Source of the DNA: Siphonodentalium dalli | Taxonomy: Eukaryota; Mollusca; Scaphopoda; Gadilida; Siphonodentaliidae | NCBI GenBank assembly: GCA_032622095.1 | Contig: CP136063.1 | Span: 91,551,980-91,615,979, forward strand | Direction: 5' to 3' | DNA length: 64,000 nucleotides | In this document: one piece after another, positions 1-64,000 of the stretch | Position numbering within the stretch: the first letter of the stretch is position 1 | Layout: each line of letters starts with the position of its first letter | Position numbers and translations under genes: made by a program | The notes under the pieces: generated by a model | Databases searched by the model: none | Seen by the model: the letters and a program-made list of their open reading frames with translations, nothing else | Told to the model about the DNA's origin: nothing

Positions 1-177
1 ACTCGCATATATAAGAGAATGCATTGGCACAGGGCATAACTGTAACTATCACAATGTGGTCAAGGAGCCGGTTCCAATGGTATCCATATTTGTATGGTTC
101 TATTGAGACAGACCGAAGATATTTTAGGCTGTTGAAGCTTTATTTGGCCGGTTTTGGCCGGTTTGTTGGGTAAAGGG
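1..177. mobile_element. piggyBac-like MITE, partial (right part)
   Basis: The segment ends with TGTTGGGTAAAGGG followed by TTAA at 178-181. Read in reverse it matches the left half of the complete element at 59934-60368: the same CCCTTTACCCAACA terminus, the same internal stretch about 145 bases long, and the start of the palindrome (cgcatatataagagaatgca). The left part lies outside the window. TTAA plus a terminus beginning CC is typical of piggyBac-derived elements; no transposase is present. Confidence 0.7.
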
Positions 178-181
178 TTAA

Positions 182-2029
182 CATCCCTCCAAATTATTAC
201 AAGTACATTTCGATGAACACCTAATATTCTCTGACTGAGAGAATCCATTTAGTATACATTGAAAGGGTTAATTCAAGTAGTCTTTTATTTTAATTTGCTG
301 CTCGGAACATTGGCTCGCGAGGTTTTGTCAAATCGGGACAGGAAATCTTTGACATTGATCGTCCATCACGTGACTTCAACTCTTCGTTGATGATTCCGTT
401 CACCGCTCTTTCGAAAATTCTACGTTTCTTCTCTGTTCACTTCGAAGAAATTCGACTGAAATTCACATCATTCTAAGTGTTTGGCTCCCATGCTTTATTT
501 ATCATTTAGAACATTTGGGTTATCTATTAGGCCTACACTGGTGTAAATAGGGTTCGGAGTGACATCTAGCGAATGCGGGAGGAATATATAGGAGAGAATA
601 AAATAGACTGGGCCCTGATTGGTCATTGCAATAGCTTTACAAGTGTGCTGTTTGCATAAAAATCATCACACCTCTTCCCTATGATTTTCCATAGGTAAAA
701 TAGCCATTGGCACAGGAATTGACCCTTTGTAGTGAAGTTTGAATTTTTGGTGTGGTCTAAAATATGACAGTGTTGTTATGCGGTTTTGACACTAGTTACG
801 AAAACACAAGATTTAAAGGCGAATTCCCTGCTAGACGGACATTATTTTTTTGCCAAATGTAAATTTTTCAGATTTAAAGAAAATTTTGGACCAAAAATTT
901 ATATTGCCAACAGTATACGGTAAAACGATGCGGCACTGAAGCCTATGGAAAACATTTACACCAGTGTAACCTAAAGTGATCGGGGAACAACGTATACATA
1001 CGACAACGCATGCTTCCAATTATTCCAAATCGAGGCGAACGTGTGTCCTGTCACAGCATCGCTATGCCAGTGGCACCCAACAAACTATCGCCAAAAGTTC
1101 GCAAAATAAATAGATTCACTAAGGAAAATGATATGATATACACAAAACTGGTGCTATCTAATATGTTAATATGCAAGGTATATAGAACGACCCCGTCATA
1201 ATAGTAAGAATTATATTTTTAATGAATACGGGTGCTTTACATAATCATTATGATATAGTTAAACCTTTATAAATGAACACCATTGATATGAAGTGGGAAG
1301 TAGTAAACATAAACATCGTATTGGCTGCTGACTTCAGAAAAAATCAACACTTGGCTGCATTTAAATGTAAAACTTGATGTGATATTATAATTAACCCAGA
1401 TTACATGTGTATGAGCATGAATTATACACTCAATCAATACATCAATCCATATATGGCTAGTCTATAGTATAGTGAGGTGAAATCAGTTGTCCGCGAAGAC
1501 GACATGACACGTTCAGTCATGTCTGGATTCTGGCCCGCAGAGACAAATGACGCGTTGACGTCATTACGCCGTAACTGCCTTCATTTTGTTAACAAATGAA
1601 ACTGATCTAATATAATATGAACCTATGTAGGACACATGCATAACAACTTACTGTTAATAAATAAATAAATACATCAGTTGTCAATTGCCACATATCAGAA
1701 GTTGTGAAGTAGAAAATTCGTTTCATATCTGATTCCGCGATTTTGTGAAACCACTGCCGGAAGTCACGTGATTTTCTCACGAAAATGTTGTGTGAATAAA
1801 ATTTTCTGCTTCACGGTATACTGTAACTTATATGTGACGTCACAAGTACGCACGCCCGCCTGTTACCTATACACGACCCGAGCTCGGGCGCGCAAGCGCG
1901 CCGAGCGGGGTCGTTATCAGTGCAGTAAAACCGGATCACCGACATCGCAATTCTCCGACAGGTCCACACTTGCCAGGCTCAAAGGCACAAATGGCCTTCT
2001 GTTCGGTATGCTGTTAAAATAGCCACACC
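182..2029. other. No gene recognised; scattered repeats
   Basis: No convincing coding exon was found. The stretch has a short inverted repeat around ACACTGGTGTAAAT (about 535-550 and 953-967) that may bound a ~430-bp MITE, a segment at 685-818 shared with 63642-63768, and a GC-rich patch with a short hairpin near 1870-1915 (ACGACCCGAGC ... GCGGGGTCGT). The reading frames here are short and look incidental. Confidence 0.5.
685..818 (+). repeat. Segment repeated near the other end of the window
   Basis: From TTTCCATAGGTAAAAT to ACACTAGTTACGAAAACACA this matches 63642-63768 in the same orientation with small indels. The shared core includes CATTGGCACAGGAATT, CCTTTGTAGTGAA and GCGGTTTTGACACTAGTTAC. 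It is an interspersed repeat or part of an old segmental duplication; no coding capacity is seen. Confidence 0.75.
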
Positions 2030-2298
2030 CGTTAACACTACCACAAATAGAAAGAATATTAAAATATAGACATATTTTGTTCTTATACCAATAATAAATA
2101 TCGCGTAAATAGTATGTTATTGACAAGTTCGTACGCTGTTTTGTGTGAACAAAAGCCAGGTTCTGTAAAATGTTCGCTTTTGTTTACGCAAAAAAACGTA
2201 CGAACTGGAAAATAACATACTATTTACGCGATAAATATGATTTGTACAAGAACAAAGTGTCTATAGAAATGTTCTTTCCGTTTATGGCGTTTTAAAAC
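1995..2298. mobile_element. Foldback relative of the TTAA MITE family
   Basis: Arms at about 2030-2140 and 2195-2298 are imperfect reverse complements. Their centre is near perfect, including ATCGCGTAAATAGTATGTTA against TAACATACTATTTACGCGAT. The left side (TATGCTGTTAAAATA, then AGAAAGAATA, then TTGTTCTTATACCAAT) matches the TTAA MITE at 61648-62168. Its terminal repeats are missing or degraded, so the boundaries are approximate. Confidence 0.6.
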
Positions 2299-2638
2299 AA
2301 TACTCACCACAAAGGCAATCCGTGCCACTAAAGATACACTTAAATGGAAGTCCATTAACAAAATCAATGTTAAAACGTCTTGAGCACCTACTAGAATTTT
2401 GAAATCTACACTCCAGAGTAATCTCATGTAAAGCCCATTGTTTGTTTACAGTTGAGAGAGCTGGAGGAGGATCACATTCGTTTGGCGGAGAATGTGGGGG
2501 TGTATTATTCCTATTGTTTAGGGCGTGATAGAAGGATTTATCTGCTTCGTTTTCTGTTGAAATTATTAGTTGCCAACAGAACCTCTGTTCTTGTAACCTG
2601 AAGTTCACTTGCTTCGGAAAAAGCTAAAACAAACAAAG

Positions 2639-3001
2639 ATGGCCGGCGGAGACTTCGCGAAGATTTCCATATTCTCAACTCTGACAATGTTAACTATTTT
2701 CGGAGTTAATGCGGAATATTCGAATGACAGGTTCCAAACATTTAAGAAGAGATTTGGTGGCGGGTTTCACGAGGAGATCCGAGCGCGGAGCCGCATTGAA
2801 TGTAGCACTGCCTGTGCACGACATGACCTCTGCAACTCTGCTAATGCCATCAAGGACGGCACCGGATATAGGTGTGTGCTTTCAGCCTACCATACCAGCT
2901 TGAAATCGGACCCTCTTGTGGATTCAGAGAACTCGACATATATGGAAAGAGAGGTCGGTACTAAATGTTATGTGAGGAATAAGCGACGAGTTGTATCCTA
3001 A
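2639..3001 (+). CDS. Secreted PAN/apple-like exon, probably exon 1 of a larger gene
   Basis: The start at 2639 has a good initiation context (aaagATGG) and begins a hydrophobic signal peptide of about 24 residues (SIFSTLTMLTIFGVNA, then EYSND). The mature part has the Cys spacing of a PAN/apple fold: IECSTACARHDLC, then GYRCVLSAY, then TKCY. Read through, the frame stops at 2999-3001 after 120 residues. A strong splice donor, TAT|GTGAGG, lies at 2971/2972 in phase 0 just after the last Cys, so the true exon may end at 2971. An IgGFc-binding exon starts in phase 0 at 5620 on the same strand. PAN/apple modules mediate protein or carbohydrate contacts in secreted and surface proteins. That the two exons form one gene is inference; alternatively this is a small stand-alone secreted protein. 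Confidence 0.6.
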   Translation: MAGGDFAKISIFSTLTMLTIFGVNAEYSNDRFQTFKKRFGGGFHEEIRARSRIECSTACARHDLCNSANAIKDGTGYRCVLSAYHTSLKSDPLVDSENSTYMEREVGTKCYVRNKRRVVS

Positions 3002-3059
3002 AGATGCATTCAGGTTTGGAGGCTAATTATTTACAAAACCTAATTTACGAGGCTCTTCA

Positions 3060-3545
3060 CATGAATATATTCACATTTGACGTGCGAGTGGAACTTTCAC
3101 AACAATATCTCGATCGAGTTCGAAAACGAGGTTTGTCAGACTTTTTAACCTGAGTTACGGCCTTTAGTTTTGTCTAATTTTATTGGCATTTAGCGCGATA
3201 ACTTGAACAAACGTCAACCGATTCCATTCATATTGGGTGTATGGATCTTTCACAACAATAGTTCGATGTTAGTCCTATTTTTTTTTACCTGAGTTACGGC
3301 CCTTAGTTTGTCGGGTTTTAAAAACTAATTTAAGGCCGCTAGTGCGATAACTTAATTGCACAAACGTCAACCGATTCCATTCATATATTGTTTATGGATC
3401 TTTCACAATATCCTGATTGAGTTCAAAAAACAGGTTTGTCCGATTTGTTTTAACCTGAATTATCACCCTTTTTTCTGAGCTATGGTTCCTTAGTTTGTTC
3501 ATTTTTAGTGATTGTTGGTCAGACGGATTCACGATTACGGGCAAA
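3060..3545 (+). repeat. ~155-bp tandem repeat, about three units
   Basis: The phrase AACGTCAACCGATTCCATTC occurs about 153 bases apart (near 3211 and 3365). Each copy is followed by TGGATCTTTCACAA and then text like ACCTGAGTTACGGCCNTTAGTTTGT. A diverged first unit begins near 3085. Related wording occurs at 49790-50290. This matches a noncoding interspersed repeat style common in marine invertebrate genomes. Confidence 0.75.
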
Positions 3546-4670
3546 TAAAATCAAAAAAAAAATCAACGACAGCCATTTTTGATGCGCATCCCTTGTTTGG
3601 TGTTGTAACTGGGTGAAAATAATCCTAAATACAAATCATAAATTAGATTCTTCGGCACAAACAATTTCCAATCTCCTATACTTCCCGCATTGGCCACTCA
3701 TTCGGTTGTTAGCTGTCTTTCTTTGGCAATGGCAACGGACACTACAAATTACATTCAAGATTCTAACATTTGTTCAAATTAACATACTAATAACTAACAA
3801 AACAGTATATATCCAATAGCACAATGGTGTAAACAAATAAAATATAACATTGAAATTTAATAAAGTCATCGTTTAAAATTTGCCGTTGTCACATGTGTAT
3901 AAAGAGTTGGAAAGGTAAGGTGACCCGAATGGATATGGTATAATATGCCAATGGTTGTAAAGTCCATTCCTGTGAGGTATACCCTCATTACGGAGTGAAC
4001 CATGCAACATTTTGGGCGTATCGTAAAAACCCACACAAATTGTTCATGTGCACAGTATCGGTTGTGTTTAAAATTGAGCAGAAGTTTTAAACGTTTATTT
4101 GCTCAGTAGGGTGGCGTGGTAGAAATCTGTTTCTTAAAGATCAATGAATGCACTAACTTTGGTGGATTCCATGATAAAATGGTGTTCGTCCCCTATTGAA
4201 CAGTGAGTGCAATGTGTGCAGACTCGCTCTTCAAATGATTACTGAGACTAAGACTCAGTTTCTATAGGAAGATGATTGTTAGTGCACATAAATTTTGACA
4301 GTAATATAAATCGTGCCCAATGATGCGATATGTTCTACATTGTCCATCATTGATATTTTACTTCGCCATTCGCTTACACATTTACTATCAAGATTATTTC
4401 TAATAAATTATATCCACGTGTGCGTGGCTAAATCTGGCTGATAATGCTGATCCGAAAAGGGGATTTAATGATTACCAAGTGGGAAACACTGGGTTGATCT
4501 TAATCAAATTAACGCTACATGAGCATTCCGAATATACATCGTCAAAAAGAACGTAAGCTATGGTTTAACCCTTTCTATACTAAATTAACATTGAGAGTAG
4601 TTCCATTAGGAACTGTTCAGATAATAACTTTAACAAACGTGAACTTATTACTGAACCTTTACCACCAACA
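3546..4670. other. No gene recognised
   Basis: AT-rich sequence between the PAN exon and the LINE fragment. If the PAN and IgGFc exons are one gene this is intron. No coding exon or further repeat was identified. Confidence 0.4.
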
Positions 4671-5320
4671 ATGACAATCACCAGACAATCTGGACAAATA
4701 AGGGAGGTTTTGCCCGAACATTCATTTCCAAGATTATGGAATGAAACCGAAAGAAAAAAAAAATCAATTGAAAGTCGACAGAACTTTAAAGATCAAACAT
4801 ATGTCAATGTTGTCAACGCTTACGATGCAAACATTAATTGTAAAAGCAAAACATGCAGAGAATGTTTTCCTCCCAAAAACTCATAATTAACTTATATACT
4901 TAACTCCTGAGTAAGAAACCGTCCGAACCGTCGTGAGTGCTGACTACCACGAAATCTCGCTCTTAATGGACCATGTTAATACGATTTATATATCATATAT
5001 GTAGTATCAGTGCTACTTAAGCAAGGTCCACCTTAATATAATTGGATAGTGTTCTTTAATTGCAGTACCCACGCTCACACAACCATACATGTATATATAC
5101 ATAATCCCATAGTTTGGTACTATACATTCCAGTATTTCGTTATTAGCACCTCAACTTGAGGTTATGCCATTGATAAATTACTTATTATAATGACAACAGG
5201 GGTGACAGGAAGACAGCAAATCCTGGTTGTGCCACTCCCTCATAATAATTACACCAGATTGTTGAGTTATTATTTTTGCTTTGTAACATAATAGTTGTGT
5301 GAATAAAACATACCATACCA
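4671..5320 (+). pseudogene. LINE 3' fragment: C-terminal ORF2 remnant plus 3' UTR
   Basis: Translation at 4671-4886 matches the C terminus of the reverse transcriptase ORF of the LINE at 18102-20763: TITRQSG, then EVLPEHSFPRLWNET, then the end CRECFPPKNS. An eight-residue segment is absent relative to the other copy. The 3' UTR also matches (ggtgacaggaagacagc, TGTGTGAATAAAACAT) and ends with a CATACCATACCA simple tail near 5320. It is a 5'-truncated dead copy. Its region near 5013 keeps the empty target site of the MITE that interrupts the other LINE. Confidence 0.85.
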
Positions 5321-5619
5321 TGAATATGAATTCTTCCTCACTTGAATTATTATTTCGTCTGGCTTCCGTCTGCTTTCAGTAACTGAACACCCGTCAAAAT
5401 AAATAATAAACCGTTCCAATGGATATTTCATAACTGAATGGAGAAACAATTTAGTATGGAAATGATTAAATTTATCGACACATTTGCACGTGTAAGACTG
5501 GTTGAAATTTATTGTTTCCTAGTACAGTGGTCACAACATCGCCACCTTACATAATTGGTAGCATCGCAACCCCTTGCAAAGTCCATGTCACAATTCAACG
5601 ATTAATATTTTGGTTTCAG

Positions 5620-6848
5620 ATACAAGTACATGTGCAAGTACGAGATGAAACTATAACGATGGGAGTCTTTGAAAGCTACAACACGCCGGCGACGTACAGC
5701 ATACTTGTTACGACCCACTCGCCAACGGGAGCTTGCGTCGGCATAACCAGCCGAACAACGGAGCACCGATGTCTATTGAGCTGATAGTACCACCAATGGG
5801 ATTCGCGATGGCGGTGATTGACAACAACCTAGTCCCCACGAGAGGTGTCATTGAAACAAAGGCGATCTTGATATCGTCAAATGAAGACATACAAGTTTAT
5901 GGAATGATCAATCGTCCAGATGGAAGTGGTTTGTTTGCAGCTCCCGGGGATACTGAGTTGGGTCAGAACTACATCGTATCCACATGGACTTATGACTCTC
6001 AAATTGTTATTACATCAGGCGGCAACAATACCACGTTGCACATCGAATTGTCACCGACCGCCGACATGATGTATCATGATGTATCATATAGTTCTGGGGA
6101 GATAATCAACATTGAAATGAATAAATTTGACGTTCTCTCCTTGTATTCCGGCTCTGATTTCACAGGGACACATATAGAGTCAAGTACACCTATTTCGGTT
6201 GTGAGCGGCTGTCGATGTGTGAACATAAACACTGCAATGTGCGACACTGTTGTAGAGCAGATGCCACCAGTTGAGAAATGGGTAACCAGGTACATGAACG
6301 TGCACTTCCCGTTTGGAGACAAAGATGATTACTACCAAGTTGTTGCAAGTGAACCAGGCATTTCAGTTTCTGTTGATGGGATAGAAAAGTGGATAAGTCC
6401 ATTTGCAGGTGACATGGAAACATTCACATTCCCTGTCAATGAGTACCACATAATCACAGCATCGAACCCGATCATGTTAACCCTCTTCAGTCCAGATCAA
6501 AGGTCGGATGGTCTCGGAGACCCATTCATGATGACGGTAATCGGACAGAACAGGTACAAAAATGCTTACAATTTCCAAACAGCGGACTGGACCAGCGTTA
6601 CTTATATAAGTTTTCTGTCTGTTGTTGCTAATATGTCGGACCTACCCGGTATGATACTAGACGGACACTCACTCACCACATACGGTATCGACACGAGAAG
6701 ATATCCAGCCTCTCCAGAAGTCATCTGCGTTGAGCTCGAGGTCTACTCCGGTTCACACAGTTTGTACCACTCGAACACAGCTGTGCATTTCGGAGCGTAC
6801 CTGTTTGGAATTGAGGACATGAACGGAGTCGGGACAGTCATTAGATAG
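5620..6848 (+). pseudogene. IgGFc-binding-protein N-terminal domain exon, with one frameshift
   Basis: A polypyrimidine-like tract and AG (ttggtttcAG at 5611-5619) precede an exon reading IQVHVQVRDETITMGVFESY. After the shift the frame runs PNNGAPMSIELIVPPMGF and onward for about 365 residues to a TAG at 6846-6848. The pattern (MGVFESY, then IVPP, then IETKAILISSNEDIQVYG, then TPISVVSGCRC, then HFGAYLFGIEDMNG) is that of the IgGFc-binding N-terminal domain found in mucus and surface proteins of many invertebrates. The two halves are in different frames: one missing C in the C run near 5750 (agcCgaac) would join them. This is either a real inactivating deletion or a homopolymer assembly error. 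A duplicate of the 3' end reads Tyr where this copy has its TAG. The upstream partner may be the exon at 2639. The domain call is firm; intactness is uncertain. Confidence 0.8.
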
Positions 6849-6984
6849 ATTACATATCGAAACTGGACAGACTTCTGCACTAAGCATGAACGAAAATGCA
6901 TTGGTTCCCCTGAGTGGCCCGAACTAAAAAGTGGATGATTCCACAGCCAACGTTAAAGGGTTGGTATAGCAGTTGCTACGAGAG

Positions 6985-7140
6985 TCGTCTGTCTACCACT
7001 CGAACACAGCTGTGTATTTCGGGGCATACCTGTTTGGAATCGATGACATGAACGGAGTCGGAACAGATATTAGATATATTACATATTGGAAGTTGCCAGG
7101 CGTCAGCACCGTACAACAAAGAAATGGCATTGGTTCCTGA
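6985..7140 (+). pseudogene. Partial duplicate of the IgGFc exon 3' end
   Basis: The segment repeats about 6750-6905: CCACTCGAACACAGCTGTG, then GCATACCTGTTTGGAAT, then ACATGAACGGAGTCGG. It reads HSNTAVYFGAYLFGIDDMNG, then VGTDIRYITYWKLPG, and stops at about 7138. Where the main copy has TAG (ATT AGA TAG), this copy has TAT, so the frame continues for about 22 residues. It may be a relic of a tandem gene duplication that preserves the older C-terminal coding sequence. Confidence 0.8.
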
Positions 7141-7530
7141 GTGAATTTATATTCTAAATACAGGGTTAAATAATATAAACCAAACATTGCACACTGGATG
7201 ACGTAATGGCAGTCTTAGTAACGTGTGCTTCTTGCTTTATAGTACTAATAATTTACCATGTACATTCATTGCACTGCTGATCACAAAATATCACCAAAGT
7301 ATCTATACAATTTTAACAGACTTAAAACTCATAAATTCACATTTCCCCTCAGTAATGGAGATACATCCTCCGTTTTGAATAAACGAATTAGGTGGGTTAG
7401 AGTTACATATCTGTTTTCGATCTTTGAGTCGTGTCCTCGACGAGTCAGATGTTGTCTGTTTCATATTATTATATAGATAATTGTAGAAATACTTTTCATA
7501 ACTTTCAATGGTTAATTCCGAGAACATTAA

Positions 7531-7857
7531 CCTCTTCGCTGCTATGGCCGTAACTATTACGGACGTAAAAGTGCACGCCGTGTGCTATATGCTCCGTAGG
7601 TACTACGGACCCACTTCAGCACACTAGCAGTAGGCCATTATACGTAACTGGAACTCAGAAATTGGTGCATCGGAATAACTGTGTCATGAAGTTTCAAACA
7701 GTGTATGACGATTCCATGATTTTGAACGATAATAGCCTTTCAACTGAGTCAGTTTTATGGTTCTTGTGATATTCCCGTTATATTTTCCCATTGGAAAATG
7801 GCAATAACGTCAACAGCACAGCACACGACGTCATAACGTCATTTAGCAGCGCAGAGG
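7531..7857. mobile_element. TTAA-flanked MITE with CCTCTTCGCTGCTA termini
   Basis: TTAA at 7527-7530 and 7858-7861 directly flank inverted termini CCTCTTCGCTGCTA and TAGCAGCGCAGAGG (13 of 14 pairing). The TTAA duplication and a terminus starting CC point to a piggyBac-type non-autonomous element of 327 bp. The interior has no coding frame. Confidence 0.8.
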
Positions 7858-8309
7858 TTAAGGATAATTTGTATATGTACCCGTTAAATGTCGTAACCGT
7901 AATGAACTGCGCCTGTGTGTTGATTATCATGCCGTAAAAGCAGTCACCAGAAAAGACGCCTGGCCGATTCAGAGAATACAAGACTGCATTGACTTAGCAG
8001 CTGGCTTATGTCTTTTTAGTAGTTTTTATTGCACAAATTCGTATCATCAAATTCCTGTATGTAAATCTGACATTTGTAAGAAAGCTTTTGTAACAAAATA
8101 CGATTTGCACGAGTACGTTACTATGCCATACGAAATGTCCAATAGTGCAAGTTGATTTCAACGTACAATGGAGCTCATCTTCCGTGGTTTAGTGGGTTTC
8201 TCTGCTAATCTATAGCGACGACACAGTAGTGGTTGGTAAATTGTTCCAAAATCCGGCATCAATTCGAGGACTGAGGCCTGAAATTTCGCCCAAGTAAATG
8301 TCATTTGTT

Positions 8310-9000
8310 GTGATCAAGTGTAACTTATCTAGGCCATATACTTTCCAACGAGGGTGTTACCTGATCCAAATGTTTCCAAAGTTCTTGACTGGACTGTTCC
8401 AAAGACAGCAAAACAAGTGAAGCAGATCCTATGTCTACTATCGAAGATTTAATAGAGGCTTTTCTGAAATTGCTAAGCATTTAACTGAGCCTACCAGAAG
8501 AATAAAAACTTCGTGTGGTCAGATGTCAGGCAGATTTTGAAACTTGGAAACAAACACTTGTAAGTTCAAAAATGATGGCATGTCCTTTTGACGAAGGCAA
8601 ATACATTTTAGACAGATGCCTCAGATATTTCTATCGGCGCTTAGCTTAGTTAAGTCCAAAATGGCGAGGAAAAGGTCATAGCATACGCTAGTGGAACCCT
8701 GAATGTGCTGAAACGAATTATTACATAACCGACCGTGAGTTCATCGCATTGCGCTATTTCATAGAGTATTTTCGTCAGTAGCTGTTGGGTCGAAAATTGG
8801 AAGTTAGGTCAGTTCAAGCTTTTGTGTGGCTTTTCACTTTAAAGGAACCTAAGGACGAGAATTGCAAGGTGGATTGAAATATTATCAAGTTATGACTTCT
8901 CAATTAGTTATCATAAAGGTAAATCTCACAATAATACGGATGCTAAGTCACGATATGAAAATCCATTTGAATGGGATTGTTCAAAAGACATGTGAGAACC
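8310..9000 (+). pseudogene. Ty3/gypsy pol remnant: RT end to RNase H
   Basis: The conserved RT-to-RNase H path can be read across several frames: VTYLGHILSNEGVT near 8320, YYRRFNRGFSEIAKHL near 8440, ITDRE and IALRYFIEYFRQ with LLGRKLEV near 8720-8810, TLKEPKDE, and finally ARWIEILSSYDFSISY and KGKSHNNTDA near 8865-8950. These are the hallmarks of the Ty3/gypsy RT connection, the RNase H and its C-terminal ALSR motif (here AKSR). Numerous frameshifts and stops show it is dead. Integrase and flanking LTRs were not identified. A purine-rich stretch and ~57-bp imperfect repeats downstream (about 9785-9920) could be LTR-proximal, but that is speculation. Confidence 0.8.
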
Positions 9001-12000
9001 ATTCAGATCTGGGCCTTGGAAAAAGTGTCTCAAACGAGCGGTCGATATGTCAAGTGGGTAGGTAGTCGGCTTCTGGCAGTACCACACAAAGAACTAGACC
9101 CTGGACACAATAATCCAATTATCAGGGCAGTTCAAACTAGGACTGTGTGAAAAACGTACTTCAAATTCAAAGTTCTGTTTCTCAGTCTGATTCTCAAAAT
9201 GCCTCATGTCGTAAGGTGATAAAGAGCGCCATAGAAATGTTTTCAATTATGTGCTTGTTTTTTTCATTTTATGACCCTGTAGTACTTAAATGGTTTTATG
9301 TAGTTTGTAGCTTAGGCTTTACTATGTTTTAGTAATCTGTCTACTGATTCTATTTAGTTCAATTTGATTTATTTATCAATCTGTAATTGTTCGCTCTGCT
9401 TTCTTATTATTTAAAGTTTTAGCTAGTATGCGGGCGGTCTGGTGGAAAGTTCTTAAAGTGTAAATTTCTCTTCTAAAGTAATTTTTAAGCTTTTATCAGA
9501 CATCATTCGTAATTAAAGGAATATGTTATGTTCTCCCATTTAATGGAGACCCACATGTATTTCATCTGAGTATATTAACAATTGAGTTAGAAGCTCACAT
9601 GTAAATCCTACTTAAAAGAAGCTCTGATTTGGATTCACGTGGAATACATTATATTAAATTGTCCTACATATAACCACTTGTAGAAATTTCCATCAGAATT
9701 GTTTTTATTTTACCTCGGGAAGAGATATTTTCAACTAGGTAGTATGGTCTAAGTATCAAGTTATTTATTATCTTTTCATTATGGCTTTTCCAAGGGAGGA
9801 AATTTTCCTTTGACAATTTTATAACTTAAATTAGGAGTTTTTCAAGAGAGGTAATTTTCTCTTGATCACTTTAGTAACTTTAATTATGGTTCTTTCCCAA
9901 GGGGTGTCACTTTCCCTTTAAAGTATAACTAAACGGTTTCATACATTCATCATTATAGTTAGGGTTTATACCAGTTAAACGTTGCACAGTTCTGGCTACC
10001 CGGTATCATCATAGGTAGTGGCTTGATATGTAAAGTGCAATTGGTATAATAGGTACCCAGTGTTTTAACATAAGCTTTTATCCTTATTGGTAGGCACACT
10101 ACCAGGTACTATTCTATTAATGGTATCTAAAGCTAGTTAATTTCATATTTTCATCTTAATTTCATATTTGTTGATAAATTTCATAGTCCTTTTCTTTAAA
10201 CTATTTCAATTAATCGAAGACAGTTTTATGTCTTAAATTTCATTGACTTAGTATGTTGTGCCATTTAACTTTAATAAGTTATTTCCAATCAGTTCAGTTT
10301 TGTGCTGATAGTACAATCAGCTATTCACGGTTATGCTTTTCCATATCGAATCTTAGTAAAACATGAAAGTGCAAAAATCTTTTCATATCTCATAAAATAT
10401 CAGAAGTTAAGTTGTTATAGGTGCACCGGTGTTGGTCTAATTGTATGTTTTGTATCTCATGTGTTGTATATTTGTTTGTCATTTAATTGGTCAGCTTGTA
10501 AATATGTTAAATACTTACTGTCACAACTCTAAAATGTTTCATATTTGTGTAAATGAATTTTCTCACTTAAATAGATTTGGCTCCTTTATTTCAATAAATG
10601 CAATTAGTCATTTAAATAACAGTGGGGGCCATTTGTTATAAACGTAATTGTTCGATCAATTCACTGTTTAGAATATTTGACATTTGTCAATTGTTATAGC
10701 AACATTTTAGCATGTTTGTTTTCTTGTGAATGATCGAATAAAATAAAAGTAGTTTTATTGTGACCGAAATTACCATCCATACATATGATGGGATCCAGGT
10801 ACATTCAGTCACCACAATGCCATACCCAATGGGAATACTCATCTGGGTCCGACACCTGGGTGGTATCAAAGCTACTGACAGGGGTGTACGAGTTTATGGC
10901 TTGGGTTTTTCCGGGAGTTATTTTCAATGATGAGTCAATATATTCTGAAAAGATATTCAAGTTATTGGGTTATCACATAGGTGTTTTGATTCAGGGCCTA
11001 TGTTGATTGATTAGAGTTTAATGTCGCTTTCAGCAACTAATGCCACATCATGACATTGGCAGTTTTAATGGTTGAGGAAATGCGCAAACTTACGGCTAAT
11101 CTGAAAGTGATTTCAATGGCTGCTAAACTCATCGACAATGTGTGACAAACTACTGGCCATCGGCGATTAACCGACAACTCCTCTAGATAACGATTTCGAG
11201 TTATAAAGTCCACGATGGAAACATGTGGATTAGAACCCTCGTCGTCAGCGCTGGACTGAGCCCCACCCCTTCAGGGACTGTGACTGATATTCTAGTGGGA
11301 GGGGAGTGAACTACAAACGTGTGTAGTATGTTACGCAGAAAGTTTATCACTGGGATAAATTTAAATTGTTAAACTCACACAGCCATACCATATAAGTTGA
11401 AAACATGAATATCGCCTTATCCAGGGGTGGAGTAAGCTTCAAAAAAGTGGAGTTGGGTGTCAACATATTTTTGTGAGAGGTTATACAATCAATGCCCCTA
11501 GTCTAGTTAATCTTCACATGGGCCGTCCAACCGTTGGATGGAGATAATATGGGCGATTACATACAAGCACTTGTATATACAATTTGTCAACATATAAGTA
11601 CATATGTATATATAAAGTGGTGAACAGGTGGAGGTCACAAATTTTGCAGGGGCTAAGGTAGTTTTTCTTTCCATGGGACTTTCGGGGGGGGGGGGGGGGG
11701 GTCATCAATGGTATAATCGGTAGAGGTAGAGGTCCTACGCAACACATACATAGCAATTGGAGGAGTTCGGTGCATTATATAGATGACTTTATTTCCTCCG
11801 TAAACGAAGATATAGTGTACAAAATCACATACACATTATTACATAATTATACATTAAACACATTCATTGGCATAATATGCGTGTTGAAACAATATATCGA
11901 AAATGGTTTGAGTATAATTCGCGACGAATACCAGCTATATACAATTGATTGTGGTTGCATAGTACATGTATGCGTCTACATGTTCATTATACATAGCAAG

Positions 12001-12109
12001 TAGACATATGATATACAGTCATAGAGCTATAGATATGCACTCGTATGTTACGCGTACGTATATATCATTTTAATACAGAACTATGGAGGTACAGGCATTA
12101 GTGATGATA
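9001..12109. other. No gene recognised; AT-rich spacer with small repeats
   Basis: No coding exon was supported. Three imperfect ~57-bp units occur at about 9785-9920 (CTTTTCCAAGGGAGGAAATT-like phrases). An 18-base G run is at 11684-11701. Short reading frames here lack domain character. Confidence 0.4.
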
Positions 12110-13255
12110 TGCTATCAACATATGCTTTCCAGAGAGAAGCTGATTTCGCGTATACAATGGTCAAGTTCAGCTATTCCGGATAATAGAACTCGCGTTTTGG
12201 ATTCCGCATTCAAACTATCATATTGCATGTATACGTCTATATGAAATTCGTTTAATAAGTCAAATTCAAAAATATTACGGTTATCACATATTGAGACACA
12301 CTCGATTAATACATGTCTGAACAGATCATTGTGTTTTCTATCACACAATGGGCACGATTGTTCGTCCGTTTCAAGAATGGAAATAAGACGTGCAACAAGG
12401 AGATAAGAATCTTTATGCTTAGGATATATGTAACAGTTTTCCCATAGCCTAGACATACATAATTTAGGCTGGAGTGCCGAGAAACGGTTTAATCGAGTAC
12501 CATCGCCTTTGCTACATTCCCATTCATCTCTATTTTTATTTAACCATGAGGTTTTCGTTATATTTTTCCATGATAATTTGTTTGGAAAAGTCACATTTAA
12601 TAAGTATTTCTCGACGTATTCGGTCATTCCATATTTGTCCAATGTACAAATAATATCAACCATGAAATTAGAATTTGAAGCAGTAGGAAACATTAGATAC
12701 TGGTATAACCGTGTAATAAATACATCTTTGGCGGTTTTGTTCGACGACAGATTGCATATTGAACCAATAAATGACAGTTTACGTTTTTCTATTAATGATA
12801 CCATTGACGACTAATCCTTGAGCTATAACTGTTTCTGTGCGATTATGAAGACCCTGATAATATTTTAGACAGAAACGGTGCATTCTCTCGAGACGGTCGC
12901 ATAGAGTTTTATTCACACACCATAACAGTTCCGATCCGTATAAACCTTTTGGAATGACCACCGAATAATAAATCAACGAACAACTTTTTGGTGTAATGCC
13001 ACCGGGGTATATTCCGGCGTTCGTTAGCATCATGAATGTACTTCGGGTTTTATCACATATCCGATCAATGAAGACAGAATTAAAATCGTATTTATCGAGT
13101 GGAATACCAAGATGGGTAACTTCTGAACATTCCTGTAGAGTATATGTCCCTAAGTTCCAGACGCGATATTGACGAGAGAACTCTGATTTTGTTTCGTTGA
13201 ATACTATTACCGAGCATTTATTAGAGTTATACTTATATCGCCACTTTTTGCTGGG
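12110..13255 (-). pseudogene. LINE-type reverse transcriptase C-terminal region, degraded
   Basis: The minus strand reads from RPSKKWRYKYNSNKCSVIVF near 13250, through VTHLGIPLDKY, GGITPKSCSLIYYSVVIPKG and LERMHRFCLKYYQGL, then after a frameshift near 12800 through DVFITRLYQYL to a terminal Cys/His cluster, SCPLCDRKHNDLFRHVLIEC, ending at 12115. The order of an RT thumb region (NKC, then THLG), a conserved hydrophobic block and a CPLC...H...C knuckle matches the C-terminal half of non-LTR retrotransposon ORF2 proteins common in molluscs. The catalytic RT core (FADD) is missing: the copy is 5' truncated and broken. It is a different LINE lineage from the copy at 18102. Confidence 0.7.
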
Positions 13256-13739
13256 CCGAAAAATTGCTAATGAACCTATGATCGAGGCAGTTATTAATCA
13301 TGTTCCAAGCTCCTGTGTTATAAATATGTTAAACAGTTAAATAGAAACTAAGACTGCCTGTTTATGTCAAGAAAAATGTCTAAGTTTTGGCTATGACAGG
13401 AATTATAATTACACTACATTGAACTGGGGAGAAAGATTGGAAAACCAAAACTATTACTATCTAACAATAAACAGCAACCAATCTTTAAATTCCAACTGTG
13501 CCGCTTTCGTCCATCAAGATAATTATTTAGGCTATTTTATCTTATTAATTTACATCATTTACATTCATCGATTTCATATTCCCATATTACACCCACATTG
13601 CACCCTAATTAACAAATGAGATTAGGTCAGTCAAAATACCAGACTAGTGTGTCTATAACCATAATTGCTTCCTGCACTTTTTTCCTACTAAATTGTCCTG
13701 TTCCATGTGCTTTTTATTGAACATTTGATTTTACTACTC
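13256..13739. other. No gene recognised
   Basis: Short AT-rich spacer; nothing supported. Confidence 0.4.
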
Positions 13740-14410
13740 GCTGCCTATTGTGAGTCACATGCCTCATATGGTATAAATAAAGAGCGTTTATTTCACTTAT
13801 GTGCGAAAATTTAATACAGCTGGAAAATGGCGTGACCCATGCGAAGTATTTTTCAGAGCATGGGAACAATTACAGACATAATTTGGAAACTCGAATGCGC
13901 ATGTGGTGTTTGCCACATGGAATGTGTGAACGAGTGTGGAGAAGAACACATGGAGGCAGACTTCAGTGTAGGCTGTGATAGATTCTTCATGCGCAACGTT
14001 CAGGTTTGATATATTTGATTCTGAAATAAGCCAATATAGTGAGCATGTGCCTGTACCCTTTAATTATTCCGTTGAATGGCGCGGACCGCAGTCAGTGTCG
14101 ATGAAAAAGTAGATGAAAGCCACATGGCGGTTAAATTTTCGCTCCAAAATACACCTAATGATAATGCTTTTGTATTTTTTCCCGGTATCGAAATAGGTCA
14201 ATAAATAGATATATCGCCACAACAAAGTGATCTGAGTCTCCACATCACGCCGAGTTGATATGGTGATATTCCGGATTAGACGAGCTGCCACAGTCCCACG
14301 ACCGGGGATGTCGTTTTCCAACTATTTTCAATTGTTGCACACAGAAGTGCAATAAACGCTCTTTATTTTTAACATATCAGCAATATACTGACACGAAACG
14401 CTCTTTTCTG
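13740..14410. mobile_element. MITE-like inverted-repeat element
   Basis: The arms pair over about 50 bases: ATAAATAAAGAGCGTTTATT at about 13777 and, inverted, AATAAACGCTCTTTATTTTT at about 14351. Weaker matching extends outward (tcatatgg / catatcagc). The AAAGAGCGTTTAT phrase is shared with the TTAA MITEs at 37480 and 61648. Exact ends and target duplication were not resolved. Confidence 0.55.
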
Positions 14411-14527
14411 TTCCATTGTCGTTCAAATATGCGATCTTTTGTTTGGAACCCAAACATTTTGTTCAAATTTCTATATATTTTTTTATGACTTCAATTCGTA
14501 GACCTTGAAAAATCATTTTTGGTCGCC

Positions 14528-14587
14528 GCATGTTAGACCTACTTACCAAGATGGCGAAAATTATTTTGCCACGATTCCACGCTCTGT

Positions 14588-14621
<34 letters not shown>

Positions 14622-16988
14622 GCATGGCTCAACAATTTTACCCAGATTCCAAAAATTGTGGTAAAGTTATACCCAGGAACTTTTAACACACTCCCCTGCA
14701 CTGCCCCTATACGCCATCCGATGTCACTTTCGTGTTCTTATTTGTTAAGTATTGGAGCAACCAGCTATGATCCGTGACAGTCACTGATATCTAAAAATCT
14801 TGCTCATCAATATATTGAGAACATTCGTTGCATTGTGTTATTCCAGACTGTCTCAGTCTCTGTTGGATCCCTATGGCTTCGCTTTTTCCTTCCTCTGTGA
14901 AGTATCTTCTGGTGGTTGTCAACTTGAGGAAGGATTTCGCACATTCAAATGGAACCTGTTGCTGGTTGCTCTGAACAGTTTGCATGGAGATATTCAAACC
15001 CGACTTCCCCATTACATCCTTTATGTCGCCAGCTGGGGCAAACCAACCCAGCATTGCTGGAAGGAAATCATGAGTATCATAAGAAATCATTAGTGAGTAT
15101 TAATTGTCCCCGGACATTTTCAATATCTTCGCCTTTCTGTGCCAACGAAAATGATTTATGGGGTTTGGACTTTGGTTTAAGAGGTGCTTTTGTGGTTTAA
15201 CAACTTAAGCCCTTAAACCTTTTTTTTTTAAATGCCATGTCTGTTAATCATTATAGGCATGTTAGGCCTACTTAGTACTTACCAAGATGGCGAATAAACA
15301 CAATCAGCAGGCGCGCCTAATGTGTACTTCCCTATTGTTTGAGTCGAAAACAGCACGTGGTTTAGTTTCCAGACATCTCGGAGATCTCGAGCAGCGTTGT
15401 GACCACAGTTGCATGTGCACAAATATAAGTTACTCCGAGGCCAAATTAAAAATTATTTTGCCACGATTCCACGCTGTTGCCTTCCCCCCTCGCATGGCTC
15501 AACAATTTTACCCAGATTCCAAACATTGTGGTAAAGTTATACCCAGGAACTTTTAACACACTCCCCAGCACCGCCCCTATACGCCATCCCATGTCACTTT
15601 CGTGTTCTTATTTGTTAAGTATTGGAGCAACCAGCTATGATCCGTGACAGTCACTGATATCCAAAAATCTTGCTCATCAATATATTGAGAACACTCGTTG
15701 CATTGTGTTATTCCAGACTGTCTCAGTCTCTGTTGGATCCCCCATGGCTTCGCTTTTTCCTTCCTCTGTGAAGTATCTTCTGGTGGTTGTCAACTTGAGG
15801 AAGGATTTCGCACATTCAAATGGAACCTGTTGCTGGTTGTTCTGAACAGTTTCCATGGAGATATTCAAACCCGACTTCCCCATTACATCCTTTGTCGCCA
15901 GCTGGGGCAAACCAACCCAGCATTGCTGGAATGAAATCATGAGTATCATAAGAAATCATTAGTGAGTGTTAATTGTCCCCGGACATTTTCAATATCTTCG
16001 CCTTTCTGTGCCAACGAAAATTATTTATGGGGTTTGGACTTTGGTTTAAGAGGGTCTTTTGGGGTTTAAGAACTTAAGCCATTAAACTTTTTTTTTAAAT
16101 GCCATGCCTGTTAATCATTCTATGCATGTTAGGCCTACTTACCAAAATGGCGAATAAACACAATCAGCAGGCGCGCCTAATGTGCACTTCCCTATTGTTT
16201 GAGTCGAAAACAGCACGTGGTTTAGTTTCCAGACATCTCGGAGATCTCGAGCAGCGTTGTGACCACAGTTGCATGTGCACAAATATAATTTACTCTGAGG
16301 CCAAATTAAAAATTATTTTGCCATGATTCCACGCTCTGTTGTTTCCCCCCCCCCGCCTCGCATGGCTCAACACTTTTACCCAGATTCCAAAAATTGTGGT
16401 AAAGTTACACCCAGGAACTTTTAACACAATCCCCTGCACTGCACCTATACGCCATCCCATGTCACTTTCGTGTTCTTATTTGTTAAGTATTGGAGCAACC
16501 AGCTATGATCCGTGACAGTCACTGATATCTAAAAATCTTGCTCATCAATATATTGAGAACACTCGTTGCATTGTGTTATTCCAGACTGCCTCAGTCTCTG
16601 TTGGATCCCCATGGCTTCGCTGTTTCCTTCCTCTGTGAAGTATCTTCTGGTGGTTGTCAACTTGAGGAAGGATTTCGCACATTCAAATGGAACCTGTTGC
16701 TGGTTGTTCTGAACAGTTTCCATGGAGATATTCAAACCCGACTTCCCCATTACATCCTTTATGTCGCCAGCTGGGGCAAACCAACCCAGTATTGCTGGAA
16801 GGAAATCATGAGTATCATAAGAAATCATTAGTGAGTGTTAATTGTCCCCGGACATTTTCAATATCTTCGCCTTTCTGTGCCAACGAAAATGATTTATGGG
16901 GTTTGGACTTTGGTTTAAGAGGGGCTTTTGGGGTTTAAGAACTTAAGCCCTTAAACCTTTTTTTTAATGCCATGCCTGTTAATCATTC
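14528..16988 (+). repeat. ~870-bp tandem repeat, 2.8 units
   Basis: The anchor CATGTTAGRCCTACTTA begins units near 14528, 15258 and 16125; CGCATGGCTCAACA recurs at 14621, 15491 and 16359 (spacings 870 and 868). Unit 1 lacks about 150 bases that units 2 and 3 carry (about 15290-15450). Each unit has a homopolymer C tract of different length (30, 6 and 9+ bases). The units are highly similar, implying recent duplication. The open frames in both strands recur only because the units are near copies. Confidence 0.9.
14590..14619. repeat. Poly-C tract, 30 bases
   Basis: An uninterrupted run of 30 C inside unit 1 of the 870-bp repeat; the corresponding runs in units 2 and 3 are much shorter. Length is likely unstable and may be misassembled. 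Confidence 0.95.
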
Positions 16989-17929
16989 TGTTAAACACAA
17001 ATGACATAATTATGCATCGTTAATAGCATGTATCTATGTGTTTCAGTGTAAACCCTGGTAGTACCAGTATGTGTGTTCTAAGTGTTTCAGTGTAAACCCT
17101 GGTTGTACTCAAATTTAATTTTTGAGACAATGCAAGGTGGTGTATTGGAGCGCGTTACAAGTCGCTGTGCTCAAATAATATGTTAAATGATAATGATCAC
17201 TTGGCAAAACTGAGCAGTACATTTTCCTCAATCACTTTTAAATCAAAAGTTTAATAAATCGTTAAATAACCACAGTAGCTAATAGCTATATGACGGGTTT
17301 AAATACTAAAACAAAAATGAAATATATACATTATACAGGATAACAAGCATTGTCAGAGGACTATTTCACATGTATTACTTACCTGAGCTGGAAATTGATG
17401 CAATCAATTGAGGGTATTTAAGTTGTACACAAATATTTACTCAGTATCCAAATTAAAAATTATTATTCAATAACTCCCCAATAACTCAAATTGACACATG
17501 TCGGCCATAAAGACATTACTCAAATATTGGCCTACTGATGTTGGTATCATGCACAGGGGCTTGTAACATACTGGTATACCAAGCCACATGGGCCTGATAT
17601 ACGCAATCATATATACGCGCCTGCTCGGTTATGGCATATTGGGGCAGTGCAAAAGATGCGCAGCAGAGCACATTCTACAGACACATAGCATACCGCGGCT
17701 TATAAAGTGCTCCACTACCACACCCTACTGTACATGCAGCTCTATTAGTCACACAGATAGGTTTTTTGTGACAAAGCTACCCAGATTCCTGAAAGTTATA
17801 CACAGAAACATTTAACGCACCCCATCCCCTGTATGCCACCCCTATATACGTGCCTGCTTAAATTTACGTGTGCTCCAGTAAACTTATGTTCAAAGTATGA
17901 TCACTTGGCAAAACCACGGGGCCTCTAAC
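16989..17929. other. No gene recognised
   Basis: AT-rich spacer. A duplicated phrase (GTGTTTCAGTGTAAACCCTG) occurs at about 17039 and 17083. A diverged copy of the CTATATACG-GCCTGCTT motif from the adjacent hairpin lies near 17850. Confidence 0.4.
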
Positions 17930-17932
17930 GCG

Positions 17933-18047
17933 CTGCCCGCCCACTTTTGCCCATATACGCCACTTCTATATACGCGCCTGATTCACGTTAATGGTACTAA
18001 CGTGAAGCAGGCGCATATATAGAAGCGGCATAGGAGCAGTGCAAACT
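17933..18047. repeat. Foldback hairpin, ~115 bp
   Basis: CTATATACGCGCCTGATTCA, then CGTTAATGGTACTAACG, then TGAAGCAGGCGCATATATAG form an inverted repeat centred near 17996. The flanks (cccactttTGCCC... / ...gcaGTGCAAA) extend it imperfectly. A single-arm relative with the same TAACGTGAA-CGCGTATATA phrase lies at 22298-22367. Confidence 0.7.
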
Positions 18048-18101
18048 CATTTTGAGGAGTAGTGTACATGTATATACACATCACAATGATCACATATAGC
18101 A

Positions 18102-19816
18102 GAAAAGTTTAATGATTATTTTTCAAGTATTGGTCAACAAACAAGTGAAAGGGTCATACACGAACATAGTGCAAATTACTCAGATTATCTTCTTTACAGG
18201 GAAACAGACGTATTCAAATTAGCCCCCACTAATGAACAAGAAATCATACTGACTTGCCTAAATTTTAAAAGCAAAAATAGCAAAGACGTTCATGGTTTAA
18301 CGAGTAAGATAATGAAGGCAACGGTAGAAGAGATAGCAATCGCCCTAAAACATTCAATTTATCACTCAAATATGGCATATTTCCCCAAAAAATGAAATTG
18401 TCCCGAGTTGTCCCGATCTACAAAAGCGGTTATAAGGGTGAATTCAGTAATTATAGACCCATTAGTATATTGCCTTGTTTCTCAAAAATATTGGAAAAAA
18501 TAATGTCTAAAAGATTGGTAGATTTCTTAAATGATAACGATACCCTGTATGAACATCAGTATGGTTTCAGAAAAAGTCACTCAACAATACATCCCGTTAT
18601 GTACTTGAAGATGTAGTCGAACAAAATGATGAACCCACTCGAGACTCCACCTTAGCCATTTTCATTGACCTTTCAAAAGCTTTTGATACAATTAGTCATG
18701 ATATCATACTAAGTAAAATGGATCACTATGGAATACGTGGCATTGCGAATGATTGGTTCAGAGACTATCTGTCCGAAAGACGACAGTTTACTGACTTCAA
18801 TGGTAGTATTTCTAGTCTTAAGGGTATACTCAACGGAGTACCACAGGGCTCCATACTCGGTCAGACAATTTTTCTCATTTACGTGAATGATATGTCTGCC
18901 GCATCTTCATTGAAATTGTTATCATTCGCCGATGATACTACGCTACACACATCCGGCAATAACGGCCATCTTATTGAAAAAATCGTGAACAGTGAGCTAA
19001 AAGATGTCTACAAATGGTGTTGTTGTAACTGCCTATCCATAAACAAAACTAAAAGTAAATATATGCTTCTTCATCCAAAAAACAATGACGACAAATGGAA
19101 TTTTCTAAAGATATACATAAACGACGTAGAACTCGAAGCATGTTGGAAACAAAAGTGATGAAACATCCCTAAAATTTCTCGGAATTACAATCGATAAAAA
19201 CCTCACGTTTAAAGACCATACCTCGGCGATATGTTCTAAAATGGCAAGAGCCCTATATGGTATGAACAAGGGGAGGAAATTTTTCCCAGCAGATGCCATT
19301 CGAACGCTATATTATGCTTTAATTCAAAGCCGTCTTGCCTATGGAATTCAAATTTGGGGGCACTCAGTATCACCCAACAAGGTCTTCCTACTACAAAAGA
19401 GAGCTATCAGAACAATAAGCTATGCCAAATACAACAGCCACACTGAACCCTTATTCAAACAAAGAAATATTTTGAAATTCAGATATTTGCATGCCTGTCA
19501 TGTTAGTCTGTTTATGTATGACTGGACACATTTTAATCTACCGGCATCATTTCTAACAGCATTTGACAACAAGATATCAATCACCAGACAATCTGGATGC
19601 ATTAGGGAAATTAAATCACGAACGAAATTCTCAGAGGTTTTACCCAAACATTCATTCCCAAGATTATGGAATGAAACTGACAAAAAACTAAAATCAGTTG
19701 AAAGCCGACAAAACTTTAAATATCAAATGAAGGTCAAGGTTATCAATGCTTATGATGCAAACTTTAAATGTAAAAACAAAACTTGCAGAGAATATTTTCC
19801 TCCCAAAAGCTCATAA
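18102..19816 (+). pseudogene. LINE reverse transcriptase ORF2, frameshifted
   Basis: RT blocks in order: KLSRVVPIYKSG and NYRPISILPCFSKILEKI (18392-18520), HQYGFRKSHST, a frameshift near 18605, AIFIDLSKAFDTISHDI, then GVPQGSILGQTIFLIYVNDM and the catalytic FADDTTLH (about 18926-18950). After another frameshift near 19140 come LKFLGITIDKNLTF, YYALIQSRLAYGIQIWG, and the end CREYFPPKSS with a stop at 19814-19816. At least three frame breaks (near 18390, 18605 and 19140) show it cannot make an intact enzyme. When intact such proteins prime reverse transcription on nicked chromosomal DNA. Confidence 0.85.
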
Positions 19817-19956
19817 TTAAACTACATATACTTAACTCCCGAGTAACAAGCCAGCCCCCTCCCCGGTTGTGAGTGCTGATTACCCTGAAAACTCGCCCTT
19901 ATTGGACCCTGCTAACACGATTTAAATATCACATAAGCATTACCATTGTTACTTAA

Positions 19957-20450
19957 AGGCACGTGCGGCCTTAATTGTCGAAAATATTCATATTTGTTCC
20001 AAACACCGTAAACAGAAAAACAGTAAAACGCATACAGTTCCGTTCATATATACCATGACCATCGCGCAAGCAGCATGTTATCATAAAGACCTACTATATT
20101 TTACCTAAGCAAGAGCCTGGTTGTGTTACAGAAGACAGCACAATGCTACTGGCTAATCACACACAAATGACATAAATGCTCTTTATTAGTTCCATATCAG
20201 GTATTCACCAACAAAGAACGCTCTTTATGTTTACCATCATAATATAAACAAACACCAGAAAAGTAACTTTTTACGCTTTTGTTTACTTAACAATGGTCAA
20301 ACTTATGACCTTAACATACTGTTTATTCGATATTTCTTATTTGTATACGGACAAAGTCTATCTACATTTTGATGTTCTTTCTGTTTGTGGCGGTTTTTGA
20401 CGGGTGGAGATATTTTCACAGGATACCCACTGCCAAGGCCAACCGTGTCT
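19957..20450. mobile_element. TTAA MITE nested in the LINE 3' UTR
   Basis: TTAA at 19953-19956 and 20451-20454 flank termini AGGCACGTGCGGCCTT and, inverted, AGACACGGTTGGCCTT. The second LINE copy has the unoccupied site (ctacTTAAgcaaggtcca, near 5015-5032), so insertion with a TTAA duplication is shown directly. The interior includes AAAGAACGCTCTTTATGTTT and a diverged core shared with the MITEs at 37480 and 61648. Confidence 0.9.
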
Positions 20451-20763
20451 TTAAGCAGGGTCCAACTTACTATTGGAAAGTGTTCTTTAAACTGCCGTGC
20501 ACACGCCAACATAGCCATAACTATACGGTACAATGTACTTAATACAATATTTTGATATGATAAATTACAGTATTTTCTTATTAGCACACCAACTTGAGCT
20601 TATGCGATTGATATATTAGTTATTATATTGACAACGGGGGTGACAGGAAGACAGCCAATCCTGGTTATGCCACTCCCACACAATAATTACACTTGATTTT
20701 TGATATATTATTGTTGATTTGTTGTAAACTAATTATTGTGTGAATAAAACATCTACATCTACA

Positions 20764-20878
20764 TCACAGAAACTGCATCATACCACTCCCGTGTCTGTTA
20801 TTACTATATTAGGTTACAATTATCAGTTATATAGGGAGGCCCAGGGGAGGAACTGCATGATTCCAGTTTCTGTGACAC
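20764..20878. repeat. Small inverted repeat, ~115 bp
   Basis: TCACAGAAACTG with following bases pairs with CAGTTTCTGTGA about 90 bases downstream, plus an inner CATCATACCACTCC / GGAACTGCATGATT similarity. It abuts the LINE tail. Possibly a tiny MITE. Confidence 0.55.
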
Positions 20879-22583
20879 ATACTCAGTATCCAAAGTCATA
20901 ATGGTCTAATTGCAAAACTTAAAATGTATTTTAACATACCTGGATATTTAGGGCACTGAGCTTCACCAAGTGTTTTGTCCTCTACTCATATTATGCACAG
21001 TTCTAATTATAATTTCTTTGTGCTGGCGGAAAACATGGGTCAAAATAACTGTATGGGTATATGCGTCCTTCCACACAGCTGACTGAATGCGAATGTACCA
21101 TCATCCCCATAAAGAATATTCGGAACTGGCGGAAGCTGGAAAGTCACCACACACAACTAGTTGGAATTCGTCCAAAAACTTGTTATGTTCCCCTCACCAG
21201 CCTGAATAGTTCTTCAATTTGTTCCAACGTCTTTGAACTGAGATGACTATGTCGTCAATAAACAGGAGATGAAGGGTTGACATTCTAAGGCGACATTCAT
21301 CGGATATCTTTTTTGCAATCTCCAATGCATTGTATCTCCCGTCCAAAATTCCACAAAACCTGTTCAAAGTTGTGAACCTGTTCAAAGTTGTGGCTGGAAT
21401 GTCATTTTGGCGTTAATTGTGGCACGAAATAGCAGTAGTGCTCGTTAGTGATACAGTTCTTTTTCTGAGTTCCTATCCAATATATTTCTTTCAATGGTTT
21501 ACTTTTCCCCACAACCAGCCTGTCCTAAGATTACATCATTGTGTCCTTCGTGAATAAGTGTGAATAATTTAATTCTTTCTCTTTCCATTGTCGATTAAAT
21601 AGCAATTTAATAAATATCGTAATTGAATAAATAAATCGATAGATAAATTGATCGATTGCATGAGAATAATATCGCATTTGAATAAATAAATAAATAGCAA
21701 TTGAACAAATAAATTTTACACAATTCTCCATTTCATGAGTAGTGCCATGTTTTGTTGACAAATGAGCGCGAGTCACACATAAGACAATCAGCGCTCAGTA
21801 TTAGAATGAAGGTCAGATCGTAATAAATATTAAAATGAGGAACTGTTAATGCGTAAAAAATGAAATAAAAATCAGAATTATCGACAGATTTCGCCTCTAT
21901 AAAAGAAATGTTACCGACGATTTGTTGATTTGTATGAGTATATAAATTATTAGCCGTCAAGAAATCACTGAGCGCTAGATGTTTAGTTGATCGTTTGACC
22001 GATTTTTAATTATAATAAACTGTATGGGGTGAATTTAGGGAACATATCGGCCATTACTGCTGAGTCGGATTATTCTGGGATTTTTCGCTCTCTTTAAACA
22101 ATATTCGGTGGTAAAAAAAATGTATTAAATGCTTTGGATATAAATGGTAACGAGGGGAGCTTGTGGTATTGATTGCATGAGGAATCATTCGCCGACACAC
22201 CCGTGGCTATACCATTACTCGGATAAATGGGCTAAATGTGTCCGATTTACCGAGCGATGGTAAAACGGGAAATATCTAGTTTCCCTTGTCCTTATAGTAC
22301 CAATAACGTGAATCAAGCGCGTATATAAAAGCAGCGTATATGGGCAGTGCAAAAGGGGCGGGCAGCGGAACCACAAACAAATACAAAAAAAATGCCATAA
22401 TGCCGGTAAGAGAAAGCGAACCGGCCAGTGAACCAGTAGCACGAATGAATGATTTGGAGTTAACAGACCAGAACTGACCAGGAGTCCAATACAAAATACG
22501 GGTGTACATTGTTAAGATAATAATTCAAAAAAGCACATTTAAATAGAACATAATTGCTATCATATTTAAACTATATACACTAT
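20879..22583. other. No gene recognised
   Basis: AT-rich. On the minus strand near 21190-21385 a 63-codon frame contains LHLLFIDDIVISVQ, reminiscent of an RT active-site block but too short and isolated to call. 22298-22367 is a single-arm relative of the hairpin at 17933. The short AATAAATAAAT-rich stretch at 21600-21720 is simple sequence. Confidence 0.4.
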
Positions 22584-23111
22584 TTACTTGTCCTGTCTAT
22601 AATTCGCTTTTTCAGCGAACGAAAATCCGGATCGTCCGACATCTCGCTCCACGCCACATATGGACTTGTTCCGTTGCCCTTTGCTCTGCGTCCAGATTTT
22701 GTCACGAACATTGTCCTCATTAACTTGTGAAACACTGGGAACATTTGATTTTACATCTGCTTTGTTATTTTTGTTCTTTAACACCGACACGATACTTTGC
22801 AGTACATATATGCATTTCGCGTTTAGAGAGTTTCGATTTTGATGTAGGGACCGACGTGGGTGCTTCGGTTTATTAGGATGTGGAACTGTAGAATTGCTGT
22901 CATGTTCTAGATCGGGATACTCAGAAACATAATTTGATCCCTTCATTGGTGGCGGTTGAGAATCAGTCTCGCTTACGATGATTTCTGGCGACGATATGGA
23001 TACTGTGCGTTCAGTGGACGGAGCAGTTATTGTGGTCGATCCCGATATATTTGAAACAGAATCAGTGTTGGATGAAATGTGAAAATTAATTTCAATCTGA
23101 CTGGGAATCAA
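22584..23111 (-). CDS. Unrecognised Ser/Thr-rich reading frame (possible exon)
   Basis: A 175-codon frame, long for this AT-rich region, ends at 22584. It begins after an in-frame TAG near 23118 without an ATG at its start (first codon TTG; the first Met lies well inside), so if real it is probably an internal or terminal exon with an acceptor near 23100. The N-terminal half is Ser/Thr/Pro-rich (SNISGSTTITAPSTERTVSI), the C-terminal half is basic (KPKHPRRSLHQNRNSL, then VLKNKNNK). No transmembrane segment or domain was recognised. It lies just outside the TIR of the element at 23146. It could be a cytoplasmic tail or a disordered exon of a host gene, or chance. Confidence 0.35.
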   Translation of the reverse strand: MIPSQIEINFHISSNTDSVSNISGSTTITAPSTERTVSISSPEIIVSETDSQPPPMKGSNYVSEYPDLEHDSNSTVPHPNKPKHPRRSLHQNRNSLNAKCIYVLQSIVSVLKNKNNKADVKSNVPSVSQVNEDNVRDKIWTQSKGQRNKSICGVERDVGRSGFSFAEKANYRQDK

Positions 23112-24371
23112 AAGTTCCTATTGAGTGCCGGTACTACCAGAATTACTCTCGGGCTCCAAATAAAAGTACAGAACCAAATAATAGTGCAGGGGGGGGGGGG
23201 AACTTTCATTGAAAATCAATAAACGTGCAGACCCAAATAATAGTGCAGGGGGAATTTTCAGCAAATGTTTACAAAATTAACAGTAAGGACATTAAATTTT
23301 TATGGAAAACCAATAGCAATTTAATGCCTACATCTAGTAGTGAAATATCTGCTTGTTCTGAGATTTATCTGAATAAACCTTGAGTCTCGGTTAAAACATT
23401 CATAATGTCCTCTTCTTACTACTAGTAATAGTACTTGTACAAGTACCCATGCCAATGTTATTAATTGATAATAATAATAAATACAGTAGTACTAGTATGA
23501 AATGGCAATTATTGGAAGGTGTGTATATCAGTACTAGTATTTATAATAAAAGATATATGAAATTCAAATAAATGTTAGGAACAGGTGGTTGATAACTAAT
23601 TAATGGGCATGTAGTGTTGTACTAATACTAAGTACTAGTAGTATAGCGAGAGGACAGGCATACTGCTGATTGTGACTTAGACTTACTACTAGTACTGGTA
23701 GTACTGTCACTAATTCACAACAACTAGTATTACTATTGAACTGGTCAGTGTAACTATGTTTCAAGCACTTGGGTATAAAATTATTTTTGGTGCTGAGACA
23801 TACTAGGCCCAATACTAGTATGTGTTACACAATAGACATGTAGGATCTACTGATTGATGAATCGCTTACAAATCGCAATATATGTACTAGTAAGATTTAA
23901 AAATGTATGAACCCAAATGCTAATTTCAGAAAAGCTGGGTACCGTGTACTCAAATGTTTGAAAAATAATAACATCCATCAGTTCACCTCTGCTTAGTACT
24001 AATAGTAAATTTCTCTGGCAGCCCTCTCAATTTAGATTGTTAGGCTTCTGTAATCCGCTACGGCAACCCATGGCCTAGTTTGATTCGGCAAATTGGCTCA
24101 GCATTGCTGATTGCCGTTGCCAATTACTATGCAGGTTGAATTTGTGACATCAATTCAATGAAATATATGTCACATGTATATATTAAATTAAGAAAATATG
24201 GAAACAAATTATTTAATGTAATAACAATGAATTATAACAAGAACCAAGTTAATTGTTGTGCACCACATATCTACGAGTACTAGTACTACTAGCATTGACC
24301 ATGTATTTTATTTCTTTGACATCTCACTCTTAAAAGTTAAAACTGACTTACTAGTAGATCTGTGTTTATTA

Positions 24372-24732
24372 AAGGGGTATTGTACATTAAATCTGGTCAT
24401 TTATGGGACAATCTCATTTTATACTCAACAGAACACTAGTATATGCAACAAATGAATGAATTTTAGCCATGTATTAGTGCCAGTTACTAGTACACTTGTG
24501 TGCTCTATGAATGATGCAAACAACATGGTAATTATAATGAAAATGAATTTCTGCCTGGAGTAATAAATTCATTTTTATTATAATCACCATGTTGATTGCT
24601 TCGCTCATAGAGCACATGAGTGTATTTTGCAATAATCCTTAGCTCAATTTGTTTTGTTTTTTTGCATATATTCTGTTAAGTATAAAAGGAGATGGTCCCA
24701 TAAATGACCTGATTTAGTTAACAGTACCCCTT
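24372..24732. mobile_element. MITE with AAGGGGTAYTGTAC termini, copy A
   Basis: The two halves are reverse complements over about 170 bases: AAGGGGTATTGTAC at the left and, inverted, AAGGGGTACTGT at the right, flanked by TA on both sides. The centre pairs near AATGAATTTCTG / AATAAATTCATT. Related copies are at 40337-40677 (complete) and 50311-50500 (one arm). It is inserted inside the pogo-like transposon, so it is younger than that element. Confidence 0.85.
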
Positions 24733-25092
24733 TACGACCATTAAATTTATTTTTAGTACTAAAATAAACATGTGGATAATATTTGGGGACACAATGAAAC
24801 TACAAGTACGTACTAGTACTGCTGGTAGTAATGAGAAATTGTGATACTAGTTCTAGGAGGTACTAGTAATTGAACAGCTGCCAAAGAAATTAAAATATGT
24901 GGTCAGTTACTAGTACTAGTCAAATACACTAGTCACAGTACTACTATTAGTATGCACTATAAAGAGGAATCCTTTAATATTTATCATTAATCATCTTCTA
25001 AACTCACAACTTAAAAAATATTTCAGTCTGTAAAACAACCAGAATACCATATCACTTTACAGAATATCAGTCTGTCATTGAAGCAATATAAA

Positions 25093-27567
25093 TTATAAAT
25101 TCTCAAACTTATACAGCATATTTCGAGAACCCGCAGAAATAACATTAGGGTGGTCCATCTCCTTCTCAATATCATTTTCATTGACAGTAAAAATGTCATG
25201 TGTGGCTCTGTACATTTCCTGGCCTGGCAGAACATGATAAAATCGTACAGATAATGAATTTATTGACGTTATGCATGCAGGTAGTGTATGGCTGTCTGAT
25301 CTAACCAAGACATGGGTACCTGGATTTAATGGAATTGCTATTACATTATGAATGTCAGGAGAGCCTTCGGTCCAACTGCTGCTGGTACAACCACTACCAG
25401 TACTAGTAATAGTAGAGCGGTCACACGTATTACATGTGCTGAGGCTGTCATCAGATTCATTTGTGACATTCAAGTGGTCTTTATCAGATGATGCAAGTTC
25501 TGATGCAGTCGCGCTTTTATCAGAACAATCGACACTATTACTTTGGGTTTTACTTTCAGATTGTAGCAAATATTCAACTTTGGCACGGTCACTTGTGATC
25601 CTTTTTTTCAAGTTAACTCTTGCATTCGAATATGTGTCTCGGAGCATGCACATGTATGGTAGGAACAGTCTCGATGTCTGCTCAGTCTGCAACAAGTTAC
25701 CCAGTTTATTCAAAAAATATTTGTTCATCACTATCAGAAACTGCAGATTCTGGTGTTGAACTGTCCATTGGATCGCTTCCTGTACTCGTACCACTAGTAA
25801 TTATTGGCAAAGCTGCAAATGTGTAATCTGTACCTGTCGTCCTAGTATTAGTTGCTGCATTTCTGACTACCTCTACATCTCGGTCATTATCTTCGTCTGA
25901 CAGAACCTCTGCTTGAACATCCATATCTATCTCCTCTCCTTCACAATCTAGTAGTTCCAACCCCTCATCGGCCGGTTGGATACTAGTATCACTTGAACAG
26001 TCATCAGTACCACTGCTACTACATGTACTAGTAGTATTATTACCACATGCTCATTTCACTGCAACTCCTTTTGGTGGCGTAATTGTTTTTAACAGCTCCT
26101 TCAATGACTTTGGTGTGGTTGTTTTTATCAAGTTATCCCGAAATGTCTTCATTTCCTGTCCAACAAGTGCAAATAATTTATCAGACACAAGATAATCCTC
26201 TGAACCATCAAACGCATTGAGGATAAAGTTATGTTTGAGGCCAGCACTCACATCTAGATTGAGATTTGTACAGCATTTGTGCAGCATGCTCATCATCTGA
26301 TCCCTGTTAGGAGATGGAATCCTATTTGGATTTTCACGGAGTTGTGCCAGCATAAGATCGTTTTCCACATCATGATAAGATGATTTCAGCAGATGGTGAA
26401 CGTGAGTCATTAATCTGGATATCCCCAGTTATGCCACCACCAATAATTACTAAGATGTATCCCTTTTGCAGCAATTATTTGGCCACTTCCTCATTACAAT
26501 GAACCGAGTAATCAAGTATGTATATGGCATTATCCTTCTGAGAAAACATGTATCTGTTTTTCAAGTTTTGAATTGTTCCGAGCATAGTTGGTAAGCGGTG
26601 CGATCCTTTCTCACTCCAATGAAATTTTACACCTGGAGGGGGATCCAATTTCGTACGTGTTCCTTTTCCCTTAAACACCAACTCGGGAACTGGGAGATGA
26701 TTTCCGTCTTCAGATGACACCTGCGTATACACAGTTATTCTCTCGCGGGAGAACATGTAATTTTCTTTTACAAAAGTGGGTTGTCCCTTTAATGTCATGG
26801 TTTTCTGTGATGCATTTTCATTCCTGTGGAGAGACATTTGGTCACCATTGATAATCACTGGGTCCTTTTTAAAGTTAACTTGAAAATAATGTCTCACTCT
26901 AAATATTTTTCAGAAATTCCAAAAGTCTCTCGATCCTTACACCTTGATTTATTGCGAAACGTTTGTTTGGCTTTTTAAGACTCACGTTGTATTCCTGCAT
27001 CCCAGATTGAATCCAGCGTTTGGAGAAGTGTAATTGTTCATCATCGGGAACGGGTACATCCTGACTCTGGACCCATCTTTCATACAATTCAATACATTTG
27101 TTTCGAAAAGTTCTGATTGGTAGGCGACCCTTTAATGTGCCACGTACGTCTACAAACCATTCAAATAAGGCCTGTCTCAATTATTCCACCTTCCTCTTTC
27201 TTCCGCCGCCAGGCTCTCGAAACTTCTTTTTTGAAGGCTCATCTTGACTATTACTAGTAGTGTCAGTCTCATCTAGCTTTCGTTTATTTTCTTCCGATTC
27301 TAAACATCGTCGTGCAACCTGCATGGCTCTTCGGAAATTTTCATCATTCGATGACAAACCTTGCAAATTCGGAAACATCTCCCGAACAGCCTTTGATATA
27401 TATCCATCACTTGGTTTTTTCGTTACTAGCTTCCTTTTGTTGTCCAAAATCTTAACTTCAGCTTGAACCACACTGTGGTATTCCTCTTTATATTTTATAC
27501 ATAACTCCGCAAGCTTTTTCTTTGCGAGGTTATATTTTTGTTTTTTTGGACTAAAAGTATCCGCCAT
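25093..27567 (-). pseudogene. DDE_1-type (pogo-like) transposase gene, multiply broken
   Basis: The start ATG at 27567 opens MADTFSPKKQKYNLAKKKL; an in-frame TAA at about 27181 interrupts a path that continues in the same frame (ALFEWFVDVRGTLKGRLP). The apparent catalytic core follows: INGDQM (26835-26852, first Asp), FVKENYMFSRER, FKGKGTRTKL, YILDYSVH (about 26500, second Asp) and GGGITGDIQIND (about 26420), then FDGSEDYLVSDKLFALVG. This order resembles the Tigger/pogo DDE_1 layout (Asp, then LD-Y-H, then I-GG-T--IQ-ND). The C-terminal third is Ser/Thr/Asp-rich and ends at 25093. Breaks: TAA at 27181, frameshift near 26900, TAA near 26475, frameshift near 26405, TGA near 26051, a one-base insertion in a T run near 25715. 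The family assignment is inference from motifs; its function would be cut-and-paste transposition. Confidence 0.7.
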
Positions 27568-28529
27568 GTTTAAATTCTCGCGGCGAAACAACAATTTTTA
27601 CGTAAATTCCCGAAAGACAGTGCGTCCGTCATGAGGCCCCGATATTTTATTTTACGTGCATTTTTAAATATAGACTAAAGCTTCCCAACTATAAAGTAAC
27701 ATTTTATTACACTTTCAACGATCCAAATCTTTTATAAACCTCTAATAAAATTGTTGGATTATGGCAGTATTGAGTGTTTTATTGAGATCATTAAAACGAA
27801 AATATCTGGTGCCTAAATGGAGCCCCACACTGCCAGAGTAAAGAATGTGTATTGCGGTAAACACGTGGCGCGTCCCCACTAATAATGAGATAAACCTGAT
27901 GAAAACGTGCGCAAACGTCATGGATACACGACTTAATCGGAATCCGATGAGTCACTTTTAAGGCCATGCGGGGAGGGGAATTGTGTATTTTGGAATACAT
28001 GGTGCCCCCCCCCTGTTAATGAGATAATCCTAATAAACACCTGGCTCGCCCTGCTATTTGTATTTTTGGGAATTCCTCTCAAGCGAGTGACGTATTTACT
28101 ATAGTAACTGTCAAACTGTTTCCCTAAATTTGAAGAGAAAAGACGTTTTTTTGCGGTGGTAAAACTTTCACTTTGTTGATGAATTTGATTAGTCACTTTT
28201 GCAAGTTTTGGTACAAATTATTTTACTGAAAAATAAACGTGCAGACCCAAATAAGCAGCGTACAGGGGGAATTTTCCGTCTGAAATAATAAACGTGCATG
28301 CACGTTTATTTGGAGCCCGAGAGTACCATCCTTTGGAATGAATGATAAGCGATGCGTCAAAATCTTCGGCCCAAGTGTCAAACATTCGCAATGGGTAAGT
28401 ATATCTACTTGAACAGTTATTATCTCCATTGGTGTCAAATGTGTATTTAGATTGCATGACTTTGGATAACACAACGGAACGGTCCTTGCCTCGATTTAAA
28501 TTTCGGTATAGTATGTGACAAAGGTGGCT

Positions 28530-29400
28530 CTCGAGAATACCGGTACTTAAAGTGCAGCCACTCAACCTGCAAAAGTAGTCTCGTGTATGCCCACGAAGAT
28601 TCAATTTCGCCGGTGGTTTCATCCTTATAATCATGGCTAAATTCATATTTATGAAGGACGTTGAAGTGTCTGTAGTCATGATAATTCAGATGGGTATAAC
28701 CGCTCCAGCCATCACTGAGAATTGTTGACCCAGTTTAGTAATTTAGTAATTATTGACCGCAAAGTGTCTTGGTCCCGGTTGGGAATATTACAAGTCTTTG
28801 GCTTTCTGTCTCGACTAAATCAAATATCCACACGGTCATACCCTTTCGTTTGCCATTCCCGTACTTCGATATACGGCTGAAATAAATTTCACCTATCCGT
28901 ATGGTTCCCGACAGTTTCAGATTTTGAATAATTTTCCCGTACTTCGATATACGGCAGAAGTAAGTTTCATCTATCCGTATGGTTCCCGATAGATTCTGAT
29001 TTTGAATATTTTTCCAATAGGATTCCATTTTTATTTCTGTCAAATATGTTGCCCGCTGGTGAGCTGTGGATTAGTAATTAACACCCATGTGTGCTTGCAA
29101 GCTTTAAATTTACATTTTCTGCATATTCTTTTACAAATAGAAAGATATCTTGAGTGAGAAGAAGGAATTTCGTCTTATTGATATTTCGTGGATCCGGTTC
29201 TTTGTACATCGCCAAACAAATTTATCAATGTTCTTTTCTCTGAACATTTGTCGCAAATGTTTTTCGGTTCCTGAAAGTCATTTGCCATCAACCAACGTAC
29301 AACATCTTCGCTTTCTTGATCCAAAACCTTATAAAAATTCCATGGATTTCCAAAGTCAACTGAGGTGTTCTTCGTATTTTTCAGCCGTTGAGTAAAATTA
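28530..29400 (-). pseudogene. Merlin (ISXO2-like) transposase remnant, copy A
   Basis: On the minus strand the three catalytic blocks of an ISXO2/Merlin DDE transposase are visible: LSGTIRIDETYFCRIS (Asp at 28963-28974), GSTILSDGWSGYTHLN (Asp near 28715) and GEIESSWAYTRDYF (Glu near 28600). Between the first two is VWIFDLVETESQRLVIFP. Frameshifts separate them. A 77-bp tandem duplication (about 28857-29005) repeats the first block with Asp changed (RIGEI). The N-terminal part lies near 29150-29400. Merlin elements are cut-and-paste transposons related to bacterial IS1016; TIRs were not identified. Confidence 0.75.
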
Positions 29401-29686
29401 CCGTGTTTTTCAGCCGTTGAGTAAAATTACCGTGGGCATAAATATATCTACGACGGAAATATGTTAATTGTGGTAATTATGGGTGATAAGCTATCCTATA
29501 TATACTGGACTCTGTAAACCGTAAGTTTATACATAATCATTAATTATGTAGGTTTAATAAGATTTGGGCTGGAACCCTGGTCGGATATTTAAATAACAAC
29601 GGTGTTTGGTGAATCAGATGCACTACTATATAGTCAATATAGTGATGTCGTTAATATGGTGTTCTGAAAGGAGTTAACAATTTCTG

Positions 29687-30083
29687 TTAGATGATTATGT
29701 ATAATACATTAGAAATCACACACACTGAACGTTCCTTCAAGTTCGTGCATTCTGGTGATAACATATGTGTGCCACCCAAATACTCATACCGGTGGGGTAT
29801 ATTGTTCCAGGCATAAAATCTATGTTCTCCCTTGAGGATAATATTCAAACAATCTGCTGAAGTGTGCAACATCTTGTGAATTGGCGCCCAAAACGTTCAT
29901 GAACGCAAACTGTAAAAATATAGTAGGGTCAAGACAGTTGACCCACACAAATGCTGACTCAAGCAGTCTATCGAAGTGCCCCAAATTCCGTGTCAAAAAA
30001 ATACGTCTTATTTGGTAAGGCCACTGCCTGGCGGGTCCAATCAGCTCTTGGATTAAAAGCCACTGGTATGTATGCTGGTTCAT
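29687..30083 (-). other. Unrecognised segment conserved between the two duplicated copies
   Basis: The minus strand has a frame reading LGHFDRLLESAFVWVNCLDP and NVLGANSQDVAHFSRLF, followed in the next frame by FYAWNNIPHRYEYLGGTHML. The equivalent stretch in the second copy (31500-31900) is broken. It could be another part of the mobile element or a captured exon. No domain recognised. Confidence 0.3.
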
Positions 30084-30342
30084 CCGCCTGGTCTTGCCAT
30101 TTTGAAAATATTATCAACCAGGTTCCAGGTTCAATATTGAAAGGACCTGTTCAAAAGTACACGTGGTCGTTGTACATTGACAGGTATACACCAATTTGAT
30201 AAGTCCTCAAATCAACCCTCGGACTTTTTTTGTTGGTTTTTAGGTAACCTTAACTTAATTTTAATATTTAGTTTTCCACATCAAGCAAGATAAAGGAAGT
30301 ACAGTGGTTGTTTGTTTTCCACGTTGTCTACATGCCAAATTT

Positions 30343-32155
30343 GTATTTAGATTGCATGTCTTTGAATCACTGAACAGAAAGGTCATTGCCTCAATTGAAA
30401 TTTCGGTATAGTATGTGGCAAAGGTGGCTCTCGGGAGTACCGGTACTTAAAGTGCAGCCACTCATTATGCGAAAGTAGTATCGCGTGTGTCCACGAAGAT
30501 TCAATTTACTGAACATATTTCCCTGGTGGTTTCAGCCTTATAATCATGGCTAAATTCATGTTTATGAAGTAGCCATGATCATTCAAATGTGTATAACCCA
30601 TCCAACAACCATCACTGAGAATTGTTGACCCGGTTTTCACATATTTAGTAATTATTGACTGCAAAGTGTCTTGGTCCCGGTTGAAGATTGGGAATAATAA
30701 AAGTCTGGATTTCCGTCTCGACAAGACCACATATCCACAGGGCCATAACTTCTCGTTTGCCTTTCCCCTACATCGATATAAGGCCATAATAAGTTTCATA
30801 TATCAGTGTGGTTCCCGATAGTTTCTGATTTTTAATATTCCATTATTTTTCCCGTCAAATATGTTGCCCGTTGGTGAGCTGTGGATGTGTAATTAACACC
30901 CGCTTGTCTGCTTGCTAGCTTTAAATTACATTTTCTGCATATTCTTTTACAAATACAAAGATATCTTGAAAATTAAGGTGACTTTGCGAGAAGAAGGAAT
31001 TTCGTGGCCCTGGTTCTTTGTACATCGCGAAACAAATTTATCAATGTTCTTTTCTCGTTTTTGGAGTTTGTATTCTACTGAACATTTGTCGCAAATCACT
31101 TTCGGTGCCAGAAAGTCATTTGCCATCAACCATCGTACAACATACTCGCTTTCTTGATCCAAAACATTATACAAATTCCATGGATTTCCAGAGTCGTCAA
31201 CTGAGATGTTCTTCGTATCTTCAGCCGTAAAATTACCGTGTTTTGACATAGACAAAAAGCAAACATGCGTGGGCATAAATATATCTACGAGGGAAGTATC
31301 TTAATTGTGGTAATTATGGGTGATAATCAGTATATACATAATAATTAATAAGTATGCTTAATAAGATTTAGGCTGGAACCCTGGTAGGATATTTAAATAA
31401 CACAATACAAATTTAAATACATATAGATCGGTGTTTGGTGGTTCAGATGCACTTCTATGTATTCAATATAATGTCGTTAATGGTGTGTTCTGAAAGGAGT
31501 TAACAACCTCTGTTATATGAGTATGTATAATACATTAGAAATTACACACTGAACGTTCCTTCAAGTTCATGCCTTCTGGCGATAACATCTCTGTGCCATC
31601 CAAATACTCATACCGGTTGGACATATTGGCATAACGTCTGTATGTTCTCCCTTGACGATAATATTAAAACAATCGGCTGAAATGTGCAAAAGCTTGTGGA
31701 TTGGCGCACAAAACGTTCATGAACAAACTAAAAATATAGTAGGGTCAAGACCGTTGACCCACATAAATGCTGACAAAACCAGTCTATCGAAGTGCCCCAA
31801 ATTCCGTGTCCAAAAAAATACGTCTTATTTGGTAAGGCCACTGCCTGTCGGGTCCAATTTGCTCTTGGATTAAAAGCCACTGGTATGCCTGCTGTTTCAT
31901 CCGCCTGGTCCAGCCATTTTGAAAAAAATTATCAACTAGGCTCCAGGTTCAATATTGAAAGGACCTGTTCAAAAGTACACGTGGTCGTTGTACATTGACA
32001 GGTATACACTAATTTGATAAGTCCTCATATCAACCCTCGGACTTTTTTGTTGGTTTTAGGGTAACCTTCTGAACTTAATTTGAATATTTAATTTTCCACA
32101 TCAAGCAAGATAAAGGACGTACAGTGGTGGTTTGTTTTCCAAGTTGTCTATATGC
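30343..32155. repeat. Tandem duplication, copy B (Merlin transposon region)
   Basis: Second copy of the segment at 28430-30342, about 1.8-1.9 kb offset, same orientation. It keeps a longer N-terminal transposase stretch but has lost the 77-bp internal duplication seen in copy A. Confidence 0.8.
30500..31276 (-). pseudogene. Merlin (ISXO2-like) transposase remnant, copy B
   Basis: An N-terminal frame at 30947-31276 reads VVRWLMANDFLAPKVICDKC, then RCTKNQGHEIPSSRKVT, the Cys-rich front end typical of Merlin transposases. A second frame at 30506-30799 reads FPIFNRDQDTLQSIITKYVK, then GSTILSDGCWMGYTHLN and INMNLAMII, the block around the second catalytic Asp. The first-Asp block is altered here (LIYET where copy A has RIDET). 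Frames are separated by stops; this copy is inactive. Confidence 0.75.
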
Positions 32156-34394
32156 CATACTGACATGCATACTTTAATATTCATATTCCAGCCCACTTTT
32201 CAGCATTCAGTATAAAAATAATTCTGAGATCAAAATTCCCTCCGTCCACTTTAAATGTGCTGCTGATAAGTTACAACTCGAACCACAATTATATGTATGT
32301 ACTAGTTATAAAATATCAGCCAGTTTCTATGTCACCGATATATGCTTTCTTATATTTATATGAATCAACAAATACATGTAGACTGGTGAAAAGATATTCT
32401 AATTATATCGATTGTGAAATCCTGAACACATTTAAATCACACACATGTTTTATAACGAGTATTTTAATGATATCCCGATACATTTAGACATTGCCTACCG
32501 CCCCACTGCGAGGGGGGGATTCCCCTAATGTGGCACCATCTTTGCCGTGGGTGCATTCCGTGGTGTGGTGTATTGAGTCCTGGATGTACAAGGCCGGTCG
32601 TATCATGTGGGTCATCGATCACGTGCGGCTTAGCTCATGGTCCTCTTTGGTCGTACATCTCTTCAAGAGAGTTGACCCGGCTCAATCAATCGGCTGTTCA
32701 CGCCTCTCGACAGTGTTTCAGATTCAATTTGTGTTATATATTGTATTGCTTGTCTGATGTTTGAAGTATTGTTTTCTCTTTTTCCCCGTATGATGTTTCT
32801 GTTCTCTCCTGTCATTTGTGTTCGTCCTGGTGATTGCTGAGTGTTGAATCCTGTATTGTTCCAGCCTGCCTCACTGTGGAGAGGTACCGGGAGGCTGCTA
32901 AATGCAGTCAGTAAACGGGTCACCGCTTCAGCTATGTACCGGTCTTTGGCCCGACCAGAATTCGAAGGGTAGTCCACAGCGGCTGCTGGGCTAGTTGTCG
33001 ATTTTTTTCTTTTTGTATGGCAACTCAAATAAAACAACGTATTCCGTAAGAATGATTACTCACCAAGTTCCAATGATATTGTGGTATACCCTCAGTACTT
33101 GGTTCTTGGCTTTGACCCAAAGACCTTCCATCTTTGTCATTTATAAAACGCTACAAAGCATTGCCGGAAAGTTGAAATATGTTAAACAAATCAGTTCTGG
33201 TCCAATAAGTGGATCTCTCTTGATTGAGTGTTCAAAGAAAGTTCAATCTGATCTGCTGCAGTTAACAACTATTGCACAGTCACCAGTGTCGGTTACTCCT
33301 CACAAGACATTGAACAGTAGCAGAGCTGTGTTGAGGTTATAGCTGATTCTTCCGAGTCAGAGATATTGGCTGAGTTGTCAGTAGATTTGAGAAGACAGTT
33401 GATGGTAAAACATTCAGTTGAACAGTTATCGTCTGATCTTCAATCGGTGCGAACATCCACTATTAAAGTAATAGTCAAATATTCAACCCTTCACACTTTC
33501 AAGTTTTCTATATTCAAGTCGTAATTATATCAAAACTACAATTCACTCACCATTGTCAATCTGCCGTTTTATGCACCATATCGTATTACATCGGTTTAAC
33601 TATATATCATTCCCTCATATTTCCTCATTTCCATGTTTAGGACATTTATTCAATCAAAAGTATTCGCGCAATTTTGCCTTGCGTCAAACTTGCGGGTGAC
33701 GTCATCTCATGCATATTAATTAGCCCCGCCTTTGGTTTCTAAGATGTCACCTGTTTTCTTAGTTTACGGCAACGAGGTACACCACATCTGTAGCGCGTGA
33801 ATGCTCCACAAATGTGGTATACTTATGATCTCCGTATACACAAAAATACAGCAAAGAACCCAATGGTGGGGGACTTCGTTTTAATTATATGCGGTTCCGT
33901 GATTTCGATTTACAATTATTGCTGTCAGGCGACTGTTTTGACAAATTAATTGTAGACGAAAACGAATCAGCTGATCGCCAACTGAATGACTCGTCTGCTG
34001 GCTCATAGATGAAACACTGCACGAAGCTCGATATCGCTCTGTAACGTGCATTCCCATCAGAGATCAGCACGGGCCTATCGCCATCTTAAAAGGCATATTA
34101 TGGATTTGTTCGGGTGCATTAAACTGTTAAGTTACTATTCAGGCACTATGCAATTCTACTACATCGCCGAAAATCTCAAGCCAATCGACCCTACCACTCA
34201 GTAGAAAACATCTATCGGCGATAAAGAAACGAAAACGATTTAGCTACCGAGAGTCACTGAATTTAATTAATACATAATAATGACGGTGTGTGCTGTCAGT
34301 TCAATGATTTAATATTGGTAAAAATAACTACTTTGAGCAATCTCAAATTATCCTCCATTTATATTTGATCACCCTACCGGAGTGTTTCACATCA
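32156..34394. other. No gene recognised; one possible frame at 32663-33037
   Basis: The GC content rises around 32500-33000. The minus strand has a 124-codon frame (AEAVTRLLTAFSSLPVPLHS, then GENRNIIRGKRENN) with no recognised domain; the opposite strand is also open here, so chance is likely. The rest is AT-rich with nothing supported. Confidence 0.35.
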
Positions 34395-35068
34395 CTTTAA
34401 GCTTAAGTGCAATAAGAAATTAAGCTTAAGCACAATACGGAATCACAAATTGCGCGCAAAAAGAATATTCCTTATTCTGCTTAAACGCAAATAGAGATTC
34501 CTTATTGATCTTAAGTGCAGTAAGATCTTCTCTTATTGATCTTAAGTGCAATTATATATTCCTTAGTGTGTTTAAGCGCAATATGATTTCTTATTGTTCT
34601 TAAGCTCGATTAGATTTCACCCGTATTGCGCTTAAGAGCAATTATATATTCCTTATTGCTCTTAAGTGAAATAAGACATTCCTTATTGCACTTAAGCGCA
34701 GTTACATCTCTGTCTCCTCGTCAGTATTCTGCTTAAGCGCAGTAATATCTCCCTCATGAGAGCACCCCTCTGTACAAATAGTAGAATCCGAATAGGTCTA
34801 TGTGTGGACAGTAACCAGGTGCACCCAATTGCACTATGGACTATACCATTTGAATTACAGGGTGGTTATGTAATGTGGCTAATTGTGTCTTAGAGCTAGC
34901 AATAAGGAAGATTATTTTTTAATTCCACTTAAGCCCAATTAGGTCTTATTGCACTTAAGTGAAATAAGAATATTCCTTATTGCACTTTTATTTAAAGTGC
35001 AATTAGATATTACTTTATGCGCTTGAATGCAATAAAATAATCATTATTAAGCACAATCAGATCTTCCC
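34395..35068. repeat. Palindromic CTTAAG minisatellite
   Basis: A unit close to TTATTGCGCTTAAGTGCAAT, followed by AGA or ATATTCC, recurs every ~40-50 bases from 34400 to 34745 and again at 34920-35060, with variable bases around the CTTAAG core. Each unit is itself near-palindromic. It resumes at 36098-36140 after the element at 35072-36097, which therefore inserted into it. Confidence 0.85.
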
Positions 35069-35071
35069 TTA

Positions 35072-36097
35072 GGCCAAACATTTTTATTTTACTGCTTTAC
35101 GGATACGCCGACCCTGTTTTCTGTGGCCCGACAAGGAAATAAAAATCAAATATAATTTTTTTTTCACAGCCGACCTTAGCTGTTTCTGCTTATCAGTAAC
35201 AAATTATCTAACCACATTTCACTGGTGATTAAAGATGCACAGGACCCAGCAACTATAGATATCTCTGGCATTAATTACTTTTAACTACATCCAAGATGAA
35301 AACTGAGAAGTCAGCTTGAGTTTATATGCCTCTGCCACCAAGAAACATGTATGCTTTCTATTAATCTTGACATCTCTTTAAAACTTTAAATGACCTTTAG
35401 AATACATTTTGTATTCCTGGGAATTTATGGTGATCTTTATGACCGAAGACCAATAACAGCCCACAAGGTTTCTTAGATAGGAATTACAAGATAATGAGTA
35501 TGCTCGGTGTGGGTTTGCTCAAGTTATATATTCACTTTTTATCACTACCACTAATCTCAACTTTCCCATGTGTTATAACCCTCTCTATAATAAATACTCA
35601 TTGTCCAGACAAGTAGATTCCTTATGAAATGTTCAGATAATAAGTTCAACAAATGGCCATAGACCGTTTTCTAAACTTACTATCTGAACAATTCCCACCA
35701 ACTAATAGGAACCATTCTGCACATATAATATCTGTTGGCTACGTATTTTTCCATGACATCCATCCAGATGAATAATAATGTATACATTATAACTGAATGG
35801 GGGAGTCAATTTATTTAATAATTAATATGTTGAGCAAAAACAAACTCTTTATTTCTGGATTTTTAAAATATTATTCAATAATATGAGCTGTTTCAAATAA
35901 TAGTACTGGATTTGAATTTTGTGATATACGTCCGAAACCTGTTCTCTGTAAGTGACTGACAGAGAATTATGAAGACACAATTACCACATTAGCGAATGTC
36001 CAACAAAATAAAAATTATTCAAGGATTTTTTTTTTCCGACCCTACCAAAACAAGGTTAAACAAAATCCGTAAAGCAGAAAAATAAAACAGTTTGGCC
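35072..36097. mobile_element. 1.0-kb TIR element with TTA target duplication
   Basis: The termini GGCCAAACATTTTTATTTTA and, inverted from the right end, GGCCAAACTGTTTTATTTTT, extend through CTGCTTTACGGAT on both sides. TTA occurs at 35069-35071 and 36098-36100. Subterminal CGACCCT and poly-T phrases also pair. A 3-bp TTA duplication suggests the PIF/Harbinger superfamily, non-autonomous. It interrupts the CTTAAG minisatellite. The interior has no coding frame. Confidence 0.8.
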
Positions 36098-36140
36098 TTA
36101 TTGCGCTTAAGTGCAATTAGAGATTCCTTATTGCGCTTAA
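36098..36140. repeat. CTTAAG minisatellite, right remnant
   Basis: Two units (TTATTGCGCTTAAGTGCAAT and TTATTGCGCTTAA) continue the array found at 34395-35068; the TTAA of the second is the target site of the next element. Confidence 0.85.
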
Positions 36141-38538
36141 AGATGCATAATACGAATTAACGCTCGCAAATTACTCTTTCCTTGGCTTCGGTGGTTAATT
36201 ATTTTATTCGAATCGAGGAAACATTCATCAAAGTTCAGACTGATCAGATATCGATTTTTGAAATCTATCATTTTTCACTACCGATCATTTTTAAGTGGCC
36301 CAGTAAAGGTCGACGAGAAGACGGTATCGGACCAAATTGCGGATGAAGATGGATAACTCTGAAACCAAGTGGCTTTTTGTGTCAAATAATTGACAAACCG
36401 GCAAAATTTCATTGAACAAAATGTTGATAAATAACAGATTTTGGGCAATTTTGTTCTGTAGTTGACTGGTTAGCATTATTTTTGGCCAATTAATCGATTC
36501 TGAGAAGTGGAGCAGCATTTATAATACACGTTGTTGGTTTTGGAATCTGATGATATGGGGACCATCGAATCGGATTGAGTACCTTTAAGCTCAATTATTT
36601 ATTAAATGTCAATTGGCTTCCCACATACATGTACATGTATGTTTGGTCTTTTTAATAAAGTACCTCAAGATATTATATCAAAATATAAAAACATCGCATC
36701 AAAATCAACACCAATGACGTTGAAGATCTGTTGTAGTATAATATACTAATTCGTTGTACTTAGTCAATCATTATAGGACAATTTACCGTCATGTAGAACG
36801 GCCGTGAAGTCAGTAAAATGAAGCAATGAACTGGATTACGGTCAACATTTATCCATGTCAGGAATCGGAACGCTGAAAATGTGCGTGTCGTGAATCGGAA
36901 CACTCCGAAAACAGAATCGGAACGTATGGTAGTGTTACTTTGAAGGCATTATGTCAAGCTAAAATCGCGTATTTTGATAAACTGTATTTTTAAAGTAACG
37001 ATATGTTGTTTGCGGATACACATAAGCAATTTGTTCTACAAAACATCTCTTGCGCATCGAAATTCACATTTGTACACAATAATTTTCTTCTGTGTGTGTG
37101 GATTTGAGTGAGCAAACCCTTGTAATTTGGTTCAGCGTGCTATACATGGACTAAAGAATAAGTAAGTGAAGAGTAAAATACCCCAGAAACAAGTCCTACC
37201 ATTTGAATGTGCCATCTCCTGAGTTGCTCCCTCGATATACATCAATTAGTAAACATGGTCGTGGTAAATCGAGCAAAACTTTCAATGAATCGGATCTTAT
37301 ACCGCTCCGAATGGGAATTTTGCTCGGGCGGAATGAGATTTCGAGGAGCATATTCTCCACATTGATATTGGAGTTGATGTATTGAAAATGGCATTATTAT
37401 GCATAACGTCCAAATCAGCAACAACAATTTGCAATTTGTCCTTTCCCTTCTGATCTTCATTTCTTAAGCATAGCTTTAAAGATACGGGCGGTGTTGGCGG
37501 TGGGTATACTGTGGGTATACAATATAGACAGGTTTTGTTCTTATATCAATCAGAAATATGGCATAAACAGTATGTTATTGTCAATTGTTTCCCTTAGTTA
37601 TGTAAACAAAAGCAAAACACGTTACGTTTCCTGGCTTTTGTTTAGATCCGGATATGGTAAACATAAAGAGCGTTATTTGTTACTGTTTTCCTGATATGGA
37701 AATAATGAAGAGCGTTTATACAATTTGTGTGTGATTAACAGAGGCACAACTTCTGTAACACGAGCAGGTTCTTGTTTACGTACACCGTCGTACGTCTTGC
37801 CGACAATATACTATTTACGCGCTGATTATGTTTGGCACATGAACAAAACTATATATATATTAATATTCGTTCTGTTGATGGCGATTTGAACAAATGTGAA
37901 TATTTCTGCAACGAACGCCGCCCGTGACTTTAAACGTCTTCCTTCCTGCATCCATTGAAGTGTTCTTTCGTCAAAATGTCCACTACGATTGTCCTATTTA
38001 TCCATTATCTGATGACGAGGAAGCTCGATCTTAAGAAATATTTACTATTCTGCACTCGGACGTTAATGAAAAAGTTAGTTGGTATTTCATTCAACTCGGT
38101 GCAGACCTGGTGGACAAGTTTAAAGGAACTCAATCCGATTGTCCCCATATCTGATTACAACAACAACAACAGTTTTTAAATGTCGCTTAAGTTATCAGAA
38201 TCGATTGATTGCCCAAAAAGTAATGCTAACCAGTCAATTATAGTATAACATTGCCAAATATGTGTTATTTGTCAACATTTTGTTCAACGAAAATTGGCCG
38301 GTTGTCAAATATCTAACACCCAAAGCCACTTGATATTAGAGTTATCCATCTTCATCCGCAAATTGGTCAGATACCATTGGTTGACGAATATTTGCCAGGC
38401 CGTCAAAAAATACATATCTCGGGGAAATAACAAATTCCAAAAATCGATATCTGATCACTCTGAGCTTTGATTATATGGGTTCCTCGACTCGAATACAAAG
38501 AAGTAGTAATTTGAGAGCATTAATTCGGATTGTGCATC
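36141..38538. mobile_element. 2.4-kb foldback element with ~390-bp TIRs and TTAA duplication
   Basis: 36141-36530 and 38170-38538 are inverted repeats: AGATGCATAATACGAATTAA at the left terminus and, inverted, AGATGCACAATCCGAATTAA at the right. TTAA flanks at 36137-36140 and 38539-38542. The arms pair throughout with many substitutions (for example CTCGAATACAAA / TTTTATTCGAAT). The ~1.6-kb middle has no recognised gene and carries a nested TTAA MITE (37480-37928). Non-autonomous. Confidence 0.85.
37480..37928. mobile_element. TTAA MITE nested in the 2.4-kb element
   Basis: TTAA at 37476-37479 and 37929-37932 flank AGATACGGGCGGTGTTGG and, inverted, AGTCACGGGCGGCGTTCG. The interior is about 85-90 percent like 61648-62168 by eye (GGTTTTGTTCTTATA, CATAAAGAGCGTTATTTGTT, TTCTGCAACGAACGCC). 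Confidence 0.85.
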
Positions 38539-38542
38539 TTTA

Positions 38543-40336
38543 AATCAATACCTTTTTCATTACAGCATCTTTCCATAATACTGATGGTTAATATACCGGT
38601 TTCGATGTCAAGTTTTCTTCTAAAATGTCATTTGGATTTTCTTCGGCAAATCTCTGGTCAATCATTTTTACAGCGATACTCATTAAACAGCAGACGGCGA
38701 CAAAATAAACACCCAAACTACATCAGCTTAATTCCGGGTACGAAAACCCAGTCAATAAAATGTGATTACGAAAACTCACCTGAGAGAAAGTTTTAGCTAA
38801 ATTTATATGTGGACCCAAATTCAGCGGCAGATAAATGTACGGTTCAATAACATTTCTATATACGAGTATTGCCTCGTCAGATAGCTTTCACAGTTCAATA
38901 ATATCGAGTAAATTTAATCTTGAATCAGCGGGCGACGAATTATGGATATACCAATACGCAAGTATCAATACGGATTGCTCTCCGCCGAATTAAGTGGATG
39001 AAAAATAATTTAAGACATTCTACTGCCAATATTATCTGCTTTTTTGTGAACGACTCATTTGTAGAATCGATATTTCAACACAACCATCGCAGAGGCGACA
39101 GGAAAAATCTAAATATTGAAGCGGAGAAATATGATTTGTTACTATAAATGGAACAAGAATAGTCACGCGTGATTATCTTCGATAGCAGGTGAAGGTAGTA
39201 GGTCAGTGGGGAAACTATCGGAAATAGTATAACAGTATAAAGCCAATCAGAATGCGAGAGAATCATGTGAGATATAATATAATACTTATTCAAGCTAAAT
39301 CATCTAGTAATAAAGCTGCATATTATAACCAATGAATTCATTGAAACATAACCGGTACAAAATTGGTTTATGCTACCAGACCAGACTGTTAGTGGTACAG
39401 CAATTTTTCAAAATTTTCTAAATGACACTTCCTAGTTTACAGTTGAAAATTAAATATATTTACCATGAAATTTGGTATATTTAACAAAAGGGCACATTGC
39501 ACAGAATTAAGTGGTAAGCTTTGTTTTAAATGAGATATTTTTGACCAATATATCCAATCAATAGTGCATACCTGCAACATATGATTAATGCATGAGTGAA
39601 TTCCAAGCAAAAATTGTGGTCCCTTGATACAACCACAGTGAATATACTTGCAATAATAAAACCAATGAGTCAACGAGGACAAAATAGTAGATTTCATTTA
39701 TTGTAGTTTTCATAAGGAAGTAAGTACGGTTCGAGTTTGTTTTATTTGGAAACAATTATCTACATTTCAGAAATGTTGTCAAGTACTATAAAAAGAAATC
39801 AGTGATCAAATTCGACGAATATCAGACATATGCCTCTTAAGCATGATATATAGAACGTTCTTTGTTACTCTTCTTGATATGGTATAAATAAAAAGCATTT
39901 GTCTGACTGACAAAAATAGAAAAGAGGTTGAACAATTGTTTTTGTATAATATAAAACCAACAGGGCCCACTGATATTACACATGTTGCATTATAGCAGTC
40001 ATACGGTTGGGGTTAAGTGTGTAAGTGTATTCATTAACGCTAACTACATTTACGATATCAGTTATTTATTTGGAAAAAAATATATATAATGGTTTTGGGG
40101 AGTGTCTTCGTCTGCGAGAACACCGTATTCCCTAACAACGGTGCGTAGTGATATACAGCCACTGTGCGTATTTTGTTGTGTCCATTCTCAAAGTGGCATA
40201 TACGATGCCTGTAGTTTCTGCCATCTATCGTGTAACCTGGAAGCAAACAAAGACAGTTAATATGGTTTACAATAAGGTCCGCGGCATTGCCGTGTTGTGG
40301 ATAAGTGGTCCTGCTAATTTGCTAGTGTGTCAATTA
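38543..40336. other. No gene recognised
   Basis: AT-rich. 39840-39910 holds a short relic of the TTAA MITE core (GATATGGTATAAATAAAAAG). 39150-39300 has a diverged match to 48890-49050 (AATCAGAATGCGAGAGAATC-like). No coding exon supported. Confidence 0.4.
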
Positions 40337-40677
40337 AAGGGGTACTGTACACTAAATCCGGCCATTTATGGGAGCATCTCCTTTATTCTCAACAGAATTT
40401 ATGCAACAAATGAATGACTTGGAGCCATAGATTAGTTCAAAATACACCCATATGTCCACGAATGATGCAAACAACAAGGTAATGAAAATGAATTTATGGC
40501 TGTAGTCATAAATTCATTTTCGTTATAATTACCATGTTGTTTGTATCGTTTATATGGTAAATGAGTGTACTTTGCACTCATCCGTGGCTCAAATTCATTC
40601 ATTTGTTGCATATAGTCTGTTGAGTTCAAAATGAGATTGTCCAAAAAAATGGCCAGATTTAGTGTACAGTACCCCTT
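40337..40677. mobile_element. MITE with AAGGGGTACTGTAC termini, copy B
   Basis: Near-complete hairpin: AAGGGGTACTGTACACTAAA at the left and the same sequence inverted at the right, flanked by TA (also readable as TTAA). Inner arms include CAACAAATGAATGA / TCATTCATTTGTTG. Same family as 24372-24732. Confidence 0.9.
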
Positions 40678-40828
40678 TAACATTGATTAGCATATATATA
40701 TTTCATAAATATTTTAATCATGGCTGATCTGGTGTTTGCAACACGACAGGAATAACCATCTCGATTATGTTCGGTTTGACACAACCAAAAGTGCAAATAT
40801 TACATACATTACAATATGTATGTTTTGA

Positions 40829-40838
40829 ACGTTTTATA
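40829..40838 (+). repeat. Left target-site duplication of the giant foldback element
   Basis: ACGTTTTATA, identical to 59594-59603. If the element begins with A at 40838 the duplication is 9 bp (ACGTTTTAT), matching a T at the other terminus. Confidence 0.75.
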
Positions 40839-40937
40839 GGTGTGCGAAGTTGGTTTGACATTGGACGTTGGACGTTCAACAAAAACGATCTAAACACCGC
40901 ATATTTGCAGATGAAAATTAGTGTGAAGTTGGTTTGA
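40838..40937 (+). repeat. Left leader of the giant element
   Basis: GTGTGCGAAGTTGGTTTGAC followed by ATTGGACGTTGGACGTTC, a 40-base spacer (AAACGATCTAAACACCGC...), then the same phrase again. The mirror image is at 59500-59593. The doubled subterminal phrase could be protein binding sites. Confidence 0.8.
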
Positions 40938-43900
40938 CATTGGACGTTGGACGTTCAACACTGTGGATCTAAAAAGGGGTTACCGGCAGATGACTCGAAT
41001 CGCACATATATAGGCACAGGTAGGACCGCTTTGTTTCGGTCCAAGCGGTATTGCGTGGGAATAATCTATGCTCCATAGGATTTCCCTACCGAAATTTCAA
41101 GGTTATTGATCCACTGGTTTTGCCTCTACCATCTGCACTCACGGCGAACTTTAGACAGAATTTTCTAAGTCGAACGTCCATTTGTTTACCTTTCGAAAGA
41201 CATTCAAACAGACATTCAAATATATGCTTCTGGCCCAATTATAGGGCCCGTTTCGGGTGCCATGGGCGTACCCGGATGTGTAACGAATGAAAATCATCGG
41301 CATATCATAATGCTTGCAGTTTGTGAGATAATGGGGGTGATCAAATATTTGGGAATATCGCTGTGAAGTTGGACGGACGTTGGACGTTCGTGGACATTCG
41401 CGACACGGTCTGTTTTCAATGAAATACCATAGACTCGCATTTGTTGATATGACTAACAGCTGCCTTGTGCCCACACAACTCTTATTTAAAAAAATCACCC
41501 TCCTTGCAAACATATTTCCATGCAAATAATCGAATTGTTGAATGTCCACGAACGTCCAACGTCCGTCTAACTTCACAGCACAATTTCCAAAAAAAAAAAA
41601 AAACGCAGTTTCCAGTTTGCACCAGGAGACTTCTCTTGACCTAATTCGCGCTCTCAAACAGACAAATTTAAAAAAAAAAATTAAGAGAATTTTCCGAATG
41701 TTTTTTACTTTGAAAAACATTGGACGTTGGACGTTCAACACTGTGGATCTAAAAAGGGGTTACCGGCAGATGACTCGAATCGCACATATATAGGCACAGG
41801 TAGAACCGCTTTGTTTCGGTCCAATCAGTATTGCGTGGGAATAATCTATGCTCCATAGGATTTCCCTACCGAAATTTCAAGGTTATTGATCCACTGGTTT
41901 TGCCTCTACCCTCTGCACTCACGGCGAACTTTAGACAGAATTTTCTAAGTCGAACGTCCATTTGTTTACCTTTCGAAAGACATTCAAACAGACATTCAAA
42001 TATATGCTTCTGGCCCAATTATAGGGCCCGTTTCGGGTGCCACGGGCGTACCCGGATGTGTAACGAATGAAAATCATCGGCATATCATAATGCTTGCAGT
42101 TTGTGAGATAATGGGTGTGATCAAATATTTGAGAATATCGCTGTGAAGTTGGACGGACGTTGGACGTTCGTGGACATTCGCGACACGGTCTGTTTTCAAT
42201 GAAATACCATAGACTCGCATTTGTTGATATGACTAACAGCTGCCTTGTGCCCACACAACTCTTATTTAAAAAAATCACCCTCCTTGCAAACATATTTCCA
42301 TGCAAATAATCAAATTGTTGAATGTCCACGAACGTCCAACGTCCGTCTAACTTCACAGCACAATTTCCAAAAAAAAAAAAACGCAGTTTGCAACCAGGAG
42401 ACTTCTCTTGACCTAATTCGTGCTCTCAAACAGACAAATTTAAAAAAAATATTTAAGAGAATTTTCCGAATGTTTTTTACTTTGAAAAACATTGGACGTT
42501 GGATGTTCAACACTGTGGATCTAAAAAGGGGTTACCGGCAGATGACTCGAATCGCACATATATAGGCACAGGTAGAACCGCTTTGTTTCGGTCCAAGCGG
42601 TATTGCGTGGGAATAATCTATGCTCCATAGGATATCCCTACCGAAATTTCAAGGTTATTGATCCACTGGTTTTGCCTCTACCTTCTGCACTCACGGCGAA
42701 CTTTAGACAGAATTTTCTAAGTCGAACGTCCATTTGTTTACCTTTCGAAAGACATTCAAACAGACATTCAAATATATGCTTCTGGCCCAATTATAGGGCC
42801 CGTTTCGGGTGCCATGGGCGTACCCGGATGTGTAACGAATGAAAATCATCGGCATATCATAAAGCTTGCAGTTTGTGAGATAATGGGGGTGATCAAATAT
42901 TTGGGAATATCGCTGTGAAGTTGGACGGACGTTGGACGTTCGTGGACATTCGCGGCACGGTCTGTTTTCAATGAAATACCATAGACTCGCATTTGTTGAT
43001 ATGACTAACAGCTGCCTTGTGCCCACACAACTCTTATTTAAAAAAATCACACCCCTTGCAAACATATTTCCATGCAAATAATCAAATTGTTGAATGTCCA
43101 CGAACGTCCAACGTCCGTCTAACTTCACAGCACAATTTCCACAAAAAAAAAAAAACGCAGTTTCCAGTTTGCACCAGGAGACTTCTCTTGACCTAATTCG
43201 TGCTCTCAAACAGACAAATTTAAAAAAAAAATTTAAGAGAATTTTCCGAATGTTTTTTACTTTGAAAAACATTGGACGTTGGACGTTCAACACTGTGGAT
43301 CTAAAAAGGGGTTACCGGCAGATGACTCGAATCGCACATATATAGGCACAGGTAGAACCGCTTTGTTTCGGTCCAAGCGGTATTGCGTGGGAATAATCTA
43401 TGCTCCATAGGATTTCCCTACCGAAATTTCAAGGTTATTGATCCACTGGATTTGCCTCTACCTTCTGCACTCACGGCGAACTTTAGACAGAATTTTCTAA
43501 GTCGAACGTCCATTTGTTTACCTTTCGAAAGACATTCAAACAGACATTCAAATATATGCTTCTGGCCCAATTATAGGGCCCGTTTCGGGTGCCATGGGCG
43601 TACCCGGATGTGTAACGAATGAAAATCATCGGCATATCATAATGCTTGTGAGATAATGGGGGTGATCAAATATTTGGGAATATCGCTGTGAAGTTGGACG
43701 GACGTTGGACGTTCGTGGACATTCGCGGCACGGTCTGTTTTTAATGAAATACCATAGACTCGCATTTGTTGATATGACTAACAGCTGCCTTGTGCCCACA
43801 CAACTCTTATTTAAAAAAATCACACTCCTTGCAAACATATTTCCATGCAAATAATCAAATTGTTGAATGTCCACGAACGTCCAACGTCCGTCTAACTTCA

Positions 43901-46900
43901 CAGCACAATTTCCAACAAAAAAAAAAAACGCAGTTTCCAGTTTGCACCAGGAGACTTCTCTTGACCTAATTCGCGCTCTCAAACAGACAAATGTTTAAAA
44001 AAAATTTAAGAGAATTTTCCGAATGTTTTTTACTTTGAAAAACATTGGACGTTGGACGTTCAACACTGTGGATCTAAAAAAGGGGTTACCGGCAGATGAC
44101 TCGAATCGCACATATATAGGCACAGGTAGAACCGCTTTGTTTCGGTCCAAGCGGTATTGCGTGGGAATAATCTATGCTCCATAGGATTTCCCTACCGAAA
44201 TTTCAAGGTTATTGATCCACTGGTTTTGCCTCTACCATCTGCACTCACGGCGAACTTTAGACAGAATTTTCTAAGTCGAACGTCCATTTGTTTACCTTTC
44301 GAAAGACATTCAAACAGACATTCAAATATATGCTTCTGGCCCAATTATAGGGCCCGTTTCGGGTGCCATGGGCGTACCCGGATGTGTAACGAATGAAAAT
44401 CATCGGCATATCATAATGCTTGTGAGATAATGGGGGTGATCAAATATTTGGGAATATCGCTGTGAAGTTGGACGGACGTTGGACGTTCGTGGACATTCGC
44501 GGCACGGTCTGTTTTTAATGAAATACCATAGACTCGCATTTGTTGATATGACTAACAGCTGCCTTGTGCCCACACAACTCTTATTTAAAAAAATCACACT
44601 CCTTGCAAACATATTTCCATGCAAATAATCAAATTGTTGAATGTCCACGAACGTCCAACGTCCGTCTAACTTCACAGCACAATTTCCAACAAAAAAAAAA
44701 AACGCAGTTTCCAGTTTGCACCAGGAGACTTCTCTTGACCTAATTCGCGCTCTCAAACAGACAAATGTTTAAAAAAAATTTAAGAGAATTTTCCGAATGT
44801 TTTTTACTTTGAAAAACATTGGACGTTGGACGTTCAACACTGTGGATCTAAAAAAGGGGTTACCGGCAGATGACTCGAATCGCACATATATAGGCACAGG
44901 TAGAACCGCTTTGTTTCGGTCCAAGCGGTATTGCGTGGGAATAATCTATGCTCCATAGGATTTCCCTACCGAAATTTCAAGGTTATTGATCCACTGGTTT
45001 TGCCTCTACCCTCTGCACTCACGGCGAACTTTAGACAGAATTTTCTAAGTTGAACGTCCATTTGTTTACCTTTCGAAAGACATTCAAACAGACATTCAAA
45101 TATATGCTTCTGGCCCAATTATAGGGCCCGTTTCGGGTGCCATGGGCGTACCCGGATGTGTAACGAATGAAAATCATCGGCATATCATAATGCTTGTGAG
45201 ATAATGGGGGTGATCAAATATTTGGGAATATCGCTGTGAAGTTGGACGGACGTTGGACGTTCGTGGACATTCGCGGCACGGTCTGTTTTCAATGAAATAC
45301 CATAGACTCGCATTTGTTGATATGACTAACAGCTGCCTTGTGCCCACACAACTCTTATTTAAAAAAATCACACTCCTTGCAAACATATTTCCATGCAAAT
45401 AATCAAATTGTTGAATGTCCACGAACGTCCAACGTCCGTCTAACTTCACAGCACAATTTCCAACAAAAAAAAAAAACGCAGTTTCCAGTTTGCACCAGGA
45501 GACTTCTCTTGACCTAATTCGTGCTCTCAAACAGACAAATTTAAAAAAAAAATTTAAGAGAATTTTCCGAATGTTTTTTACTTTGAAAAACATTGGACGT
45601 TGGACGTTCAACACTGTGGATCTAAAAAGGGGTTACCGGCAGATGACTCGAATCGCACATATATAGGCACAGGTAGAACCGCTTTGTTTCGGTCCAAGCG
45701 GTATTGCGTGGGAATAATCTATGCTCCATAGGATTTCCCTACCGAAATTTCAAGGTTATTGATCCACTGGATTTGCCTCTACCTTCTGCACTCACGGCGA
45801 ACTTTAGACAGAATTTTCTAAGTCGAACGTCCATTTGTTTACCTTTCGAAAGACATTCAAACAGACATTCAAATATATGCTTCTGGCCCAATTATAGGGC
45901 CCGTTTCGGGTGCCATGGGCGTACCCGGATGTGTAACGAATGAAAATCATCGGCATATCATAATGCTTGCAGTTTGTGAGATAATGGGGGTGATCAAATA
46001 TTTGGGAATATCGCTGTGAAGTTGGACGGACGTTGGACGTTCGTGGACATTCGCGGCACGGTCTGTTTTCAATGAAATACCATAGACTCGCATTTGTTGA
46101 TATGACTAACAGCTGCCTTGTGCCCACACAACTCTTATTTAAAAAAATCACACTCCTTGCAAACATATTTCCATGCAAATAATCAAATTGTTGAATGTCC
46201 ACGAACGTCCAACGTCCGTCTAACTTCACAGCACAATTTCACAAAAAAAAAAACGCAGTTTCCAGTTTGCACCAGGAGACTTCTCTTGACCTAATTCGCG
46301 CTCTCAAACAGACAAATGTTTAAAAAAAATTTAAGAGAATTTTCCGAATGTTTTTTACTTTGAAAAACATTGGACGTTGGACGTTCAACACTGTGGATCT
46401 AAAAAGGGGTTACCGGCAGATGACTCGAATCGCACATATATAGGCACAGGTAGAACCGCTTTGTTTCGGTCCAAGCGGTATTGCGTGGGAATAATCTATG
46501 CTCCATAGGATTTCCCTACCGAAATTTCAAGGTTATTGATCCACTGGATTTGCCTCTACCTTCTGCACTCACGGCGAACTTTAGACAGAATTTTCTAAGT
46601 CGAACGTCCATTTGTTTACCTTTCGAAAGACATTCAAACAGACATTCAAATATATGCTTCTGGCCCAATTATAGGGCCCGTTTCGGGTGCCATGGGCGTA
46701 CCCGGATGTGTAACGAATGAAAATCATCGGCATATCATAATGCTTGCAGTTTGTGAGATAATGGGGGTGATCAAATATTTGGGAATATCGCTGTGAAGTT
46801 GGACGGACGTTGGACGTTCGTGGACATTCGCGGCACGGTCTGTTTTCAATGAAATACCATAGACTCGCATTTGTTGATATGACTAACAGCTGCCTTGTGC

Positions 46901-47526
46901 CCACACAACTCTTATTTAAAAAAATCACACTCCTTGCAAACATATTTCCATGCAAATAATCAAATTGTTGAATGTCCACGAACGTCCAACGTCCGTCTAA
47001 CTTCACAGCACAATTTCCAACAAAAAAAAAAACGCAGTTTCCAGTTTGCACCAGGAGACTTCTTTTGACCTAATTCGCGCTCTCAAACAGACAAATGTTT
47101 AAAAAAAATTTAAGAGAATTTTCCGAATGTTTTTTACTTTGAAAAACATTGGACGTTGGACGTTCAACACTGTGGATCTAAAAAAGGGGTTACCGGCAGA
47201 TGACTCGAATCGCACATATATAGGCACAGGTAGAACCGCTTTGTTTCGGTCCAAGCGGTATTGCGTGGGAATAATCTATGCTCCATAGGATTTCCCTACC
47301 GAAATTTCAAGGTTATTGATCCACTGGTTTTGCCTCTACCCTCTGCACTCACGGCGAACTTTAGACAGAATTTTCTAAGTCGAACGTCCATTTGTTTACC
47401 TTTCGAAAGACATTCAAACAGACATTCAAATATATGCTTCTGGCCCAATTATAGGGCCCGTTTCGGGTGCCATGGGCGTACCCGGATGTGTAACGAATGA
47501 AAATCATCGGCATATCATAATGCTTG
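40938..47526 (+). repeat. ~775-bp tandem array, 8.5 units, forward arm
   Basis: Units begin with CATTGGACGTTGGACGTTCA near 40938, 41718, 42490, 43270, 44043, 44817, 45591, 46368 and 47147 (spacings 772-780); the last is cut at about 47526. Each unit holds a 39-base inverted repeat (CTGTGAAGTTGGACGGACGT ... ACGTCCGTCTAACTTCACAG, for example 41360-41398 and 41542-41580), an A-run, and an ACCGCTT...AAGCGGT hairpin. Unit-to-unit differences are mostly single bases and A-run length. Units 4, 5 and 6 share a 7-bp deletion (GCTTGTGAG for GCTTGCAGTTTGTGAG). Conserved open frames on both strands are by-products of copying. Confidence 0.95.
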
Positions 47527-49171
47527 CATCCATTATGTATCCATACCACGTATGGCATAAAAAAAACAAAAAACACAACATCTATCATATTCCTCATATA
47601 TTCTCAAAATCATTCCATCTCAGTCACAGTATATTTCAATGTGTCATTTTGGTTATGAAATTGCCTTTCTTTTGGTGCATAAGTCAATAGTATAAAACGA
47701 AGAGAAGTCCAGATATCATAGCGAAACTAGTGAAACCTACAGACAAAAAGCAGTTAGTTTCCCTGGCCAGTAAGTATTGATTATACACGGATACAAATTC
47801 AATTATTACGACCACAATTGCCAAACTTGCGAATTCCCTGTTTATGTAAATTTAGCTTCAATTGACTGCTACGTTATATTATAAAGGAAATATGCCCTAT
47901 AATATAAGCTGTGGCATATTTTTGGTAAGTGACATTTTTTTGGAATTATTGAGAATATTAGGCAGATGGTGAAACTGACGACCCATTTTATTCACAAGTT
48001 TATTGTAGATTTTTTAAGTTTTTGCTACAATATCTCAACTTCCCTTTGTTTGATACTATCAAATTATACATCAAACGAAAGGAATTTCATGGCCAGTAAG
48101 ACACATTGAAAAATAGCTGTGGCTGAGATGTAAAAATATTGAGAATCTGAGGAATATGATAGATATTGGTATATATCCAGTATTTTTCCCCAGGAGCCTG
48201 TGGCGAAATTGGTAGGGATATTACAGGTTTACATCGAAGTACCGTCGCTTTACTCTACTATAGCAGACATTACGCCCAGATTCAGTGGCCAGAGTTTTTT
48301 TATCAATTTTAATCAGCATTATCATACAAATAAATAAAAAATTCAACATTTTAATATCAGAAAGAGTTATATCTTAATGATGCACTGAATTATGTATTAT
48401 TATATAGACAGTTTATGTTGTGTCATTGACTGACAAAATAATGATCCTCGAGGAATAATGGCAAATATTAGTGTCAATTTGCACACAATTTCTGTGCATG
48501 ATTTTGTCACAATTTTATTTGCTGCAAATTTTGGAAATGGTAGATTTTACAATTTACGGCAATCTTTTGATGATGACAGGGAGTATAACTATATTATTAT
48601 TTACAACTAACATCATATATTCCTGATTCATGTGTTTATTTCTATATAGAAATTTCTGGGAAATTTAGAACTGTCCGCTGAGGCTTGCAGAACGCAACGC
48701 ACAAGCTATTGAATACATTGGATAGCTTTGATGGGAGATTTGTAAGATCATTAAAATGTATCAAGAATTCTAATGATATGCGATATTGCAACACGTAATA
48801 TTCATTATATTTTCAGATTAGCCCTATATTCAGGTGTCAATTCTATTGTGCAAAATGAGTTTGTTACTATTCGGTAAAAATAGTAGGCCGGCTATTTGGG
48901 TACTATTATATAGATAATGCATGGCTTGGGGTTGACTTTGCCAAAATAGTGGTTCGAGAGGAGGAATAGTCCACAAGCCATAGTGAAAATAGTGTGGCAG
49001 TGTGCAGCTTATCAGAACGCGAGAAAGTGACATGAACTATATTATAATGTGTTAAATTATGCAGAGAATATGTCACATAATTAGGAGTAACCTCACATTT
49101 TATCTGTTTGTTTTCATCTAGAGAAGACCCGAACTGTTAAGAAGTTTGTTACAGTACAGTAAGGCAATGGT
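47527..49171. other. No gene; starts with a foldback repeat
   Basis: First part of the central region of the giant element. 47581-47680 and 48065-48165 form an inverted repeat; the rest is AT-rich with no coding exon. Confidence 0.4.
47581..48165. repeat. Inverted repeat with ~100-bp arms
   Basis: TCTATCATATTCCTCATATA at the left pairs with CTGAGGAATATGATAGATAT near 48147. Inner pairing includes TCCATCTCAGTCACAG / CTGTGGCTGAGATG and CAATGTGTCA / AGACACATTG. Probably a MITE. It sits exactly at the inner edge of the forward array. Confidence 0.7.
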
Positions 49172-49181
49172 ACTTCAACGT

Positions 49182-49186
<5 letters not shown>

Positions 49187-49218
<32 letters not shown>

Positions 49219-49559
49219 TTTATTGAATCAGTCAGATGATTAACATACATAATGAATGGTTGTACAAAATACAAAATATAGATATATAATATTCATCTGA
49301 TACATACATTCAGGCATACACTCATTCACTCGCTCACGCTTGCACTCTTACTTACATCAACGGGCATTATGTGGCTCTAAACAGGCGATCGGGCAATGAG
49401 TTGGAGTTTTAATTCACGTTAAAACATGTTATTTTTATTTTTGTTTCGGTTTAGCACGACACTCACTGAAGGGTGACTATAATTTCTATAATTATAATTG
49501 AAGAGAGTAAGAGGTAGAACGGAAACATAATTCTTAAAGGAAAAACCGCGAGTCTGATG
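49187..49559 (-). mobile_element. Retrocopied RNA with poly-A tail and 15-bp target duplication
   Basis: ACTTCAACGTAAACT occurs at 49172-49186 and 49560-49574. Between them, on the minus strand, is a ~345-base sequence ending AATAAAAAATT and then about 27 A. The 15-bp direct repeats, the poly-A tail and an AATAAA signal a few bases before it are the signature of LINE-driven retroposition of a polyadenylated RNA. The 5' part has a short open frame (RGFSFKNYVSVLPL) with no recognised domain. It could be a 5'-truncated processed pseudogene or a SINE; no tRNA-like head was seen. Confidence 0.9.
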
Positions 49560-49789
49560 ACTTCAACGTAAACTAGTGTTATACCTACCAATTTCACTAA
49601 CTGATTTATGTCAAAAAAACATGGACTAACACATATCTTGCCATTATAAACACTAGATTCTCATCCAATTGTTTTTATTGGAGTCGATAATTCATATCGT
49701 ATTTTATTAGTCAAGTTTCAAAAACTCAACTTACAGTTTGGCGAGGTGAGTAGATAGGCGTCCGGACCATTGTGCAAGACCATTAGTGG

Positions 49790-50300
49790 GATACTAGTAA
49801 CTCAAACAAACATCAACCGATTTAATTGATATTTGGTATATGCGTCTGCAACAACAATATCTCGAACAAGTTCGAAAACCAGATTTTCCGGTCTTTTATA
49901 TGAAAGTTATGGGTGTTATTTTGTCTATTTTTAGTGACTGATCATTCATGACAAGTTAGCTAGATAACTCAAACTTTGACCGATTTCAATGATATTCAGC
50001 ATTTGAGTCTATGATCACCTCCAAATGGGAGCTATCGAATTTGAACGATTTTTTATGAAAAACATGGCCGCAAGCAGCCATCTTGAATTTCAAATGTGAA
50101 TTCGTCAGCATGCCCTTCAGCCCACATTTATTGCAGATTTGTTTTTGAAACTTTACAGGCTTATTTTTACCTGAGTAATGGCCCTTAGTTCTGAGTTATG
50201 GTTATTTAGTCGTCCATTTTTAGTGATTCTTGGTCAGACAGAGTGACTCTTATGGGGGAAAAAAACCTCTTTGATGTGCAACCCTTGTTTTTGATATTTT
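49790..50300 (+). repeat. Interspersed repeat of the CATGGCCGC-AGCCATCTTG type
   Basis: Phrases such as AACAAACATCAACCGATTTA, CACCTCCAAATGGGAGCTAT and ACATGGCCGCAAGCAGCCAT echo the repeats at 3060-3545 and 54880-55760. Noncoding. Confidence 0.65.
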
Positions 50301-50310
50301 ATTCTTGCTA

Positions 50311-50500
50311 AAGGGGTACTGTACGATAAATACCTCCATTTATGGGACCATCTCCCTTGTATACTCAACAGAATATATATGCAACAAATGAATTAATTTG
50401 AGCCATGGATTAGTGCAAAATACATGCATGTGCTCAATGAATGATGGAAACCTGGTAATTATAAGGAAAATGAGTTTATGTAAAATTGTAATACGACCCT
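50311..50500 (+). mobile_element. MITE with AAGGGGTACTGTAC terminus, single arm
   Basis: The left arm only of the family at 24372 and 40337: AAGGGGTACTGTACGATAAA, then TATGGGACCATCTCC and GCAACAAATGAAT. The matching right arm is missing; the copy breaks near 50500. Confidence 0.8.
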
Positions 50501-51384
50501 GCCTAACTATGCTTAAAAGCCATGTCCTTATTGGCCAGTGGCCCGAGTTACCATGGCTATCTCGTTCCAGTTTTGTGGTACAATTCTACTTTTTCCAATT
50601 GTACCACGAAAAAAATCGGTTTATTCAGATCGCCGCACGCGACTTTTCCCGTCTTTTCTAACTCCGCGCAAACGGGGCATCAACGGAGTACACCCGCACC
50701 GTAACCCTTTGAATTTTGCTACATCTTGACAATCTTGCGAATTTTCTAGCGATTTGTCGCTTGAAACCAGTTTGGTTGCCAATGAATATGGTCCAAATGA
50801 TGTTATGGTATATTGATATATGTTACGACCAAAGAAAGTTACTTAATAAGTATATTAAATGACAAAATAAATCCATGCATGGGGCCGGGCTGTGCATTCG
50901 TCGATTCGATCGAATCTCGATCATATTCGATATTTCGGAATCAAGTTGAAAATGAAAGCGTTTGTTCACCAGTACAGAAGGGGAATAAGATTAGTTTAGT
51001 AAACTAGATAATTTAGATCGCTTTGTGTAAGGAAATTGGTCCATAGTCGATTATCATATATTCATGTTGTCCCAACAACGTTCAAAACAGAAATGACCGC
51101 AATCGTATGTCCTGTACAATTTAAATGAAACGCACGGGCGCCGCTGAAAACACATCGTTTTTTAGCCAATCACAACGATTATTTCTAGAAGAGGTGCCTC
51201 GAAAAGTCAACGGGGGAATTTCATAACAAGACAAGACATTACTAGAGTACTCCATGCAAAGAAATCGAGTACGCCCAATACGAATTACACCACGAAATGT
51301 TTTCTCACCTGATAACCGAAAAAGCGCAGTATTTCGTTGACTATTCAGTCGAATTGTGACCATAAACTTTCAGTCGTATTACAA
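50501..51384. other. No gene recognised
   Basis: Contains a short hairpin at about 50573-50612 (GTGGTACAATT ... AATTGTACCAC), whose phrase GTGGTACAA recurs in the palindrome at 51385. Overlapping open frames in all three forward frames at 50398-50729 have no domain. Confidence 0.4.
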
Positions 51385-51531
51385 AAGAAATAAATACACG
51401 GTGTATCGGTGTGTATGGTCAAGTTGTACCACAAAAAACTGATTGTAGGACTCCGCTACGCGTCGTCCTACAATCAGTTTTTTGTGGTACAACTTGACCA
51501 TACACACCTCTACACCGTGTATTTATTTCTT
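51385..51531. repeat. Near-perfect 147-bp palindrome
   Basis: Arms 51385-51451 and 51465-51531 are 67 bases each with two mismatches, around a 13-base loop (TCCGCTACGCGTC). Phrases: ATAAATACACGGTGTA, AAGTTGTACCACAAAAAACT, GATTGTAGGAC. Near identity of the arms implies recent formation or selection for pairing. Confidence 0.95.
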
Positions 51532-52744
51532 AAATAATTTCCATATACTAGTAGAAAAAAAAATCAAAGGATGGACCAAAAATAGGGTCGGGAGTGGGTG
51601 AGAATCTAGCATTTTGTTTATATTCATAGTATTTCTACATGTTTGCTATTTATTTATGTAATATATAGAAAGAAACTTATTTTCTTGTTATCCATCAATG
51701 CTTTCTTCAAGATATGTTGTGAATTTGTTTTAAAATATTGATCTTGACCTGAGAGCTAATTATACTTCCATGTTTTACATGGAAGTATATTGTTTTTGTG
51801 ATTTTTATTTTTCTCTATTATTATTTGCCTTCTTCTTAGCAATTTTATAATGAGCATAGCTCAGTCAATACAAGAGTTAGAAAGCTAAAACTTTGTATGT
51901 ATATATATGTATACAAACTCTAGTGCTTGGGCATATTGATAATCATGTCCTCACTTGATTTGCAGAGTTATCTCCCTTTATGTGAACAATTGGTGTTTTC
52001 AGAACTCCGAAAATATAAGGAGTACAGCACTGAAATTTGGTCGATACATACATCTTGATATCCACTGAATCATGAGCACATCAAAAACTTTGTCCGTCTT
52101 TCCTCTCCAGAGTTATCTCCCATATATATGTCAACCTCGAAATCTTCTGATCGCCTGTTCTCAAATAGCAAGAAAGATAGCTGGATTTAGTTTCTATGAT
52201 AGTGCTGGCCGTTGTCAATATACTTCACAAAAATAATTTGGACAGGGTCGGACTTACATTTTTTGGTTAGGGTGGGGGCGAAATTTTCGCAATTATTTTT
52301 TTGCGATGATTTCAATCATTTTTACTACCATGTATCTTTAGGACGTACTAATGATCCTCCTGAAAGAATTTTGTAAATCGGTTGAGAAATGTCCAAGTTA
52401 CAGACCATCGAAAATTAATAATTTGGCTTATGAAGGAGCATGGGAGAGGGTGAGACCATACCGGGGAGGCGATGAGACCATGCCGGTGGTGATACCATGT
52501 CGGGGTGGTGAGACCAGGCCGAGGATGGTGAGACCAGGCTGACCGGTGGCGGATGTAAACGTCAGATTTAGCACCAAAAAAAAACAACAAAAAAACAAGT
52601 CCAGCGGAATAATATTTTTATTGCGTGCTCCAGATGGGAAGAGTGATTCGGACCGGAATATACCATTTATCAGTTTTTTGTCCCAACCGTTGCCGATCTA
52701 CAGCATGGACAAGAAAATGACATATTTTTGGCGCCAATTCCAAT
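51532..52744. other. No gene recognised
   Basis: AT-rich; short GGTGAGACCA-type imperfect repeats at 52450-52540. Nothing coding supported. Confidence 0.4.
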
Positions 52745-54030
52745 GGGCTAATTGATGAGCAAGGTTAATGCAGGAGCGGGTATGGTGGTATCTCACAGGT
52801 AGGCCCCCGAAGTTTGATAGCTCTACTATAACAGCAACCTGCCCAACAGCGAGCGAGGTTCGGTGGGTTCAGACTTTTTGCAAATTCCAACAAAAATCAA
52901 AGGGGGGAAATTGTCTAAAAAATGAAACATCGAGCTAAAAAATTTCTGAGTAGTGCATATGATAGATAGTATCCAAGCACAACATATTGATGTCTGCTTA
53001 ATTGGCGCTAAGGTCGAAGGTTTACTCGTGGCGAGGCTTTATAATCTAAATAAGATTTGTTAAGTGCTGTATCACTAACCTATTTTTCTCGCCAAATCCG
53101 ACCGGGTTAATGAAGGAGCGAGCTAATGCAGGAGCAGGTACGTCGATATACTTATGGTAATATCCGAAAGTTTGACCGCTCTACTATCAAAGCAACCTGA
53201 CCAACAGAGAGCTCGTGTTCAGGTGGGTTCAAATTGGCAAATTCCAACAAAAACCAAAAGTTGAAAAATACTTCAAAATATCAAATACGGAGTTACAATG
53301 TTGCTGATGAGCGGGTGTGATAGGGGGTATCAACGCCCAACTCTGGTGCGATTTCTTAAGTTTCAGAGCAAAGGGTTTAATAGTGGCGACGCGATATAGC
53401 GTAATACGTACTACATGCAGATGAACACAGCCTGCCATAGATATATGGCAAAACTCGAAATTCTCCAATATTCCGGTCAAATTCAAACAGGCTAATGAAG
53501 GAGCGAGTGAAATGCGCTAGCAAGTACATCGGTATACAATAGATACATCCTGGAAGTTTGACTGTCGTGGTTTAAAAGCAATCCGTTTAACAGAGAGCTT
53601 GCATCGGTGTGGGTCGAGGCTTTCGGCAAATTCCGTGAAATGTTCTAACGTTTAAAATAAATGCGCAATGAGTTAATCAGGATTAAGTGCCCGATATTAC
53701 ATGCATTCACATGTTAATAGGAAAATACCACCGGATGACTGTATACACTAGGACATTTATCAATATTAATATAATGCAGGGACAGGTACGTCGGTATACT
53801 GTCAGATTGCCCCCAAATTTTGACTGCTCTGCTATAAAAGCAATCTGCCCAACGGAGAGCTCGGTTAGGGATGGTTCACAAGTTTGAAAAATTCCACCGA
53901 AACTAAATTGGGGGGGGGGGGTGGAAGGAATCTCGAATCCAGATAATGCAAAATTGACGAGTGGATGTGATGGGTAGTATCTATGTGCAATTTAGTGCGA
54001 TTTTCTAAGTTTTTGAGCGAACGACTATAG
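52745..54030 (+). repeat. ~340-bp diverged tandem repeat, four units
   Basis: Units start near 52760, 53105, 53490 and 53765 with phrases like AATGCAGGAGCAGGTACGTC, then AGTTTGACCGCTCTACTAT, GCAACCTGACCAACAGAGAG and CAAATTCCAACAAAAACCAA, and end with GATAGGGGGTATC and GTGCGATTT. Divergence is high, so the array is old. Confidence 0.75.
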
Positions 54031-54879
54031 AATGTTGCACGGCCGTAGCATCATATTAATGATATATATCTTAAGACTTTCATGGCTTACAGTGGTATGT
54101 AGTATTTCGCTTATGTAGTGTGAGAGTGTTTGCTATAAATTAGCAGCCAGGGTTGTGGCGTATTGCATAATATTAGTATTATTATAACAATCGTAACAAG
54201 AGACTAAGGGCAGTAATCGCCACGACAGTTTTAACAAATAAATCCGCATATATCATTAATAATATACCAACAAGTCGAAATTCTGAACTTACAATCCATG
54301 TCTATGATCTTTTTCTCATTCATTTCTTTTAATTATTTAATATATAATTTCCATATAATATAAAGATTGAGTTCATTAAAAATTAAATATTCCATGGAAG
54401 TATAAAATTTCTGGCATTTCAGAAATTTAAATCCTAGTTTAATGATTATGTTTTTGTGATATGTTTCCTGTGTTGGTGGATATGTTGAAGATTCCAGCCA
54501 CACGTGCAGCACTTTCTTGTGATATTGCTCTTTCTAGTCGCATCATACAAAATAATGATGATATCGACTTCATTCATTCATTGTAGCCTCATCCATTCAT
54601 TCTAGTCATATGTACAACAACATGTTTGTTTTTTTTATCAAATCTTCAAATGTACGGTATTCTCAGGAAACTAAATGCGTAATATATTTAAAATGATATA
54701 CATGTAAAATCATGTATACAATACAGACGAGCATATGAAAATTTTAAATTTTGGTTCCAATAGTAGCAATATAACTCTTTTCTACTTCCTTTGTAATTGT
54801 GAAGAATTTGGTACACAAAACTCCCATTTTTGGTGTTTACGATTTCCTTCAGAACATCATACAGGTCAAATCTCTCATC
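54031..54879. other. No gene recognised
   Basis: AT-rich spacer within the giant element; nothing supported. Confidence 0.4.
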
Positions 54880-55760
54880 CGATCATCACCAAACTTCATT
54901 ATGGATATTCGGGGTGACCCCTAGATGGGAGCCATCATTTTTTTCCGAATTTTGTTTTACCGGCGTGATTAGGATAACATCTATATCTATCGAATTAAAA
55001 TAATTTTCGATTAAAAACATGACTGCCAGCATCCATCTTGGATATTACTCTTTGCATGACAACACTTTGAGATACCCTACATACCACATCACTCATCTGA
55101 TCGTCACCAAACTTCATATGGATCCTCGTGGTGACCTTTAGATGGGTACTTACCATTTATTCCAAATTTTAATACATTGCCGATAGTGGCCATTCTGGTT
55201 TTCACATTCTAATTAAACACCCTACAGCCCACAGGCCCCTGGGAATAAATACCAGATATTCCAATATATACTTTAACAGTGACTGGTATAGTATATATTG
55301 GTATATCTGCTATTTTCCACCAGGAGCCTGTGTTGCAGCCCATAAATATTGGCAAAATGTTTGGAAAAGTTACAGGCATGTTTGAGATCACCACTAGATG
55401 GGAGCTACATGTATTGAATTTGAATGAATTTTTTTATAAAAACAAAAACAAAAAAACATGGTCGCTGGCAGCCATCTTGGATTTTACTCTTTGCATGACT
55501 AAATTCTTTGGCACGCCCTACAGACCACATCATCCCTCATCCAATCGTCTCCAAACTTCATATCTATCCTTGCTGTGACCTCTAGACGGGAGCTTACCAT
55601 TTTTTCTGAATTTTTTTTTAAAACATGGCTGCCAGCCACAATCTTTAATTTCACATTTCAATCGGCACACCCTGCAGAGGCATGTCTGCGATCGCCTCCA
55701 GATAGGAGCTATCAAATTTGATACATTTTCAATCAAAAACATGGCCATTATACATCCTGT
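54880..55760 (+). repeat. Diverged tandem repeat of the CATGGCTGCCAGC-CATCTTGG type
   Basis: About five units of 100-200 bases share TCACCAAACTTCATATGGAT, GGTGACCTCTAGATGGGAGC, AAAACATGGCTGCCAGC and CATCTTGGATTTTACTCTTT. Similar repeats are widespread in marine invertebrate genomes. A small inverted repeat (55229-55333) interrupts it. Confidence 0.8.
55229..55333. repeat. Short inverted repeat (CACAGGCYCCTGG termini)
   Basis: CACAGGCCCCTGGGAATAAA pairs with TTTTCCACCAGGAGCCTGTG, and the inner AGATATTCCAATATATAC pairs with GTATATATTGGTATATCT. A single arm of the same sequence (CCCCAGGAGCCTGTGG) is at about 48190-48205. A tiny MITE family. Confidence 0.75.
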
Positions 55761-57000
55761 GATTTGATATAAATAATAGTATTTGAAGTGACCAACAATG
55801 TTCAAGCCTAAATTATACTGATTCAACTGGATACTATATATATAATAATTTTTCATGACATGAAGGGGAAAGATTTATATATAATGGGCATAACAATAAA
55901 TGTTAGAAGATACCTGAATCCCCTACTTGTTTCCATATAGGGAAAAAGTAAACAAAAATATCCTCATATTGACACACTTTGGGGCACAATTAACTTGAAC
56001 TGTTGTCTTGTAAAATTGCACTTTTAACATTGTAGGACACATTACATATTTTTGATACAAATGTGTGGCATTTCATAATGGTATTCATGAATATTGGATT
56101 TTAACTATACTGTTTTATTTCATCCGTCCATGAGTGTAAACAAGCAAATTAGCATCACCAATATATAGTTCAAATGATAGTATATGTTAACATTTTTGTT
56201 GCCTTCACATACTCTAGTTTGTTATGTGTACACCTATAAGTTTTCTATGTTTAAATATATAAATGAAGCTGATTTATTTCAACATTGTGTCATCTTATTC
56301 TCCTGCGTAAACCTCTGTCAATACACTTAATTGCCCCCCCCCCCCAATGTCTAATTAAACGCAAGAATGTCAACACACAGCTATTAGAATTGTATTTGGT
56401 GTCTACAAACATTCAAATGTATTTCAGTTTTATATTTGAATGTTTGTTTGAATGTCCTTCAAATTCAACAGGGGAGTCTTCTGGATCAATGATTCTTCCC
56501 GTGGACCACTCTGTCCAAAACAAAGCAGTTCGTCTTGTGCCCATGTGGGAGTCGTGTCAATTTTAGCGAAACTGCAAAAAAATTGACCGACCACTGTCTG
56601 ATTAAACGCAGGGACGTGGCTAGATCGAGGGTCTGTGTTGGGGGGGGGGTGTCCATCTTCGGAAATTCTAATTGCACACACCCCCCTTGAATCAGAATCA
56701 AACCAAGCACAAGGTTTGCATAATTCCATTTGCACCCCGCCCCTTGCACCTCAGTGATCAGGCCTAGTATCCTATATATTAATAAACCACGGTTCTATAT
56801 ATTCCCGGTATGAGAACATTCAGATATTTTAACCTAAAAAATTGTATAAATCCTAACATCTAGTGGTCTAACTCCAGACAAATGCATATGGCACATGCAC
56901 ATTAATTAGAAGGGATTAAATCGACTTTATTTTATTGATGTAGTGTTTATTTAGTTATTTAATTATGTCCCCTACTTAATTTGGTTGATTTAGTGTCATG
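55761..57000. other. No gene recognised; relic of the 775-bp repeat
   Basis: 56400-56470 (TATATTTGAATGTTTGTTTG, then AATGTCCTTCAAATTC) resembles part of the 775-bp unit in the reverse orientation. The phrase TTAAACGCA recurs at about 56354, 56602 and 57637 beside C- or G-rich runs. No coding exon supported. Confidence 0.45.
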
Positions 57001-57560
57001 TTTGTGTAGGCTAAAGTGAAATTTTTCCAACCGATGACCATTTCACTCCACAAGTTGGACCAAATGTAGTAAAATTGTTAATTATTTTTTTAAACTAAAT
57101 AGCAGTTTTGTATTGGCCACGGGGGAGGGACAATGACACACCGGGCCGGGCATGGAAATTTGTTGAAATCTGAACAAGAATATCGCAAATCCTAGCATCT
57201 AGACTAGCCTTAAGCCTTCCTATAGAGTTGGATATTTCAAACCTGACACACCCACTTAGGTCAGCTTAGGTTGGAAAATTTCCAACTGATGACAATTCCA
57301 ATGACAATGTTAACCAAATGTATGACAATATTGTTTTCTTAAATTAACAAGCTTGTTTTGACTGGCCACAGGGGAGGGACCAGGACACAAGCTTTCCAAG
57401 TGTTAGGAATTTCCAACATGTCACTCCCATAATGTTGGAATATTTCCAACTGATGACCATCTCAGTCCAAAAGGTAGGAAAATATGCAAATATATTGGTC
57501 CAAAAACAATAAATTGTTCGAAAATCAAACTTCATGAACATTTTCGACCTTTTGTTTGTG
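57001..57560 (+). repeat. Diverged ~200-bp tandem repeat, 2-3 units
   Basis: Phrases TTTCCAACYGATGACCAT, GACCAAATGT and TGGCCACGGGGGAGGGAC recur near 57028, 57278 and 57449 (first phrase) and near 57116 and 57363 (last). Confidence 0.7.
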
Positions 57561-57689
57561 TGAAATTTCCAACTAATGTTTTGGCAGGTACCACCCCACC
57601 CCCCCCCCCCCCCCCAAAACCATGTCTCCACTTCTCTGATTAAACGCAATAATTTTATAAAAGATATATTACAAAAAGTATTTATACAA

Positions 57690-59499
57690 GCATTCAAATA
57701 TATCGAATAAGAACCCTATAAGATACTTCGAAGCACATGTTTGAATCTCGTTCGGAACTTAGAACAATATGTCTAAAGTTCGCCGTGAGTGCAGAGGGTA
57801 GAGGCAAAACCAGTGGATCAATAACCTTGAAATTTCGGTAGGGAAATCCTATGGAGCATAGATTATTCCCACGTAATACCACTTGGACCGAAACAGAGCG
57901 GTTCTACCTGTGTACATATTTGAATTTCAGTTTGAATGTCTTTCAAAGGGGAAAGGAACATTCGGAAAATTATGTAAAAAAAAAAAGTTTAAAAAATTTG
58001 TGAATTGGAGAGCGCGAATTAGGTCTAGAGAAGTCTCCTTGTGCAAACTGGAAACTGCGGTTTTTTTTGTTGGAAATTGTGCTGTGAAGTTAGACGGACG
58101 TTGGACGTTCGTGGACATTCAACAATTTGATTATTTGCATGGAAATATGTTTGCAAGGAGGGTGATTTTTTTAAATAAGAGTTGTGTGGGCACAAGGCAG
58201 CTGTTAGTCATATCAACAAATGCGAGTTTATGGTATTTCATTGAAAACAGACCGTGTCGCGAATGTCCACGAACGTCCAACGTCCGTCCAACTTCACAGC
58301 GATATTCTCAAATATTTGATCACACCCATTATCTCACAAACTGCAAGCATTATGATATGCCGATGATTTTCATTCGTTACACATCCGGGTACGCCCATGG
58401 CACCCGAAACGGGCCCTATAATTGGGCCAGAAGCATATATTTGAATGTCTGTTTGAATGTCTTTCGAAAGGTAAACAAATGGACGTTCGACTTAGAAAAT
58501 TCTGTCTAAAGTTCGCCGTGAGTGCAGAGGGTAGAGGCAAAACCAGTGGATCAATAACCTTGAAATTTCGGTAGGGAAATCCTATGGAGCATAGATTATT
58601 CCCACGCAATACCGCTTGGACCGAAACAAAGCGGTTCTACCTGTGCCTATATATGTGCGATTCGAGTCATCTGCCGGTAACCCCTTTTTAGATCCACAGT
58701 GTTGAACGTCCAACGTCCAATGTTTTTCAAAGTAAAAAACATTCGGAAAATTCTCTTAAATTTTTTTTTAAAATTTGTCTGTTTGAGAGCGCGAATTAGG
58801 TCAAGAGAAGTCTCCTGGTGCAAACTGGAAACTGCGTTTTTTTTTTGGTGGAAATTGTGCTGTGAAGTTAGACGGACGTTGGACGTTCGTGGACATTCAA
58901 CAATTTGATTATTTGCATGGAAATATGTTTGCAAGGAGGGTGATTTTTTTAAATAAGAGTTGTGTGGGCACAAGGCAGCTGTTAGTCATATCAACAAATG
59001 CGAGTCTATGGTATTTCATTGAAAACAGACCGTGTCGCGAATGTCCACGAACGTCCAACGTCCGTCCAACTTCACAGCGATATTCCCAAATATTTGATCA
59101 CCCCCATTATCTCACAAACTGCAAGCATTATGATATGCCGATGATTTTCATTCGTTACACATCCGGGTACGCCCATGGCACCCGAAACGGGCCCTATAAT
59201 TGGGCCAGAAGCATATATTTGAATGTCTGTTTGAATGTCTTTCGAAAGGTAAACAAATGGACGTTCGACTTAGAAAATTCTGTCTAAAGTTCGCCGTGAG
59301 TGCAGAGGGTAGAGGCAAAACCAGTGGATCAATAACCTTGAAATTTCGGTAGGGAAATCCTATGGAGCATAGATTATTCCCACGCAATACCGCTTGGACC
59401 GAAACAAAGCGGTTCTACCTGTGCCTATATATGTGCGATTCGAGTCATCTGCCGGTAACCCCTTTTTAGATCCACAGTGTTGAACGTCCAATGTCAAAC
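57690..59499 (-). repeat. ~775-bp tandem array, 2.4 units, reverse arm
   Basis: Same unit as 40938-47526, inverted. Unit landmarks on the minus strand recur at 57882, 58609 and 59387 (spacings 727 and 778). The inner unit has a deletion and rearrangement around 57905-57990 and a degenerate inner end near 57690-57770. The outer two units are about as similar to the forward-arm units as those are to each other. Confidence 0.95.
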
Positions 59500-59593
59500 C
59501 AACTTCACACTAATTTTCATCTGCAAATATGCGGTGTTTAGATCGTTTTTGTTGAACGTCCAACGTCCAATGTCAAACCAACTTCACACACCT
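59500..59593 (-). repeat. Right leader of the giant element
   Basis: Mirror image of 40838-40937: CAACTTCACACACCT at the end, preceded by GAACGTCCAACGTCCAATGT and the AAATATGCGGTGTTTAGATC spacer. Confidence 0.8.
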
Positions 59594-59603
59594 ACGTTTT
59601 ATA
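59594..59603 (+). repeat. Right target-site duplication of the giant foldback element
   Basis: ACGTTTTATA, identical and in the same orientation to 40829-40838. Confidence 0.75.
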
Positions 59604-60082
59604 CACATTATGGACTTTCTTAATGGCCATTTCCCCCACCAGCATCATAGCACATTAGCACGACCACTTAACCAGTGATGATTGCTGGATATTCGTTCTC
59701 ATAGAGCTATTAAAATTGCACTTTTTGTGGATTAGAATGGTCGATCATTCATTTAATACCGTACTTCTCTGGGGACGGTATATGATTTGGAAATAATTAT
59801 TGAATTGATAGAATTATCACAGAGGGTACCTTTTTCGACATTCTATCGACAGCGTATATAGTTGCAGCAAATGTAAGAAATTACTTCAGAAACCACTCTT
59901 AGAATTGGAGGCTGAATATTACGATTCGCTTAACCCTTTACCCAACAAAGCGGCCAAAAACGCCCAAATAAAGCTTCAACAGCCTAAAATATCTTCGGTC
60001 TGTCTCACTAACACCATACAAATATGGATATCATTGGAACCGGTTCATTGACCACATTGTGATGGTTACAGTTATGCCCTGT

Positions 60083-60151
60083 GCCAATGCATTCTCTTAT
60101 ATATGCGAGTCGACCATAGGTCGCCTCGCATATATAAGAGAATGCATTGGC
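60083..60151. repeat. 69-bp near-perfect palindrome
   Basis: Arms 60083-60115 and 60119-60151 differ at one base; the centre is ATA. It contains TATATA-rich arms and a GTCGACC / GGTCGCC tip. Confidence 0.95.
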
Positions 60152-60273
60152 CTAAAAACATTCTTTTTTAACACTTTTTACCATTTTTTCTTACATTCTT
60201 TAACAATTTTATAATTTTTTAACATTTTTTATAATATTTTTCTACATTCTTTGACAATTTTATCATTTGTTAA

Positions 60274-60342
60274 GCCAATGCATTCTCTTATATATGCGAG
60301 GCGACCTATGGTCGACTCGCATATATAAGAAAATGCATTGGC
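60274..60342. repeat. 69-bp near-perfect palindrome, inverted copy
   Basis: The same palindrome as at 60083-60151 in reverse (GCGAGGCGACC tip first), with AAGAAAATGCATTGGC at the right arm. The two may derive from one nested insertion with mirrored ends. Confidence 0.9.
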
Positions 60343-60372
60343 ACAGGGCCGTTCTGTTGGGTAAGGGGTTTA

Positions 60373-61647
60373 TAGCGTGCAAGTTTAACTTCAACGATTG
60401 TTGGTATTGTCATTTACAATATATTGGCAACGACAATTAAAACAAGGCCGTTTCACTTAGAACACATGTCCAGAAAAGTTGTTTCCAACATGTCAATTTT
60501 AAAACTAATAAAAGAAGACATTTAAAAAAAAAATCTTTTGATGCTACCTCGGGTTTGGAATCTGCGGTCTCTGCTAATGCAGTCAAATGAAACGGAGTAA
60601 TACACCAGTGCATTATGTGGACCGAAATCGCTTTTGTTTTTGTTGGTTTGTACATAGACGTCCCCCTGTCTTCCATTTTGGGTTATCGGATCGAAACCAA
60701 ATTTGGGATGTGAGTTTATGAGCTCAAAATACAGGTCAAGTACGAATAGGGGTTCTGTCTGCCAATTTTTGTCGGAGTTATGGCCCCTTTTCGTCTTAGA
60801 ATGTTGTCGTTTTGAGGTTTCCGGATTATAACTTTAGATAGAGTGATCGGATCTGAATCAAATTGGTATGTGATGTTATCAGCTCCAACTACAGGTCAAC
60901 TTCGAATATGGGTTCGGTCCGCCCATTTTTGCGGGAGTTATTGTCATTGTCTTAGAATTTGCCGATTATTTTGGTTTCCCGATGATAACTTTAATTTTTA
61001 TAATCTTATTGTTTTTAACTTGTTATGTGGATTAAACACATGAAGATACAGGTCAAGTTATGATCCTTGTCGACTTTAAATTTGCCCATTATGTTGGTTT
61101 CCGGATGATAACTTTAATTTTTATAATCTTATTTGTTTTAACTTATGTGGATTAACCACATGAAGATACAGGTCAGGTTATGACCCTTGTCGACTTTAAA
61201 TTTGCCCATTATGTTGGTTTCCGGATGATAATTTTACTGTTAGTTATCTGATTGTTTTTAAAGTGAATTGAATCTCTTGATATTTGATACATGGTTCAAA
61301 TTTCAGAAAACAAATGCCAAGTTTGAATGATGAATCCTTACTATCCTAGCTATGCTTACTGAAAAGCCACATTTTATGGGGGACACGTGGTCGGCGACCT
61401 TTTATTTCTGCATAAAAGTTTATAAATTGTGTAATCTCGTCGATTTGCCGAATAATGCCTTCTTCGTCCTGTTGGATAGGCGGTACATGCGTTGCCATGA
61501 TATTTTAGGCAATACGCAAACGTAACGTTATCCGTACCGCTCCTTAGTGCGTCCGGCTACAGATCGGTATACTGTTCTATAGCCCCCAGCGCGAAAGAAC
61601 GGTATACCTCTCTTTAGCCACTTCAATATATTGGCAACGACAATTAA
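60373..61647. other. No gene; short tandem repeats
   Basis: 60690-60920 has two diverged ~165-bp units (TCGGATCGAAACCAAATTTG and TCGGATCTGAATCAAATTGG). 60960-61260 has ~118-bp units (AACTTTAATTTTTATAATCT, then ATTAACCACATGAAGATACA and TCGACTTTAAATTTGCCCAT). No coding exon supported. Confidence 0.6.
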
Positions 61648-62168
61648 AGATACGGGCGGCGTTGGCGGTGGGTATGCTGTTAAAATATTCACCTCCGTCA
61701 AAAACCGCCATAAACAGAAAGAATAGTAAAATATAGACAGGTCTCGTTCTTATACCAATCAGAAATATGGCATAAACAGTATGTTATTGTCAAATGTTTT
61801 TCCTTTGTTATGTAAACAAAAGCAAAAAAACGTTACAGAACCTGGCTTTTGTTTGGATCCGGATATGATCAACATAAAGAGCATTATTTGTAACTGTTTT
61901 CCTGATATGGAAATAATAAAGAGCGTTTATATAATTTGTGTGTGATTAACCAATAGAATTGCGCTGTGTTATGTAAACAGAAGTAAAACTTTTGTAACAC
62001 CAGCAGGCTCTTGTTTACGTACATCATCGTAAGTCTTGACGAGAATATACTATTTACGCGCTGATTATGCTTGGCATCTGAACAAAACAATATATTTTTT
62101 AATATTCCTTCTGTTGATGGCGATTTGAACAAATGTGAATATTTCTGCAACGAACGCCACCAGTACCT
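61648..62168. mobile_element. TTAA MITE
   Basis: TTAA at 61644-61647 and 62169-62172 flank AGATACGGGCGGCGTTGG and, inverted, AGGTACTGGTGGCGTTCG. The interior closely matches 37480-37928 but is longer at the left (ACCTCCGTCAAAAACCGCCA). No coding capacity. Confidence 0.85.
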
Positions 62169-62172
62169 TTAA

Positions 62173-62790
62173 ATGAATGCAGTTGAGAAAGAACAGTTGG
62201 AGGCACTGGTCTTTATATCCACACTCCTTGTAATCTGAAACGGCATTTAAGCGACCTCTTCAATTGACACAGCACGAGAATCGTTGGAATGGCTTCAAGC
62301 CATCTTTCCATGCCAATGGATTCAGACTTGTTCGATACTGAGCACTAAAGATTTAGTTTGTTCAGCTTTGACAAGTACTTCAAAGCAACTTTGAAAATTT
62401 GTGCATACCAATGTGTTGCTCCGTTCGTTTGTGCACACACTGCGGTGTATATGAATAGCATATGGGTTACATGACATGTTTACGAATACTCTATGCATTC
62501 CGCATTAATTGTCAATATGTACTTCACAGTTCAATTAATTATAAGTTTCATCAATCTAAAAATGTCGTTGCCAATTAGTGTAAGTGACAATACCACATAT
62601 CGCTGAGTGAGTGTGTCACACCAACATGCATGATGTTTTTAATTACGGTCTTCGTAGGTTTGGATCATTATTTTCACCTTTTACGAACAAATATTCTTAT
62701 TGGCGACAGCTCAAATCCAATGGTCCCAAAGCATAGTATTTGAGACTAATTGATAAATAGACAACAGTCAGGTTCAAACACACGTACGTG
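62173..62790. other. No gene recognised
   Basis: AT-rich spacer between two elements; nothing supported. Confidence 0.4.
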
Positions 62791-62793
62791 TAA

Positions 62794-63461
62794 AGCCGCT
62801 TTCACACATGTCCGTTTCTCGGATGCGTTTCCTTGCGTTTCTAATATTTTAACGCATCCGGAAAACGCATCGGTCGAAACAGTGATAATATCACTGGGTC
62901 TTTCACACATGTGCGTTTGCCGGATGCGTTTCTTTTTTTTTCATGTCTCGGACTTGAAATGCTGCGTTTCGCCTGCGTTTCTCAAAAAGAAACGCACACC
63001 GGGGCAAATAACTTCCCTCATCCTGTTCCTCTTGGTGATATCTTCTGAAATAAAATCAAAGCAAACTGCTCTCGTGTCACACGCAGGTAGGCTATAAACT
63101 TCTGCTCGTCGAAGTACAGATCGGCAATGATAAGGTTCACAAACGCCCCTTGCTCCTTGCCCCTCTTCACTATCGGATGTTCACGAAAACGACGTGGCCG
63201 TCTTTTTTTTTCGTTGTGCCAATGCACCAACGAGAACAGAAATATATCCTCATCGTCTGAAGATTCCATTTTAAAAGAGAGAGCGAGAGATAATGAGGAA
63301 TCCCTTTAAATACTAGAAAATCAGTAGCAACGCAGTAGAAACGCACGTCCGTTAGTTTGAGAAACGCACGGATGAAACGCATATGTGTGAAAGAAACTAG
63401 ACTTGCGTTACTTATAACGCACCGAAACGCATCCGAGAAACGGACATGTGTGAAAGCGGCT
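62794..63461. mobile_element. PIF/Harbinger-type element, internally deleted
   Basis: Perfect terminal inverted repeats AGCCGCTTTCACACATGTCC, continuing GTTTCTCGGATGCGTTTC on both sides, are flanked by TAA at 62791-62793 and 63462-63464, the 3-bp TWA duplication of PIF/Harbinger. Subterminal GCGTTTC/GAAACGC motifs repeat more than a dozen times in both orientations. A fragment of the transposase front end survives at 63018-63269. At 668 bp it is a deletion derivative of an autonomous parent, and the matching TIRs suggest recent activity. Confidence 0.92.
63018..63269 (-). pseudogene. PIF/Harbinger transposase N-terminal fragment
   Basis: 83 codons: MESSDDEDIFLFSLVHWHN, then KKRRPRRFREHPIVKRGKEQ, GAFVNLIIADLYFDEQKF and TREQFALILFQKISP. 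The acidic start, the RR-x-REHPI block and the F--L---L--D---F---R pattern are the familiar front end of animal Harbinger (DDE_Tnp_4) transposases. The DDE catalytic domain is absent. It is the left-over 5' exon in an internally deleted element. Confidence 0.8.
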
Positions 63462-63641
63462 TAACTTTTAACATGTAACGAGTCACGTAACCATTCCACC
63501 ATCACGTTTAACCCGTTTAGAAGTTTTATGTCAAACGTGCAGCAAAGAATAATAATCCAATCTTCTAATAACCGAAAGGACGACCAACGCTATATGCAGC
63601 CGATACGCCCTCGAGTGGATACCACTACCATACTCTATACA

Positions 63642-63768
63642 TTTCCATAGGTAAAATATACATTGGCACAGGAATTAACCTTTGTAGTGAATTTTGTGGC
63701 GTGGTCTGCAAAATAACATTTTTAGTGCGGTTTTGACACTAGTTACAAAAACACAAATATTTAAAAGC
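63642..63768 (+). repeat. Segment repeated near the window start
   Basis: Matches 685-818 in the same orientation (TTTCCATAGGTAAAAT, ATTGGCACAGGAATT, GCGGTTTTGACACTAGTTAC). Confidence 0.75.
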
Positions 63769-64000
63769 CTACTTAATTTTCGAGTCACTGACTATTTCTT
63801 GTATAGTGCCTTGATATACGGTTTTAATAACAATCTATGCCATAAAATATGATTAAAATACTGTAATTCATCACCATTTGAAACCATTTGTGTCTCAGAA
63901 GATTCCCACAGAGATATAGAAAACAGCTGAAATCATAGAATGATTAGCCCCATTTTGGCTTCCAGAATACATCAGAATTCAAACAAAAATTGTATTTTCA

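Follow-up and report, generated by a model that had tools for sequence, protein, structure and literature searches.

A block of 18,756 bp between inverted tandem arrays in a scaphopod genome is very probably a single foldback-type transposon

We analyzed a window of 64,000 nucleotides (the whole stretch of Siphonodentalium dalli DNA considered here) and propose that its positions 40838-59593 are very probably one integrated, non-autonomous foldback-type DNA transposon. The candidate measures 18,756 bp when its target-site duplication is taken as 9 bp, and it ends in leader-capped arrays of a ~775-bp unit, the left array having many units and the right one few (Table 1). The structural evidence comes from one locus, and the unit counts should be read with the caveat that assemblies may misrepresent the length of an array.

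The single-transposon reading rests on an exact 9-bp duplication at tips that are fixed independently by the mirrored leaders. Of two strings specific to the leader, 38 and 45 bp long, the window contains just two copies each, one at either tip in inverted orientation. Compared with the outermost 114 bp of the right arm, the outermost 121 bp of the left show a single substitution and a single 7-bp indel. Directly adjoining both tips is ACGTTTTAT, which has no other occurrence in the window; with the tenth matching base it reads ACGTTTTATA at 40829-40838 and 59594-59603, and the plus strand holds no further copy. The 9- and 10-mer forms are absent from the minus strand of the window, on which the 8-mer occurs once, at 2371. 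The initial annotation had described matching outer leaders, a direct repeat just outside both ends, and terminal bases that mirror each other (AGGTGTG/CACACCT) under the 9-bp reading, all of which hold: on that reading, both tips are AGGTGTG. A match between two 9-mers drawn at random from this window has P = 2.4e-5. When boundary pairs up to 60 bp from the tips were scanned, 13 of 14,641 had a match of at least 7; ten of these belong to the true duplication site, sub-matches included, and three make up a single unrelated cluster in which the longest match is 8. A 9-bp duplication lies within the 8-10 bp of the Foldback-type class (range from PMC4079207), and the locus has the structure of that class, i.e., long inverted tandem-repeat arms ending in a common tip.

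Table 1. Coordinates of the candidate element, its parts, and the flanking duplication
Feature	Position	Strand	Remarks
Left target-site duplication copy, ACGTTTTAT	40829..40837	.	9 bp; the 10th matching base, A, is the element's first base
Left leader, 82 bp, tip AGGTGTGCGAAGTTGG	40838..40919	+	diverged copy of adjoining sequence, 79-bp period, 80% match
Left arm array, units L1-L8 and truncated L9	40920..47528	+	L1-L8 772-780 bp each
52-bp inverted repeat within unit L1	41348..41591	.	90% complementary, 140-bp spacer
Interior	47529..56349	.	dispersed repeats, hairpins, retroposon-like block with 15-bp duplications
Decayed older right-arm copy	56350..56559	-	67% over 117 bp and 91% over 33 bp versus unit
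Decayed third copy R3 and inner flank	57635..57956	-	unit-matching part from about 57749; outer limit approximate
Right arm array, R2 and R1, inverted	57957..59511	-	inner limit approximate
Right leader, tip AGGTGTGTGAAGTTGG read inward	59512..59593	-	
Right target-site duplication copy, ACGTTTTAT	59594..59602	.	

The whole left arm (40838-47528) consists of the 82-bp leader and ~8.5 units of 775 bp, with register starts at 40937, 41717, 42489, 43269, 44043, 44817, 45590, 46367, and 47147 (spacing 772-780); the ninth copy is cut off at 47528, for a forward total of about 8.5. Anchored at 59479 and 58701, the right arm holds ~2.3 reverse copies, namely two similar units and a diverged partial third (R3) with 15-17 substitutions in 199 aligned bases. 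Its inner edge is a gradient to older copies, from R3 to the remnant at 56350-56559, which matches the inner flank of R3 at 70% over 74 columns. The flanks of the element gave no match to a unit probe at E values up to 1. L4, L7, and L8 differ from one another by 1-2 substitutions in about 770 bp, and this near-identity suggests that the left arm grew recently, which we count in support of a single transposon. Counted against it is the left inner edge, where we looked for traces of older units and found none, L9 ending abruptly.

Variants among the units relate the two arms. At columns 446 and 542 of the unit alignment, L1, L2, R1, and R2 carry common alleles that set them apart from L3-L8, the variants at columns 379 and 395 are common to L2 and R2 alone, and L1 differs from R1 at 7 of 778 aligned bases. 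Against such tip-to-tip sorting, columns 174 and 713 group right-arm units with inner left-arm units, and columns 692 and 711 divide the left arm in other ways. The truncated L9 has 0 substitutions relative to R1 and R2 over 360 bp and 2-3 relative to left units; hence, the inner left copy is the closest to the right arm. Part of the variable columns sits in A-rich tracts. The initial annotation had counted about 8.5 forward and 2.4 reverse copies and read the block as one transposed unit with unequal arms. The array pattern stands, with the reverse count nearer 2.3, and the one-unit reading gains support from the tip-to-tip variant correspondence together with the decayed arm copies inside the right boundary.

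Sequences resembling the tip recur inside the arms. A 27-bp part of the L1 inverted repeat matches the tip at 78% and a second tip-like copy (at 40922) at 81%; the 40-bp core arms of this repeat are present in 10/10 full units, as is a tip-like inverted repeat, which is found in both arms. We counted 31 occurrences of the motif GGACGTTGGACGTTC in the arms and 0 in the remainder of the window. We suggest that a transposase made elsewhere, probably of Mutator type, would bind the tips and perhaps also the repeated GGACGTTGGACGTTC motifs, excise the whole block, and insert it with 9-bp staggered cuts. Unequal exchange would make the arrays longer and shorter, conversion between arms would maintain the likeness of the outer units, and inner units would escape conversion and then decay. 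A bolder and unlikely extension starts from the tip-like inverted repeat in each full unit: in such a foldback family, any 775-bp unit might serve as a transposon end, the transposase could join tips to internal ends in varied pairings, and the transposon would be self-expanding and satellite-like, able to carry several kb of passenger DNA.

It is possible, if rather doubtful, that the block is composite, i.e., that two arms or smaller foldback elements bracketed host DNA and that 47529 to ~56350 is captured genomic DNA; such capture has been proposed for large Foldback-flanked segments in Drosophila. Consistent with this, the inner boundaries of the two arms are unrelated, the interior has no recognized transposon coding domain, and it has several repeats in common with the flanks (e.g., 50306-50480 with 24370-24734 and 40334-40682). 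No transposase domain was recognized in 132 interior frames of at least 38 aa or in 8 arm frames, the latter yielding only three weak Pfam matches (E 0.028-0.048) far under the cut-off. A RING-finger match in an interior ORF (49989-50195; E 0.00088, 19.6 bits, cut-off 27.9) was rejected, as the ORF overlaps a dispersed repeat (50007-50069, recurring at 55684-55746). We propose no coding role for the unit reading frames. For 198 aa of the 202-aa unit-spanning frame, a protein search gave nothing at E 0.001 among 43 candidates, and the 7 pattern matches in viral_contigs (viral) included no relative. Rfam and tRNA scans of the whole window were empty, and a 391-aa IgGFc-binding frame had no match among 1,297 protein-search candidates. 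Against capture, the decayed arm copies at 56350-56559 mark the right part of the interior as old element DNA, and nested insertions before or after the jump account equally well for the flank-shared repeats. Since a composite origin still leaves the block one transposed unit, it overlaps with the single transposon that we favor.

As no transposase was found, the enzyme is a guess; it is probably of the Mutator class, an assignment made from two features, duplication length and arm style. The 9-bp duplication lies within the range of 8-11 bp given for MULEs (PMC6446971). No MULE transposase was recognized in the 132 interior or 8 arm frames, which is expected of a non-autonomous copy, and we therefore do not claim MULE membership. 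Another class, of Merlin, hAT, or P/Galileo type, may have moved the foldback element, although we consider this somewhat unlikely. Duplications are 8-9 bp for Merlin and 8 bp for hAT, so the 9 bp seen here would suit Merlin, and classes at 8-10 bp are not separable by duplication length alone. The window also contains two fragments (28450-28734 and 30509-30802), both under the Pfam curated cut-off, of an IS1595/ISXO2-like transposase, which we take to be the domain of Merlin elements; around them are 17 pairs of inverted repeats (16-26 bp, 73-88% complementary). The fragments lie at least 10 kb outside the element, and we dropped a link between them and the element because no tip is near them: the 16-bp tip has four matches in the window at up to 3 mismatches, all inside the arms. 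Galileo illustrates that the P superfamily, too, evolved foldback arms (PMC3688188), but Galileo duplications are mostly 7 bp in the cited part of the source (PMC3573991), versus 9 here.

It is very unlikely that the arms are satellite arrays independent of each other, or the product of a local inverted duplication, with the 9-10 bp match arising by chance: satellite-like repeats can spread without transposition and only one locus is at hand, but the leader caps the outer ends only, in mirror orientation, the exact match is improbable (P 2.4e-5), and an inverted duplication would create no direct repeat exactly at both tips. An assembly error in joining or counting repeats is most improbable, for although 775-bp tandem units mostly at least 98% alike are hard to assemble, the units have distinct variants and the right arm, short and graded as it is, does not look like a clean copy of the left.

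Among foldback elements, FARE of Arabidopsis, whose members can reach many kb, and FB of D. melanogaster resemble the present element in type, by description rather than sequence. Closer is Tetris of Drosophila virilis, a foldback element on the same plan, with repeat-built arms; the present element therefore belongs to a known kind, unusual in scale. In the cited portion of its report (PMC4079207), Tetris makes 8-10 bp duplications, has no conserved ORF and a transposase of unknown source, its repeats share a 37-bp stretch with the flanking domain, and repeat number differs between alleles. Its repeats are ~220 bp, its arms at most 1,735 bp, and its flanking domain up to 866 bp, versus ~775 bp, a 6.7-kb left arm, and 82 bp here. 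The Tm1 Mutator/Foldback family of root-knot nematodes likewise has composite arms, internal repeats, 9-bp duplications, and several member classes, including transposase-less ones; unlike here, its arm motif is ~14 bp, part of its members encode a putative transposase, and the sizes given are 1,080 bp and, for MITE-like members, mostly <0.5 kb (PMC3169594, in part). The novelty implied by the initial annotation was thus overstated, as arms made of repeats, together with duplications of 8-10 bp, are on record for the foldback elements Tetris (PMC4079207) and Tm1 (PMC3169594).

Galileo shares long tandem-repeat arms with unequal repeat numbers, and its repeats contain additional transposase-binding sites, for which the tip-like repeats would be candidate counterparts; it differs in its 7-bp duplications, ~210-bp repeat, known P-type transposase, and arms of up to ~1.26 kb in D. 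mojavensis (PMC3573991, PMC3688188, both in part). Plant Mutator-like elements with tandem inverted repeats also carry end sequences in tandem at both ends, but with few copies and, in the main families covered by the cited part, ~1.3-1.4 kb in total (PMC3310237). Phantom and Rehavkus have 8-10 bp or 9-bp duplications, inverted repeats, and, in some, a minisatellite near one end; unlike here, their arms are 18-613 bp (or none) and 26-400 bp, respectively, a transposase is present, and the cited part does not state that tandem sequence builds both arms (PMC6446971). The 9-bp duplication fits Rehavkus, and the interior scan (132 frames) showed no PHD-finger transposase domain. Overall, the element agrees with a type of mobile DNA that is known although not common; its most striking features are its size and its lopsided arms.

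Exact tip patterns had 0 matches in viral_contigs (viral; 38 and 21 bases) and genome_contigs (prokaryotic; 29 bases), collections that, being viral and prokaryotic, say little about animals. Among the titles listed in literature searches, none refers to a foldback element of molluscs whose arms are tandem arrays; the word "foldback" occurs 0 times in a bivalve transposon paper (PMC10294476) and once, in a reference, in an oyster satellite paper (PMC8268682). Foldback elements are a link between transposons and satellite DNA, and in Drosophila, Tetris repeats reportedly gave rise to satellite arrays (PMC4079207, in part). If our reading is true, a 6.7-kb array with a transposon tip, an inverted partner, and an intact target duplication would capture the transposon-satellite transition at one locus, and this locus would allow a test of whether tandem arms aid the movement of long elements, as suggested for Galileo in the cited part of PMC3688188.

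The ~775-bp unit behaves as the initial annotation had proposed, as a tandem array running forward on the left and inverted on the right. A repeat search of the window recovered nine in-register left copies from ~40937 (spacing 772-780 bp), the last of which (L9) is truncated and ends at 47528, and inverted copies matching these units at 57749-59513. Numbering units inward from the tip (the outermost end of each arm), L1-L8 and R1 differ pairwise by 0.1-1.8% substitutions, and R2 differs from them by up to 2.5%. Between the outermost 121 bp of the left arm and the corresponding 114 bp of the right, the only differences are a single substitution and a 7-bp indel, and each tip has one copy of strings specific to the leader, the terminal 82 bp, that are not seen elsewhere in the window. 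ACGTTTTATA adjoins both tips and is absent from the rest of the window. We preferred a 9-bp reading of this duplication because both tips then begin AGGTGTG, whereas a 10-bp reading makes one end a base longer. Random agreement of two 9-mers from the window has P = 2.4e-5; when every pairing of boundaries up to 60 bp from the tips was scored (14,641 in all), 13 matched at 7 or more positions, ten of them belonging to the true site and three to one other cluster (maximum match 8). Hence, the matching leaders, the direct repeat at both outer ends, and the terminal mirror claimed earlier all hold.

We aligned L1-L9, R1, and R2 with one another. Twenty-four of the first 725 columns, gap columns counted, have a minor state common to at least two units. 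At columns 446 and 542, L1, L2, R1, and R2 are alike as against L3-L8, and columns 379 and 395 have a state common to L2 and R2 only, so the outer two positions of the left and right arms correspond. Column 725 likewise unites L2 and R2 only, in an A-rich tract; alignment is uncertain in such tracts (columns 632-635 and 711-725). Columns 174 and 713 group right-arm units with inner left units, against tip-to-tip sorting, and columns 692 and 711 divide the left arm in other ways. L9 shows 0 substitutions from R1 or R2 over 360 bp, versus 2-3 from L1-L8. There are 1-2 substitutions between any two of L4, L7, and L8 and 2 between L4 and L5; a 7-bp deletion is common to L4-L6. Such similarity is the signature of recent duplication within the left array. 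The outer units would reflect conversion or common descent, with later growth of the left arm.

The right arm decays inward. R3, its third unit, carries 15-17 substitutions in 199 aligned bases. Further in, and in right-arm orientation, two stretches still resemble the unit: 56451-56559 (67% over 117 bp, E = 5e-8) and 56431-56463 (91% over 33 bp). In a control with reversed sequence, a single weak place appeared (E = 0.02 and 0.04 for the two queries), and the element flanks, searched to E = 1, gave no remnant match. The inner flank of R3 (57635-57703) resembles 56350-56422 at 70% (E = 3e-7), a comparison that also gave weaker matches (E of at least 0.002), some inverted. These inner matches show that the right arm formerly extended to ~56350 or beyond. 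A corresponding search of the left inner side found no decayed unit remnant.

L1 and L2 each contain an inverted repeat of 52 bp, its arms 88-90% complementary and separated by a 140-bp spacer; the 40-bp core of these arms recurs, with 0 or 1 mismatch, in every one of the ten full units (eight left, two right). As a single strand, this part of L1 folds far better than its shuffled versions (z = -11.3; 0/200). Of the inverted repeat, 27 bp resemble the tip (78%) and a second tip-like copy that lies at 40922 (81%). GGACGTTGGACGTTC is found only inside the arms, 19 times on the forward strand and 12 times on the reverse. By analogy with Galileo, a Drosophila foldback-type element whose tandem repeats hold extra binding sites demonstrated by gel shift (PMC3688188, in excerpt), these motifs may be transposase sites. 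The leader is a diverged copy of the adjoining inner sequence (79-bp period, 80%), a kinship like that in Tetris of Drosophila virilis, whose repeats have 37 bp in common with its flanking domain (excerpt of PMC4079207).

We scanned the interior, between the arms, as 132 stop-to-stop frames of at least 38 aa (47529-57756; Pfam, E 0.1). Twelve families matched, one frame each, and no eukaryotic transposase domain was among them, in a scan that small or broken exons can escape. The best match, RING (E = 0.00088), is under cut-off and in repeat DNA; a Cas12f1-like TNB match (E = 0.053) is regarded as chance. Eight frames picked from the many in the arms, with each arm and each strand represented, yielded three weak Pfam matches under cut-off and nothing else. 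The interior also carries hairpins, and dispersed repeats that recur in the flanks, and its poly-T-led block appears to be a retroposon-like insertion. The window also holds a tandem block that is possibly a Merlin-like remnant, and reverse transcriptase fragments; together with a frame for an IgGFc-binding domain protein, these fragments fit an animal genome.

Coordinates of array units, interior features, and other features of the window
Feature	Position	Strand	Details
Left unit anchors	40959, 41739, 42511, 43291, 44064, 44838, 45612, 46389, 47168	+	
Right unit anchors	59479, 58701	-	
Interior hairpin	51385-51531		147 bp; 92.5% self-complementary
Interior decayed tandem repeat	52720-53914		copies near 52720, 53078, 53478, 53772; ~71-75% alike
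Interior poly-T-led block	49172-49574		exact 15-bp direct repeats ACTTCAACGTAAACT at 49172 and 49560
Possible Merlin-like block	28433-32157		two diverged tandem copies (79-81%); broken IS1595/ISXO2-type transposase-like frames at 30509-30802 (E = 1.1e-5) and 28450-28734 (E = 0.001), both under Pfam cut-off
Palindromic repeat	40334-40682		~350 bp; a short way outside left tip; relatives at 24370-24734 and, as a half, 50306-50480 inside element
Paired palindromes	60076-60349		two of 69 bp, 91% alike, flanking T-rich spacer
Inverted match	59930-60110		to window 1-181, 94%
Tandem copies	14557-16989		~870-890 bp spacing, 94% alike
Open frame	5673-6845		391 aa; IgGFc-binding domain, E = 4.8e-46

The plan of the element is close to that of Tetris as excerpted (PMC4079207). 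Tm1 of root-knot nematodes (PMC3169594) has foldback-like arms and 9-bp duplications, some members carry a putative transposase, and its authors assign it to Mutator. In an excerpt of PMC3573991, the two arms of Galileo differ in repeat number, as here, but its duplications are 7 bp rather than 9 bp long. Excerpts describe Mutator-like elements as making 8-11 bp duplications and, in one survey, as having mollusc groups among them (PMC6446971), and as present in every genome of a mollusc study (PMC10294476). The left arm, at 6.7 kb, is long against the arm lengths that these partial sources give for the known elements.

Mirror arms, common tips, the flanking duplication, variant sharing between arms, and inner decay on the right bear out the proposal that 40838-59593 is very probably one transposed unit. 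An enzyme encoded at another locus would cut and paste the block, with the target cut staggered by 9 bp; array length would change through unequal exchange, and the outer units would be homogenized. Duplication length and arm style, the basis for classing this enzyme, lean towards a Mutator type. The block is a well-supported single insertion whose plan is ordinary and whose scale is unusual.
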